NCBI GenBank assembly: GCA_903813345.2
Contig: CAIIXF020000006.1
Coordinates: forward strand, 11,350,348-11,414,347
Reading direction: 5' to 3'
Origin: Owenia fusiformis
Lineage: Eukaryota; Annelida; Polychaeta; Sabellida; Oweniidae
Length of the DNA: 64,000 bases
In this document: positions 1 through 64,000 of the stretch, one piece after another
Layout: the number at the start of each line of letters is the position of its first letter
Numbering within the stretch: position 1 is the stretch's first letter
Position numbers and translations under genes: made by a program
Notes under the pieces: generated by a model
What the model saw: the letters and a program-made list of their open reading frames with translations, nothing else
What the model was told of the DNA's origin: nothing
The model's database searches: none

Positions 1-192
1 CCATCTTAACAGCAGCAATTCTTTTCGGGTCGGATAGATATTGAGTTGGAAAAAGAGAACGATGAGGGTAGAAACTCTAAGGAAACTCTTCTAAAGTGCC
101 TTAACAGGTTTTAAGAGGGTTATAAAATTCCACACCCCTATTTTAAGGGCTTTTAAGGTCATATCTGAAAATAATTGCTGCTGTTAACATGG
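1..192. repeat. Hairpin-type repeat at window edge
   Basis: The first 20 bases (CCATCTTAACAGCAGCAATT) match, with one mismatch, the reverse complement of 173-192 (AATTGCTGCTGTTAACATGG). This gives terminal inverted repeats around a 150-bp interior without an ORF. It looks like a small non-autonomous inverted-repeat element whose left flank is cut by the window, so no target duplication can be read. Confidence 0.55.
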
Positions 193-3100
193 CCAAGGGG
201 GACTCATTGACTAGTAATGTGGTGTAAAATTCAACTTTATTTTGACAAAACACTAACTTTTAAAATGACTGTAACTTTTTCCCATTTGAGAGTTAAACCA
301 TGATACTTGGCAAATCAATGTAACTTTGAATAAGCTTTAAAATGATATATGACACATACTATGATGGCACTGGAATATGTCTGCCTAGGGGGGGGGGCAT
401 ACTTTCGGGACACTCTGTACAAGGGAACAGATTCAATCTACTCAATGTTCGTACCTATCAACAAGACAAAGTTGAAGTGATATAATTTGTATCAAACAAT
501 TTAGTGAACGTAAATGTTACCCAAAGGAGTAAGTGGATTGGATGGTTTGTCGACCTGGTTATTTTAACCTATGAAAGTCTGTCATGTCTAGAATGCCATA
601 CAAACCTACATACAGGGCAGAAAATACCAAATATCAATTTTCATTCTTTATACTATGTACTATTTTGTATGATTTAATAACGGTACGGATTGATACATGA
701 TATAATCGATTATACAATTTTTGTATATATCTTTGATATTGAAAGTTGATTCTTAGTTCATGAATTATATTCATGATAATTATTGGAGCACTATACCAGG
801 ATTTCATTAAACCAATTTATGCCCCCGGGTTTATGCCTATTCAATATGTTCTCATCTCGCTCATGATCTTTTGATCACACAACTGGACATGTGGATGTAT
901 AAACAGACATCGGAATTAACTCCTACAAATTCGGAAACAGACACGTTGCATTCCAAGAAATGGTGTTTGAGAAAAACGAGTACAAGAGTATTCAATGCTG
1001 AGATGCTGCTGTATATGGGATTGTCGAATAATACCAGTTTAAAGACAATAAGCAGCAACTTAAAATGTGCGGAATTGAATATGCACAACTTGATCGTTAA
1101 CTTGGTTGAAAACAAAATACTGATAATGAAGAGTTGCTAAATACCATTATCATTATGTTAATTGGTTTGTCTCGTTAAATTGTCACAGTCATTAGTTCAA
1201 GTTTTTTCTTTTAACGTCAATGAATGCCTTTGACAATAATTATTCATGGCGAACGGTTGTTACAGCGTTTTACAAAACGTGTCATTCGATCTGCGTACAT
1301 GTCGATGTTTTTCAAATCATGAACAAAACGGCCAGAAAAAATATTTATTTCATTTCGTTTCTTTGGTAACCACATCCTTGTTGCATCCTAGAGGTCGTGA
1401 TTTGTAGCTTGATTCTCATCTTGAGAAAGCTTGAGATGTGATGGAACGCATCTAGTTCTTCAATTATCTCGTACATCAAACAATCAATGCACCCAAGTGA
1501 GAACCAGAGGAAGCAGTCGTCAAACTCACTCTGTCTCCATACCTTTATTTCATTCTAGCCATTAGCTTATTTAGAAAGCCGGGATGATACTGTATCTATC
1601 GATAGCACTACAATCCAAGTTGTTAAATTAATGTGTTGTGTCTCTTTTTCATCCTAGGTTGTATGAACTAATGCAGCTTTTAAAAAAGGAGCTTGACCCT
1701 TTGACGCTCTTGTGGATTTAGTCCATTTCACATCAATAGAGATTAACGCTTCATCTTGTATGAGTACAAGTTCCAGTACCCATGTTGGAGTATTGATTCT
1801 TCATATTTCAATATGTATTGAATGAGTGAGGTCACTAAAAATAAAATTTCCGAAATAACCACTGGATTTGGGCATCAATGTCATTAAGTCATTAAGTAAG
1901 AATCGTCGTCTGAAATTGTTGCGATAACCTAAGTGTTCCTTTAATCATCTTTTCAATTATATTGACCTCTAAATTAGATTGACCAATAAATGACCGTGAC
2001 CTCTTAATGTGACCTATGTTTACCGGTAGCATGTGGCCGTGTCCAACCAAAATGACACATTGTATCCGAACATAACTAAATACAGAAAGCATTTAGTTAA
2101 CAGTAAGTGAAAGTCAGACTAAAAGGAACCATCCCTTCGAATAAAATATAACTGAAACGTTTATATACGTTTTATATTATAAAAAGTAAACTCGGAAACT
2201 TGGGTCAAGTCAGAATAGATAGGGGGGAGAGACCGACTTCTTTAGTAGCACTTAGCAGTTGGGCTTTAACAAACGTCTGCATTTTAACCTTATCATGTTT
2301 TTGAAAACTAAAGGAAAAAATATAAACTAATTTTTATATTATGTGGTGCTCAGTCATTTTACACTTACACAGTGGGTGTAGTTCCGATATTACGGGCTCT
2401 AATCAAGCGTTATAATGTACATAGTAGGAGATCATTTATATAAGAAATGTGACAGTGAGGACGGGAAAACTGGAATGGAAATTTCGTATTCTAAAAGTAA
2501 CTGATTCTCTGATATATGACGAAATAGCCTACAATAGGCTTTAAATAGATTGCCGCTCGACACAATCAACGAGTTCGTATTCTTCTACGAACACATTCTT
2601 TCGGAGATCATACTGCATGCCATTGTTATCCAGTAATATGCATATAATTACAACTTGGTAATCGTGATGGTGATTGTTAATATAGAATTTATCCCCGATA
2701 ATATAGTTTATAGAGTGAAATTGTCAATTAGATTGTGCCCAGTGGATCATTAGCCATAATGACACTTTTCAGGTCTCACTGCGGAGATTACACTAATCCA
2801 CAATTTATATCATAATTCAATCAAACAATTCTTATTTATCTCATTTATTATTGGTGTTGATCCGGCTGAAGTATCGTGAACCGTATTGGATTGAGGGATT
2901 AAGACGCATGGATATGACTTCAATACAAGAGATCATCACCACAGTCTTCCATTCAACACCCACCATGATATTGATTCTAACGAACATAGAAATGTTTTTT
3001 TGTTTTTTTTATTGCAAGTGTATCAATTGTCAGAGAATGTTTAAATTTGAATACACCATTTTATATTATAAAAGCTACGTGGTAATCCCTTCTCTGAAGT

Positions 3101-3840
3101 TTTACTAAAACCTGCGATGTAAGATTACATACATGTACTTATGGGCTCGAAATGCCAATTTTCTTAATTTCAAATTATCAATAACATTATGTCTTAAATT
3201 GACGACAGCGATGAACGTTTGACGAAAAATGAAAATCGAAAATTTTATCGTTCAGACTTGCATTACATCAGTCACATCACATATGCCTGGCATTGCCATT
3301 TTTATATTTTATATAAACCTTTGTACAATTTAATGCCATTTCAATTACATCTTTCTCTTACATCTTTCATCATCGTACATCTCTCTCTCGTTTTGTGTGT
3401 TACAATAAACACATTTAAGTTTTAAAGAGAGTTCAATGGCCATATTGGATTTATAAAGACAACCCAACCCATGCATTAAGGCGGATAACTTCGTGATTTT
3501 AGATTTGATGTATATCATGCATAGAAATTCAATATGAAATTATACATACATGTACCTGGCGTGACAGGCTAATAATATATATTGCTGATGTCAACCAATG
3601 GGAAGCCTGTGTCTACCTACGTTTACCTTAGTATCATGACGTCTAATTTCATTAACACATGTTCTTATGATATAAATATTCAATGCTAAACAAATAACAT
3701 TATTATAGAACATATACGAAGTAAAGAAGCGTCTAACCACAGATAGCGATGCCAAGGGCTACAAACGAATTCTAAGAAGACTCATCTTGCTATTGTGTGA
3801 AAATACAAAATTGAAACAACTCAAACCATTTTGAATTTCA
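193..3840. other. Intergenic or 5'-UTR/intron sequence, no gene supported
   Basis: No reading frame here has protein-like composition, a splice context or a recognisable motif. The short ORFs at 861-1140, 1892-2092 and 2851-3425 are AT-rich and lack any domain. The ATG exon at 3841 starts at a good acceptor (TTTTGAATTTCAG), so a 5'-UTR exon and the promoter of the peptide gene should lie somewhere in or before this stretch. I cannot place them. Confidence 0.5.
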
Positions 3841-3987
3841 GAAAAATGGCAACTTTGGTGCAACAGTTAAGACATTTGATAGTTGCGATGACCCTTTGGG
3901 TATCACTAGCTCACGCTCTTCCATTAAGCGACCAACAGATGGACGACACTGGCCTGGTTCATTCAGAAAGAGATGCTCCTTCAAATG
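3841..3987 (+). CDS. Peptide precursor exon 1 (signal peptide)
   Basis: The exon starts after the acceptor TTTTGAATTTCAG. Its ATG is at 3846, only five bases in, so an upstream untranslated exon is implied. The 47 complete codons encode the signal peptide and a short acidic spacer ending SERDAPSN. The donor is ATG|GTAAGT, leaving phase 1. The following intron is about 9.7 kb and full of repeats. Confidence 0.72.
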
Positions 3988-6900
3988 GTAAGTAACGTTA
4001 AAAGTCATCTTACTCTTGTCATTACTGCGCTCAAAAGACGATAATTAGCATATTGTGTTATCAAAAAAGCGCAAGGAGCATATAGAGAACATTGTTAACA
4101 CTAACACAACAGAATAAAACCAAACGATGAGAACAAAAATTAAAACTACTGGTCGGTGTGGCTCACGAAACAAGTCAAAAACAACAGTTACCGTACGCGG
4201 GCAAATTTACGATAATTGATATTTTCAAAATCAGTTGCTCTTAAGAGGGCGATGTTAGATGTGTGTTACCCAAGCAATTAAATACTTTTTCTATGCAAAA
4301 ACCATTTGTCTAATACTTTGTATCCTCCAACACACTGGTTAAATTAACATTGCTGAAGCATCATTTATTCAAGCTTTCGCCAGAAAGTGCGCTTAAAGTC
4401 CCCGTCTAAAGTTTGAAAATATTTTTTTATCATTCATTTACTATTTGTCAGGACTTAAAAAGTGATTTGAGAGATTTTTGAACAAAAAAAAATTTTTGAA
4501 AAAAAAGCATTTCATTTCTCAAATATTCAAATTTCCCGCCATTTTTCAAAAAAAGTTGAAATTTATTAATCATCAAATATTTCTTAATGCATTTCAAAAA
4601 AGATTATCTTTTTAACACCAATGCAAAGATTGAACAAAGGACACACTATTTCCATAATAAAACGCCATATTTAATGGGCCACTTCAATGTTTTAGCATAT
4701 CAAAAATATTTTGAAACATTAGTGATGTCACTAAGGTAACAAAAACTTTTCGAAAAAAATTGAAATTTTTTTTTCGATGTCAATCTTTTCTAAATATGCT
4801 AGACTTTCATAAAAACCAATGTTGATTGTCTAACCAGGTTAAAAGGAAGAATAAATTATGTTTTAGATATCATTGTACCATTGGTTTCTATGAGAACTAT
4901 AATTTTGAAATGCATTTTTCTCAGAACCATTTTCATGCACTGATAAGTTCATTTCTCGCTTATTTATCAACCTATTTTCTTAATTTTTTCGGCAAAAAAC
5001 ATGGGAGGATGAATCCAATGCATTGGTATGAATTGTGGCTAATTAGAAGATATGAGTGACTTCTAAAAGTTGGTTTTAAATAAATTCACAAATTTTGGAA
5101 CAAAAAGTCTATCAAAAACCACTTCTTGAAATTTAAAAAAAAAGTTTCATATATCACACTTTGATAACATTGGGTAAGACTACAATATAAGCCAAAGTGG
5201 TTTAAACTTTACATGGGGCCTTTAAGGGTTACTTCTTAAATGACAGACAATGAAAACATCAGACAAAATATTGTTATTTTCTGTGGTGGATTTAGGTTTT
5301 GCTTTCCAGTATTTTGTATCCTCCAAACATTAAGATTTCATGAATGCACATAAATGATTTCAAACAATTATTTTTAGAATTGAGACTAATCCAATGTAGT
5401 ATTTAAATTATTATTATCTAATTAGACTCCAGATGAAAATCTGGAGTCTATTGCTTTTGCCAGTTTTCTTTATTATTATTATTATTAGACTCCAGATGAA
5501 AATCTGGAGTCTATTGCTTTTGCCAGTTTTCTTTTTATTAGACTCCAGATGAAAATCTGGAGTCTATTGCTTTCGTCAGTTTTCTTTATTATTATTCTTT
5601 CAGAATCTTCCTCCTTCCCAGATTTCTCACCAACTAAAAGAATTTACTTTAAGCTGCTTACATGATTAACTAGGGAATGTATCTGGGATGATGGGAAATT
5701 AGGTCAAATTTTTATCTAGGTCAAAGGTCAAGAACTAGGTCAAATCCAGTACTTTGTCACTTTTTCCCATTATCTCGGTCGTCCTTCAATATTTTTGATC
5801 CTGGTTTTTTTCATTGTGTTCCTCATAAAAAAGTAAAAAACCTAGGGTCGATTTAGTTTTTTGGTATCTCAAACCGATTTCGAGATATCAGTGTCCGAAA
5901 ACGAGGTCCAAAAAAAATTTCACCGAATCCAATGTCCAGGATATCAGTATTATGGGAAATTTTCTCAGGATTCCGAATCTGAAAACCAAATTTCGATCTG
6001 ACTTCCGGTTCAGAAGTTATAGCGTTTTGAAAATTCAAAAATCGCTAAATTTGGTGCCCCATGTTAATTCAATGGGAAAAAATATTTTTTTGAAGTGTAA
6101 AATACGAGATATAGACTAAGCACAGCTAAACATAATGGAAGCCCATAAAAGAAAGGGACCACAAGACCTTCTTTTCATAAAAATTTGGACACCAAAATGC
6201 CTAGGTCAAAATCTAGGTCAAATTCAAAGTTTTTCCTTATTTTTGCGATTCTGACACTACAGATTAATTATATTCTTCGAAAATTTGTGTACATGTAGCC
6301 AAGAGTGTGCTAATAGTGTTATCCTTTTGCCGTCAGGAAGTATTTTGACCCACTTTTGAGATATGGTGTCCGAAAAGTAGGTCAAACTAAAAAGTTCTCC
6401 AAATTTAACGTATGAGTTATGAATTAAGGGTAGAATTTTCTCAGGAATCCAAATCTGCAAACCAAATTTCAATCCGGCTTTTGGTTTGGAATTTATGTCG
6501 TTTTGATAGCTCAAAAATCGCTAAATTTGGTGCCCCATGTTATGGCAATGGGAAAAAAGATTTTTTTGAAGTGAAAAATACGAGATATAGACTTAGTACA
6601 GCTAAACATAATGGAAGCCCATAAAAGAAGGGGACCTCAAAACCTTCTAATTTTGAAAATTTGGACAACAAAATGCCTAGGTCAAAATCTAGGTCAAATT
6701 CAAAGCTTTTCCTTATTTTTGCGATTCTGACACTACACTTTAATTATATTCTTCGAAATTGTGTATACATGTAGCCAAGAGTGTGCTAATAGTGTTAGCC
6801 TTTTGCCGTCAAAAAGTATTTTGACCCACTTTTGAGATATGGTGTCCCAAAAGTAGGTCAAAATAAAAAAATCTTCAAATGTAACGTATGAGTTATGAAT

Positions 6901-9900
6901 AAGGGGTAGAATTTTATCAGGAATCCGAATCTGCAAATCAAATTTTGATTCGACCTCCTGTTCGGAAGTTATGGTGTTTTGAAAGCTCAAAAATCGCTAA
7001 ATTTGCTGCCCCATGTTATGTCAATGGGAAAAAAGATTTTTTTGAAGTGTAAAATACGAGATATAGACTGAGTACAGCTTAATATAATGAAAGCCTATTA
7101 AAGAAGGGGACCTCGAAGGCTACTTAGCTCCAAAATTTGGACACCAAAATGCCTAGGTCAAAATCTAGGTCAAATTTATAGTTTTCCCTTATTTTTGCGA
7201 TTCTGACACTATATTTAAATGATTTGCTTTAAAATTTTGTATACAGGTAGCAAAGAGTATGCTAAAAGTGTTAGCGTTTTGCCGTCAGAAAGTATTTTGA
7301 CCCACTTTTGAGATATGGTGTCCGAAAAGTAGGCCAAAGTTAAAAGTTTTCCAAATTTAACGTATGAGTTATGAATTAAGGGTAGAATTTTCTCAGAAAT
7401 CTAGATCTGCAAACCAATTTTCGATCCGACTACTTGTTCTGAAGTTATGGCGTTTTGAAATCTCAAAAATCGCTAAATTTGGTGCCCCATGTTAAATCAA
7501 TGGGACCGAATAATTTTTTGAAGTATAAAAATACGAGATATAGAATGAGTACAGCTAAACATAATGAAAGCCCATAGAAGAAGGGGACCTCAAAAGCTAC
7601 TTTCCTTCAAAGTTTGGACACCAAAATACCTAGTTCAAAATCTAGGTCAAATTCATAGTTTTTTTTATTTTGCGATTCTGACACTACACTTCAATGATAT
7701 TCTCCGAAATTTTGTAAACTTCTAGCAAAGAGTGTGCTAATAATGTTAACATTTTGCCGTCAATAAGTTTTTTGACCCACTTTTGAGATATGGTGTCCGA
7801 AATGTAGGTCAAAATAAAAAGTTCTCCAATTTTAAAGTATGAGTTATGAATTAGGGGTAGAATTTCCTCAGGAATCTGGATCTGAAATTAAAATTGCAAT
7901 CCGACCCCCGGTTTAGATTCTACGCCATTTTGAAGTTTGAAATTCGCACTTGCCAGTATTCATGATGCAGATTGATCAAATATACTTTCAAAAATATCTG
8001 CATACCCTACTTTACCTCTCTACCTACTCAGCTACTTATTTGACTACTAACTCAAAATTACTTGATTAGTTATTACTTCCTTAGCTACTTACTCAGCTAC
8101 CTACTCAGCTTTTTACTCAGTTACTTACTCAGCTACTTACTCAACTACTACTTAGGTACTTACTCAGCTAATTACTCAGTTACTTACTCAGCTCTTTACT
8201 GATCTATCTAGGTCAAATAAATCTGGAGTCTTAAATTGAACTTGTTCAATTTCACAAATCTAGTTATTATTCTTTCTTCCTCTTCCTCCTTCCCAGATTT
8301 CTCGCCAACTAGAAGAGCTTACTTTAAGCTGCTTACATGATTAACTAGGGAATGTATCTGGGATGATGGGAAATTAGGTCAAATTTTTATCTAGGTCAAA
8401 GGTCAAGAACTAGGTCAAATCCAGTACTTTGTCACTTTTTCCCATTATCTCGGTCGTCCTTCAATATTTTTGATCCTGGTTTTTTTCATTGTGTTCCTCA
8501 TAAAAAAGTAGAAAACCTAGGGTCGATTTAGTTTTTTGGTATCTCAAACCGATTTCGAGATATCAGTGTCCGAAAACGAGGTCCAATAAGAATTTCACCG
8601 AATCCAATGTCCAGGATATCAGTCTTATAGGAAATTTTCTCTGGATTTTGAATCTGAAAACCAATTTTCGATCAGACTTCCGGTTCAGAAGTTATGGCGT
8701 TTTGAAAATTCAAAAATCGCTAAATTTGGTGCCCCATGTTAATTCAATGGGAAAAAATATGTTTTTGAAGTGTAAAATACGAGATATAGACTAAGCACAG
8801 CTAAACATAATGGAAGCCCATAAAAGAAAGGGAGCACAAGACCTTCTTTTCATAAAAATTTGGACACCAAAATGCCTAGGTCAAAATCTAGGTCAAATTC
8901 AAAGTTTTTCCTTATTTTTGCGATTCTGACACTACAGATTAATTATATTCTTCGAAAATTTGTATACATGTAGCCAAGAGTGTGCTAATAGCGTAAGCCT
9001 TTTGCCGTCAGAAAGTATTTTGACCCACTTTTGAGATATGGTGTCCGAAAAGTAGGTCAAAATAAAAAATTCTCCAAATTTTACATATGAGTTATGAATT
9101 AAGAGGAGAATTTTCTCAGGAATCCGAATCTGCAAACCAAATTTCGATCCGACTTCCGGTTCCAAAGTTATGGCGTGTCCGAAAAGTAGGTCAAAACAAA
9201 AATTCGCCAAATTTAACGTATGAGTTATGAATAAGGGGTAGAATTTTGTCAGGAATCCGAATCTTTAAATCAAATTTCGATCTGACTTCCGGTTTGAAAG
9301 TTATGGCGTTTTGAAATTTCGAGAAAAATCGATCTGATGTTATCCTGATAGAAAGTCAAGGAAAAAAGATTTTTTTGAAGTGTAAAATACGAGATATAGA
9401 TTGAGTACAGCTTAAGATAATGAATTCCTATAAAAGAAGGGGACCTCAAAAGCTACCTAGTTTCAATATTTGGACACCAAAATGCCTAGGTCAAAATCTA
9501 GGTCAAATTCATAGTTTTTCCTTATTTTTGCGATTCTGGCACTACACTTTTAGGATTTGCTTCAAAATTTTGTATACAGGTAGCAAAGAGTGTGCTTATA
9601 GTGTAAGTCTTTTGCCGTCAGAGAGTATTTTGACCCACTTTTGAGATATGGTGTCCGAAAAGTAGGTGAAAATAAAAAATTCTCCAAATTTAACATATGA
9701 GTTATGAATTAAGAGTAGAATTTTCTCAGGAATCCGAATCTGCAAACCAAATTTCGATCCGACTTCCGGTTCCAAAGTTATGGCGTGTCCAAAAAGTAGG
9801 TCAAAATAAAAATTCGCCAAATTTAACGTATGAGTTATGAATTAGGGGTAGCATTTTGTCAGGAATCCGAATCTTTAAATCAAATTTCGATCCGACTTCC

Positions 9901-12900
9901 GGTTCGGAAATTATGGCGTTTTGAAATTTCGGAAAATCGATCTGATGGTATCCTGATAGAAAGTCAAGGAAAAACGATTTTTTTGAAGTGTAAAATACGA
10001 GATATAGATTGAGTACAGCTTAAGATAATGAATTCCTATTAAAGAAGGGGACCTCAAAAGCTACCTAGTTTCAATATTTGGACACCAAAATGCCTAGGTC
10101 AAAATCTAGGTCAAATTCATAGTTTTTCCTTATTTTTGCGATTCTGGCACTACACTTTTAGGATTTGCTTCAACATTTTGTATACAGGTAGCAAAGCGTG
10201 TGCTAATAGTGAGAGCCTTTTGCCGTCAGAAAGTATTTTGACCCACTTTTGAGATATGGTGTCCGTAAAGTAGGTCAAAATAAAAAGTTCTCATAATTTA
10301 ACTTATGAGTTATGAATTAAGGGTAGAATTTCCTCAGGAATCCAAATCTGCAAACCAAATTTCAATCCGACTTCCGGTCAAAAATTCCTACTTACCTACC
10401 TACTTACCTACTCGGCTACCTACTTAGCTACCTACTCAGCTACCTACTCAGCTACTTACTCAGCTACCTACTCAGCTACTTACTCAGCTACCTACTCAGC
10501 TACTTACTCAATTACTTAATCATCTACTTACTCAGCTTCCTACTCAGTTACTTACTCAGTTACTTACTCAGCTCTTTACTCAAGTAAATCAATCTGGAGT
10601 CTTAAATTGAACTTTGTTCAATTTACCAATCTAGTTATTATTATTCTTCTTCCTCCTTCCCAGATTTCTCACCAACTAGAAGAGCTTACTTTAAGCTGCT
10701 TACATGATCAACTAGGGAATGTATCTGGCTTTCTGGGAAATTAGGTCAAATTTTTATCTAGGTCAAAGGTCAAGAACTAGGTCAAATCCAGTACTTTGTC
10801 ACTTTTTTCAATTTTCTCGGTCGTCCTTCAATATTTTCAATCCGGGTTTTTTTCATTGTGTTCCTCATAAAAAAGTAGGGGAAAACAGGTCGATTTAGTT
10901 TTTTGATATCTCAAACCGATTTCGAGATATCAGTGTCCGAAAACGAGGTCCAAAAAAAAGTTCTCCCAATTCAATGTCCACGCTACTGGTCTTGTAGGAA
11001 ATTTTCTCAGGATTCCGAATCTGAAAACCAAATTTCGATCCGACTTCCGGTTCGGAAGTTATATCGTTTTGAAAGCTCAAAAATCGCTAAATTTGGTGCC
11101 CATGTTAAGTCAATGGGAAAAAAGATTTTTTTGAAGTGAAAAATACGAAATATAGACTGAGTTCAGCTAAATATAATGGAAGCTTTTAAAAGAAGGGGAC
11201 CTCAAAAGCCATCTAGCTTAAAAATTTGGACACAAAAATGCCAAGGTCAAAATCTAGGTCAAATTCAAAGTTTTTCCTTATTTTTGCGATTCTGACACTA
11301 CACTTTAATTATATTCTTCGAAATCGTGTATACATGTAGCCAAGAGTGTGCTAATAGTGTTAACCTTTTGCCGTCAGGAAGTATTTTGACCCACTTTTGA
11401 GATATGGTGTCCCAAAAGTAGGTCAAAATAAAAAAATCTTCAAATTTAACTTATGAGTTATGAATCAGGGGTAGAATTTTGTCAGGAATCGGAATCTGCA
11501 AACCATATTTCGATCCGACTCCCGGTTCGGAAGTTATGGCGTGTCCAAAAAGTAGGTCAAAATAAAAAAATTCTAAATTTATCGTAAGAGTTATGAATTA
11601 GGGGTAGAATTTTATCAGGAATCCGAATCTGCAAACCAAATTTCGATTCGACATCTTGTTCAGAAGTTATGATGTTTTGAAAGCTCAAAAATCGCTAAAT
11701 TTGGTGCCCCATGTTAAATCAATGGGACCGAATAATTTTTTGAAGTGTAAAAATACAAGATATAGAATGAGTACAGCTAAACATAATGAAAGCCCATAAA
11801 AGAAGGGGACCTCAAAAGCTACTTTCCTTCAAAATTTGGACACCAAAATACCTAGTTCAAAATCTAGGTCAAATTCTTAGTTTTTTCTTATTTTTGCAAT
11901 TCGGACACTACACTTCAATGATATTCTTCGAAATTTTGTATACATGTAGCAAAGAGTGTGCTTATAATGTTAACTTTTTGCCGTCAAGAAGTTTTTAGGC
12001 CCACTTTTGAGATCTGGTGATCGAAATGTAGGTCAAAATAAAAAGTTCTCCAAATTTAACGTATCAGTTATGAATTAGGGGCATAATTTCCTAAGGAATC
12101 CGGATCTGAAATTAAAATTGCAATCCTACCCCCAGTTAAGCCATTTTGAAGTTTGAAATTCGCAGTTGCCAGTATTCACGATGCAGATTGATCAAATAAA
12201 CTTTCAAAAATTCCTACATACCCTACTTTACCTCCCTACCTACTCAGCTACTTATTTGACTACTTACTCAATTGCTTAATTAGTTATTACTTACTTAGCT
12301 ACTCACTCAGCTACTAACTCAGGTACTTACTCAGCTACTTACTCAGCTACCTACTCAGCTTTTTACCCAGTTACTTACTCAGCTACTTACTCAACTACTA
12401 CTAAGGTACTTACTCAGCTAATTACTCAGTTACTTACTCAGCTCTTTACTGATCTATCTAGGTAAAATAAATCTGGAGTCTTAAATTGAACTTGTTCAAT
12501 TTCACAAATCTAGTTATATCTAATTTGTTAGTAAATTGAATATGTTGAGTATGTGTTGGAGGATACAAAGCATATGGACATTATTAAACGTGTTATTTCT
12601 CAGTGAGTATGAAATATTGAACAACCCTTTTTGAGAGCTGGCCAGAAATATATTTTATTAACCAGTTAGAAATTATTGACGGCCTTGATGCATAATTTGT
12701 TGTTGTTTGAATTTCAATAGCCACCATTAAAGCTGTTTTTAAGAAATAATAAGCAATATTTTCAATATATATCGCATGGTCATGGTAAACAGTTGTGTTG
12801 ACATTACGATAGCACACATATAATGTCTTTGATATCAATATACATGGCGCAGGATGGGGTAGAATAGCAGAATTCATGGAGTTTAAGAAATATCAATTAT

Positions 12901-15900
12901 CGTAAATTTGCCCACGCTTCCTAAAAATTTGTCTTGTATTGACTTAGATTGTAACAAAACCATTCGGTACTTTGGATCACATTAATAATGACTGATTAAT
13001 GTAATATTTAGACTTAAAAGACAATATAGGAATTCCTAGTAAGTTATGCTGAAACTAAATTGTGATATTGTAGTATACGTGGAGTTATTGCAGCATGACT
13101 CTGAGAAAGGGTTGCATATGATATAGAAATTTGCATATTTTAATTTTGTTCGTATATAAGAGCTGACATCTGCTTTTACACACAGTATATCAACATCGTG
13201 ATTATGTGAAATCTAAATTTTTAACTAATTTACTCTATTGTATATCAGGAATAAAACATGCAAATTCATATTCGATACTTAACAACCCTTTAAGGCTTTT
13301 GTTCGAAGTGTCTGTCTGCTGCAATTAGCATGTGCTCTTTGTGTCCTTAATGAAAGCACACTTTTTGTAACAGATTATTTGCTTCAAACCTAACACAAGC
13401 CATTCAAATCAGGTTCAGTTTTCGCTACTTTAACTACTGCTCTCTTCATTTTCGTTAAACAAATATTTGATAATTTTAAAACGCTTATCACACAATGATT
13501 TACTTCACATGCATCATAAAGTAAAGTATATTAAAATATTTAACGGATATAACATTCAAATTAAAATATTCTGAAACAACAAAACATATTTGCGTCAAAT
13601 GTAAGAGACAAGTAAACACATTACTGACCTTGCCCATGGTTCAAAGCGAAGACAAAACACAAATGTCAACATTTACTTTCAGCGTTGGGTGATATTCTAC
13701 TGAACAAACTGAGATTCCGCGACCTGTCTTCAGAAAGCGCACCTATTGGTCTGATGTACTACCTTGAGAAGCACTATCCATACCTTAGCAACAGTGGACT
13801 AAGTGCAGCAAACAAAATAAGTAAGAGTCATTTAAGCCCGCATTTAAGTTGACCTATGGCATATGTCAGAAAAATTGCATATTGCTGGCTGAATATGTGG
13901 AATTTCAAATCAATAGTATCTTATTTGTGTACAGAGAACAAAAATATAAAAGTTAAACTAAATAAAAAACATCTTTTTGGTCCACCCTGTATCTAAACCT
14001 AATCTAAACCTAAAAACCTAATCTTTTATGTAATAACAAAGGACGACTTTCGGTTTGGCGAACCAAATTTATCAGCATATTTCTACGTTATCAATGTCGC
14101 CAAAAACGTTCATAATTTTATGTATTGTAGATTTAAATGTCCTTTTTGTATACTTTGTATATTAGCGAACCCCATGTATTGCATAATCCTGTTGAACGGG
14201 TGTAAAAAATTAGCAGATAATAAACCTTGACCTGTCATAAGCGTATCATGAAAAAATCATTCAAACATGACCGTGCTCTATTCGAATTTCTCAACCAATC
14301 AGAATGCAGCATAGCCAATATAGAACGTTCTCTAATTCTCCATAGATGCACGACCATGCTCTATTCAATCTGCAATTTGCATTGTTTTGAGTGACGTCAC
14401 AGCTGCACATCTGGGGCTCTGTCCGGGGATAGCTGTTCTTTTTTACTCCCTCCGTAACTACTGTAACTATTTAACTATGGCTGACTTCAAGTTTGCAGTC
14501 GCATACACCGTATAAAATCTAAAATGGGGAGTAAAATAGAACAGCCCATACAAATTCTAAAATTTTTCCGACCGACTTCAGAATCTTGACAGCATGCATA
14601 TTCTTCCTTCATGCCCGTTCCACAGACACGGCTATTACTAATTTTTATGTTTGAATCGGAATAAATAATGATAGGCCATTCAATATGGTGAAATTCAGCA
14701 CTCGTTGGACAGAATGTTAGTACAAATGCACTCACCTTCGGTTCGTGCTTTGTACAACATTCTGTCCAACTCGTGCTGAATTTCACCATATTGAATGGCC
14801 TATCATTATTTATTCCTTAATTTGAATATGCTTATTATAAAGATATTGACCTTTATAAATTAAACATTATTCTTCTAGTAGCAATACACAGCCCCACCTT
14901 CAGTTACAAGACACTGCCTTTGCATATAGTACCTTTTGTCAGAACTTGCAATTTCAGTTTTTGCACTTATGGTGAAACAAATACAACAAACGTATTAATA
15001 TGTATATGTGAAAGCCTTCTTGATTTATTTTAGTCTTATTCTATATAATATATATAGAACCATTATATTAATTGTAGAGAAATGAGTCGCCGATTGGCAT
15101 CTTATAAATGTGTTAATTCCTTGTATTGTAATACGTTCTCAAATACGTATCTCCGATGTACTGTAAATTTACTAATGTATCTCGTAGTTGTTACGAAGCT
15201 TTGGTCACTTTCATCTAATATTACGTGTTATATTTCGCTTCAGTTTCCTCAAAACCAGAAAAGCGTATGGACATGACTGTAACACAGCTCGCTGATTTAC
15301 TATCCAACTTAAGAAAACAACGGCAGATAGATGGCCAAAACTACATGACTAGCTTACGATTCAGCAGACGATAAAACTACTTGCTCCCTCTATCCACAAT
15401 TTTCTATTTCTTTATTTCTAATTTGTTTCGCATTACTTCATACTTAATTCTTATTGTTCGTAGGCTCTATGAGATGTGACTTTATGTAGAATGAGTATTG
15501 TCAGCAAAGCTTATAGTGAATTATAGTAGATACTTGATTTCAGATGAAGATGAAAGTAAGCTGCTTCAGATTAAAAATCTCTCTATGGACAGTAGTTTCT
15601 TGTTAGATATATAGATATAGTAGTACTTTGCAAAATCTTTCAACGCTATTCTTTCTCTATCCAGACAACAAGGGCCAGACGCTTCCAAAGGATAAGCGGG
15701 AAGGGACAAAGAAAATGAATCTTGCTGAGTTAGCAGATCTTCTCTCTGAAATTCGCTCCAGACGATTGGCTGGAAACCTTAAATTGGGCAATCTTCGCTT
15801 TTCCTAATGTAAGATCGCTTAGATCTGTTGAGCTTTTTGTTCCCTATTAATCAAGATATGCCATTCCTCTCAGCTTATCCAATCATATTCTATATTTTTG

Positions 15901-16290
15901 TTTGTTATAGAGATCTAGAGCTCGGCATGTCAGCGCAGCGCCATCTTTCCAGCATGTCAATGAATGGTTTTATGATCACCCCAGAATGCATGTAGTCGAT
16001 TTTGCCACCAAATGCCATATCTTATAATGCATTTATTTTGCTTTGTTTCTTTCGCTTATTTTGCTTGCTTTACTTAGTTTGCTTTATTTTGCTTTGGTTT
16101 AGCTGGTAAAGGAAATCCTAGAATATTTAAAAGAAATGGAAGACAGATGGTCACTAAACGCCGATTCACAAACTCATTGACCATGTCAAGTCTAGCCGAT
16201 CTTCTATCAAGCATGCGTCACCATAAGGCAATACACAGAGGAATTGATCAAGCCCGGTTATACCTTCAACCAAATTTAAGGTTCGGGTAA
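3846..16290 (+). CDS. Secreted peptide-hormone precursor with three alternative C-terminal exons
   Basis: Seen: exon 1 (3846-3987) encodes a signal peptide (hydrophobic HLIVAMTLWVSLAHA, likely cut before LPLSDQQ). Exon 2 is 13683-13820. Three further exons (15244-15374, 15665-15807, 16103-16290) all accept the same phase-1 junction and each ends in a stop. Products are 136, 140 or 155 residues. Each last exon carries basic cleavage sites, a Leu-rich segment (QLADLLSNLRKQRQ; ELADLLSEIRSRR; SLADLLSSMRHHKAIHR) and a C-terminal LRF: LRFSRR, LRFS or LRFG. Known: such architecture is typical of neuropeptide precursors, and a C-terminal Gly is the usual amidation donor. Inferred: alternative splicing selects one of three related 30-45-residue peptides. 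The L..LL..(L/M)R...RF pattern loosely recalls NPY/NPF or QRFP-type peptides, but I cannot assign a family. An AATAAA lies at 16763. Confidence 0.72.
4397..5221. mobile_element. TTAA-flanked inverted-repeat element (825 bp)
   Basis: TTAA occurs directly on both sides (4393-4396 and 5222-5225). The ends AGTCCCCGTCTAAAGTTT and AAACTTTACATGGGGCCT are imperfect inverted repeats. The interior is AT-rich with homopolymer runs and no transposase, so this is a non-autonomous element. A TTAA duplication is characteristic of the piggyBac and Kolobok superfamilies. It sits in intron 1 of the peptide gene. Confidence 0.6.
8021..8200. repeat. 12-bp minisatellite (CTACTTACTCAG-like)
   Basis: About 15 imperfect copies of CTACTTACTCAG or CTACCTACTCAG close the first macro-repeat unit. 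The same block closes the other two units. Confidence 0.85.
10386..10575. repeat. 12-bp minisatellite (CTACTTACTCAG-like)
   Basis: This is the second copy of the minisatellite block, at the end of macro-repeat unit 2. It is the most regular of the three, with alternating CTACCTACTCAG and CTACTTACTCAG. Confidence 0.85.
12230..12450. repeat. 12-bp minisatellite (CTACTTACTCAG-like)
   Basis: This is the third copy of the minisatellite block, closing macro-repeat unit 3. Variants include a single CTACTACTAAGG-like unit that is also present in unit 1, suggesting units 1 and 3 are the closer pair. Confidence 0.85.
12521..13682. other. Remainder of intron 1, no feature seen
   Basis: AT-rich sequence without coding signal. 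The motif GGAGGATACAAAG at 12550 repeats in reverse complement (CTTTGTATCCTCC) near 4316 and imperfectly near 5310, suggesting a repeat flank on both sides of the macro-repeat array. Confidence 0.4.
13683..13820 (+). CDS. Peptide precursor exon 2 (common exon)
   Basis: The acceptor is TTTACTTTCAG and the donor ATAA|GTAAGA. The exon enters at phase 1 and leaves at phase 1. It encodes 46 residues starting ALGDILLNKLRFRDLS, without dibasic sites. The stretch LGDILLNKLRF resembles the LADLL...LRF core of the later exons, so this exon may be a diverged fourth cassette that now serves as propeptide. Confidence 0.7.
14658..14816. repeat. Hairpin element, about 65-bp arms
   Basis: The left arm beginning GGAATAAATAATGATAGGCC pairs with the right arm ending GGCCTATCATTATTTATTCC. 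The only clear break is a CTCG/CGAG inversion near the apex. The loop contains ACTCACCTTCGGTTCGTG. It lies in intron 2 of the peptide gene. Confidence 0.85.
15244..15374 (+). CDS. Peptide precursor alternative last exon A
   Basis: Read from the acceptor CGCTTCAG at phase 1 it gives ISSKPEKR followed by a peptide of about 35 residues containing VTQLADLLSNLRKQRQ. It ends YMTSLRFSRR before TAA. The KR pair is a prohormone-convertase site. The C-terminal RR would be trimmed, leaving LRFS with no Gly for amidation. Confidence 0.65.
15665..15807 (+). CDS. Peptide precursor alternative last exon B
   Basis: The acceptor is TTCTCTATCCAG. The exon begins NNKGQTLPKDKR, then has a segment with MNLAELADLLSEIRSRR, and ends LGNLRFS before TAA. 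It shares spacing and the LADLL and LRF blocks with exons A and C. As in exon A, the residue after LRF is Ser rather than Gly. Confidence 0.65.
16103..16290 (+). CDS. Peptide precursor alternative last exon C (LRF-amide)
   Basis: The acceptor is TTTGCTTTGGTTTAG. The exon has two upstream basic sites (FKR and TKRR), then a peptide containing MSSLADLLSSMRHHKAIHR, and ends LQPNLRFG before TAA. The terminal Gly predicts an LRF-amide C-terminus, the only one of the three. It is the longest of the alternatives at 62 codons plus two bases. Confidence 0.68.
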
Positions 16291-16762
16291 CGATACCAAA
16301 GAAGCTCACTACGCCAATGGGACATTAAGGAAGTCGCACATGGACTCACACGCTGCCAATAGACAGGCTCAAATATTGAATCGGATGGACTGGTGCCATA
16401 TTCATAAACAGTTTGGTCCATTGAGGAACATTATCACTGTATTTCGTTTTCATTTTACTGATTCAGTATTATATAATAGGAATAGCATGCTAGTCACAGT
16501 GATACTTCGCTCTGACATCATTGCGATTGATACAATTACATTGTATTAGTAAAACTGCAATTGCGATTCATTCATTCACATTGCATTAATTAACAGTATG
16601 GACCCGGGAGTATAGATAAAATATTCAGGTCCAACATGTAATGATATAATTTCCCAATGAACGTATATGTTTAACGGTGCTTGGTTATCAATCTCGGTAT
16701 TTTGTAAACTATTAATAGTGATTTGATGACCACAAGCAGGTTATTTATAAGAGTAGGACTTC

Positions 16763-16768
16763 AATAAA
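16763..16768 (+). promoter_or_regulatory. Candidate polyadenylation signal AATAAA
   Basis: This AATAAA follows the stop of alternative exon C by about 470 bases. No comparable signal was seen close after exons A or B, which fits a common 3' end but does not prove it. Confidence 0.4.
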
Positions 16769-16885
16769 AAGAAAGCAAATATTAGCATGTAATTTGATTA
16801 TGATATGGTTATTCACATGGTAACATTCAGAGTAAACATAACCACAAACATGTAGACCCGGGCATGTAGAAGTATGTCAAAGGCC

Positions 16886-16985
16886 ATTCTGACACTCATA
16901 GCATCTTTCTGTTTCACCTGAAACATGATTTTAAGGCTGAGAAGAAATCAGATGTCATGGTTTATCATGATGCTAGAAGGCAGTA
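16886..16985. repeat. Dispersed repeat fragment (copy 1)
   Basis: This stretch, with GATGTCATGGTTTATCATGA, matches the reverse complement of 28040-28136 at roughly 80% by eye. In one frame it reads AEKKSDVMVYHDARRQ. The same frame in the other copy holds DVMVYHDA but is interrupted by stops, so a decayed element ORF is possible. I do not recognise the protein. Confidence 0.5.
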
Positions 16986-17209
16986 TATGTACAATATTTT
17001 CAACGTAGATGTGAGCATAGTCTTAGTTCATTTTATTTAATTATTGAAAATCAGAACATATTACATGTAATTTTTAAGTTATGTACGGGGTCATAGTATT
17101 ATGTAGTTGCATTGGAAGGTATGGTAAAGCTGTTGATTCGAAGGTGTAACCGAAATGGATATATAGTAATTTTGTCTCATTTTACAATATATAGCCTATA
17201 TTAGAGCAA

Positions 17210-17470
17210 GTGCAAAAGGACGGAGATTTGCTGAGTACTAAAATTGTACAAAATTAGTACTATTAACACTTTGGCAAAAGCGCGCTCACGAGCACTCATG
17301 CCACGAGTGCTTATTTAGTATAAATTCATGATATGAGTACTCTAGTACTAAAAATACAATAAATCAACACTCATGTCATTAGTGCTCATTTAGTACTAAT
17401 ACTTGATTAAATGAGTACTCAGTTAGAGCTAAAATGCCATGAGTACTATTTTAGTGCTCAGTATATCTCC
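17210..17470. repeat. AGTACT/GAGTGC-rich degenerate repeat
   Basis: Short motifs GAGTACT, TTTAGTACTA and CACTCATG recur irregularly in both orientations. This gives low-complexity, self-complementary DNA with no coding signal. Confidence 0.55.
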
Positions 17471-18640
17471 CTAGTGTATAAGGTCCATTCTGCATGTATC
17501 ATTGCAAACCACATGCTTTATAACTGGAATAATGCATGCGTTAGTTGCATGGTCTGCCATCTTTGGTATCGTGGAACGGTAGTCAGCGTTAGAACAATAG
17601 ATAGAGGTTATTTATTGGGAGGGATAGAGGATGGGTTTATAGCGAGGGCCAATATGACATACATTCATATGAAGTATTATATTGACCGAGGTACAAAACC
17701 CATATTTAAGTCCCTGTCAGTAAATAATAAGCGTTTCATACCATGATATTGAATGCTTAAAGTTGTGACACTATTATATTAACTTTATAATTTATAGATA
17801 ATTATGAATTAAAAATAAATAAAAACGCCGGGGACGAACAGGTAATACGATATCTGAGGAGCTAGTTCTTCATGATCAGTTATATTCTCTGGTGTTATTT
17901 ACCGGGAAGTAATAATATCATGGTATACATTATTGTATACATGAATGAGTCATGTTACACTTTTTACTTAAGTTGACGATTAAATAATAAACATTAAAAT
18001 TCTTCAAGTATATTATTTTTTATATAAGGTATAAAATTATCATGGGTGCACGATATTTGCTGTTAAGTTGTTCATTTGTGTAATTTTGAATAAATTGATG
18101 GTATTTAAGAACTGCAGTTTATGTTTGTTTGACCTGGGACTTTGTGAAGTTAAAAAAGAGAATTGATGATTACAACCCAAGAAATAAAATATTTAAACGG
18201 TGAAAAAGTTTCAAACGTGTCATATGATTTCATGATATATATACGGCAATCTGAATGCCACTTTCATCGTCAAAATGTCCTCCATATTCTAAGTATGTTT
18301 TAAGCCAAATTAAAAAAACAGTAATACTCATTTGTCAAAAATTAATCATTTTGGTCAAAAAATGTTTATCCAAAACAGATGTACCTATTCGTTAGATTAT
18401 TCACCTATCTACCTATGCCTCAAATTAACCCTTTTCAATAATTTGATTTGGCTTCTTTCAAAGACCCATTCATCTAATGTGCCAGACACAGATCTCAAAA
18501 GCACCAATATATTAAAAACAAATAAAGAAGATAGACGTAACTAATTTTCTTGTTGGTCAATAGTTTATTGTAACTTAACTACATTCAAGCAATAAACACA
18601 AGTATTACATACCCAGCGAATCATTTGTATGGAAGTCTTC
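17471..18640. other. Intergenic, no gene supported
   Basis: AT-rich sequence. The ORF spanning 17411-17746 has no domain, splice support or relatives I recognise. Part of its end (AAGTCCCTGTCAGTAAATAA) resembles a repeat at 32125-32150. Confidence 0.4.
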
Positions 18641-18647
18641 GGTCCGT

Positions 18648-18690
18648 CGTCAATATAACCCTCGCAAGCTCGGGCTATATTGACGTCAGA
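18648..18690. repeat. Short hairpin with CTCG...CGGG loop
   Basis: CGTCAATATAACCC pairs with GGGCTATATTGACG around a loop containing CTCGCAAGCTC. It is one of several stem-loops in the window with this loop style. Confidence 0.65.
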
Positions 18691-18768
18691 CCTCAGGCAT
18701 ATATTCAATGATAGGGACATAATGGCTTAATTAGAAATTGCTTAGTAATGTAAGTATTATAGTTAGAG

Positions 18769-18869
18769 GTTATGTCACTATCGTTGCATATATGCCCGAG
18801 GGTTTGATTGATATATGATCACTGATCACTGAGGACCGAGGGTATATGTGCAACTATAGTGACATAAAC
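18769..18869. repeat. Hairpin with CCCGAGGG loop
   Basis: GTTATGTCACTATCGTTGCA pairs, with a few mismatches, with the sequence ending TGCAACTATAGTGACATAAAC. The loop has CCGAGGG at both shoulders (18795 and 18836). It lies four bases before the next inverted-repeat element. Confidence 0.75.
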
Positions 18870-18873
18870 GATT

Positions 18874-19133
18874 TATAACATACCTATGATGATCTAGTCT
18901 GGTCGGAGAGTACCGTTTTCTTATCTAATTGATTAGCAATGGTTCGGAAATGATGATTTATTCCCATGTTTGTATCTTACGAATGTACGAGTCAATTCGA
19001 CCTAGACCTAATGTATGACGTAGTAACAGCGCTTGACAAATCAGAAAGTTAGCGGACGCGGGCTTTTCAAAAGTTATATTGGCCCGCTGTCTTGTGAACA
19101 GTTTACACTATACATCATCATAGGTATGTTATA
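18874..19133. mobile_element. MITE with 20-bp terminal inverted repeats
   Basis: TATAACATACCTATGATGAT at the left end is exactly inverted at the right end (ATCATCATAGGTATGTTATA). The 260-bp length and absence of an ORF fit a miniature inverted-repeat element. A TA-type duplication would fit the flanks but is ambiguous. Confidence 0.7.
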
Positions 19134-19189
19134 ATATTAATTATAATGCATTGATTGAAAGATGTTACGTAATACAGGGTAACCCAAAC

Positions 19190-19905
19190 ACATGTTGACA
19201 CGGGCGTTAGTTGCATTCGCGAATACAACCTCAGTGTTTCAGCATGGGATTAAAATCATATTTGGCAGAATTAAACGTTGTTGAATGTTCTTGCATTCTA
19301 CCAAATTTCGTCGGTCTTAAGTGACCACGATTTTACATGGCTATTTTACAAAAAATCCTCGAAATCCAAGATTTACCGATGGGGGTTCTATTTTTCTACA
19401 GTTGGGGGGTTTGCTTTTTCACGAAAGCGTGAGGGGGTCACACGACGGAAACGCTTTCAACAAAGCAATCAAATTACGGAATACGCACGTCATCAAATAA
19501 ATAGCTGTGATTAATGAACGTGCGATTCACCTTTCTGAGAGTGGTTTCGTTCTCAGCAAGGCTTCGTTGAACTTTCAGAATAGGGGTTGCTCCCAGCCGG
19601 AGGTTCGTTTTATAACAAAGGGGGTTCGAGATGAGGGAGAGGATTCGCACGAGCCCCGCGACCCCCTCTTACTACGCCCGTGCTTCTAGCGTGGACTTAC
19701 AATATCTTTGGAATAGCTCCAGAGATAGAAGTTTGGGTATCATTTTGGGTGATTTTGTCTACGGTTTGCGTATTTTGACCATGTTTTTGTAAAATGGCCA
19801 TACAATCGCGACCACAAAAATTGAAGAATAACCTTATATAGAATGAATACAGAATGGATGGCGGAGTCATTAGCATTTGTTCGGCTCACCTTAGAAATTG
19901 TAAAA
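19190..19905. mobile_element. Probable relative of the 55.6-56.6 kb element
   Basis: Two stretches match the ends of the element at 55615-56650. TTGAATGTTCTTGCATTCTA (19279) and CTATTTTACAAAAAATCCTC resemble its arm, and TTTGTTCGGCTCACCTTA (19878) resembles its outer end GGTGAGCCAAACAAATG. Small ORFs inside (19278-19689) show no domain. Confidence 0.4.
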
Positions 19906-21796
19906 AATCACAGTGCGTAAAAAGTAGTTACATAATATAATATTTTGAACCTCCAGGACCCAAAGTAAATGTGACTTCACATCCAATTCCAAGTGGTTAT
20001 AACACCCCTTGGGTGAAGTTAGAGCAACTAAAAACTTGAGAATCAAGATGTCCAATTACAACGTGGAGCAAATATCCAACCCTTTAATTTTGAAATATCT
20101 TTTTCTAGTATTAATGGGTAACGTATTGATGTACGATAAAGATTCATTGACACCGACGTTAGGAGACGTTAGGAGAAAAATATACTTCATTTTCACCCTA
20201 GTCATGAGGACCAGACCCTAGTAAAACTCTAGGAAAAGTGAGTATGCAATTCTGATGAGATCATAATGACTCGGACCCATCCTTCAAAACCCAGACCGGG
20301 CTTCACTACCAACTTCAATACCATTGGACCAAAGAAGCTCCAACCTGTCACGATCATCTAATTTTCAGAAAATCTATCATTTCAAACAGCTTTATATTTG
20401 ATAAGCAAAAGCTAGTTCGACATAATATAGTCCGATATGGTAATTGTTTAAAGACTGAGGAATGATGGGGGGGGGGGGGTACTAGTAAACGGGTACTATG
20501 GTATTTTATAGTACTCTTTCATTCAAAAAGGTCGAGATAATACTGTATATAAAGGGGTACTCTCAAAATGTTGTTTCGTTACGGGAAAGGAGAGGGGTTA
20601 GATTAAACGACGATCTCATTAGTATGGTTTTTGAAATAATTCAATTGAAAATCAAATCAACATTTCTAAATTTCGTTATATGGGGGAAGGAGGGTATTGA
20701 AAGATATCGAACATACAACTCTTTGTTTATCCGCAACTGTTGACAATTAGGTACCATCCCTATCTCTGCTTTGGTCTAATTGATGACAAAGCAGACATCA
20801 GAATTGTTATCTTACGTCCTTCAGATCTCTTCAAATAATTACGACCTCCGTCTCCGATAGTCGCACGCCAGCACAACTACTACAGATTTAGCAGTATTAC
20901 GGCATTTCACATAGGTTTATCTTTAATAAAATAATTCAAAAAAGTTCAATAGGCTGGAGGTATAAGACGGGTTAAAAGTTGAAGTATTTAGTTGAATATT
21001 TAGTGTTTGATCTTGGTGTGCTTTTTAAATGATCATGAGATATACAAAAAGTAGATCTCATAGCGTGAAACTCAAGATTTTTAAATTCAAAGACCTATTT
21101 GGAATTAATAACAGAGGGTATGTAGTTTAACGTTGAAGTCACACTCATAACGACCGAGTGAAGTTTGGTAAGTTATTTAAACAAATTACTTAATGCGACC
21201 TTGAATAAAATAAAAGATTCTTACAAAAAGTAAAATATAAAATAAAAGTAAAATATTCCATTAGTTTAGACTCTGTCAATTTATTTATGCCATTTCTACA
21301 TTTTATAATATGGTGTACTGATTTCAGTTAATTGACAGCCAGGCTGACTTACCTCACTGGTATTACATATAAGAACATATGGTACTTGTACATTTTACTC
21401 TTAAATCTTGAAACTGTTGAGCATATTGAAACAATATCATTTCAAATACAAGAATTCGTGTAAAGTTGTTTCATTTTATAGATATATTGCCCCTCCGTCC
21501 CATTTTAATTATTTTCGACTATAGGCGAGCTTTTGAACCGGGAATCACGAGGGGCTTCATTGTAGTGATAATCAAAAATGAATTAAAACTTGAATCGTAT
21601 CAACAGCGGTTTTAAAACGTCTCGCTATTGTTGACAGACAGACAGAAGGACGGACGGACGAACAGATAGACGGACAAATGCAAAAGCTTATGATGTGAGC
21701 AAACAATAAGAAACTTACGAATAGATAAGAGTATGTTATTGTTATTGTTATTGATTATGAATAGTTTTTCCTTCTGTAGTTCTGTTTTCTTTTCAG
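19906..21796. other. Intergenic, no gene supported
   Basis: There is no convincing exon. Notable only are a poly-G run near 20466-20480 and a GACA/GACGGACG microsatellite at about 21635-21678. ORFs at 20009-20221 and 20498-20743 lack any motif. Confidence 0.4.
21635..21678. repeat. GACA/GACG microsatellite
   Basis: Imperfect GACAGACAGA...GGACGGACGAAC repeats. Similar tails occur at 58517-58560, 59797-59838 and 61137-61175. Confidence 0.8.
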
Positions 21797-21815
21797 AAAA
21801 AAAATTTCGTGAAGC

Positions 21816-22068
21816 ATGAATCTACAGAATCTACAAGAAAAATTGAGTATCCGTTGTCAGGGACATCTTGGCATACTCGTGGTTTTCCTTACGATTGTGA
21901 TAATGGGCACAAATTCACTCCCCGTTTCCTCACTTAAACAGACAGTGAAAAATGTAGAAAAACACCACCAAGTTGTTTATGATCGTGATACAAACGCCAA
22001 AAGGCGGCAAGGGGACCATTTCAAGTATCAGCCTCGTGATGGTGAGGCGAATTTGACAAAATTTAGAA
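21816..22068 (+). CDS. Glycoprotein exon 1 (signal peptide)
   Basis: Encodes 84 full codons. The hydrophobic core lies at residues 18-31, followed by NSLPVSSLKQ. A mature part rich in K/R/D ends NLTKFR. Reading on past the donor quickly gives unrelated AT-rich residues, supporting the splice at 22068. Confidence 0.68.
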
Positions 22069-23022
22069 GTATGTTTAAACTAACCAATTCAGAACTACTA
22101 ATAATATCATTGTTTTATCATATGAGTTCGTTGTTTATCTTATCGATGTCAAAACGTTTCGAAAACCGTGTCAAAATTGACGTGTTGTTTACCAAATGCT
22201 CTTACCGATAATGTTTATCTTTTTCCAGAAATGAACACGGCAATAGAGAGCGTCCTTGACATAATGCCGCTTCCAGTAACAAGCAGGCGTACCAAACCAC
22301 AAAGTGGTCACGTTCCTTTCCCTCCACATCGTAGGCCAATTGCAACAGGTCATCCCGTCCATACGGCCCATCCTGTTCATCCAAGCCACCCTGTACATAC
22401 AGACCACCCCGTACACGGTGGAGACGACGATGTCAGCACAACTGTTGCTATGCGAACATCAAAAGATCCAAAACGGTTATCCCCTAATCCAACAACTACT
22501 GAAACGACGAGAACAACCACAGAGGCAATTATCTCTCTGCCAAATCGAACAGTAGATTTGGGAAACAACACGTCAATTATCCTGTATATACTCCCAGCAA
22601 CCACGCCCATGCCCAGAAACGACACGTTGCCTAGCAACATAACAGATGACAACAAACGACAGTTTTGGCTTAATCAATCCCTTGTCATGTTTAGAAAATT
22701 CTATGCAGTGGTGAAAGTCGGATTCAGCTTGGAAAACAAAAACCGAAATTTGACAAATGCTCTAAAGAACACAACTGCGTCGTTCATTAACTTGACAGCC
22801 GAGGATTACCGACACATTCCGGGATTAGAACACGATGATGATCTATATGACCAATTGAAAATTGAGCAACATAGAAATATGTCGGCGGAATACATGAGAA
22901 CTCTCTTTTGGAAACTTTATGATACAACACAAAATGGTTTAACGTCAGATGGTATCGCTCTATTCAACGCTCAACCCACTACCATAGAGGACTTGGCCTA
23001 TCACTGCTGCCCGTTTGGCTGA
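21816..23022 (+). CDS. Secreted, heavily N-glycosylated protein, unrecognised
   Basis: Two exons (21816-22068 and 22229-23022) join at phase 1 through donor AGAA|GTATGT and acceptor CTTTTTCCAG to give 348 residues. The ATG lies 19 bases after another good acceptor (TTTTCTTTTCAG), so a 5'-UTR exon precedes it. Seen: an N-terminal signal or anchor segment (LGILVVFLTIVIMG), a basic region, an HPVH repeat block (HPVHTAHPVHPSHPVH), a Thr-rich linker, then a C-terminal domain of about 170 residues that is probably helical. There are at least nine NxS/T sequons and an end of YHCCPFG. The only Cys residues of the mature C-terminal domain are the adjacent CC. Inferred: an extracellular ligand or mucin-like secreted factor. 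I assign no family. The terminal Gly could be an amidation donor, but that is speculative. Confidence 0.7.
22229..23022 (+). CDS. Glycoprotein exon 2 (main body)
   Basis: A 794-base exon, long for this window, in open frame to the TGA at 23020-23022. It carries the HPVH repeats, the Thr-rich linker and the sequon-rich helical domain. The regular coding composition contrasts with the AT-rich flanks. Confidence 0.75.
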
Positions 23023-23121
23023 AATTTTTGCTTTGAGGCAATGTATAGAATAGGATAGGATTCTTTATTTCCTCAAATTTTTATATGATGGAAAATATAA
23101 AAAATATAAAAATAAGAATAT

Positions 23122-24209
23122 ATAGAGATTATCCTATATGAGGTTCAGGATATTGGGATTATCCCGAGGCCAATATAATATATCTGCCCGAGGGCCGTAG
23201 GTCCCGAGGGTAGATGTATTATATTGGCCAAGGGATAATCCCAATATCCTGAACCGACTATAGGATGATCTGTTTATCCCATACCAATCACATTGTTCAA
23301 TTGGCCAAAGTTCAGAAACTTTGCAACCAATCGTGGAATTATTTCAAAATATTCATGTCCAGTTTTGTATTCTTGTTTCTTTTCCTGCTCAAATCGTTGA
23401 TTATTAACGGGGTATACTGCTCCTTCCCTTCTTTAAAGCATCAAACAGGTCGAGATTGTCTGCGTTTTTCTCCATTGTCGTTTACAGTATGCGAACGTTA
23501 CAAAAAAGAACCAATACGGGAACAGCGATTATGACGTAGCGGGCAGATATACTATATCTGCCCGCTCGGAGCGGGACGTAAAGCTATATCTGCCCGCTGA
23601 TGAAAATATAAGTTTTTACAAACCGGCTTTATGTACCCGTAACACGTCCAAGTATGGGATAAAAATATTTATCCCATACTTGGACGTGTTACGGGTACAT
23701 AAAGCCGGTTTGTAAAAACTTATATTTTCATCAGCGGGCAGATATAGCTTTACGTCCCGCTCCGAGCGGGCAGATATAGTATATCTGCCCGCTACGTCAT
23801 AATCGCTGTTCCCGTATTGGTTCTTTTTTGTAACGTTCGCATACTGTAAACGACAATGGAGAAAAACGCAGACAATCTCGACCTGTTTGATGCTTTAAAG
23901 AAGGGAAGGAGCAGTATACCCCGTTAATAATCAACGATTTGAGCAGGAAAAGAAACAAGAATACAAAACTGGACATGAATATTTTGAAATAATTCCACGA
24001 TTGGTTGCAAAGTTTCTGAACTTTGGCCAATTGAACAATGTGATTGGTATGGGATAAACAGATCATCCTATAGTCGGTTCAGGATATTGGGATTATCCCT
24101 TGGCCAATATAATACATCTACCCTCGGGACCTACGGCCCTCGGGCAGATATATTATATTGGCCTCGGGATAATCCCAATATCCTGAACCTCATATAGGAT
24201 AATCTCTAT
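23122..24209. repeat. Near-perfect 1,088-bp palindrome
   Basis: The two 544-bp arms are reverse complements as far as I could check. Two ORFs, 23265-23534 (+) and 23797-24066 (-), encode the same 89 residues. The axis is at about 23665.5 with a single A/A mispair and essentially no loop. Each arm begins with a smaller hairpin of about 160 bp whose loop holds GCCCGAGGGCCGTAGGTCCC. It is most simply a foldback mobile element, or alternatively an assembly fold-over. The 89-residue ORFs have no domain and are not called as genes. Confidence 0.9.
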
Positions 24210-24227
24210 TTATCCCATGGTTACAAG

Positions 24228-24310
24228 GATATAGATCGAATATCACGTGAAGATATAATTGATACGTGGATGAAGATATCATATTTTCGCAAACAATTCC
24301 CAAACCATCG
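24228..24310. repeat. Dispersed repeat, also at 32485-32572
   Basis: ATCGAATATCACGTGAA, ATCATATTTT.GCAAA and CCCAAACC.TCGAAT recur in the same order and orientation at 32485-32572. This marks two copies of one element end. Confidence 0.6.
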
Positions 24311-24412
24311 AATATCACTTTTGAAACCATTGAATATCACCTTTTGAAAGGTGATATTCGATGGTTTTAATATTCGATGGTTTCAAAAGTGATATTCGAT
24401 GGTTTTGATTTT
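24298..24412. repeat. Hairpin of ATATTCGATGGTTT units
   Basis: Two copies of AAACCATCGAATATCAC-type sequence on the left face three copies of the inverse (GATATTCGATGGTTT) on the right, around TTTTGAAA. This gives a stem with slippable registers. Confidence 0.75.
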
Positions 24413-24675
24413 TTCAATTATTTTTAATAATTCAGCAAGACGTTTCTTTATACTTTTATTTATTTCTTGGATCTAGTTTTTTCGGCGTTTCCATTAAATA
24501 CAAACCACACTGTTACGTCACGTTCATGACATTCGTTGAATTATGCAATGGAACTTCCATTGGAAGGCGTACATGTATTAATGTTGAAATAAATCTTGTT
24601 GAAATCTATCTGACTATTCGATGTTCGCTGGATAATAATTCCCCATTGGATAAACGGACAATCCTATGGTTTTTC

Positions 24676-24780
24676 AAAAATATCACTTATATCCACTCAT
24701 GGATATCAGTATCTTCACTCATTCGCTGCGCTCACTCGCGACGATATCAATATCCACTCATGGATATAAGTGATATTTTT
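24676..24780. repeat. Hairpin with CGCTGCGCTCACTCG loop
   Basis: AAAAATATCACTTATATCCA and CATGGATATC pair with the right arm ending TGGATATAAGTGATATTTTT. The GC-rich loop reads ATTCGCTGCGCTCACTCGC. No ORF. Confidence 0.85.
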
Positions 24781-24849
24781 TCAAAGCTACAGCATATTCC
24801 TATAGTACATACTTAAACTATATCTACTGTGAACAAATGATCTCTCAAA

Positions 24850-25831
24850 AGGTACCGTTGTAATTGGACGATGGGGTAGCGGTAGCATCTTATATCATTT
24901 GTGGTTCATTGGATGAGATCCTTGCATCGACCTTGAGGAAGATAGTTTACACTCTATAACTATACAATGCAGGCCCCACTGTTGTATGGCCAACAAGAAA
25001 CCGTATTATCTTATTTCCGACACCTTCGTTTGAATGTCTAATATAATCTAAGCATATCGAAAATATATAAGCCTATGTGGTGGATGTACATGCGCATGCT
25101 ATTTGAAATAGCAGAATACTGGTATCACAGAATCACAGAATACTGGTATACTGATATTTTCATATATATTATATAGTATATACCAGTATTCTGTGCGCGG
25201 CCCTGGAAAGTAAAACATTGTGATAAAGAAATCCATTAATTCAAGTCAGTATAGTGCAATAGAAAGTCCAATACTTGTCTTTCCTCGATATGAGACTAAT
25301 AATGTCCTCATCTTCAACATTTTTGAAACGGCTAGTGCTAGCGGCGGCCATTTTATCGTCTGATAATGACGTCATTTTAGTGGAATGCTGGGAATATTAT
25401 TCACCGGCAATGCATTGCGCGGTGTACAGTTAAAATTATTCACCGCTCGTTGACCAATCAAAATCGAGTATTTCAACTGAGGTACTAACAATATAAATTA
25501 TTATCTAAAAGACGACAAATCCAACACCTTTGTTTAGTAACTTCTGTATTATTGGAATTAAAGGGGCAACAAGGCCTGTAGAGAGACAATAGGAACATTT
25601 TAACTTTTTCTGAGCTATCAAGGCAACATTTGGCTTAACATCTTCTTTGACATACCTATTTTCTTAATATGTATGGATAAACTATCAATTTCAGCATTAA
25701 GATTAGAAGTGTAAATTCAGTTCAGAGTTTCAAAAAGGGGAAATCCACTTTATATTTTTAAGATCCACCATGTTTCAAGAGGAATATCAGCTGAAATAAT
25801 GTTTATCTAAGGGGTTTCTTTGTAGATAATT
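24850..25831. other. Intergenic with small hairpin and CCAATCA-type repeat
   Basis: CACAGAATACTGGTATA and TATACCAGTATTCTGTG form a hairpin at 25132-25194. At 25460-25496, GAGTATTTCAACTGAGGTAC repeats a block found twice at 33715-33812. Otherwise no coding signal. Confidence 0.5.
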
Positions 25832-25832
25832 A

Positions 25833-25977
25833 TAGGATATCCTATGATTTTGAGGAATATCATTTTTATCTACGAGGTGATATTGATATCTGCACGAGAG
25901 AGCAAAGCGAACAAGTGCATATATCAATATCACCGAGTAGATTAAAATGATATTCTGAAAAAAATCACAGGATGTTC
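25833..25977. repeat. Hairpin with ACGAGAGAGCAAAGCG loop
   Basis: The left arm runs AGGATATCCT...ATCTACGAGGTGATATTGATAT. It pairs with ATATCAATATCACCGAGTAG and onward to ATCACAGGATGTTCT, with mismatches. The loop is ACGAGAGAGCAAAGCGAAC. Confidence 0.75.
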
Positions 25978-25978
25978 T

Positions 25979-26250
25979 TATTATTCTACACTTACAAGGA
26001 GTGTACTAAATGTATAATATCATTGCAAAATTAATTTCATGCCAAACAGAGTCAATTTGGCGGGAAATCAACAAACGGAGTATATCGTCACAATATCCTC
26101 CGCATATTGGGTTTTCCGGAGTATATCGTCACGATATCCTCTGCCCGGAGTATATCGTTACGATATCCTCCGGTTATTCATTTTGCCAATAAATATCAAA
26201 TTTATTTTTTAATGTTATTGTACATTTAGTGCACTAAGTGTAGGATAATA
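25979..26250. mobile_element. MITE with three internal palindromes
   Basis: The ends TATTATTCTACACTT and AAGTGTAGGATAATA are inverted repeats extending through TGTACTAAATGTA. The centre carries three near-identical 24-25-bp palindromes of the form GGAGTATATCGT.AC.ATATCCTCC at about 26076-26172. No ORF of its own. Confidence 0.7.
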
Positions 26251-26332
26251 AAAATATATGTAAGTCTTGATGAAATATCCAAACTTAAATAGATTTTGAC
26301 ACTGGTCCATGATTGTCGAATGGCCCTCTACA

Positions 26333-26477
26333 CACTGGGGAGTATCGTGATGCAACAACACCGTGTTGTTGCATCAAGATGGCCAGACTTCCGGTGATAG
26401 ATTTTCGTACGATATTTTGTTTCCCCAATTAAACCCATTTCTAGGACGAGTTACTCAATAACCATACACGTGCAGTT
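26333..26477. repeat. Left part of an interrupted GATGCAACAACACC element
   Basis: Matches the reverse complement of 36030-36177 almost base for base. It includes the 27-bp palindrome formed by GATGCAACAACAC and GTGTTGTTGCATC. It is cut at 26477 by the transposon that follows, and its continuation is at 30833-30992. Confidence 0.85.
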
Positions 26478-28039
26478 TAGTCCGGTTGCCAAATACCTCT
26501 GACAGGCTAAAGGTCGTTTTAAGGTATAAAGTTTTTTTCTGTGCATTTTTCTATTGCTACACATGTATTCTTTAAAATGAAATAATCTGCAAAATCATAT
26601 ATGTTGAGCATTTTTTTTAATCGCACCATATAATTATGTAATTAATTTCAAAGGGGGCGTGGCACTTTGAAAGTTATAACATGTTAACAGTCATTAAAAA
26701 TTATTAGACCACTGAGAAATATGTGATTTGGAGAGATAGAGAGAACAAAGGTTTAATTTAAAATACATTGCGTGTTTTCAGCCTGACCCCCAGGGGCCGT
26801 GAATGGGGGGAGGGGTCGGGAAAACAGGAATTTTGAGATCTTTCTGAAGTATAGCTTTATTATACTCAAATGAAAGGGAATTAAGAGTAGATTGCAAATA
26901 TTGTATCATTTTTCTGATTCGGGCCTCCTGAAATTCAAAATGGCCGCCTAGTGTAGGATTTCGCAATAATTTTGTGATCTTTAAAGTATGCGTATTTTAT
27001 ATTCAATTTGAAGGAATGTGAGAGTAGGTCACTGTTATAGTATTGTTTTTCCTAATTCATGCCTTAAGATTCAAAATGGCTGCATAGAGCAGGAATTCTG
27101 TATTACTTAAAGATCTTTTCAAAGTAGTGTTACATGATACTATATTAGATTTCAAATAGTATTGTCTTGATGATTTATACCTTTGAAACCCCTTAATGGT
27201 CACTCATATGCTTAAATCTGTGAAACTTCTTATATATCTCTAATGTATGTATGTCTTAATATCTGTGCGAGTTGCTGATATCTAGTTTGAGATTGATTAC
27301 ATAGTATTACAATAAAAAAAACTTTGTTAAAAGATAATACCTATAGTACATATTTTGATAGAAGCACATGCAATTATATTCAATGTACCTCAATTTATAA
27401 AGTCATCATGTGATACAAAATATGATGCTTTTTAACCTAATTTGTCAAAAAATGTCATCCAAACGAAAATGTGACTACACTAACATTCCATTTTCATAGA
27501 GGTGTGAAAAATAACAATTGTGATCTTTCCCCTCTAAGAGATTACTGAATCACCAACTTAGTTATCAACAATTATTTACCTCTACAAATATTGCTTGGGA
27601 CTATACTGCTTCTGCTGTTGTATCTAGATTGATACAGATAATTTTAAACAATTTTGGAGCAAACATGTCCTTTAACCCATACATTGGTGATATTGGCAGT
27701 ACAACTAAAAAGAATATTGAGCTATCAAATCCCCAAGTATGGAGGATACTTTACCAGATTGACTACAATGAAAGAGAAATCAGTTAAGCCTGCCACCTTA
27801 ACAAAGTACTAGCCATTGGCTGACATGAAACCATCCGACCCTAGCACAATGATGACCATGATGATTAAAGCTAAACATCTTACAAATGAATATGGCATGG
27901 AATATACAATTTTAACATAGATCAGCAACTCTATAAAATAGCAATAGCATTAGGTGTGACTAAAGCATATTCAACCAACTTGGTGGAATGAACCAAGTTA
28001 TTATGATTGTCAGATTCCTCATCAGTCTGAGCTGACAAC

Positions 28040-28136
28040 CTGTCCACCACGGAATGCGTCATGATAAACCATGACATCTTATTACTTCTCAGCCCTGTTC
28101 CAGGTGAAACAGAAATTATGAGTATCAGAATGCACA
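28040..28136. repeat. Dispersed repeat fragment (copy 2, inverted)
   Basis: The reverse complement matches 16886-16985, including GATGTCATGGTTTATCATGA. The shared reading frame (AEK, then DVMVYHDA) is broken here by two stops, so it is a decayed copy. Confidence 0.5.
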
Positions 28137-29653
28137 GAATGTAAGCATCCTCCAAGTGTTAAGTAAATACCAAGCTGGTGTGCAGAAATTGAGTGTGATA
28201 TAATATCATAAATATGATCATATGATATATATAGCGTATTCTTCTTGTGCACCATAACCACAACCAGCAGTTGCAGGATCAGTTCACCATGCAGCGAAAA
28301 TCACCTGGGAGGGCAGTGGTGGATATAAAGCGCTTAAAACAATCTACAACAGCACTGAAGTTCGAACCCTACCCCCAACAATTAAGGCATTTGCAGATTG
28401 CAGAAATTTCAAGGGGGCTCATTGGAAAACTTGAGATATGCAGATTGTCCCAATCCATCCGCCCTTGAATCAACACAATTTAGTTGAGAAAAAGTTGAGA
28501 ATTATTACTTAGGAGCTTTACCAGAAGACATACTGTGTCTCATCAGAAGTCTTGAAGCCCATAAATGTGGATGGCTGGATGGCGCGCTTCAGGAGAAAAT
28601 GACTGTATAGCAGTACAGCGACAGTGTTGATTATGTAATAGTTATCTAACTAGAAAACGACAACTCCACGGAGTAGCAAATCCCAACGAACACTACAATA
28701 TATTCATGAATCTGTATATGGCATGATGTGATTATTTACCATCTACTCTACCCTTGATCAAATTGACAGATATTAAAAGGCATACATTACAGATATATCA
28801 GAATTTCACCTGGGGTATATTCCTCAACACTACCCCTGGTAATACGAATAATGTGTAATATCGACAAATACACCCCTTAGATATCTAAGCACGAGTGCCA
28901 AAGGGAAAGGACCAAAAGTTGTAATGGAACTTAGCAAGAAAAAGCAAACTCTAAGTGTATACCAGTCAAGAAAAACAAACCCCATATATCCCAAAACCAT
29001 GATCTAACATGAAAAGAAACAATGTCTTTCCCCCGCCATTCAAGAACCAATATCACAATCCAAGACTAGAACACCAAGGGACATTTCATTCATACTGAAG
29101 TCATTACAATACATGTTGAAGAAAAAATTAGAAATTGATATCTAATACTCATAACATCAAAAATAGTTGTAGATACAAGTACTCATATAAGATAGAGCAT
29201 TCAGTCTCAAATGATGTGGGATAGATAAAATCCAGTCTCCAAGTCCATAGGCGTTTCAAAGGGTCAACATCCATTCGCAAAAGCCATCGCCATAATCCAT
29301 AAAACACAATAATTCACAATGGTCATCAGGAGAGAACTATGGCTGGGTTCGATCCCTATTTCTCAACCATTAATGCCAGTGCTGGGATCTACCTCAAAAG
29401 GTGCCAAGTGAAAAAATTGTGAGTTCAGCGCCAATTTCTTAAACAATTCCTACATCCTTCAGCATCTCAAGTGGTAAAACTTGAAACTTCGAAATTAATG
29501 ACTTGTATTTTTCAGCAAAGACCAGAAAGTATTTCTTAAACTTTTTACAAGTATAACCTTGACCTAACAGTTTGATCACTAAAGTATTGTGTCTTGACTT
29601 AAAATCTAAATATTTAGAGCATGCAATGCCATATCTAATAAGCTAGGATACGT

Positions 29654-29754
29654 ACACCCCATATGATAGAGCTAGGCACAAAAGCTTTCGAACACTTCAC
29701 TCCCTTCAGTCGTTCGGGGTACATAAAACATTTGTACCTAGCCCTGCATGGTGT
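29654..29754. repeat. Hairpin with CCCTTCAGTCGTTCGGGG loop
   Basis: ACACCCCATATGATAGAGC and TAGGCACAAAAG pair imperfectly with ACATTTGTACCTAGC and GCATGGTGT. The loop contains CTCCCTTCAGTCGTTCGG. It sits inside the 4.36-kb transposon. Confidence 0.6.
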
Positions 29755-30832
29755 AATCGTCGATATAACACCTGCTCTTCAGTCTATATTTCTTAAATAT
29801 AGTATAATATAGCCTTACTTTGAAGAAATCTCTGAGTAATAGCGAATTTCTACTCTAGAAACAATACAATGATTGTTATCTACTTCAATTTGAGTATAAA
29901 TGAATAAACACAAGGAGCACACACGTCTCAAACTCGTGGTTACAGCACCTAATTGCCTAGTTTGAACTTGCTGGCGCTCAAGCCCTCTCGGCCATATAGA
30001 CATACTTTGAATGAATCAGGAAATTATTGTGTAATCCTACATTAGGCAGCCATTTTGAATTTTTCGAGGCCTGAATCAGAAAAATGATACAATATTTGCA
30101 ATCCACTCTAAATTGCCTTTCATTTGAGTATAATAAAGCTACACTTCAGAAAGATCTCAAAATTAATGAAAATTCTTTTTCCCCACCCACTCCCTCCTAT
30201 ACTCAGCCCGGGGGGGGGGCAGGGTGAAAAACATAGAATATATGTGGAAAAGATGGATGTTGTGAATATACTACCAAAATTTAAAAAAAAAATATTCAGT
30301 ACTTTGGTTTAAAAATAAAGACTTAATATTTTCGCGTAATAGTCCCGTCATTTTTAAAGTGGTGGCCATCTTGATAACAGACATATGGTTGGAGGACTTC
30401 ACTCTATGTCTGGGATAATAACCAATTAAAAGCAATTTGCTTTTGCCTACAAATGCATTAGTTTGTGAAATATTGATCTTAAAACTTGGATTTTCTAAGA
30501 TTATCGATATAAATCTGCAAAAAAACAATTATTAGAAAAAATGATGACTCAGCACTTTTTAAGACATTATAATTTTATGCATTTGTCGAGTTTTGAAGAG
30601 GTCTGTGTTAAATAAGTGCTTAATATAACCTCACAATATATTTTTCAGTGAGATAAATTAGAATAATTGAAAAATAAAGTAAAAAATTTGCTGAGTCAGC
30701 AGAAAAAAATGCTCAACCTATAAAATTTTGCAGATTGTTTAATTTACTTAAGAATGTCCAGTACTATCAGAATATGCAAAGAAAAAAACTTTATACCCTA
30801 AAACGACCCCTTCCTTCTTGGCCACCGGACTA

Positions 30833-30992
30833 GTTAGCGAACGATCTATATTTAAAGAAACTGTCATTAGTATACATGTACCATCACCAAGAAGCAATAA
30901 GTTCACGGTTTTAGTTCCTCACTATTGATGCAACAACACCAAACCGAAGATGCAACAACACTCCTCTAGATTTGAGCAATGATGCAGCAACA
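30833..30992. repeat. Right part of the interrupted GATGCAACAACACC element
   Basis: Continues, after the transposon, the sequence that stops at 26477. It matches the reverse complement of 35888-36032 and carries three GATGCA(A/G)CAACAC motifs. Confidence 0.85.
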
Positions 30993-31414
30993 CCAATTAA
31001 TAGTATAATTTCAGAAGACCATAAATCTCGAGAGGAACAGATTTTTAAATGCTACTATTGCAATACCGTTACCAATTAGCCTACCCATATTTGCGTTCTT
31101 CTCAAGGCATTCAAAATACACGTCCTGTGGGCGAAGATCCTTTATATGTATTTTCAAAAATTTATACTTTTACATATTATAATGTACTGGACGTTATTCT
31201 ATAACATAGTTCAATCGCCTTTAACATGGCAAGCTTTAGTAACCCAATCTATTTTCATAAACCACTGTTCCATAGCTTGATGGCCCTGACTCCAGTTAGT
31301 ATCATTCAAAATGGTGGACAAACATCTTTCGTTCTCGGTAAACATGATGAGCTATTGGATATTATCATGATATTATCTGTCATCCATCTGTGGAACAGTG
31401 ATAAACTAGTAGAT

Positions 31415-31745
31415 GTACAGGGGCGGATCTGGGAACCAACAAGGGGGGGGGGAATTTCAGGTCAGAGAAAAACACGTCCGCGCTTGCTGGGAAAAAGATT
31501 TTGGGCCCCTAAAACCCAAAAGTGGGCCCAAATTTTGAAATTTAGAGGCCCATTTTCTTCAAAATTTGGCCTGAAATTAAAAAATAAAGCCTTAAAAGGC
31601 CCATTAATGATCAAAAAGACCCACTTTTTGGGGCCTGAAGGCCTTTTTTGGCCCAAAATCTTTTTAGGGCCCAATTTTTTTTCTGGGCCCACCAAAGGGG
31701 GGGGGGCGGGCCCCCAGCCCCCCCCCCCCCCTAATCCGCCAGTGA
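31415..31745. repeat. Repeat with GGCGGAT ends, G/C runs and GGCCC motifs
   Basis: Starts GGGGCGGATCTGGGAACC and ends CCCCCTAATCCGCC, with poly-G and poly-C stretches and many GGGCCC or AGGCCC blocks between. The ORF across it (31226-31789, + strand) and the opposite ORF are consequences of low stop-codon density here. I do not call a gene. Confidence 0.6.
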
Positions 31746-32323
31746 TGTACGTTACCACTGTTTATCAAATTATAACTAAAACAGTTTAACTGTGACATTC
31801 GTGAGCTGATGTTGATGGGATGATTGCTACATCTATGATATAATATGACATGATTCTTTATTTCCTACAATTTGGAGAGCCAACGTGTAAAAACGTCTAA
31901 TTGACTTTATTAGAGAGGCCGTTTAGTTACACGTTTAATGGAAATCTTGCACGACGCACATGTAGAATTATTGCTCTCTTTGGATTCCTTCTCTCCGACT
32001 GAGTAAAAAGGTAAACAAAAGTGATAAGATTTAGGGCCCAAACGGTAAATTGATAGGGGTACAGTTATCCCAGATATCCCGGGCCCTCGGGAAATATCAT
32101 ATTGTCTCTCGAAATAAAACCAATATTGAGTCCCTCTCAGTAAATAACTTTTATATAATAGCATTGTATAACTGCAATATCATTAAACCAACACTCATCC
32201 TATACAACTCTTGAGAACGATGTACAACTCCTGGATAGCGTAAACTCCTGAGCAGCGTATACAACTCTTCAACTTGATATATGACATCATACTTTGGGTG
32301 GGATAACAAAGGATATACAATAT
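31746..32323. other. Intergenic, no gene supported
   Basis: Contains a short palindrome ATATCCCGGGCCCTCGGGAAATAT near 32075-32098, with the same CCCGGG/CTCGGG character as the hairpin loops. The ORFs at 31910-32552 (- strand) lack domains. Confidence 0.4.
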
Positions 32324-32460
32324 ACAATTGTAGACCCCTCTTGAGGTCAACTGGCAAAATTGTATACCGATACTGTAAACGTTGAAAGTACTGTTGATCA
32401 CTGAGACCAGATGTCGAGGACACTTTTGCCAGTTGACCGAAAAAAGAGGTTAACAATTGT
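32324..32460. repeat. Hairpin, copy 1 of a pair
   Basis: ACAATTGTAGACCCCTCTTG pairs with a right arm ending AAGAGGTTAACAATTGT. GGTCAACTGGCAAAA pairs with TTTTGCCAGTTGACC. The loop is GAGACCAGATGTCGAGGAC. Closely related to the hairpin at 32686. Confidence 0.8.
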
Positions 32461-32685
32461 TCTGTTAGTCCAAATAATATAATAATTGGACGAATATATA
32501 ATCGAATATCACGTGAACATATTTGATAAGTAAAGGTATCATATTTTAGCAAAAAATCCCCAAACCGTCGAATACTTGTAATTTTTTACACAACTTATTT
32601 TTTCAAAATTAAAAAAATTTCAACATTAAAAAAAACAATTTTTCAAAAATAGGGGTCAACAGTACCTAGTAGTGGTCAACAGTTT

Positions 32686-32854
32686 ACAATTGTTGACCTC
32701 CCCAGAGGCCAACCGGCAAAATTGTATACCGAGACTGTAAACCGAAAAAATACTGTTGACAGAGACCGAAGGTCGAGGTCAACAGTAGTTTCAAGGTTTA
32801 CAGTCGAGGTATATGATTTTGACGGTTGATCGAATGGAGAGGTCTACTATTGTT
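32686..32854. repeat. Hairpin, copy 2 of a pair
   Basis: ACAATTGTTGACCTCC and GGCAAAATTGTATACCGA pair with TCGAGGTATATGATTTTGAC and AGAGGTCTACTATTGT. The loop is GAGACCGAAGGTCGAGGTC. It shares its stem with copy 1 but has a longer arm (GACTGTAAACC / GGTTTACAGTC). Confidence 0.8.
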
Positions 32855-33195
32855 TTGTTAGTCCGAGTAAACTAATAATACACATATAGACGACGATCAT
32901 CAATCGGCATGGCTTCATTTCACAACCTTTTCTCCGAACCACGTTAGCAATATTTTTTTAGAAAATATGGAGACAGTGCAAGAAGCTTAACTCTGTATTT
33001 GGCACATCACGGCGTACTCGTTAGTGAATTAATGTTAATTTTAAGTTTCTATTTGTATTTTTGCTATACTTGTCGCCTAGTAAAGTCATTTTCATCAACA
33101 CTTACAAAATGTCCGTCTTCCATGATTTTTTGTGACGTCATGAAACTTTTTTCAGAAGTAGCGGTCAACAGTACCTAGTAGCGGTCAACAGTGTA

Positions 33196-33366
33196 CAAAT
33201 AGTGACTGCCATTGAGGGAAATAGTGCAAGATATTTTCCTCAAGGGAATATCCTGTCCACTGACATGTTCCCGAGGCTGCAGGCCGAGGGAACAAGTCAG
33301 TGGACAGGATATTCCCGAGAGGAAAATTTTTACACTATTTCCCGAAAATGTGGCAGTCACTATTTG
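33196..33366. repeat. Long hairpin with CCCGAGGCTGCAGGCCGAGGG loop
   Basis: Arms of about 70 bp: CAAATAGTGACTGCC...GGGAATATCCTGTCCACTGA against TCAGTGGACAGGATATTCCC...GGCAGTCACTATTTG. The few mismatches are near the middle. ORFs on both strands (33175-33405) simply reflect the palindrome. Confidence 0.9.
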
Positions 33367-33396
33367 TTTTATTATATACCTGATAAAGTGATAAGT

Positions 33397-33654
33397 ACTC
33401 TGTAAACAAAAACAAAATTGAGAAGTCTTTTCATTTCAATATCAAATGTTCACAGGTTCTTATTGGCATTTAAAGGCATTTTACCTTTCAACTCCTATAA
33501 TCTCAGATTTGGGGGAAGATAAAATGTACTATTGACTGGTCACATGACCTAACTGGTGATAAGTACAATTCATCTTCCCTGAAAGCAGGGATTTAGGACT
33601 TTCCAGGGAATTTGTTCATCTATTCCATGTCATGTGACCATGAATAAGCCAATG
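33397..33654. repeat. Dispersed repeat, copy 1 (second at 56207)
   Basis: About 258 bp nearly identical to 56207-56463, including TTTCAACTCCTATAATCTCA and GACTGGTCACATGACCTAAC. Internal inverted blocks (GGGGAAGAT / ATCTTCCC) make it a probable MITE. Confidence 0.85.
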
Positions 33655-33669
33655 AGCATCTAGAATACA

Positions 33670-33812
33670 TTTGAGGTATATAATAATACATAATTTTGAC
33701 CGCTAATCACCCAATCAGAATCGAGTATTTCAGTTGAGGTACTAACAATACATTTTGTTGCCCGCTCATCAACCAATCAGAATTGAGTATTTCAATTGAG
33801 GTACTAACAACA
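33670..33812. repeat. Two tandem copies of a CCAATCAGAATCGAGTATTT block
   Basis: CCAATCAGAAT(C/T)GAGTATTTCA(G/A)TTGAGGTACTAACAA occurs twice, about 65 bp apart, and once at 25460-25496. No ORF. Confidence 0.7.
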
Positions 33813-33909
33813 CAAAATGACTGATATCTGTTGTCTTTCCAAAATTAAATTAGTTATTTGTAAGCAATTTCCATACGGTAAATCAAGGGCATTTAATTTA
33901 GAAAATGTA

Positions 33910-34381
33910 TAAGGTATGAGTACCGTAATCCAACACCAAATTCGAAAATTCATAACAATACTTTGCACATATGGCGTTCGTGACCAACTATAAAACGCTT
34001 ACCCCCCATAGTGTTATATATCAAAATGTACCTGTTCATATAGGGGTTCGATTGATCTACATCAAATTATAGGGAGTCAGGTTACTTTTTGAGATATCAG
34101 CGTCCATTTATTGTGACTCGCGTTTGCTACCACTTCCTCAATTCTGATATGATAGGCAAACGCGTAGTATACATGCTCACGTCGGAACTATTTTTGACCT
34201 ACATCGCTATTTTCGTAATTCAAATGAAAGTTGAACTCCTCCTCTTTATTTTGATACCAAATAGTGGCATACTAGGTACCCTAGAAGCCAACTATGGCGT
34301 TATTTAGAACAATACCACGAGTTTTTAAATGGACTATATAGGGGTCATACCTTTTGGCGGATGGATATGGAACCTCATACC
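33910..34381. repeat. 472-bp direct repeat, left copy
   Basis: Identical over its whole length to 35170-35641. Its ends are short inverted repeats (AGGTATGAGTACC against GGAACCTCATACC). A 72-codon ORF is carried in both copies but has no known domain. Confidence 0.95.
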
Positions 34382-35169
34382 TTAATGTGTTATGACATCA
34401 CACTGATTTTTGTCTCTGCAACTTTTTTTGGCAGAAAATATCATTTCTAGTTCAAAAATGCATAAAAACGTCGGAACTGGCTGAATATGTGAAAAATTTA
34501 TCCATTTAGGCTAGAAAGGGTTAATTTGCCCTACCCCAAATACGTCTAAATATGCTAGTCTAACTTTGCCACTGTGACGTCACAAATCTAACCTGACTAT
34601 CTCTGAGTTTATTGAAGAAAATGATACGTCTGACAAACAGCTTTCATTCCCTATATGGCACACCTTCTACTAAGAGTTGCATCATTGACTAAATCTACGA
34701 CAAAGGCCCTGTGTCCCGAGGATTTTGACTGAAATTTGGCCATTTTCGCCCAAATCTAACTAAATTGCAGTTTCCCTCACACCTGTATTTTGAAATAAAT
34801 ATTGCTACAATGTAGCAATTTGAAAATCACACATGCTTACTGTTTCTGTCGACCTGACACGTGTATCTAGCCTGTAAAAATGAAAAATCGCTACATTGTA
34901 GCAATTTCACTGAGATATGGGCCCTGAAAATCATGTAATTTTAGCAAAAAATGAAGAAATAACCTGCGATTTTGACGGAATTTCAGAGGGCTTTCTTTCA
35001 TTCCAGACCCTCCACGGGCCTCTTATGACCATTCTTATACTCACAGAATGGTTGAAAGTGATTTCAAATCATTGTTTGCCCTACGCAGAACGAAAAAATC
35101 GATTCTGTTCTCAAATTCTGCTAGAATATTGGTCTCTGGCCAACTAGCAGACAATTTTAGGCCTCATAT
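34382..35169. other. Segment between the two 472-bp repeats
   Basis: 788 bp without recognisable coding capacity, primer-binding site or polypurine tract. The pair CTACATTGTAGCAATTT / TGCTACAATGTAGCAATTT recurs near 34801 and 34890. It could be the body of a composite or terminal-repeat element. Confidence 0.5.
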
Positions 35170-35641
35170 TAAGGTATGAGTACCGTAATCCAACACCAAA
35201 TTCGAAAATTCATAACAATACTTTGCACATATGGCGTTCGTGACCAACTATAAAACGCTTACCCCCCATAGTGTTATATATCAAAATGTACCTGTTCATA
35301 TAGGGGTTCGATTGATCTACATCAAATTATAGGGAGTCAGGTTACTTTTTGAGATATCAGCGTCCATTTATTGTGACTCGCGTTTGCTACCACTTCCTCA
35401 ATTCTGATATGATAGGCAAACGCGTAGTATACATGCTCACGTCGGAACTATTTTTGACCTACATCGCTATTTTCGTAATTCAAATGAAAGTTGAACTCCT
35501 CCTCTTTATTTTGATACCAAATAGTGGCATACTAGGTACCCTAGAAGCCAACTATGGCGTTATTTAGAACAATACCACGAGTTTTTAAATGGACTATATA
35601 GGGGTCATACCTTTTGGCGGATGGATATGGAACCTCATACC
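35170..35641. repeat. 472-bp direct repeat, right copy
   Basis: Identical to 33910-34381. The identity stops sharply on both sides (TTAATG against ATAATC at the right), so it is a unit rather than part of a longer duplication. Confidence 0.95.
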
Positions 35642-35887
35642 ATAATCTTTATTTTTCAGATACAATATCAATGAGATTGCCTCCCGAGGATTCTGTACTT
35701 TATTTAGTTTGCCTTGTATATCCTTTTAACTTTGATATAGACAAAGAAACCAAACAAAATACGTTTCGTCCATGGACCACTGACTCACGCGTTTTATTCA
35801 TGTCCCGACCTACACCTGTAAACAGAACATAAAACAGTTTCTCTTGTTGTTCAATGATACATTATATTGGCGTTTTTGCATCAGCAC

Positions 35888-36177
35888 ATTGGTGTTGTTG
35901 CATCATCGATAAGAAACAGAGTGGTGTTGTTGCATCAATAGTGAGGAATTAAAACCACGAATTTATCGCTTCTTGATGATGCTACATGTATACCAATGAC
36001 AGTTTTTTAAAATATAGATCATGTGCTAACTGCATGTGTATGATTATTGAGCAACTCGTCCTAGAAATGGGTGTAAATTGGGAAAACAAAACATCGTACG
36101 AAAATCTATCACCGGAAGTCTGGCCATCTTGATGCAACAACACGGTGTTGTTGCATCACGATACCCCCCAGTGTCTA
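35888..36177. repeat. Uninterrupted GATGCAACAACACC element
   Basis: In reverse complement this runs straight through the point where the 4.36-kb transposon sits in the copy at 26333-30992 (TGCAGTTAGC at 36024-36033). It holds five TTGCATCA/TGATGCAA motifs, two of them in a 27-bp palindrome. Confidence 0.85.
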
Positions 36178-36189
36178 CAATTGCCAGTG

Positions 36190-37489
36190 CAACAAGTAAT
36201 TGATTTTGTAAGGGGACATGATAATATACGTCCATGTTGAAACATGTTTTATTAGATTCATGATTATGGTTTTGTTTTTACAATATCAAAGTTTCTTTGG
36301 CAATACAATAGGAAGGAGCATAGTAATATGACGTCAAACCAGTTGTCGACCTTAACATATACATCATAATTGAAGTCAGAATGGTGTGTTACGTCGCAAA
36401 TCACGTGGCTAGAAACACAACACATTTCCATAACAAACATCTCGAGTACTAGTCGACACAATGAAATAAATGCCGAGCTCTGCAAATTATTTTCCGAATA
36501 TTATTATTTCAAGATTATGCAGAGAAATCTATTTGTAGGTATTGTACTAGAATATAGTAGTTATTTGGTAGACAATCACGGACCTGAAGTCCATGTGACA
36601 ACGGAGGAAAAAGACGTAAGGTACAACTTGGAATAGTATTCCAAGGGTACAAACAATTTTAGGACAATGACAAATACGCGAACTGGACAATCGAACGATG
36701 CGGAAGAAGACCGGGACGAACAAGTCAGACAATAAGAACTTCAAGAGGCATAAGCTTATATAGACACCCCGTTGTGGCAAGACGTCAACATTGGAGGCAT
36801 TGGGATTGTGGATTTGATGAGCGCGGAAGAAAAATCAGACATGAAACCACTGGGAGTGCAGATATTGAGGAGACGGAAGTGATGGGGCTACAACAATTGG
36901 GATGCAGCCACTGGGGGACAGAAACAGACGAGACAGGAGCATCTGAAGAGAAAACAGAATTAACTGAGGAGAACACCAAAGCGAAGGAAAGATAGACATC
37001 TGAGACAGTAGGGACTACCCTGCGTGCAGAGTCTAGCTAATTAGCTACTAGAAGACTAGAAGACTACTACTGAAGACGAAGCTCTCTTTTAAGAAGTGAA
37101 GTCAAACGAATACAAAGGGTAGTAGGGACGGAATGCCCGGTCACCTTCATTAATCTTTTCACGCAATCCAAGGTCATAGAATCCTATACCTCGCTTGATA
37201 TTTATAAATAAAATTTCTCCGATTTCCACCATTTTCCTGTCGACAAGGTTGCCAAAAAATGTTGGTTGTCATACGATTTGGCTAAGGTTTTACAAATGAA
37301 TTTTAGCATTGCACAAAATGGAGATGTGGCCTAATTTCTTTAAAATGTCATGAAAAATGATTTAAATGACATAACTGTGTTAATCAAAGCTATTGTTAGA
37401 GAAAACCTGTCACTGGATTCAAATATGCTATCAAAAATAAAGAAAAGTCATTGACGGCTGAAATTCTGACAGATAGCCCTTCATTGTGT
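36190..37489. other. Intergenic, no gene supported
   Basis: ORFs at 36370-36636 (+), 36774-36995 (+) and opposite-strand shadows have no domain, signal peptide or convincing splice partners. The 36774 ORF is rich in E/T/R but isolated. Confidence 0.4.
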
Positions 37490-39745
37490 TTCAGATGTAA
37501 ATAAGAAGTCTATATCAGGTTCAAATGCAAATTATTTTAGTTAAGTTAGTTTCATTCCACGCATCAATTCAGTAAGAAACTGGCTACACAATCCACATAA
37601 CTTTAGTGAGAGTGCAATTTAGTGAGAAACTGGCTATACAGCCCACGTAACTGGACACTTTCATTGTGTATCAGAGGTGAATAAGAAGGTTCTTACGCAA
37701 ATAGATTTATTAAAGCATTCAAGTGTAATGACTTAGAAGCGAATTAATTTAGTTAAGTTAGTCTAATTTCATGTTGCAATTTAGTGAGAAACTGGCTATA
37801 CAGGCCACGTAACTGGACACTTTCATTGTGTATCAGACGTGATTAAGAAGCCTATGCCAGACTTAGACGCAAACCAATTTAGTTAAGTAAGTTTAATTTC
37901 ATGTAGCAATTTAGAAAGAAACTGGCTATACAGGCCACGCAACTGGACACTTTTATTGTGTATCAGACGTGAATAAGAAGCCTATGCCAGACTTAGACGC
38001 GAATTAATTTAGTTAAGTTAGTCTAATTTCATGTTGCAATTTAGTAAGAAACTGGCTATACAGGCCACGTAACTGGACACTTTCATTGTGTATCAGACGT
38101 GAATAAGAAGCCTATGCCAGGTGCTTACGCAAATAGATTTATTAAAGCATTCAAGTCTAATGACTTAGAAGCGAATTAATTTAGTTAAGTTAGTCTAATT
38201 TCATGTTGCAATTTAGTAAGAAACTGGCTATACAGGCCACGTAACTGGACACTTTCATTGTGTATCAGACGTGAATAAGAAGCCTATGCCAGACTTAGAC
38301 GCGGATTAATTTAGTTAAGTTAGTCTAATTTTATGTAGCAATTTAGTGAGAAACTGGCTATACAGGCCACGTAACTGGACACTTTTATTGTGTCAGACGT
38401 GAATAAGAAGCCTATGCCAGACTAAAAAGCGAATTAATTTAGATAAGTAAGTCTAATTTCATGTAGCAATTTAGTGAGAAACTGGCTATACAGGCCATGT
38501 AACTGGACACTTTCATTGTGTATCAGACGTGAATAAGAAGCCAATGCCAGACAAAGTCGCAAACCAATTTAATTAAGTTAGTTTAATTTCATGTAGCAAT
38601 TTAGTAAGAAAGCTTGCTATACAGGCCACGTAACTGGACACTTTTATTGTGCATCAGACGTGAATAAGAAGCCTATGCCAGACTAAGAAGCGAATTAATT
38701 TAGATAAGTAAGTCTAATTTCATGTAGCAATTTAGTGAGAAACTGGCTATACAGCCATGTAACTGGACACTTTTATTGTGTATCAGACGTGAATAAGAAG
38801 CCAATGCCAGACAAAGTCGCAAACCAATTTAATTAAGTTAGTTTAATTTCATGTAGCAATTTATTAAGGAATTTGGTAAGGAAACTGGCTATACAGGCCA
38901 CGTAACTGGACACCTTTTTGTGTATCAGACGTAAATAAGAAGCCGATGCCAGACTTAGACGCGAATTGATTTTAGTTAAGTTAGTTCAATTTTATGTAGC
39001 ATTTTAGTAGGAAACTGGCTATACAGGCCACGTAACTGTACACTTTTATTGTGCCAGACGTGAATAAGAAGCCTATGCCAGACAAAGACGCAAACTAATT
39101 TAATTAAGTTAGTCTAATTCATGTAGCAATTTAGTAAGAAACTGGCTATACAGGCCACGTAACTGGACACTTTTATTGTGTATCAGACGTGAATAAGAAG
39201 CCTACATGCCAGACTTAGACGTGAATTTATTTAGTTAAGTAAGTTTGATTTCATGTAGCAATTTACTAAGAAACTGGCTATACAGGCCACGCAACTGGAC
39301 ACTTTTATTGTGTATCAGACGTGAATAAGAAGCCTATGCCAGACTTAGACGCAAACCAATTTAGTTAAGTAAGTTTAATTTCATGTAGCAATTTAGAAAA
39401 AAACTGGCTATACAGGCTACGCAACTGGACACTTTTATTGTGTATCAGACGTGAATAAGAAGCCTATGCCAGACTTAGACGCGAATTAATTTAGTTAAGT
39501 TAGTCTAATTTCATGTACCAATTTAGTGAGGAACTGGCTATACAGGCCACGTAACTGGACACTTTCATTGTGTATCAGACGTGAATAAGAAGCCTATGCC
39601 AGACTTAGACGCGAATTAATTTGGTTAAGTTAGTCTAATTTCATGTAGCAATTTAGTGAGAAACTGGCTATACAGGCCACGTAACTGGACATTTTCATTG
39701 TGTATCAGACGTGAATAAGAAGCCTATGCCAGACTTAGACTCGAA
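37490..39745. repeat. 130-bp satellite array, about 16 units
   Basis: The block CTGGACAC...TGTATCAGACGTGAATAAG recurs at 37653, 37815, 37945, 38075, 38247, 38377, 38505, 38636, 38765, 38908, 39038, 39165, 39297, 39427, 39557 and 39687. The dominant spacing is 127-132 bp. Two long spacings (162 and 172 bp) share the extra segment AAATAGATTTATTAAAGCAT. Units are about 90% alike by eye. There is no ORF and no spacer diversity. Confidence 0.95.
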
Positions 39746-40179
39746 CTTAATGATTTAGTTAGGGATCAGGGATTATATACGGCCTTAGGAGGAAGTGACC
39801 TGTAAATTGGAAATATCCTTTCACCAAATGAATATGAAGATTGTATCATATCTTACATATATCGATTTGGGAGCTAGATCTCTTAATAGTTTAAATGTCC
39901 TGCACTAAACAACGGTAATTTATTATATTTTTTGTTATATTTATTTATTTACCTTATGTGAAACTATATAAATATGATCAGAATTGGAAGCAATAAAGAA
40001 ATATATATTTTATATAAAAGTAGCAAGACTTTCCAAAATTGCTTGGTCAATGATGGTCTATTCTAAAATCTTATAACCTGCTATTCCCCTGAATGGCATG
40101 AATGATAAAAATAGAGTACTTTTTAAAATTCCGAACGACGGTAAATAAACAGATATTCCATAATTATGAGCAACAGTGT
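39746..40179. other. Intergenic, no feature seen
   Basis: AT-rich unique-looking sequence between the satellite and the first CACTGGTG foldback element. Nothing supported. Confidence 0.4.
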
Positions 40180-40184
40180 ATATT

Positions 40185-40505
40185 CACTGGTGATCCACTC
40201 GATTACGCTGGTTACCGAAACGGTTCGTATTTCGAAAAACAGTTAAGATCTGCACTTTAAACCCATACCTTTTCTGTAACTTAAGTGAGGAAATGAATCG
40301 ACGATTCTGTTGTCTTCTGAGCTATTTTTTCGCAAACATGTGCATTTTTTAAAACATATGATACTGATACACGTTTGTGTGAAAAATGTCGTGGGGATTC
40401 TGCCTACAACGCGTGAAGTAAGGAAAAAAGAAAAATCGTACCTTCGACGTTCCGACATTTTGTTACCGAAACGAAAAACCAGCGTAATCGAGTGGATCAC
40501 CAGTG
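40185..40505. mobile_element. CACTGGTG foldback element, short copy
   Basis: The ends CACTGGTGATCCACTCGATT and its inverse at 40505 are flanked by ATATT on both sides (40180-40184 and 40506-40510). It keeps one complete internal arm, so it is 321 bp against about 540 bp for the other two copies. No transposase. Confidence 0.9.
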
Positions 40506-40510
40506 ATATT

Positions 40511-41383
40511 GGTTCTTACCTAATATTTGCCCAGGAAGTAAACGATTAGTTGATACTTTTTTCTCATTTTTCAATTAATTACATTGTTTATATAACACTG
40601 TGTAGGACACAAATTAGTTCTAAACTCCGGAACTGTAACCAGGCAACTCAGAAGTATTCCGTAACCAATGGAACAATCAAACTCTCTCGGAATCCAATAA
40701 AACCAAAGATATTATGAAAACAAAGTGACATTCGTACTAAACTCAACATTAACCAAGAGAATGTTAATCCTAGATAGTTAATATAGTTATTCCTGCTAGA
40801 GAAAAAGAGTTGCATTGAAACAGAAGCTAGGGAGGGACAGGATCTCGTAAATGCGTAACACACGCAATATTGTGTTTCTCTATAAACTACCACACTGACT
40901 CAAATCCGGATTCAGTAATTGATTGAACTAACTAAATACAGATCAAGTTGAATAAGTAAGAGTTAATTGTAAGCTAGATAAGGCATTCCATTGTTTATTT
41001 TGACGCTGTTAGTCACGTATTTTATAATTTATCCCTCGATTGTTCTCAGTAATGAGTTGAATACATAGATCTTTGGTTTCAAAGGCATCTGATCTGATTT
41101 CATTAAAAATTCATCAATCATTGTTACAAGTCTCTTAAGTTAATGTAAAAACAAACCCGGACAAATGGTACAATCGCCGCCAATTTGCATTAATATTTAA
41201 GAGACTAAGATAAAGGTAGGAGGAGAGTTTAAGAGACGAGGCAGTAAAAGTGTGATCTTGAACAACCCTGGTGAGAGCACTTCAGAGCTAACTAAGCTGT
41301 GTGTTTAGTGGATATCACTAATGTCAATTGTGTTTTATTCCTATAGACATTGTTCGTATGGAGATAACGGATGAGCAAATATA
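40511..41383. other. Intergenic, no gene supported
   Basis: No coding signal. The 40648-40893 ORF (- strand) has no domain. Confidence 0.4.
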
Positions 41384-41388
41384 TACTT

Positions 41389-41923
41389 CACTGGTGATCC
41401 ACTCGATTACGCTGGTTACCAAAACGAACCGTTTTGGTAACAAAATGTCGGAACATCGAAGGTACGATTTTTCTCGTTCCCTTATTTTACACGTTGTAGG
41501 CAGAATTCCCACGACATTTTTTAACACAAACGTGTATCAGTATCATATGTTTAAGAAATTGTACATATTTGGGAACAAATAGTTCAGAAGACAACAGAAT
41601 CGTCGATTTACTTCCTCACTTAAGTTACATAAACGGTTTCGGTTAAAAGTGCAGATCTTAACTGTTTTTCGAAAAACCGTTTATGTAACTTAAGTGAAGA
41701 AATAAATCGACGATTCTGTTGTCTTCTGAGCTATTATTTCGCAAACATGTACATTTTCTAAAACATATGATACTGATGCACGTTCTGAGAAAAAACATCG
41801 TGGGGATTCTGCCTACAACGCGTGGAATAAGGAAAAAAGAAAAATCGTGCCTTCGACGTTCCGACATTTTGTTACCAAAACGGTTCGTTTTGGTAACCAG
41901 CGTAATCGAGTGGATCACCAGTG
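41389..41923. mobile_element. CACTGGTG foldback element, full palindromic copy
   Basis: 535 bp, nearly a complete palindrome with arms of about 265 bp, flanked by TACTT on both sides (41384-41388 and 41924-41928). The arms share AGAAGACAACAGAATCGTCG and GGCAGAATCCC-type blocks with the other two copies. ORFs on both strands are arm by-products. Confidence 0.92.
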
Positions 41924-42610
41924 TACTTGCTATGTCGCAGTTAGTGACCAGCTTAGGTCTCTATGATCTCTAATCGTAGTAAATACTGCAATGAAGAATG
42001 GCTAAGATAAAATTGATATAATACTTAGATATAATCCATGGAATTTAAGCATATTAGCAAGAAATCAACATAGTACGTGGCATGCAACTGAAATTAGCGA
42101 GTTGATCCCCTTTGGATAGAATAGAAAAGAACAATACAATTTACTCATGCATATCACTCATTGAGCTGAGACCCAAGGTTATTGAAGACAGGATGTAACA
42201 AATACAAGTATCATCATAAACAAAATCCATTCGCCAATTTTCAAACAAGACACAGAACAAAACGTAGAGACCAACACAAGCATTATTCAAGGCCTACAGT
42301 ATTTGGACACAAGATAAGCAAAAAGGCGTGAAAGTAAGAGGGACGGTGTTGTACATTTGTAGGTACAAACGCAAAAAAGAACATAAAATAGTTCATACAA
42401 GGAAGTTGTACACAAGGCTAACTAGACGCCGAGAGGTCAACGAAAAGTCAAAGCAAGAGACAAGAACCCAAGATACAAGCGATACATACTTAAAACAAGG
42501 AGTCACAGTATTAAAAGAAGGCACACACTAAAGGTACTAGTACCCAAAAAGAGACCAAAGGGGCACCAAGAGGCAAGGGAACTAAACAAGCGACAACACA
42601 AGGAAGAACT

Positions 42611-42828
42611 ATGGACAGCGTAAGTAGTTACGCGATAGACTCTGGTGTGTTTGGCGCTGATCCTAACCAAAACATGAATGGTGACGTCGATCCAGCAACC
42701 CAGAAAAGGAGAATGGAGATCATAAAGGAAATCCTGGACAACTTCGATTTAGAAGAAACTAAAGAACGCTACAGATCTCTGAACAACTCCGAATATACCA
42801 TGGATGTAAACAATCTAAGTATAGACAG
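42611..42828 (+). CDS. Unrecognised gene, exon 1
   Basis: ATG in the context GAAGAACTATGGACAGC. 72 codons plus two bases. Donor ACAG|GTAAAG. An upstream short ORF at 42328-42531 could lie in the 5' leader. Confidence 0.68.
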
Positions 42829-45800
42829 GTAAAGACTCAATTACTTGGCATTTCGTCATGTCCCTTTTTCAATTCAATTTTTTTTTAATTTTGTTAAAAA
42901 GTGGACGAAAGATAAAAATGAAGAACTTGTAGAAAAGAAGGAAATGCTGATTTGCTCCAGGAGAATTCTTCCCTTTAGCTCGTATTACTTATATACCAGG
43001 TATTAGTCAGAAACTTCCCCCGGAAATTCTGGGTTTTTACTCTATTGAATTCAAAGTTCTGTTTCGATTTCCATCCTGTCTTGATTTTAGACTTGTTTTT
43101 AAAATAAACGTTATTGACATATTGGACAGGTTGGCCGTTATTAACATGAGTTATTTTTGTAGAGGTAGATTTACAGGGAAAATGTCAATAATGGCAATGA
43201 ACTACTTTATGTTTTCTACTGCGTACTTTTGATAATTGAATCTAAAGATGTTTCATCGGTTTACAGTTTATGATGTTACATGCACGTTATTTAGATTTTG
43301 AGAAATTAGATTCTGCAATTCCTTACACAATTCCACATTGACATTTACCCTATTGAGTATGCCCGGAATGTATGTTCTCTCAATTCCCAATTCTATTAAT
43401 AATGGATTAGCAACCCGGATTAATGGGCATTTTTTTCAACTAGTTATGGCCTATAACTACTCCTGTAACAATATACAACTTCATAATTTCTCCATTAGTA
43501 CTAATTAATACTACGCCAGAGTAATTAATTCTCGCACCCCCTCCATGTTATACCCAGGTAAATTTTATAAATATAATCTTGAGAAGTATCCTTTTTGGGA
43601 ACTCTTGGCTGAAATGACATTTTCTGAAGAATTAGAGCCCCTCTCTTTTTGATAAAAAAAACTAGCTGGGAACGGGTCTGTACACTTTTAGATAGTAATA
43701 TTGGTCCAAATGACAAAAACGACGTTTTGAAATTCTAAATAAAATCATCAATATGATGAAAACAAAATATAAGCAATGAACGGCATCAATAAAACAGTAT
43801 AATTTATACATATTACTGTAAGTTCCACATGTTATGTTCCCACAGATCTAGATTCGCAATGAAGTTGTAACACGCGGCTTGATTGCGACAATCTCTATAG
43901 GCCTAATTATTTGTTTCTAGATTTCTAAACTGTATCAATATATTATAGTATTGTCATGGTAACTCTTTAGTCTTATAAATGAGAAATAACGGAAGAAACA
44001 AAATGTTTTCCTTTTCACCGAATGCTACCTATTTTCCATGGAATTTGAATCATTCTTGCGACACTCATAACATGTCTTGTTTTGCAATGGTACGCAAGAC
44101 AGGACAACGATTATTGTTTTGAATAGAACTATTGAAAACGTCATGTTTATCAAGACTGTATTTATTAACAGGATCGTACACTGGTGATCCACTCGATTAC
44201 GCTGGTTACCGAAACGGTTCGTTTTAGTAACAAAATGTCGGAACGTCGAAGGTACGGCTTTTCTTTTTTCCTTATTTCACACGTGGTAGGCAGAATTCCC
44301 ACGACATTTTTAACACAAACGTGTATCAGTATCAAATGTTTAAGAAAATGTATATATTTGCGAACAAGTAGTTCAGAAGACAACAGAGTCGTCGATTTAA
44401 TTCCTCACTTAAGTTACATAAACGGTTTTTCGAAAAACGGTTAAGATCTGCACTTTTATCCTAAACCGTTTATGTAACTTAAGTGAGAAATTAAATCGAC
44501 GATTCTGTTGTCTTCTGAGCTATTTTTTCGCAAATATGTACATCTTCTAAAACATATGATGCTGATACACGTTTGTGAGAAAAAACGTCGTGGGGATTCT
44601 GCCTAGTGCCTACAACGCGTGAAATAAGGAAAACAGAAAAATCGTACCTTCGACGTTCCGACATTTTGTTACCAAAACGAACCGTTTCGGTAACCAGCGT
44701 AATCGAGCGGATCACCAGTGATCGTAGGCGCATTCGCTTGCTGCTGTTGTAGATACCGAAAACCAAGGAGGATTGGCTCCCAGAGTGCACCACCGATATT
44801 CTGTCCCATATATGGTAGCGTGACCTTTGACCTTGTTGACATGTGACAGGTTTCTTTAGCACGGAAGCCATTTTGAAACCTGTGAGGTCAAAGGTCACCG
44901 CTACCATATATGGGACAGAATATCGGTGGTGCATTCTGGGAGCCAATCCTCCTTGACCGAAAACCAAGAAAATGAATAGAAGAGAATACAAATATTATTG
45001 TTCACTTATCAGACTGGACAATGTAAGTAACCTCAGGTACGAAGGTGATACATTCCAACCAGACACTCGACCATAAAAGTTAATAATCCTCTTGAAACGT
45101 TTACAATGTCACTTATCTGCAAATATTTGGATCTCCTTATATTGATACACTTCTCTGAAAACATTGTCACAATCCATTAATCAAATGTGAAACTTCGCTT
45201 TGATATTTTGATACAAGATCCCTTCGAGATTTTATTGACTTTTACAGATTTTGTTAGCAATTATTCTAAGCCGATTGTTTGACTAAATTGTTAGTATTAA
45301 AACCAGAGTAACCAAAACAATGGCATGGCCGATAGTTGCGAAATTTCCTAAAATGCCAATACCTAAAAATGCTAAAATGCATTCAAGGCATTCAAGTTCA
45401 ATTATCACTGAGCTAAATGGAGAAAACAATTAACATCGTTATCAGCATTTTTTGCTAGAATATAAGTATTTGATCTGCACATTGGTTTTGCATATTGCCA
45501 GGTAGCACAAGGTTAGCCTGGCAATGTAGTGTTGAGTAAACAATACTAAACATGGTCTGAAGTGTTTCACCAGATAATCGTATTGCATACGCGAAGGAGG
45601 CAATCCTTTGTATACCCTAGCAACAAAAAATATGAACATAACAGAATCATGATTATATCACAAAATGATGCTTTTTATTTAACCATTGAATTGAATTCTC
45701 AAGAAAGGTCATTAGTATTTAACTAGTCATTTTTTAGGAATGCCAATTTTATTTCATATACCAATTTAAGTCTCATATTCTTGCAATCTGATATAATAAC

Positions 45801-48800
45801 CCAGACTAGCGGAAGGCATTGAGTGTTTATAGAGATGGCCATGGTAGATAGTATAGTAGCTCTCAATAATGAAAATAATTAGTGAAATATTAAGGACCTT
45901 TCTCGAGAATTCAATTAAAAAATGAAAAAAGATAATATTAAGATTATTGTGTCTAGATCTTAATTATTTCAATATTTTTGGATACCTCTGGGCCTTGCCA
46001 GAAAATATCTACCTCGCCTAGATAAACATAATTTGTTATCAAAATTACCATTAATATTTTTTTGATGTAGCTTTAATTGCCATGACTTACTTCATTTGAA
46101 AACGTGATTGTCCTGTCCATTTGGAACTTGTGAGTGTCCAATAATGTAAAAGTCATTCTCATGTCATTTGAAAACGCGATTGTTCTAGACATTTGAAAAT
46201 GTGATTTTCCTGTCCATTTGAAAACGTAACTGTCCTGTCTATTTGAAAACGAAAGTTTCCGTCAATTTAAAACAGGAATCACAACGTGATTTTCCTGTCA
46301 ATTTGAAAAAGTAAATGTAATATCCATTTGAAAGCGTGACTTGTTTTTCCATTTGGAAACGTTATTATCCTAGCCATTTGAAAACATGACTACCATGTCC
46401 GTTTGAAAAAGTGATTGTCCTGTCATTTGAAAACGTGGTTTGTAGTTAGCCTTTTGAAAATTTGACTTCCATGTCCATTTGTAAACGTTATTGTCTTGCC
46501 CATTTGGAAACGCTATTGTCCCGTCAATTTGGAAACAATATTATCCTGTCCATTTGAAATATTAAAGTGATCGTACTGTTCGTTTTTCATAACACCATTG
46601 TTCTAACCATATATTTGAAAATGTAATTTACCTGTCCATTTAAAAACGTAGTTTATCATTCTGATTTCCATGTCAATTTAAAAACATGCACTGTTTTTTC
46701 CTAACATACGTATGTCTTTGAGGTTTTGGCAATTAGTTTCTTGTCAATGGAATGTGTGTGTATTTTATGTTTAGTTCAATGGAAGGACTGCGTACGAAAG
46801 AGAGGATGCAGTACCTGATGGGGAGTGATGTGATTCAGGTTGGGGACAAAGTGTACAATGATAGGCTGAGGGAAAGACTTCAAGAGGAATATAATGTTAG
46901 TTGGTTAAGTTTAATCTGTATTACTTACAAAACCCTGATTTAATGGAAATCCAGAGAGAAAAAACACCTAATTGATTTACAAACAACTTTCCGATGAACA
47001 TACATAGATACAATTATACCTTTCATGTTGTGGTCTAATGAAATTGTTGATCAACAATGTGTTTCGTAGGATTTGCTTATAAGAAGATCGAGAGTAAGAG
47101 TAGATTCACTCATTTATTTTTGTGATGGGACATTGACGACTGGGTATGGAATAGTATGAAATGAAGAATATGATTTTATTTGTCTAAATAATTTCCGGAG
47201 ATTCTGAAATATTTCATCAAAAGTACAATCATTATTATTAACTTTCTATAAGCCAAGTTTCGTGTTGTCTAGTTTAATAAGTAATTGATTATAGAACACT
47301 GTAACATACTTTATACTATTTACTGGCGCGCATCATCATCTCTTGGTAACACATCTTGTTTTTAATTAATAATTGATGATAAACAATCGAATTGTTGTTA
47401 TGTAGCCTGACCTTACACGTAAATAACATGGTTTCTTTTAGGTCCAATGATATTTTGAATTTACATGACAATCCTTTTACTCAAAAATATAAAATAAAAA
47501 ATCTCCACTTGGATGGTCTACATCAATAACAATATAAATTGCAATTACATATATTGTCTTTCTCATCAATATGTCGATTCGTTGTTGTAGCGGCTTTATA
47601 ATTAAATTGTAATTGTTTTTCCGGTACTTAATTAATTAACGTAAATTGATACCATAGGCGAAGATGGACCAACGGGAACAAGAGCTCTCCCAACAGGAGA
47701 AGAGGCGTGTGCGTCGATTGGTGCTTCAAGGCGTTTTGCATAGTTCGGACGAGGATGAGGGGGCATGTTTACATGACAACAGACATAATACAACGAATCA
47801 TAAGCATACGAATAAGAAGAAGGTGGGTGATGCATATAAAAGGCTTATGTAAAAGGCTCTTAGCTAAGTATTTATGTTATTTTTGGTAAGGGTGCTGGCA
47901 ATCAGACCCTGAAATGTCGTGCCCTTTATAAAACACGTCATTTTTATTATTCTTGCTACAATGACATTCCTCAAGACTTGCAAAAATGAGGCCTTGCTGA
48001 TTTGATCAATCATGGAATGGATGAAGTTCCAAAAAAGTATGTATAGAATGCATATTTACAGTGTATCTGATGAGATTGGCTGGAATGTTAAAGGAGGAGG
48101 GAAGTTAGCGCAACAGATTTTGGACAGTCATATGTTGGATTTTGGCCATTTCCTGGGGATTTAAACAGGTTTTTCCTGAAATGTTTTCCTGATTTTCAAA
48201 CCCTTCCATCCTTGCTTTTTTAATTTTTTTTGCATCAATATGTTGCGTTTTGACGCACAGTTAATCCCTTAAAAGGAATAAATGATTCCTTTTAGATAAA
48301 GTGGAAAACAATATTTCCCATGTTATTTTCCCATAGGAAAAATCATTGCTTTCAGCTAAGTTTGGTCACCCATAATGGGTATCTTTAAAACCCCTGAAGG
48401 AATCACTTATTCCTTTAAAGTGATTAACTATGTGTCAAAATGCAACATATTGATGCAAGAAAAATTGAAAAAGCAGGGATGGAAGGGGTTCAAAATTAGG
48501 AAAACATTTCCGAAAAAACATGTGGGTGGGTTGTTTGCATCTACCCTGTCTCAAAGTCGAAATTATTTTATCATCTCTAGAAGTGATTTTCCTGGAGGTA
48601 ATGCATTGGCCTAACATATGCAATTGTTTAAATCCTCAGAAAATGGCCAAAATCCAACATATGACTGTCCAAAATCTGTTGCGCTAACTTCCCTCCTCCT
48701 TTAAGATACAAGTCCAAGCAGAACGAACACAGTAGGCTTACTTCATAAATCATCATGTCATTCAATTTCCTCTCTCAATTTCCAAGTTCCGATGCAACGT

Positions 48801-50319
48801 CCAGTGAATGGCCACATTAGACAAGCATATTATGATATCATATCTTAACTTTTAGAAAAAATCTCCAAGAAGAAGCCGATCGCAGGGTGGACATAGTCAG
48901 GACACGCAATCCACGTCTAGCTCGATAGAGGGCACTATGGACGACAATGCTTCATTGCAGAGCGATACGTTATCGCAGTATCTGGACACAGAAGACTCCG
49001 CTATGAAGACATACCTTAGTATGGATGTAAGTAAAGCCAATCAGTTGAACTGTACGTATTCAATGTGAAATATATATGATATTGACTCGCCGTACCCCCG
49101 CCCCTCTCAAGCATGATTATGTGTAGGCCCGAATTACTTACTTCTTAAAGTTCATATTTACGGAAATTAGAAATTGTATTAAAGACAAGCCACTAATAAA
49201 CTTCAATTATCGCATACCCTTTAATTATATATGGATAGGCTTATGATAATATTTAATATTAGGGTTTAATTGTGTTTTAGAATTTGTTCTTTGAAGAACG
49301 TACATGTTTATTCTGACTTCATATGGTTTTTAATATGAGGATGATTTATCAATACTTATACATGAGTCAACTATAATTTCGTTTGTTACCATACTTCAGC
49401 AACAACATATCTCAAAAGAGTCTTCACACACCAAGAAACAATCAACCATGGAGAGAACACAAGATAGATGTCACCCTAATACTAATATAGATCACGTGGC
49501 ATCATCCAATCAGCGTGATCAAGATACTGGACGTGAAGATGGACTTACTCCTAGGAATCAGGACCATCACGATCCTATCGTACGTAAGCTGCATACAGAA
49601 GAGGTTAGTTTACACTGGTACAGTAGATAACTAGTGATCCAATAGCGGACAGTGATTTAATGTACGATGTAAAATAGAAAAGAAAAATTGTTATTCCAAT
49701 TGTTTCAAACGTTTTTTGGATCTGGATATTCATTTCAGATCAACCTTTAATTTCTGCAGATTCATTATGATATTTACTACAAACACCGTTGTCAAAACAT
49801 CTTTTATACTTTGCAATAACCTTTTTATGCGTATATTATTAAACCAATTACCGCTATAGATATAATTATGCCATTTTTGGGATCGATTACTATAATACAA
49901 ACCGATGTATAATACTTTAAAAAGGTTGTAAAATGTAGAAAACTTTCGATTTCAAGGTGACAAACATGTTATCAAAATAAATATCTATGATGACTTAAAA
50001 ATATAATGATACCCCACATTAAATCAATAGTGAGTGGCCCAATGTTAAGTCAATACATGCTTGCTTTAATCCTCATTTTCTAAGTGAAAGCCCTTTTTAC
50101 CGGAAAATGTATCATATGAAGAGCATGTGAAAACACTATGCAGGAGTTGGTTTTTGTGGCGGACACCCGGACAACAATCTCCTTATCTAGAGCTCTTAGA
50201 AAAATCAGATCTATCAGCACAAATAAAATGTGAAAACATTTGATATTTTCCAGACAGTTCAAGGACTCTACAGGCTGGCCAATATTCTCGTCACACCAAG
50301 ATCTGACAAGCGTTCTTAG
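42611..50319 (+). CDS. Six-exon gene, charged 314-residue protein, unrecognised
   Basis: Exons 42611-42828, 46775-46895, 47658-47822, 48856-49026, 49400-49603 and 50254-50319 sum to 945 bases with consistent phases (2,0,0,0,0) and a TAG stop. AATAAA follows at 50412. Seen: an acidic N-terminus with a helical segment (RRMEIIKEILDNFDLEETKE) and a second helix-rich part (RMQYLMGSDVIQVGDKVYND, then RLRERLQEEYNAK). After that come basic RRVRRLVLQG, a DEDEG acidic patch, KKSPRRSRSQ, Ser/Thr/Gln-rich low complexity, and a C-terminal LYRLANILVTPRSDKRS. There is no signal peptide or membrane segment. Inferred: an intracellular, partly coiled-coil, partly disordered protein, perhaps nuclear given the basic clusters. 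I recognise no family. It converges with the aminotransferase-cupin gene. An extra in-frame exon in the 3.9-kb first intron cannot be excluded. Confidence 0.68.
44179..44720. mobile_element. CACTGGTG foldback element, third copy
   Basis: 542 bp, palindromic, with the same ends and arms as the copy at 41389. The flanks repeat ATCGTA (44173-44178 and 44721-44726), so the duplication is 5-6 bp across the family. It lies inside intron 1 of the unrecognised gene. Confidence 0.92.
44764..44955. mobile_element. MITE with 9-bp duplication and DR1-like sites
   Basis: Arms of about 80 bp (CAAGGAGGATTGGCTCCCAG / CTGGGAGCCAATCCTCCTTG), flanked exactly by ACCGAAAAC at 44755-44763 and 44956-44964. A 9-bp duplication with long inverted ends is typical of Mutator-like elements. 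Each arm contains AGGTCAAAGGTCA (44885-44897, and inverted at 44821-44833). Confidence 0.9.
44885..44897 (+). promoter_or_regulatory. Perfect DR1 nuclear-receptor-type site in a MITE
   Basis: AGGTCAAAGGTCA is two AGGTCA half-sites spaced by one base, the DR1 arrangement recognised by RXR, HNF4 or COUP-TF-type receptors. The mirror copy is at 44821-44833. The motif is seen; binding is inference. Confidence 0.45.
46100..46690. repeat. Degenerate 28-31-bp minisatellite
   Basis: TGTCCATTTGAAAACGTGAT-type units recur about 20 times with many substitutions and small indels. It ends shortly before exon 2 of the unrecognised gene. No coding signal. Confidence 0.8.
46775..46895 (+). CDS. Unrecognised gene, exon 2
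   Basis: Acceptor TTTATGTTTAG, one base plus 40 codons (SMEGLRTKERMQYLMGSDV and on), donor TAAT|GTTAGT. Charged and helix-prone. Confidence 0.65.
46896..47657. other. Intron 2 of the unrecognised gene
   Basis: AT-rich intron without further features. Confidence 0.45.
47658..47822 (+). CDS. Unrecognised gene, exon 3
   Basis: 55 codons starting AKMDQREQELSQQEKRRVRR. The acceptor (TTGATACCATAG) has a weak pyrimidine tract, the least secure boundary of this gene. Donor GAAG|GTGGGT. Confidence 0.6.
48092..48700. mobile_element. TTAA-flanked foldback element (609 bp)
   Basis: TTAA at 48088-48091 and 48701-48704. Inverted ends of about 75 bp (AGGAGGAGGGAAGTTAGCGC and so on) continue into imperfect pairing through most of the element, for example ATCAATATGTTGCGTTTTGA with its near-inverse at 48435. 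It lies in intron 3. The ORFs it contains are not genes. Confidence 0.85.
48856..49026 (+). CDS. Unrecognised gene, exon 4
   Basis: Acceptor TTAACTTTTAG, 57 codons starting KKSPRRSRSQGG, then a Ser/Asp-rich stretch ending KTYLSMD. Donor GGAT|GTAAGT. Confidence 0.68.
49027..49399. other. Intron 4 of the unrecognised gene
   Basis: Short AT-rich intron, no feature seen. Confidence 0.45.
49400..49603 (+). CDS. Unrecognised gene, exon 5
   Basis: Acceptor CCATACTTCAG, 68 codons (QQHISKESSHTKKQS, then hydrophilic D/H/N/R-rich sequence, ending VRKLHTEE). Donor AGAG|GTTAGT. Confidence 0.68.
49604..50253. other. Intron 5 of the unrecognised gene
   Basis: AT-rich intron, no feature seen. The 50080-50262 ORF on the - strand is not supported. 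Confidence 0.45.
50254..50319 (+). CDS. Unrecognised gene, last exon
   Basis: Acceptor TGATATTTTCCAG, 21 codons (TVQGLYRLANILVTPRSDKR then S) and TAG. The frame follows from exon 5 without adjustment. Confidence 0.62.
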   Translation, partial: TVQGLYRLANILVTPRSDKRS

Positions 50320-50411
50320 AAAAACCTACTGCTACTCATCTCATCCAAATTTGGGAGCGCCGAGCGTTCCATTGCTTAGTGCTCAAATGTCCTAGAACGA
50401 AATCCTAGAAC

Positions 50412-50417
50412 AATAAA
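50412..50417 (+). promoter_or_regulatory. Candidate polyadenylation signal AATAAA
   Basis: Ninety-three bases after the TAG of the unrecognised gene, followed by an A-rich tract with a second AATAAA. Supports the called 3' end. Confidence 0.5.
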
Positions 50418-51164
50418 ATAAAAAATAAAACAAACATTACTTGACCATCCTTCATTCAAAGGACTTCATTTATTACTCAATTCAGAAAGAAAGAAGTGAA
50501 ATACCCTTGGACCAATAGGATGTACTTGACAACAATACAAATAACTTCAATAATTTGTAATGAACATTGAACAGTACAAATGTTCTTATTGAAGATGGCA
50601 AGTCTAAAAAAGTTATGCAAATTAGATTAAAAAGTATATGTGTAGTAGTCTAAAGACTTTAGTACTACAGTCTAGTAGTAACATGTTTAGTTGTAACAGT
50701 GTCATTGCGGTCCAATAGCAATTCTCTTGTCCAAATTGGCGGACGAAGGTTCGTATTTGATTCGATTTGCGTCCACTACAAGTTATCGTAAAGTTAGATA
50801 TGTTCTCACATCGGTAAAAATACCTAATTTTCAGGTATGACATTAAAAAGCGATTAAAAAGTTGATGTGGTTTATACGTCCACCATTTTGGACAACGGAA
50901 ATTGACATCGCCGTTATCACACTGCACCAGTGTGAATAGTAAAGGGGGAGCAACAGGACCATGAAGATGGGAAAAATGTTCTAAGGGAGCTAGAGCCCCG
51001 GCTAGAACAAGAGTAGGAAGAATAGGAAGATAGGGAAAGCATAATCTCACAAGAGGAGCTTAAAACATATACCTATAAACATGGGAAACACATATTTTCA
51101 ATATAAAATATTTGGTATAACCTAATTACTACCCTACTAAATCATCGTTTATGTCACCACCAGA
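50418..51164. other. Intergenic, no gene supported
   Basis: The 142-codon ORF on the - strand (50622-51050) is the longest here. It has no domain, is leucine/cysteine-rich in an uneven way, and has no splice partners. Confidence 0.35.
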
Positions 51165-51275
51165 ATTTGTGACATATCGTTTATAGTCGCCAACATTTTG
51201 TGGACGACGTTCGGCGGTTGGAGTTCGGCGTCTGTAACAAATGACAAGTGGTGACGTTTTGCATGCATCTTTCTA
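51165..51275. repeat. Inverted dispersed repeat, left copy
   Basis: Contains GACGTTCGGCGGTTGGAG and CGTCTGTAACAAATGACAAG. The reverse complement of 53365-53460 is similar (GTGTTCGGCGG, CGTCTGTAACAAATGG). The pair could be the ends of a 2.3-kb element, but no boundary duplication is clear. Confidence 0.55.
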
Positions 51276-51427
51276 GTACAACAATCATGAATATTTTGAG
51301 TCGTGTGTGATATTACTGTTCTATTGACTTTAAATAAGGTTTTCATCATGATCAACCCTTAAACTCCACGTGTCAACTATAAATATATTTGCTTGTGAAC
51401 ATAAATGTGTTTGTCAGCATGTGGAAT

Positions 51428-51632
51428 CATGGGCGTAGCGCTATTTTTCTAATTCTAAGTAGGACGCCACCACCACAAACGGGAACAAGAGTTGAGTGGT
51501 TAAAAAATGAACATTCAGGGGGGTCTGGGGGTTCTCCCCCATGAAAATTTTGAAATTTGGTTGTATTTGGAGCGAATTTGCAACCATCTGGTACGCCTGT
51601 GCGTACCCAGCGTACCAGGCGCTACGCCCATG
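51428..51632. mobile_element. CATGGGCGTAGC-ended MITE, copy 1
   Basis: CATGGGCGTAGCGC is exactly inverted at the right end (GCGCTACGCCCATG). The right part has GTACGCCTGTGCGTAC. A related element is at 58981-59286. Confidence 0.8.
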
Positions 51633-52365
51633 GGAATGTATGTTGACAATATTTTGGATGGATAGTCGAAAATTAGTAAAATTAAGTATTCCAATCTCAA
51701 TCATTTAACGTGTGACTGGTGGTTGTATACATGGCCATGGCATTTTCACTTCAGCAATATTTTAGACAATCATTAGACAATCAACATGCCACGTGATAAA
51801 TCAAGAATACTGATCTGTGCAACATGATGAGAATAGAAGTGGTACAGTAGCTGAACGCCGCGTTTACAGAACTGTAGCAGTCATAATACTCTAACACAAG
51901 TGGGGGAAAATTATCACACTTTACACGTGTTGTATGTGATAATGTTTTTCGCATTTTTAATGAGGTTTTCTTATGTGTGTATATATTATATATATAATCA
52001 TTCCTATTGTAATAAAAGCTTCCTCAAACATCTCTAAACTCTGACCAATAGAGATATACATCATTTTGTATAATTTTTGGATACAATTTGTTCAAGCTTG
52101 CAACAGTGTATAAATATCCAACGCCATAGTATAACTCCTTACATGTCATCTTTATGGGTCACAAGACCCATAAAATGACATCAAATCCACTTCCCAACCT
52201 CTCCCAAACAACTCACAATAGCCATCAAAAAGACTAATATAAAATCCTCTAATAATTCTTAACTACCTAAAAATGCCTAGGCGATTGGTAGTAGATGTTA
52301 TATGCATTTTCATTTTCAACTATGAAAGGAAAATAAAAACTTTGGTAAAAATATGTTCTTGGAGC
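51633..52365. other. Intergenic, no gene supported
   Basis: No coding signal. A small palindrome around TATATATTATATATATAA lies near 51980. Confidence 0.4.
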
Positions 52366-52369
52366 TTAA

Positions 52370-52723
52370 GGATGTTCCCTGGACGAAGTTGAAAACGATG
52401 AACACCAACCCCTAATTTTTCTTTTCAAAATGTGAAGTACATAGCATAACTAAGTGTTTCTGTGAGTTTAAGAAAAAGTTAAATATTCAAAAGTGTGTTT
52501 TGGGGTGAAAACCTGATTTTTAACATGGGTTTCAATGAGAAAGTGCCACGCCCACTTTTGTCAAATATTGACACTTTAGAGGCCTCTTGCTCAGAAAAAA
52601 GCACACTAACATATGGTTTTTAAAGTTTTAATATTCTTTGTTGCCCGTGAGAATCCCAGAAAACCATTTTTGAGAAAAAGTTAAATACTATTGAATATTT
52701 TCCTATCTGACCAGGGAACATCC
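52370..52723. mobile_element. TTAA-flanked MITE (354 bp)
   Basis: TTAA at 52366-52369 and 52724-52727. Ends GGATGTTCCCTGG and CCAGGGAACATCC are exact inverted repeats. An internal AAAAAGTTAAATA block also repeats near each end. No ORF of its own. Confidence 0.85.
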
Positions 52724-52727
52724 TTAA

Positions 52728-54420
52728 AGAAAACGGTCTTGACTCATACCAAGAAACATCCCTGAAAGATTGATCGGTTTGGCCGAAAAGTGTAGTGAGG
52801 GATTTCATTAGCAGCAAGGAAAAGGCGAGTTTTACCAGTTGTTTTAATGAATTTTACAACAGTTTCCATGTTAAAAAATGTTTTCTTTTCTTTAGCCTGT
52901 TGTCTCAGATTATAATGAAGACCATGTTACATTTAAGATTTTAGGAAAATCAAACTGTCCATCATAACATCTACTAATAAAAAACACATAAAAGGACAAG
53001 ATTTCGGGGTTGAAAAGATATTACAATGTACTCAGAATGACAGCCATAAGACTAAAGAACGACCCTTAAATTTCAGACTGATCCATGAAACGATCCATCC
53101 TGGACAAGAGTTACACTGACAAGGATTGGGATTGGAGGAAAAAAATGTTAAATGATTGCCTAAACATTAACCATGAATGCCCAAAAAGTTGAAGAGCTTC
53201 ATACAAAGTTTCCATATTTTCGGATCAATCCATCAAAGCGATTTGCCTGGAAACGCGTAGAAAAGAACTGACATTTGTAACTTAAATCTTTAATCAGAGT
53301 AGACTGGAAGACAAGGGTGATGATAATTTGCTAATACTATAATAGAGCTGTACAAGGCATTAACATGCAAAATGTCACTACCCACCATTTGTTACAGACG
53401 CTGACCGCCGAACACCGTCCATGAAAAGGGAGACAATTACAATATGTCACCACTTGGGAAAGTGACATAATACCATATAAAACAAACAGAATAGTAACAC
53501 ATACTTTATAAATCATATGTTTGTCATATACTTTGGAATTTTAGACTTTGTATTCACTTTTTTTATAATCATTGCTTTCATACCTGTGTACATGTATGTA
53601 ACAGAAGCGTATTCCTGAAAATAACATAATTCTACGTCTACAATATATAACTATAATCTCCCTATCTGATTGGTCAATGTAGGACTATTTGATAAAAAAA
53701 AATATAAGAAGTAAACGTATTTTTGAATTAATGAGTATAAACTATAAATGATATATTGCACTGCAAACTGGAACCTCATGGATCTGACCAAAGGGAAGGA
53801 CTAGCAATGATATAATAAAAAAATATTTAGTCCCCCTTGAGTACATGGGCAGGTAATACCATGCTAGATTATTGCATTACTTATTATTGCACCGGTTATT
53901 ACATGAAATTTACATTGTTGTATATATAATATATATCCCCTTTGACCAATACAGAAAATGTTTGATGATGATAAGATCCAGGGTGGAAAGGCGTAGAGTA
54001 TTTCCATTCTAAAAACAGGTAGGTGTAATTTTATTTGACTGGGAACGTTTGTTCATTGTAGTGTTTGCTTACATGACGATCAATGTGCTCATACTGTATC
54101 CATTCATGTATTGTGGAATTGATCAAAGAAAAATATCAATTTTGAAAAAAAATATCATTGAAAAACTAGAATTTTGAGTGTTAATTTGGATCAAATGAAT
54201 GTTTCCCTGATGTACAAGTATTGGGAACAGTTTTTGTCTATTATGTGTATGGCAGATGAGGGAATACTAATAACATTCACTGGTGACAAAATAAAACTAC
54301 ACCTACATCTTTATTACAATAAAATGGCTGTTTTTGTATCTTCTGTTGTACTTCTTGAAAATACTCTAAACATTTCCACTGCCTAAGATCATAACACCAT
54401 TACTCTATTAGGGATGGTGC
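52728..54420. other. Intergenic between convergent genes
   Basis: Contains the right copy of the inverted repeat at 53365-53460 and otherwise AT-rich sequence. The ORF at 54174-54386 has no domain. The downstream region of the aminotransferase-cupin gene ends here. Confidence 0.4.
53365..53460. repeat. Inverted dispersed repeat, right copy
   Basis: Inverted relative of 51165-51275 (CCATTTGTTACAGACG, CCGCCGAACAC). The similarity is clear by eye over about 90 bp but has gaps. Confidence 0.55.
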
Positions 54421-54426
54421 TTTAAT
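54421..54426 (-). promoter_or_regulatory. Candidate polyadenylation signal ATTAAA
   Basis: TTTAAT on the + strand reads ATTAAA on the - strand, about 200 bases after the stop of the aminotransferase-cupin gene. A canonical AATAAA (TTTATT on +) lies further on at 54310-54315. Confidence 0.35.
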
Positions 54427-54626
54427 GATAAGTTCATGACCACTATACATGTAGCTTCCACATTCTTTTGATTATAGTGTAACATACTATGATTAGATAT
54501 AGGGGCTATATTAAAGAATCATTTTCTATGTATAGAGTGTACATGAGGCCATGCTATTTTGCAGGTAGTGCTATATAAATTTCTCCATTTGTAAGCAGAT
54601 CAGCAAGGAGTGTTGCTCATGTTGTC

Positions 54627-54724
54627 CTACTTTTCACTAAGCCTGGTAATTATCTTGGCATGTTGGGGGAACTTTTCAATCAATTCCTCTTTGCTCCCAC
54701 TCTCATATAGATCAGGATGGAAAC
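54627..54724 (-). CDS. Aminotransferase-cupin gene, last exon
   Basis: Acceptor TTTTTTGTTCCAG, then FHPDLYESGSKEELIEKFPQ, HAKIITRLSEK and TAG. This matches the usual C-terminal end of DUF985 cupins (PGF..DFE...REEL...FP.H...I..LT). Confidence 0.82.
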
Positions 54725-57700
54725 CTGGAACAAAAAATAAAACCACATTTGAAACAATCGTGATGTAACAATCATTTTACCTTAAGCGACCTGCAGAGAC
54801 GTCTAGACAGGTCTAGACAGTGTATAGAATTATGAAACATGAACAAAACAAACATGTGCCAGATCATTCTTTTTCATGTTTTGTCTTCATTCTTATTCTT
54901 AGCCAGATTCCCCCAGATAGCCACACATATTGTTATCTTTAAGCTTGGCCTATAATGCCTTTTTGGAGATTGGCAAGCCATCTGATGTAAAATAAGATTT
55001 ATGAAATAAATAGATTACCATATAAAAAAATTCTTATCTTTTAAGTTCAAATTGTAAAAGCCATCAAAAACCTTTTGGCACTTTACACTTTACCTTTACT
55101 TCCCTTTATAATGCAATGTCATTCTACATTAATTTGCTCTAGCAACTGGTCATGATATATTCAAAATGTTAATGATAAGAAGGTGACAGTGAGACAAGAA
55201 CTTCATACAGATGATAATGAAATAGCATGATTGAAGGACTACGTTGTATCTCAATGACGTTATTTCTTCTATTATATCCGCTTCTTAATAACAGCAAATA
55301 TGTAAGTAATTAGAGGTCTGGTTGTCGTCATAATCAAACATGGCCATAATTCAAACCACAACCATGGCCACCATTCATAAAATCATAATTACAAAAATGT
55401 AATAATGATCATGAAATTGTAGTTTGACCTTGTCCATAATATCATATTTGGCCTTTTCTTCCAACAGAGGTGTATATAATAATATATAATTGTCCCTCAT
55501 GCTATCTACAGTAGTTGTAATTATTACATTATTATCAATGGTAATAATCATACTATACAACAACCTACAACTTTCCTCTGACCTTCCTTTGACAGGAATG
55601 TATTTCTGACTAGTACAGAGTGAGCCAAAAATGATAACCTAAACAAATCTTAATAACCGTCATCAAGCATGGATTTAAAATCTTTTTTTTAAATTTAAAG
55701 TCATATTTGACACAATTAAACTTTGTTCAATGTTCTTTCATTCTATATGAGTTTCATTGGTCTATTTTTAGAAAACATGCTCAAAATGAGGAAACATGCC
55801 AAAATTATCCGATAGGAATCCCTGAAAATTTATATTTGGAGCTATTTCAAAGATATTGATGTCCACACTTACAACTCTAAAAGCATGTGTGTTCATGGGG
55901 CTAGTGCAACCTCCCCCCCCCCCCCCTTCGCCTCAAATCCACCTTCTGTGGGAACAACTCCCTTTCCTGAAAGATCAATGAACCCAAGACTGGGAACGAA
56001 CACCACTCTCAGAATGATGACTATTTTTGCAAGAGCAATGAATCACACATCCATACTATCTCTATGATGATGCACTATATTCTGTTATTTGATTGGTTTG
56101 TTGAAAGCGTTTCTGTTATGTGAACCCCCCCCCCTTGCCCTTCCGTTAAAACACAAACCCCCAACAAGGGAAAAATGGAAGCCCCCTTGATAATAAACAA
56201 ATAGTGACTCTGTAAACTAAAACAAAATGAGAAGTCTTTTCATTTCAACATTTAATGTAGACAGGGTCTTATTGGCATTTAAAGGTATTTTGCCTTTCAA
56301 CTCCTATAATCTCAGCTATCAGGGAAGATAAAACATACTAATGACTGGTCACATGACCTAACTGGTGATTAGTACATTTCATCTTCCCTGATAGCAGGGA
56401 TTTAGAACTTTGCAGGGAATTAGTTCATCTATTCCACATCATGTGACCATGAATAGGCCAATGCCTCCAGAGACAACACTGGGATTTTGAGGATGTTTTG
56501 TAAAATAGTCATAAATTGTGATCACTTGAGCGAGGCCAATGAAATTTAGTGGAATGTAAGAACATTGAACAAGGTTTAATTGTACCTAATATAATTTTTA
56601 AACCATGCTTAATGACTGCTTGATGACATTTGTTTGGCTCACCTTGTATAATCATATTTATATCACCTTTTTAATCTACATTACAGTATTTTCTATATCA
56701 ACGAAAAATATTATCAAGATGTAATTTTACAAGAAGAAGCACATGTACATGTATGTACAGGTTCCAAAGAAAGAATTTTAAATATTTGAAAATTTTGTAA
56801 TCATATTATGTGAATATATAAAATAATACATCATTTAATAGACGGAAATTAAACTTGCAAGCCATTTAAAATAAAGATATTCCAATTAGTTAACTAACCA
56901 GAGGATTACTGATATAAGTCAGATCTGTTGGAATTTGTTTTAGAATATAGGCAAGGCATGGAACAATGGGAGTAAAATGTAAAATCGTATTACAATTTTC
57001 TCAAACCACATTCTCGAATGATTGATTTCCATTCTTTTTAGTCCCTTTTATAACTAACCTGGGCTTATAACTTCACTGTAAAGACCATAAGCCCCATCAT
57101 GTTTCTGGGCTAATTCAATGGCATACCAACAGCGCTGAGGTATTTGTACCTGGTAGTTGTGGCCATCTAAAGGGCGACCCAGGTTGATACATGTGTAGTC
57201 ACCACAAGCGCTGATCTGATGTACCTAGTAATAACAAAATCGAATATACGTATTCGCCCATAATGGAATCACACCCTTGTTGGTTATACATGTATAGTAC
57301 ATCAATCAAATCACAAACTCTAAAACTTTTATGGTCAATTGGAAAGCATACTAGTACAGTATATTCATCTCATGCTTTTATAATATTCGTTGGATACTGT
57401 CATTAAAAGTATCAGTGAACACATACCACAAATGCCTGGGTATGTGTCACCTAATGTTAGACTACATGATTGTACTACACTATACCACTCTCAGTCCATT
57501 TGCATAGTTGTATTACACACAAATTTCTATCCCAATTCATGATTGCAGAATGAACAATTACATAACCTCCACCTCATACTATAGATTTACCATTGAACAT
57601 TACATGTACCTGAAGTGAACCTATTAAAAGGTCAATTTAGATGCTAATAAAGGACCCACGGTTCTGTGCTCACACAGTTTGGAACCTTCAGAGGAATATA

Positions 57701-60700
57701 TACCCTGACTTTCAAACAAAAATATTGATTTGGATTTGTAGTCTCCAACTTTGAGAAACTTAGATAGCACAGTTGTGTGACCTAGTTTGATGACCTTGAC
57801 CTTGAAAATTTTACTTATTCAGAGCTCACTAAGGTATTTTGTGATTAAGCTGAGGAAAATTTGCATCCAAAAATCAATTTGAAAAATCAACTTTTTGACC
57901 TTTCGAAGGTCGCTGAAGGTCAAGTAAAGGTCAAATCCTAAAACTAATGTCAGATTGCAACTCCAGGCAACTTGTAGATGATTTTCAAAAAAAATTGAGG
58001 CAAGTTGAAAAATAACTTATTTTTACTGTTTTTTGACGTCAAATATCTCAAAAACGGTAAAAATTTGATGCTGACATATATTGGGCAATATGTAGGAAAT
58101 GCTTAAATCTAGTAATGATGTAATTCATTGCAAGAAATGATCAAGTACAAGGCAAACTTTGAGAAACTTGTCAATCACAAAACCTGCTATTGACTTTACA
58201 CATGAGAAAGTTAAGTCCTACTTTTTGTCAAATTTTATAGAGTAAACACCAAAAACTGTAATTCCAAGAGCTTTGAAATCTTCAGAGGACATAAGTTGCA
58301 TATACAGCAACTACTCAAAGTTATTTGAAAGTTCTACTTCAACAAAGTGTCTAACATTAACAAAAATTTGCCTTTTGGACGTCAAAATCAGCAATTTCTC
58401 GGAAACCGGGCGAACTTGAAAAATGGCAATGATAGGTCAAATAGGCATTATGGATATGCATAAAATGAATGTGAATATGACTAAATCCGAATAGCAGTTT
58501 TAATTTGTGCGGCCAATGTTGACGGACAGATGGACGGACAGACCAACTGACTGATGGACGCCTGGTCGATCCCATGGGCTCACTGTGTGAGCCAAAAACA
58601 ATCTAGTCCAATCTTCAATAATATACTCTATTCACCTAAATAGGACCTACAGATAGGCTGGAACATGTACCTCATATACCTCATTCATCAATTCTTACTT
58701 TTATGGGAGAACCTTCATGGAAGAAGAGCAGTTCATCTGCAGCTATGGTGTGCCAGGAGAGATATTCCTCCCCTTGGAGCAACATATAGATGGAGCTAGC
58801 AGCAGGTAAGTCCAAACTGAAACAAGAACATTGGAGAGATTCAACTAATATGCCATCTATACCATATCTTTTAATTGCTTTCATTTTCCTCTGATTGACA
58901 GACATTTCCGATAAATCTTGCCATAGTTTGATCAATCAGGGAAACTAAAACTTATTGGCTAGATTGATGATGTCATTGGTCATAGGCGTAGGGTTATGTT
59001 TTGAGTTGGTACGCACACTCCGGGATGCCTGATTGCGTGACCGAAGGCCGCGCATTGCGGGGGGTCAGGGGGTATGCTCCCCTGGGAATTTTTTTTTCAA
59101 GGACGTTATTTGATGGAATCTAAGCATTTTCCTCAACTTTAAATGATGACAATGGTCAAAATACAGATATGATAGGAAGCATCAATAAATTTGCAAATAA
59201 ATGAATGCATTTTAACACATTTTTAATTTTTTCAAATTCATTTGGTACGCCTGTGCGTATTTTGCGTAATAGGTGCTACGCCCATGTTGGTTGTAGGTAG
59301 CAAACTACCCATTCAAAAATGGTATTAACTTTTTGCTAATCTTATAAAAGTACAACCTATGACATCATCAATCTAGCCAATACTAGTATATTGTGGTTTC
59401 TCTGATGGATCAAAAGATAGCAAGATTTATCGGAAACGCCTATTCAGTCAGTTACTGATCTACATAATTATACAGGTATGAATCTGTAAATCTTTAATTC
59501 TTTGAATTCCTCCAAAAATAAAATTTGACATAAAGAGGAATGGACTATAAGGACTAAAGTACCTTGACATTTTACAAAAAATATAAAGAATTTGCTTGCT
59601 TTTATCTCAAACAATATAACCCCCTCCAATGCAATGGCTAAATCAATCATTCTTTGAGAGGAATGTTGATAGAAGCCAGTTTTGAACCAATACAATGAAC
59701 CTCATTCTGCCAAAAATGTTTTCTGACATTCACAATCCTCCTCATTCTCCCAGCCTCAGACACTAAGATCTGGCAATAAAGTTTTAAAGACTCGTCCCGG
59801 CAGACAGACAGACAGACAGACAGACAGGCAGACAGACATCTTGTAATATATAAATAAACTGTCCCACATGTTCTGTCAAAGAGCAACAGAAGCATACAAT
59901 CTTTCCACAAAGTTTAATTCAGACTAACAGTTGGATATCTACAGACGGACAGACAAGTAAGTGATTGCAATAGTTCGTCATGTGAGCTAATAAGCACAAC
60001 ACCAGCAACGCCAAAGCGTAGCGAATCCCATCGAACAGAAACTACCCAAAATGTCATAAGACAGTATGCAATCCTGATGAGAATTCACATATCAAATATG
60101 AACAAAATCGCTTTATTACTTTTTGAGTTATAATAAAAAATGTAAAATAACATAAAAATGGTGGCCATTTTTCAAAATGGCCGACTACTCCCCAAAGTTT
60201 TATAAGACAATGTGCCATGCTTAAAGTATTCACATATTAAATATGAACAAAATCGCTCCAATACTTTTCGAGTTGTAGTAAAAAATGTAAAAATGACAGC
60301 CATTTTTTAAAATGGCCGCCTACTTCGCGAAGTGTCATGAGACAGTGTGCAAGGCTCATGAGTATATATCAAATATGAACAAAATTCGCTCCACTACTTT
60401 TCAAGTTATAGTAAAAAACGTAAAAATGGTGGCCATTTTTCAAAATGGCCACCTACTACTCAAAGTGTCATTAGACAGTGTGCCATGCTTAAAGCATTCA
60501 CATACCAAATATGAACTAAATCTCTACACTACTTTTTGACTGCAGTAAAAAATGTTAGATAACACATGTAAAAATGGCAGCCATTTTTCAAAATGGACAC
60601 CTACTACCCAAAATGTCATTAGACAGTGTCATTAGACATTCACATACCAAATATGAACAAAATCACTACACTACTTTTTGACTGACAGTAAAAAATGTTA

Positions 60701-63217
60701 AATAACACACGTAAAAATGGCAGCCATTTTTCAAAATGTCCGCCTACTACCCAAAATGTCATTGGACATTGTGCCATGCTTAAAGTATTCACATACCAAA
60801 TATGAACAAAATCGCTCCACCACTTTTAGTTATAGCAAAAATCATAAAGTGACGTGCAAAGGCAGCAAATTTTCAAGATGGCTGCCATGTATTTCTTCTT
60901 TATTTACATTTCTAGCTTAATCAAAGTCCTATATAACTTTTTTACATTTAAACATATTGCTTAATTACAGTTTTATATGCAGTACCTAAATTACTGTAAA
61001 ATCGGCACTAAAACGGCCACTATTTTTAAATGAGCGGCCATATTTAAAATTGGTTTTCGAGCAGAACTTCTAACCCCATTGGGTATATGTGTACAAAATA
61101 TGAATAAAATTGGGCCAATGGTATTTGAGTTATTGCCCGGACGGACAGACGGACAGACGGACGGATGGATGGAGACATTCCCTATACTGTATCCCTCTGA
61201 ACTTCGTTCGATGGGATAATAAACTACATACATGTAAACAGACACAAACTCTACCTTTTATCCTGTTCTGTACTGGATTGTTTATTCCTTTTAGCGATGA
61301 ATCCTAACTTTAGTTTAGATGTGTATTTTAACTTTAGATTGCCAGCCACTGTATGGGGTTCTAACCCTAGTGCTTCAATCAGCCTCTGTGCAGGGGTAGA
61401 TTTTGTAGGTTCACTGACATTGTCCTCTTGTTGAACTGGTTCAATACTGCCATTATTCATAGGCTAAATGGGAAATATAAGCACAAAAATTACAATACAC
61501 TGTATGTAACTGTATTCAATAACATAAATATTTGATTCCCTCTCAACTATAAACCATAATTATTTTAGCTAAGTATAATGTAATTTCGTAACGCCATATT
61601 GAGCAAAAATTGTCAAATTCCTAACATGAACTGAGAGTAACAATTTTCTGAAATAGATGTGCTTTACCATGAGGCATCAGTCTACAAAATATGCATTTCC
61701 ATCTGATTTAAGAGCTGGTAAGACAGACAGGCAGACAACTAAACTGTACATGAAAGAAAGAAACAAATGAAAGAACAAACATTTTTCACTGAGATAAGCA
61801 AGTTCTCTTGAAAGCCCATGATAAAATATAGGGGAATTGCTCCAACATTAAATGTTTAGCTTTTTGGTGTTTCAGAGAAAAAAAGTTAAGACAGTTCCTG
61901 ATTTCAATGCACATCCTTTTAACTAATGCAATAGGCCCGTCCAAAGATTTCCCAAGAAGGGGGTTGACTTTTGTGTCTGAATGGATTGGGCCACTGATAC
62001 ATGCACGCAATGCAATAGATTGCACATGTACATGTACAATGCACCTGTAAAACTAATTATTGTTACCTCATTGGCAGTCATATACTGACAAACAGCCCGG
62101 CATAATCTCTTGACTCCTTCCAGCAATGGTTCCAGTTCATAATATGAAAATGATATCCTGATGCAGTTGCCATATTTACCAGTTGGAGTGCACCTGAAAT
62201 GTAGGTTATGTTTTTTTGTGTGTTAAAAACACTGCGTGCAACTCTAGCGTTTAAAGGGGTATTCCTTGCCAGACCATCTCTCTCCTAATATGGTAGCTAT
62301 AACCATATACATACTTTGCAAGTTTATCAAATAACAGAAAAATGTTTTGAAATGGTCAATATTGATCACTAAAAAATGTAGTGCTCAATTCCAGTAGGCT
62401 GCCATCTTTTAAAATTTCACTCAGGAAGTGATGTCATCGACTCTCAACTTTTCATATAACATAGGTAAGGAGCTATTAGAATTACTAAACCAGCTGAATA
62501 TTTTTTTCAATTTGGTCTATGATTAAAATCCTTTTGATGATCTCTTCTTTAGTTCTAAGTTGACAACTCCTGAAAATATTTTTACACAGAAGATAGGGGC
62601 TTTTTGTTTAGAAGTGATTTTGTACTTCTCTCCTATACTGTAATAGACAAGGTTATAACAGATGAGAGTCGATGACATCACTTCCTGAAAGAAATCTGAA
62701 AAGATGGCAGCTTACTGGGAATGAGTACTACATTTTTAAATGATCAATATTGACCATATGAAAACATTTTCCCGTGTTTTGCTAAATATGTAAAGAATAT
62801 ATATGATTGTAGCTACCATATCAGGAGAGAAATAGTCTGGCAAGGAATGTTCCTTTAAGTACCACAATCTTAACAATTGACATACCATATTGTGAAAATT
62901 AGAAAAACACTGTGAAAATTATAAAGACAATGTGTGAAAATTGAACATTAAAAAGGTTAAACATCCTAGCCAAGAATGGTTAGTCATTGTTACCATACTT
63001 TTGTAGGGGGTGTAACTCTCATACAATAACATATCTTGTACCTTGTCCCAGGAAGAAATGTCACATTATACTGTTCTTTTGCCATCAAGACCAACTGGAC
63101 AGCGTCACACCAGAGAGGGAGCTCTATCCAAATGAAGTATCCTCCCTTGGGCTCAGACACAACAACAGTCTTGGGGAGTTTCTCCTTTAAGAGGGCAATC
63201 ACTGCAGCCAAACGACT
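54627..63217 (-). CDS. PLP aminotransferase (C-terminal part) fused to DUF985 cupin
   Basis: Exons on the - strand, in order: 63217-63042, 62193-62067, 61463-61255, 58816-58699, 57224-57059, 54724-54627. They total 894 bases, 297 residues plus stop, with consistent phases (2,0,2,0,1). The first two encode the C-terminal domain of a fold-type I PLP aminotransferase. Seen: KGGYFIWIELP, VTFLPGTR, NCIRISFSYYE and LEEGV-like LLEGVKRL, a pattern typical of aminoadipate/LysN/YER152C-type enzymes. A linker of about 25 residues (NGSIEPVQQEDN and on) leads to a complete cupin of the DUF985 type: RLIEALGLEPHTVAGNLK, SSIYMLLQGEEYLSWHTIAA, DELLFFHEGSPIK, VQIPQRCWYAIEL, PGFHPDLYES and KFPQHAKIITRL. The catalytic-Lys exons would lie beyond 64000. 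Inferred: one polypeptide. Two overlapping transcription units are the alternative. Confidence 0.78.
55615..56650. mobile_element. Element with ~170-bp inverted ends carrying a second repeat
   Basis: The left arm (GTGAGCCAAAAATGAT, GTCATCAAGCATGGATTTAA, AACTTTGTTCAATGTTCTTT) is inverted at the right (the reverse complement begins GGTGAGCCAAACAAATGTCA). Inside lies the dispersed repeat 56207-56463, probably a nested insertion. Related ends occur at 19190-19905. Confidence 0.7.
56207..56463. repeat. Dispersed repeat, copy 2 (first at 33397)
   Basis: Near-identical to 33397-33654. Carries GCTATCAGGGAAGAT and its inverse ATCTTCCCTGATAGC, so it can fold on itself. Confidence 0.85.
57059..57224 (-). 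CDS. Aminotransferase-cupin gene, cupin exon 3
   Basis: Acceptor TATTACTAG, 55 codons plus one base (VHQISACGDYTCINLGR, then QVQIPQRCWYAIEL and on to SEVISP). Donor CCAG|GTTAGT. The QVQIP..CWYAIEL block corresponds to the second cupin motif (usually VVVPAGVWFAAEL). Confidence 0.82.
57225..58698. other. Intron 4 of the aminotransferase-cupin gene
   Basis: A 1.5-kb intron. Its part at 58200-58600 ends in a GACGGACAGATGGACGGAC microsatellite and GGCTCACTGTGTGAGCC, the tail of a dispersed repeat. No exon seen. Confidence 0.5.
58517..58560. repeat. GACGGACAGATG microsatellite tail
   Basis: Imperfect GACGGACAGA repeat, followed at 58571 by a short palindrome GGGCTCACTGTGTGAGCC. It matches the style of the tails at 21635, 59797 and 61137. 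Confidence 0.7.
58699..58816 (-). CDS. Aminotransferase-cupin gene, cupin exon 2
   Basis: Acceptor TTCTTGTTTCAG, one base plus 39 codons (LDLPAASSIYMLLQGEEY, LSWHTIAADELLFFHEGSP). Donor AAAA|GTAAGA. The first cupin motif is recognisable, but one of the usual His pair before the Glu is Ser (LSWH for SHFH-type) and the WH before the last His is LF. Confidence 0.82.
58900..59442. mobile_element. Inverted-repeat element with a MITE nested inside
   Basis: 58900-58975 and 59358-59442 are inverted copies (ATTTCCGATAAATCTTGCCA; ATGACATCATCAATCTAGCC) about 80 bp long. Between them sits the CATGGGCGTAGC-type MITE 58981-59286. It is in intron 3 of the aminotransferase-cupin gene. Confidence 0.75.
58981..59286. 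mobile_element. CATGGGCGTAGC-ended MITE, copy 2
   Basis: Ends CATAGGCGTAGGG and GTGCTACGCCCATG. Shares GGTACGCCTGTGCGTA with copy 1 at 51428-51632, but has a longer, partly different centre. Confidence 0.7.
59443..59996. other. Intron sequence with GACA microsatellite
   Basis: (GACA)n at 59797-59838 and a second short run near 59943. The ORFs on the - strand (59468-59910) translate the microsatellite (VCLSVCLSVC-type) and are not genes. Confidence 0.55.
59997..60900. repeat. Tandem array of ~130-150-bp units with AAAATGGCNGCC
   Basis: Begins with CAACGCCAAAGCGTAGCGAA. Then about six units carry CACATA(C/T)CAAATATGAACA, CTACTTTT.GAGTTATAGTAAA, a self-complementary AAAATGG..GCCATTTTT block and TGTCATTAGACAGTGTGCC. 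Spacing of the last motif is roughly 131-151 bp. The same family recurs at 63245-64000. Confidence 0.85.
61005..61200. repeat. Related repeat end with GACGGACA tail
   Basis: Holds CGGCCACTATTTTTAAATG and ATATGAATAAAATTGG blocks, like the array unit. Then comes a GACGGACAGACGGACAGACG tail (61137-61175) and TTCGTTCGATGGGATAA, the inverse of the array's start motif ATCCCATCGAAC. Confidence 0.65.
61255..61463 (-). CDS. Aminotransferase-cupin gene, linker and cupin exon 1
   Basis: Acceptor TTCCCATTTAG, 69 codons plus two bases. A hydrophilic linker (MNNGSIEPVQQEDN and on) is followed by STPAQRLIEALGLEPHTVAG, the N-terminal motif of DUF985 cupins. Donor AAAAG|GTAGAG. Ignoring the splice would give an immediate TAG, but the phase-2 join to the exon at 58816 restores the conserved cupin sequence. 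Confidence 0.75.
61464..62066. other. Intron 2 of the aminotransferase-cupin gene
   Basis: The intron between the aminotransferase and linker exons. No feature beyond short GACA-type and ACATGTACATGT runs. Confidence 0.5.
62067..62193 (-). CDS. Aminotransferase-cupin gene, aminotransferase C-terminal exon
   Basis: Acceptor TACATTTCAG, one base plus 42 codons (CTPTGKYGNCIRISFSYYE, then LEPLLEGVKRLCRAV). Donor TGAG|GTAACA. The NCIR(I/L)SF.YY and (L)EGV.RL signatures mark the very end of the aminotransferase fold. A free-standing enzyme would normally stop here. Confidence 0.82.
62255..62854. mobile_element. TTAA-flanked element with ~200-bp inverted ends
   Basis: TTAA at 62251-62254 and 62855-62858. 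The ends AGGGGTATTCCTTGCCAGAC and its near-inverse GTCTGGCAAGGAATGTTCCT extend through GGTAGCTA and further blocks (GATGTCATCGACTCTCA / GAGAGTCGATGACATCA). Non-autonomous, in intron 1 (as visible) of the aminotransferase-cupin gene. Confidence 0.88.
63042..63217 (-). CDS. Aminotransferase-cupin gene, first visible exon
   Basis: Acceptor AAACATTTTTCAG, 58 codons plus two bases (SRLAAVIALLKEKLPKTVVV, EPKGGYFIWIELPLWCDAVQ, ending TFLPGT). Donor ACAAG|GTACAA. KGGYFIW(V/I)ELP is a strong signature of aspartate-aminotransferase-fold enzymes. Upstream of the acceptor the frame runs into repeat DNA, so earlier exons must lie beyond 64000. Confidence 0.85.
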
Positions 63218-63244
63218 CTGAAAAATGTTTAACAGAATGTTAAC

Positions 63245-64000
63245 CAGAACAACAGCAACGCCAAAGCGTAGCGAATCCCATCGAACAGAAATGGCTGGCA
63301 TTTTTACAAACGAATGGCAAATATCATAAAACAACACACCAGAAAGGCCACCATTTTTAAAGTGGTTGCTCAGTAGCCAAGTTGTCATCAGGAGAAATAA
63401 TATGCTTTTAAGAAGCCACCTCTAAAATTTTGAAAAATCGCACACGTACTAGTAAAATAACACACATAAAAATGGTGGCCATTTTATAAGACAATGTGCC
63501 ATGCTTAAAGTACACATATCAAATATGAACAAAATCGCTCGACTACTTTTCGAGTTATAGTAAAATACATTAACATGACGGCCCTTTTTCAAAATGGCCA
63601 CCTTCTACCAAAAGTGTCATTAGAAATAGACAGTGTGCGGTGCTTATAGTATTCACATACCAAATATGAACAAAATCACTCCACTACTTTTCAAGTTATA
63701 GTAAAATATGTTAAAATGGCGGCCATTTTTTAAAATTTTTTCAAAATGGCCACCTTCTACCAAAAGTGTCATAGGACAGTGTGCCATGCTTATAGTATTC
63801 ACAAATTTGAACAAAATCGCTCCACTACTTTTCGAGTTATAGTAAAATACGTTAAAATGGCGGCCATTTTGAAAAATGGCCGCCTTCTACTAAAAGTGTC
63901 TTTAGACAGTGTGCAATGCTTATAGTATTCACATATCAAATATGAACAAAATCGCTCCACTATTTTTTAGGGATGGGACGGTTCGTTTCGGTTCGGTTCG
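63245..64000. repeat. Second AAAATGGCNGCC tandem array, running off the window
   Basis: Starts with the same CAACGCCAAAGCGTAGCGAA motif as 59997 and repeats the ~130-150-bp unit at least five times. Several units have a perfect AAAATGGCGGCCATTTT palindrome (63715, 63855). It continues past 63960 into a GGTTCGGTTCG run at the window edge. Confidence 0.85.

Follow-up and report, generated by a model that had tools for sequence, protein, structure and literature searches.

Families of peptide hormones commonly diversify through gene duplication or through multiple copies within a precursor. In the calcitonin/CGRP gene of vertebrates, and in ophiuroid and insect calcitonin genes, common N-terminal exons are combined with alternative peptide exons to give different hormones (PMC5627052). 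As described for vertebrates and amphioxus, the QRFP/26RFa precursor carries a single long peptide that has L-A-[DE]-x-L towards its N-terminus and ends in RF (PMC4062910). The NPY/NPF peptides are long and helical, with a basic tail and an aromatic end. In echinoderms, as in other bilaterians, they come straight after the signal peptide (PMC5627052). Tandem exon copies, used one per transcript, are found as the mutually exclusive exons of Dscam and SNAP25. A locus of the annelid Owenia fusiformis appears to have something in common with each of these systems.

The locus lies in a window of 64,000 nucleotides (the whole stretch of DNA analysed, to which all positions refer). Haemoglobin-linker matches and an FMRFamide precursor fit the annelid origin; a COX1 search had no match. 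The locus probably represents one peptide-hormone gene, in which one of three duplicated, stop-bearing exons (here called cassettes) enters each mRNA, giving three related peptides. Sequence, phases, frames, splice-site quality and the conservation of protein between the copies are seen directly, whereas the transcripts, processing, receptor type and function discussed below are inferred.

Architecture of the proposed gene

The features of the proposed gene are as follows.

3846..3987, + strand: likely signal-peptide exon, MATLVQQLRHLIVAMTLWVSLAHA with putative cleavage before LPLSDQQMDDTGLVHSERDAPSN, plus 1 base (phase 1)
3988..13682, + strand: intron 1, 9.7 kb, with many tandem repeats
13683..13820, + strand: common exon, starting and ending in phase 1, (A)LGDILLNKLRFRDLSSESAPIGLMYYLEKHYPYLSNSGLSAANKI; predicted N-terminal propeptide in every isoform
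15244..15374, + strand: cassette 1, coding part and stop; predicted peptide 15267-15365, MDMTVTQLADLLSNLRKQRQIDGQNYMTSLRFS, then RR-stop; no amide expected
15665..15807, + strand: cassette 2, coding part and stop; predicted peptide 15715-15804, MNLAELADLLSEIRSRRLAGNLKLGNLRFS; no amide expected
16103..16290, + strand: cassette 3, coding part and stop; predicted peptide 16165-16284, FTNSLTMSSLADLLSSMRHHKAIHRGIDQARLYLQPNLRF, with Gly at 16285-16287; C-terminal amide expected

The preliminary description had proposed an upstream signal-peptide exon but gave no coordinates for it. A likely one, at 3846-3987, was the sole return when positions 1-13680 were scanned for an ATG, a hydrophobic core and a phase-1 donor (11 further hydrophobic ATG frames were not among the returns). 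Its translation starts MATLVQQLRHLIVAMTLWVSLAHA-LPLSD..., an A-x-A cleavage site can be read from the sequence, and the donor GT at 3988 ranks second among the 3308 GTs of the window in our own simple matrix. A TTTCAG ends 4 bases 5' of the ATG, which could mean that a non-coding exon lies before 3846. The common exon comprises 2 leading bases, 45 codons and 1 trailing base, between an acceptor CTTTCAG of no more than fair quality (rank 330 of 3468 AGs) and a donor AA/GTAAGA at 13821 (rank 97 of 3308 GTs; same matrix and window). In joined translations the frame stays open from the signal exon through the common exon into each of the three cassettes, and from frame, phase and signal-peptide character it is likely that the signal exon is joined to the common exon across the 9.7-kb, repeat-rich intron. 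LGDILLNKLRF, within the common exon, was considered as a fourth, relic copy and rejected, as the cassette profile fails to reach it at E 50.

The cassette acceptors, at 15244, 15665 and 16103 exactly as first described, each bring 2 bases to complete the phase-1 codon of the common exon, and each cassette is open to its own stop (ending at 15374, 15807 and 16290); the three have the matching phase and separate stops expected of alternative peptide exons. Among the 3468 AGs of the window these acceptors rank 74th, 9th and 72nd (cassettes 1, 2 and 3; own simple matrix), and among the 124 AGs within 13821-16300 they place 8th, 1st and 6th; four unused AGs (14626, 15762, 14346 and 15953) outscore the acceptors of cassettes 1 and 3. 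With a candidate signal peptide, a dibasic site before the helix and no Pfam domain above the cut-off in the joined forms, the locus has the general character of a peptide-hormone precursor gene.

Three related, predicted peptides from duplicated exons

Each cassette has, as had been noted, a basic site (KR in cassette 1, KR/KK in 2, KRR in 3) and a LADLL-centred segment, the pattern common to the three being LADLLS..R...LRF. A structure model of translated cassette 3 predicts a helix over LADLL, at residues 27-53, with moderate confidence (mean pLDDT 66.7). The C-terminal LRF was also found in all three, in tails SLRF, NLRF and NLRF, but what had been described as a common end differs in what follows: S-R-R-stop in cassette 1, S-stop in cassette 2 and G-stop in cassette 3. 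Since Gly follows LRF in cassette 3 only, an amide is predicted for peptide 3 only, and it is unusual for two of three peptides to lack an amide next to an RF tail. The predicted peptide of cassette 2 also contains an internal RSRR, a possible cleavage site.

Their common phase, helix motif and tail, together with the silent changes between copies, mark the exons as duplicates. Across 31 shared codons the pairs differ at 48-55 of 93 bases, and 10 of the 31 columns are identical in all three cassettes. Not one of 40,000 neutral simulations reached that many invariant columns over all 31, the simulated rows not being realigned, which makes this null somewhat easy to beat; a separate simulation of the invariant columns was set aside, because its columns had been picked post hoc. 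In six frames of the window LADLLS.{10,30}LRF matched three times, and in 60 Markov windows never (bare LADLL occurred 6 times in the latter); the window contains one further LADLL, on the minus strand at 54607, which has no LRF. When the genome was searched as DNA for LADLLSx[hydrophobic]R there were 13 matches, 3 of them these exons, against 3 for a reversed control pattern. Five of the other ten were read, and none was peptide-like or related by eye; one consists of a long frame of low complexity in which LLADLL recurs. No second locus for the gene was found in the 498-Mb genome by searches of limited sensitivity.

These data also bear on whether just one cassette works and the other two are decaying relics of duplication, as the retention of the amidation Gly in cassette 3 only might suggest. 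This is very unlikely: in all three the 10 invariant residues are preserved along with the frame, the dibasic site and the acceptor, and there are silent changes in every pair.

Terminal or internal cassettes

The preliminary description envisaged exon duplication followed by alternative terminal splicing. The shared phase, motif and tail bear out the duplication, but the word 'terminal' may be inexact. Four further features bear on this.

15556..15557, + strand: possible donor, 3' part of cassette 1, GAAA/GTAAGC, rank 42 of 3308 GTs
15570..15575, + strand: ATTAAA, possible poly(A) signal for cassette 1
15809..15810, + strand: possible donor 1 base past the cassette 2 stop, TAAT/GTAAGA, rank 28 of 3308 GTs
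16763..16768, + strand: AATAAA, the sole canonical poly(A) signal in 15001-17357, downstream of all three cassettes

No poly(A) hexamer belonging to cassette 2 itself was found. Given this, and the fair donors after cassettes 1 and 2, these two cassettes may be internal exons that carry a stop, rather than last exons.

Relationship to known peptide families

The preliminary description could not match the peptides to a family, and this held throughout: none of the known hormone families tested by sequence matches them. In Pfam (E up to 10; the three joined forms without signal peptide) the first form had no match, the other two had one hit apiece below threshold, in two unrelated prokaryotic families, and no domain exceeded the cut-off. 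A PDB sequence search with one of the three joined forms returned only recA (E 0.47 and 0.8), and a fold search, confined to the PDB, with a 61-residue model gave a single, meaningless match (E 7.4). Rfam had no matches over the window. In the open-licence literature of PMC we found no naming of these peptides (a mention within a supplement would be missed). Among family panels of known peptides, 40 ranked by shuffle z and 38 compared with the cassette profile (29 of the 38 received a profile score, and the other 9 were assigned a floor), no peptide stands out.

A distant relation to NPY/NPF had been suggested, and the cassette peptides are indeed long, amphipathic and RF-ended. The precursor position is wrong, however: they are C-terminal, with about 70 residues of shared propeptide between signal peptide and cassette. 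The RxRF/RxRY-amide tail is absent, the cassettes ending SLRF, NLRF and NLRF. NPY/NPF genes have an intron within the Arg codon of the tail, whereas here the LRF codons lie wholly inside each cassette. Shuffle fractions were 0.137 for NPY, 0.15 for PYY, 0.29 for PP and 0.48 for the Aplysia NPF (the Moniezia and Drosophila NPFs, at 1.0 each, obtained no profile score), and we regard an NPY/NPF relationship as extremely improbable.

The top profile results of the panel were CGRP, VIP and PACAP (0.003, 0.017 and 0.02 of shuffles), arising through RLAGLLS and LRKQ. They raise the idea that the peptides are ligands of class B (secretin-family) receptors, either as a cysteine-less calcitonin/CGRP relative or as VIP/PACAP-like peptides. 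Calcitonin and CGRP have two N-terminal cysteines, but there is no Cys in any cassette; the LRKQ match is confined to cassette 1; and, as 38 peptides were tested, the CGRP value of 0.003 (1/300) becomes about 0.13 when corrected. Even though alternative peptide exons are known from the calcitonin gene (PMC5627052), we think this origin distinctly unlikely.

A QRFP-type relation had also been raised, and a resemblance of the helix is visible by eye. In a gapless comparison, L5..L8-A9-E10..L12-N13 and the basic residue 19 of 26RFa (sequence from PMC4058657) stand against [L/V/M]..L-A-D..L-S and R, R or K of the cassettes. The receptor-complex paper (PMC11187126) calls residues 5-13 of 26RFa a helix in its main text, although its abstract contradicts this, stating that the bound peptide lacks secondary structure. 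The conserved positions of QRFP/26RFa are given as L4, A8, K18 and G20 (PMC4062910); with the cassettes anchored by eye on A, L is found in one of three (V, L, M), A in all three, K in one (R, R, K) and G in none. The panel tests give no significance to the likeness, 26RFa coming 14th among the 40 peptides ranked on mean shuffle z and 11th (fraction 0.24) among the 38 compared with the cassette profile. The tail is LRF rather than FRF, Gly follows RF in one cassette of three and not in all as an RF-amide would need, the distance from LADLL to the tail is 5-13 residues greater, and the peptides have 30-40 residues as against 25-26. The 26RFa profile PF11109 has no match at this locus, and across the genome just one, elsewhere, below the cut-off (E 1.85) and with a stop inside. 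With no peptide outstanding in the panels, we no longer classify the peptides as QRFP but retain this family as a rival reading, in which the three peptides would be spiralian QRFP/26RFa-type ligands for this genome's QRFP-receptor-type GPCR; we consider this unlikely.

The receptor side is of interest here, as the ligands of lophotrochozoan QRFP-type receptors were given as still unknown in 2021 (PMC8557429). A search of the genome with human GPR103 gave 115 scored matches. In a tree of 12 rows, from which L014, whose frame is truncated, and L017-L020, fragments of one exon each, were omitted, GPR103 clusters with locus L007/L013 (support 97/95). In the PDB the searched part of L007 comes closest to the QRFP receptor, at 105 bits, with the next family at 98. 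In the forward search with GPR103, however, L005 and L006 have better E-values than L007; L006 matches NPFF receptor 1 first in the PDB (183 bits, QRFP receptor 155). The N-terminus of L016 carries LTPEQREALYRIY, resembling the N-terminal helix-loop-helix of GPR103, whereas the first match of its membrane part is NPY receptor 1; no such N-terminal motif was found in the L007 or L013 stretch. L017 we take, by eye, to resemble an orexin/allatotropin-type receptor. L007, at C9:26378256-26379206 on the minus strand and with its 5' exon still incomplete, is a candidate QRFP-type receptor.

A model for the production and action of the peptides

In the reading that we prefer, of one gene and three alternative cassettes, the secreted precursor would start with a signal peptide, followed by about 70 residues of propeptide common to all forms, and the splicing machinery would pick one of the three duplicated exons as its C-terminus. 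The common phase at the three exon starts and the separate stops imply one precursor, and one LADLL-helix peptide, per mRNA; the precursor would have 136, 140 or 155 residues, depending on the cassette. Cleavage at the dibasic site right before the helix would release peptides of about 33, 30 and 40 residues. Peptide 3 would be amidated at its C-terminal Phe by way of the terminal Gly, and peptides 1 and 2 would end in LRFS with a free acid (peptide 1 only once RR had been removed). The peptides would most likely act on neuropeptide GPCRs, with the conserved helix touching the receptor's outer face and the LRF tail reaching into its pocket, and the difference between amide and acid would direct them to different receptors or alter their potency, a consequence testable with three synthetic peptides. 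Several points count against this reading: no family model, PDB sequence or fold matched, the signal exon is distant, the common-exon acceptor is no better than fair, nearby unused AGs outscore two of the cassette acceptors, and two of the peptides lack an amide beside their RF tail.

A bolder and unlikely extension is that this gene is the source of the ligands, long missing in spiralians, of a QRFP-type or other orphan receptor, that exon duplication turned it into a gene for three hormones, and that splicing, not processing, sets amide (LRF-NH2) against acid (LRFS). If so, one gene would provide agonists of differing receptor preference, perhaps an agonist together with its antagonists. Quite apart from this extension, spiralian receptors of the trissin, kisspeptin, ETH, QRFP and proctolin types were listed as without a ligand in 2021 (PMC8557429), which makes a strongly selected orphan annelid peptide a concrete candidate; L007 would be one such receptor within this genome, open to testing against the peptides.

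Comparison with known systems

Compared with NPY/NPF, precursor position and tail motif differ, and the similarity is not above that of shuffled sequences. In Dscam and SNAP25 one exon copy substitutes for another within a longer protein, whereas each cassette here bears a stop and an entire hormone. QRFP/26RFa, with 25-26 residues and an FRF-amide, contrasts with three alternative peptides of 30-40 residues that end in LRF, two of them without an amide, and the likeness is without statistical support. The calcitonin/CGRP gene differs from three tandem duplicates with their own stops, no Cys ring and another tail, and one ophiuroid calcitonin variant, unlike the present gene, has both peptides within one precursor (PMC5627052). 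Even so, three phase-matched, stop-bearing hormone exons would represent a spiralian counterpart of calcitonin/CGRP, with more cassettes.

Gene structure

The window occupies bases 11350348-11414347 of C6 (contig CAIIXF020000006.1), one of the 525 contigs of the 498-Mb genome. In joined translation, the common exon at 13683-13820 (45 codons, preceded by two bases and followed by one) fits in frame with three downstream exons starting at 15244, 15665 and 16103 (cassettes 1, 2 and 3), the first two bases of which finish the split codon as Ile, Asn and Thr, respectively; each has its own stop, ending at 15374, 15807 and 16290. These phase joins and open frames agree with the exon coordinates of the preliminary description, which were correct. 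It had also claimed a signal-peptide exon without placing it. When bases 1-13680 were searched for frames that open with ATG, encode a hydrophobic core and then meet a phase-1 donor, a single candidate was returned:

3846-3987, + strand, candidate signal-peptide exon, reading MATLVQQLRHLIVAMTLWVSLAHA-LPLSDQQ...

Its donor ranks second of the 3308 GTs of the window, and the putative signal peptide terminates in AHA before L, as expected of an A-x-A cleavage site. Translated together with the common exon and cassette 1, 2 or 3, it gives predicted precursors of 136, 140 and 155 residues. Intron 1 of this model contains tandem arrays (5958-11671, units of 476 and 133 bases) that might influence the splicing of the gene or its assembly. 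The common exon itself encodes LGDILLNKLRF (13685-13717), which is reminiscent of LADLL and LRF, but as a relic fourth copy it drew no support from the cassette profile.

Origin of the cassettes

Six-frame translation of the window yields three instances of LADLLS with LRF 10-30 residues further on; 60 first-order Markov windows yield none. A profile built from the cassettes recovered them at E below 1e-18 and nothing else in the window better than E 0.85; as they had supplied the profile, what counts here is that no other match appeared. Over 31 shared codons, the pairs differ at 49, 48 and 55 of 93 bases, most often in third positions, yet have 13, 12 and 13 residues in common, where neutral simulation gave means of 4.7-6.0 (P 0.00015, 0.00095 and 0/20,000). 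Ten columns are identical in all three, which none of 40,000 neutral trials reached; the null is somewhat lenient, because the simulated rows were not realigned, yet it is exceeded by a wide margin. The exon duplication proposed earlier is thus borne out: to judge from their sequences, the cassettes are old duplicate exons, with selection acting on the protein.

Splicing and polyadenylation signals

How might one gene deliver three products? The cassettes had been described as alternative last exons. Scored with a simple matrix made for this analysis, their acceptors rank 74, 9 and 72 among the 3468 AGs of the window and 8th, 1st and 6th among the 124 in 13821-16300, so that some unused AGs outscore two of them; the common exon has an acceptor of rank 330/3468 and a donor of rank 97/3308. 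Within 15001-17357, AATAAA occurs once, at position 16763; cassette 1 could take its poly(A) signal from the ATTAAA at 15570; and the interval separating cassette 2 from cassette 3 contains none of the ten hexamers scanned. Two fair donors were found:

15556, + strand, after cassette 1 (rank 42/3308)
15809, + strand, after cassette 2, one base past its stop (rank 28/3308)

Given these signals, cassettes 1 and 2 may be stop-carrying internal exons, or their acceptors may open a single long terminal exon. Alternative last exons are the simplest label, though not the sole one, for a splicing mode that we infer from signals.

Predicted peptides and their affinities

Dibasic sites predict mature peptides MDMTVTQLADLLSNLRKQRQIDGQNYMTSLRFS, followed by RR (cassette 1), MNLAELADLLSEIRSRRLAGNLKLGNLRFS (cassette 2) and FTNSLTMSSLADLLSSMRHHKAIHRGIDQARLYLQPNLRF plus a terminal Gly (cassette 3). 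As only the last could be amidated, the C-terminal LRF ascribed to all three holds as a motif but not as chemistry. AlphaFold2, with a three-row alignment, predicted cassette 3 to be helical from residue 27 to residue 53, a stretch that includes LADLL (mean pLDDT 66.7, pTM 0.32).

No peptide family could be assigned among the Pfam, PDB and panel peptides compared. The joined forms matched no Pfam family above cut-off, and PDB gave no match in a sequence search with one of the three or in a fold search. The profile panel, in which 9 of 38 peptides received no score, was headed by CGRP, VIP and PACAP (0.003, 0.017 and 0.02 of shuffles), non-significant after 38 tries. The suggested NPY/NPF relation is very improbable, given the position in the precursor and the tail.

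The other suggestion, a QRFP-type relation, is a lead of low probability. By eye, human 26RFa and the cassettes have in common L/V/M-x-x-L-A-[DE]-x-L-[NS], with a basic residue ten positions beyond the Ala, but 26RFa ranks only 14th of 40 typed peptides (mean shuffle z over three cassettes) and 11th of 38 against the profile (0.24 of shuffles as high). Of the residues given as conserved in chordate QRFPs in passages of a review (L4, A8, K18, G20; PMC4062910), the cassettes have A in 3/3, L in 1/3, K in 1/3 (basic in 3/3) and G in 0/3. Main-text passages of the GPR103 structure paper describe the bound peptide as helical over residues 5-13, whereas its abstract gives the peptide no secondary structure (PMC11187126).

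The genome does encode a candidate receptor. In a tree of 12 rows (ten high-ranking annelid loci, the near-copy L013 and human GPR103, the QRFP receptor; locus L014 and four fragments were left out), GPR103 pairs with loci L007/L013 (support 97/95), and in PDB the part of L007 from first outer loop to C-terminus scored 105 bits with the QRFP receptor, 98 with orexin receptor 2 and 84.5 with NPFF receptor 1. However, loci L005 and L006 match GPR103 more strongly in the genome search, and because GPR103 was the sole vertebrate receptor in the tree, L007 is the closest of the treed annelid loci, with no implication of orthology. Spiralian QRFP-type receptors lacked a known ligand in 2021, according to passages of PMC8557429, so a receptor test of the cassette peptides would be worthwhile; that they are QRFP-type ligands is a lead worth testing, which does not make them QRFPs.

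The QRFP-receptor-type candidates L007 (C9:26378256) and L013 (C101:9969) are almost identical, one lying on a large contig and the other on a small one, which may reflect a haplotype left unmerged. L016 (C5:38347211-38348134) is an NPY-receptor-type GPCR with the N-terminus LTPEQREALYRIY, resembling the N-terminal LTREQFIALYRLR of GPR103, a motif that, according to passages of PMC11187126, resembles nothing in other proteins.

Genomic context

Searched as DNA across the genome, LADLLSx[hydrophobic]R matches 13 sites (reversed control, 3), three being the cassettes; none of five inspected among the other ten looks peptide-like. Protein searches with a segment of cassette 2, the precursor joined with cassette 1, and cassette 3 matched this locus alone, but such searches are weak for sequence so short and divergent (the cassette 2 query missed the other two cassettes), so remote paralogues may exist elsewhere. 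All five FMRFGKR-coding matches in the genome (control, none) lie within 700 bases on C6, presumably a spiralian FMRFamide precursor. Three matches to PF16915, the annelid giant-haemoglobin linker family, pass cut-off, one with an internal stop.

Within the window, 23118-24213 is a perfect inverted repeat (546-base arms, 4-base spacer), which would be either an assembly artefact or a foldback element of very recent origin, and 33910-34209 and 35170-35469, offset by 1260 bases, are direct copies identical over the 300 bases compared. At 21813-23019, two open frames overlap on the + strand. The first encodes a hydrophobic stretch close to its beginning, the second is rich in Ser, Thr and Pro, and neither has a match in Pfam; this is perhaps a secreted-protein gene adjoining the peptide gene. 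A minus-strand frame at 62993-63421, also without a Pfam match, resembles 2-aminoadipate transaminase (PDB 2egy, E 1.7e-6) and is possibly an exon of a gene extending past the window edge.

Comparison with known systems

The gene is real, as are its three cassettes, and the best reading, quite probably the right one, is a three-hormone gene working through alternative splicing. The nearest known kind by mechanism is the calcitonin/CGRP gene, from which three tandem stop-bearing hormone exons with an amide/acid split would set the Owenia gene apart.
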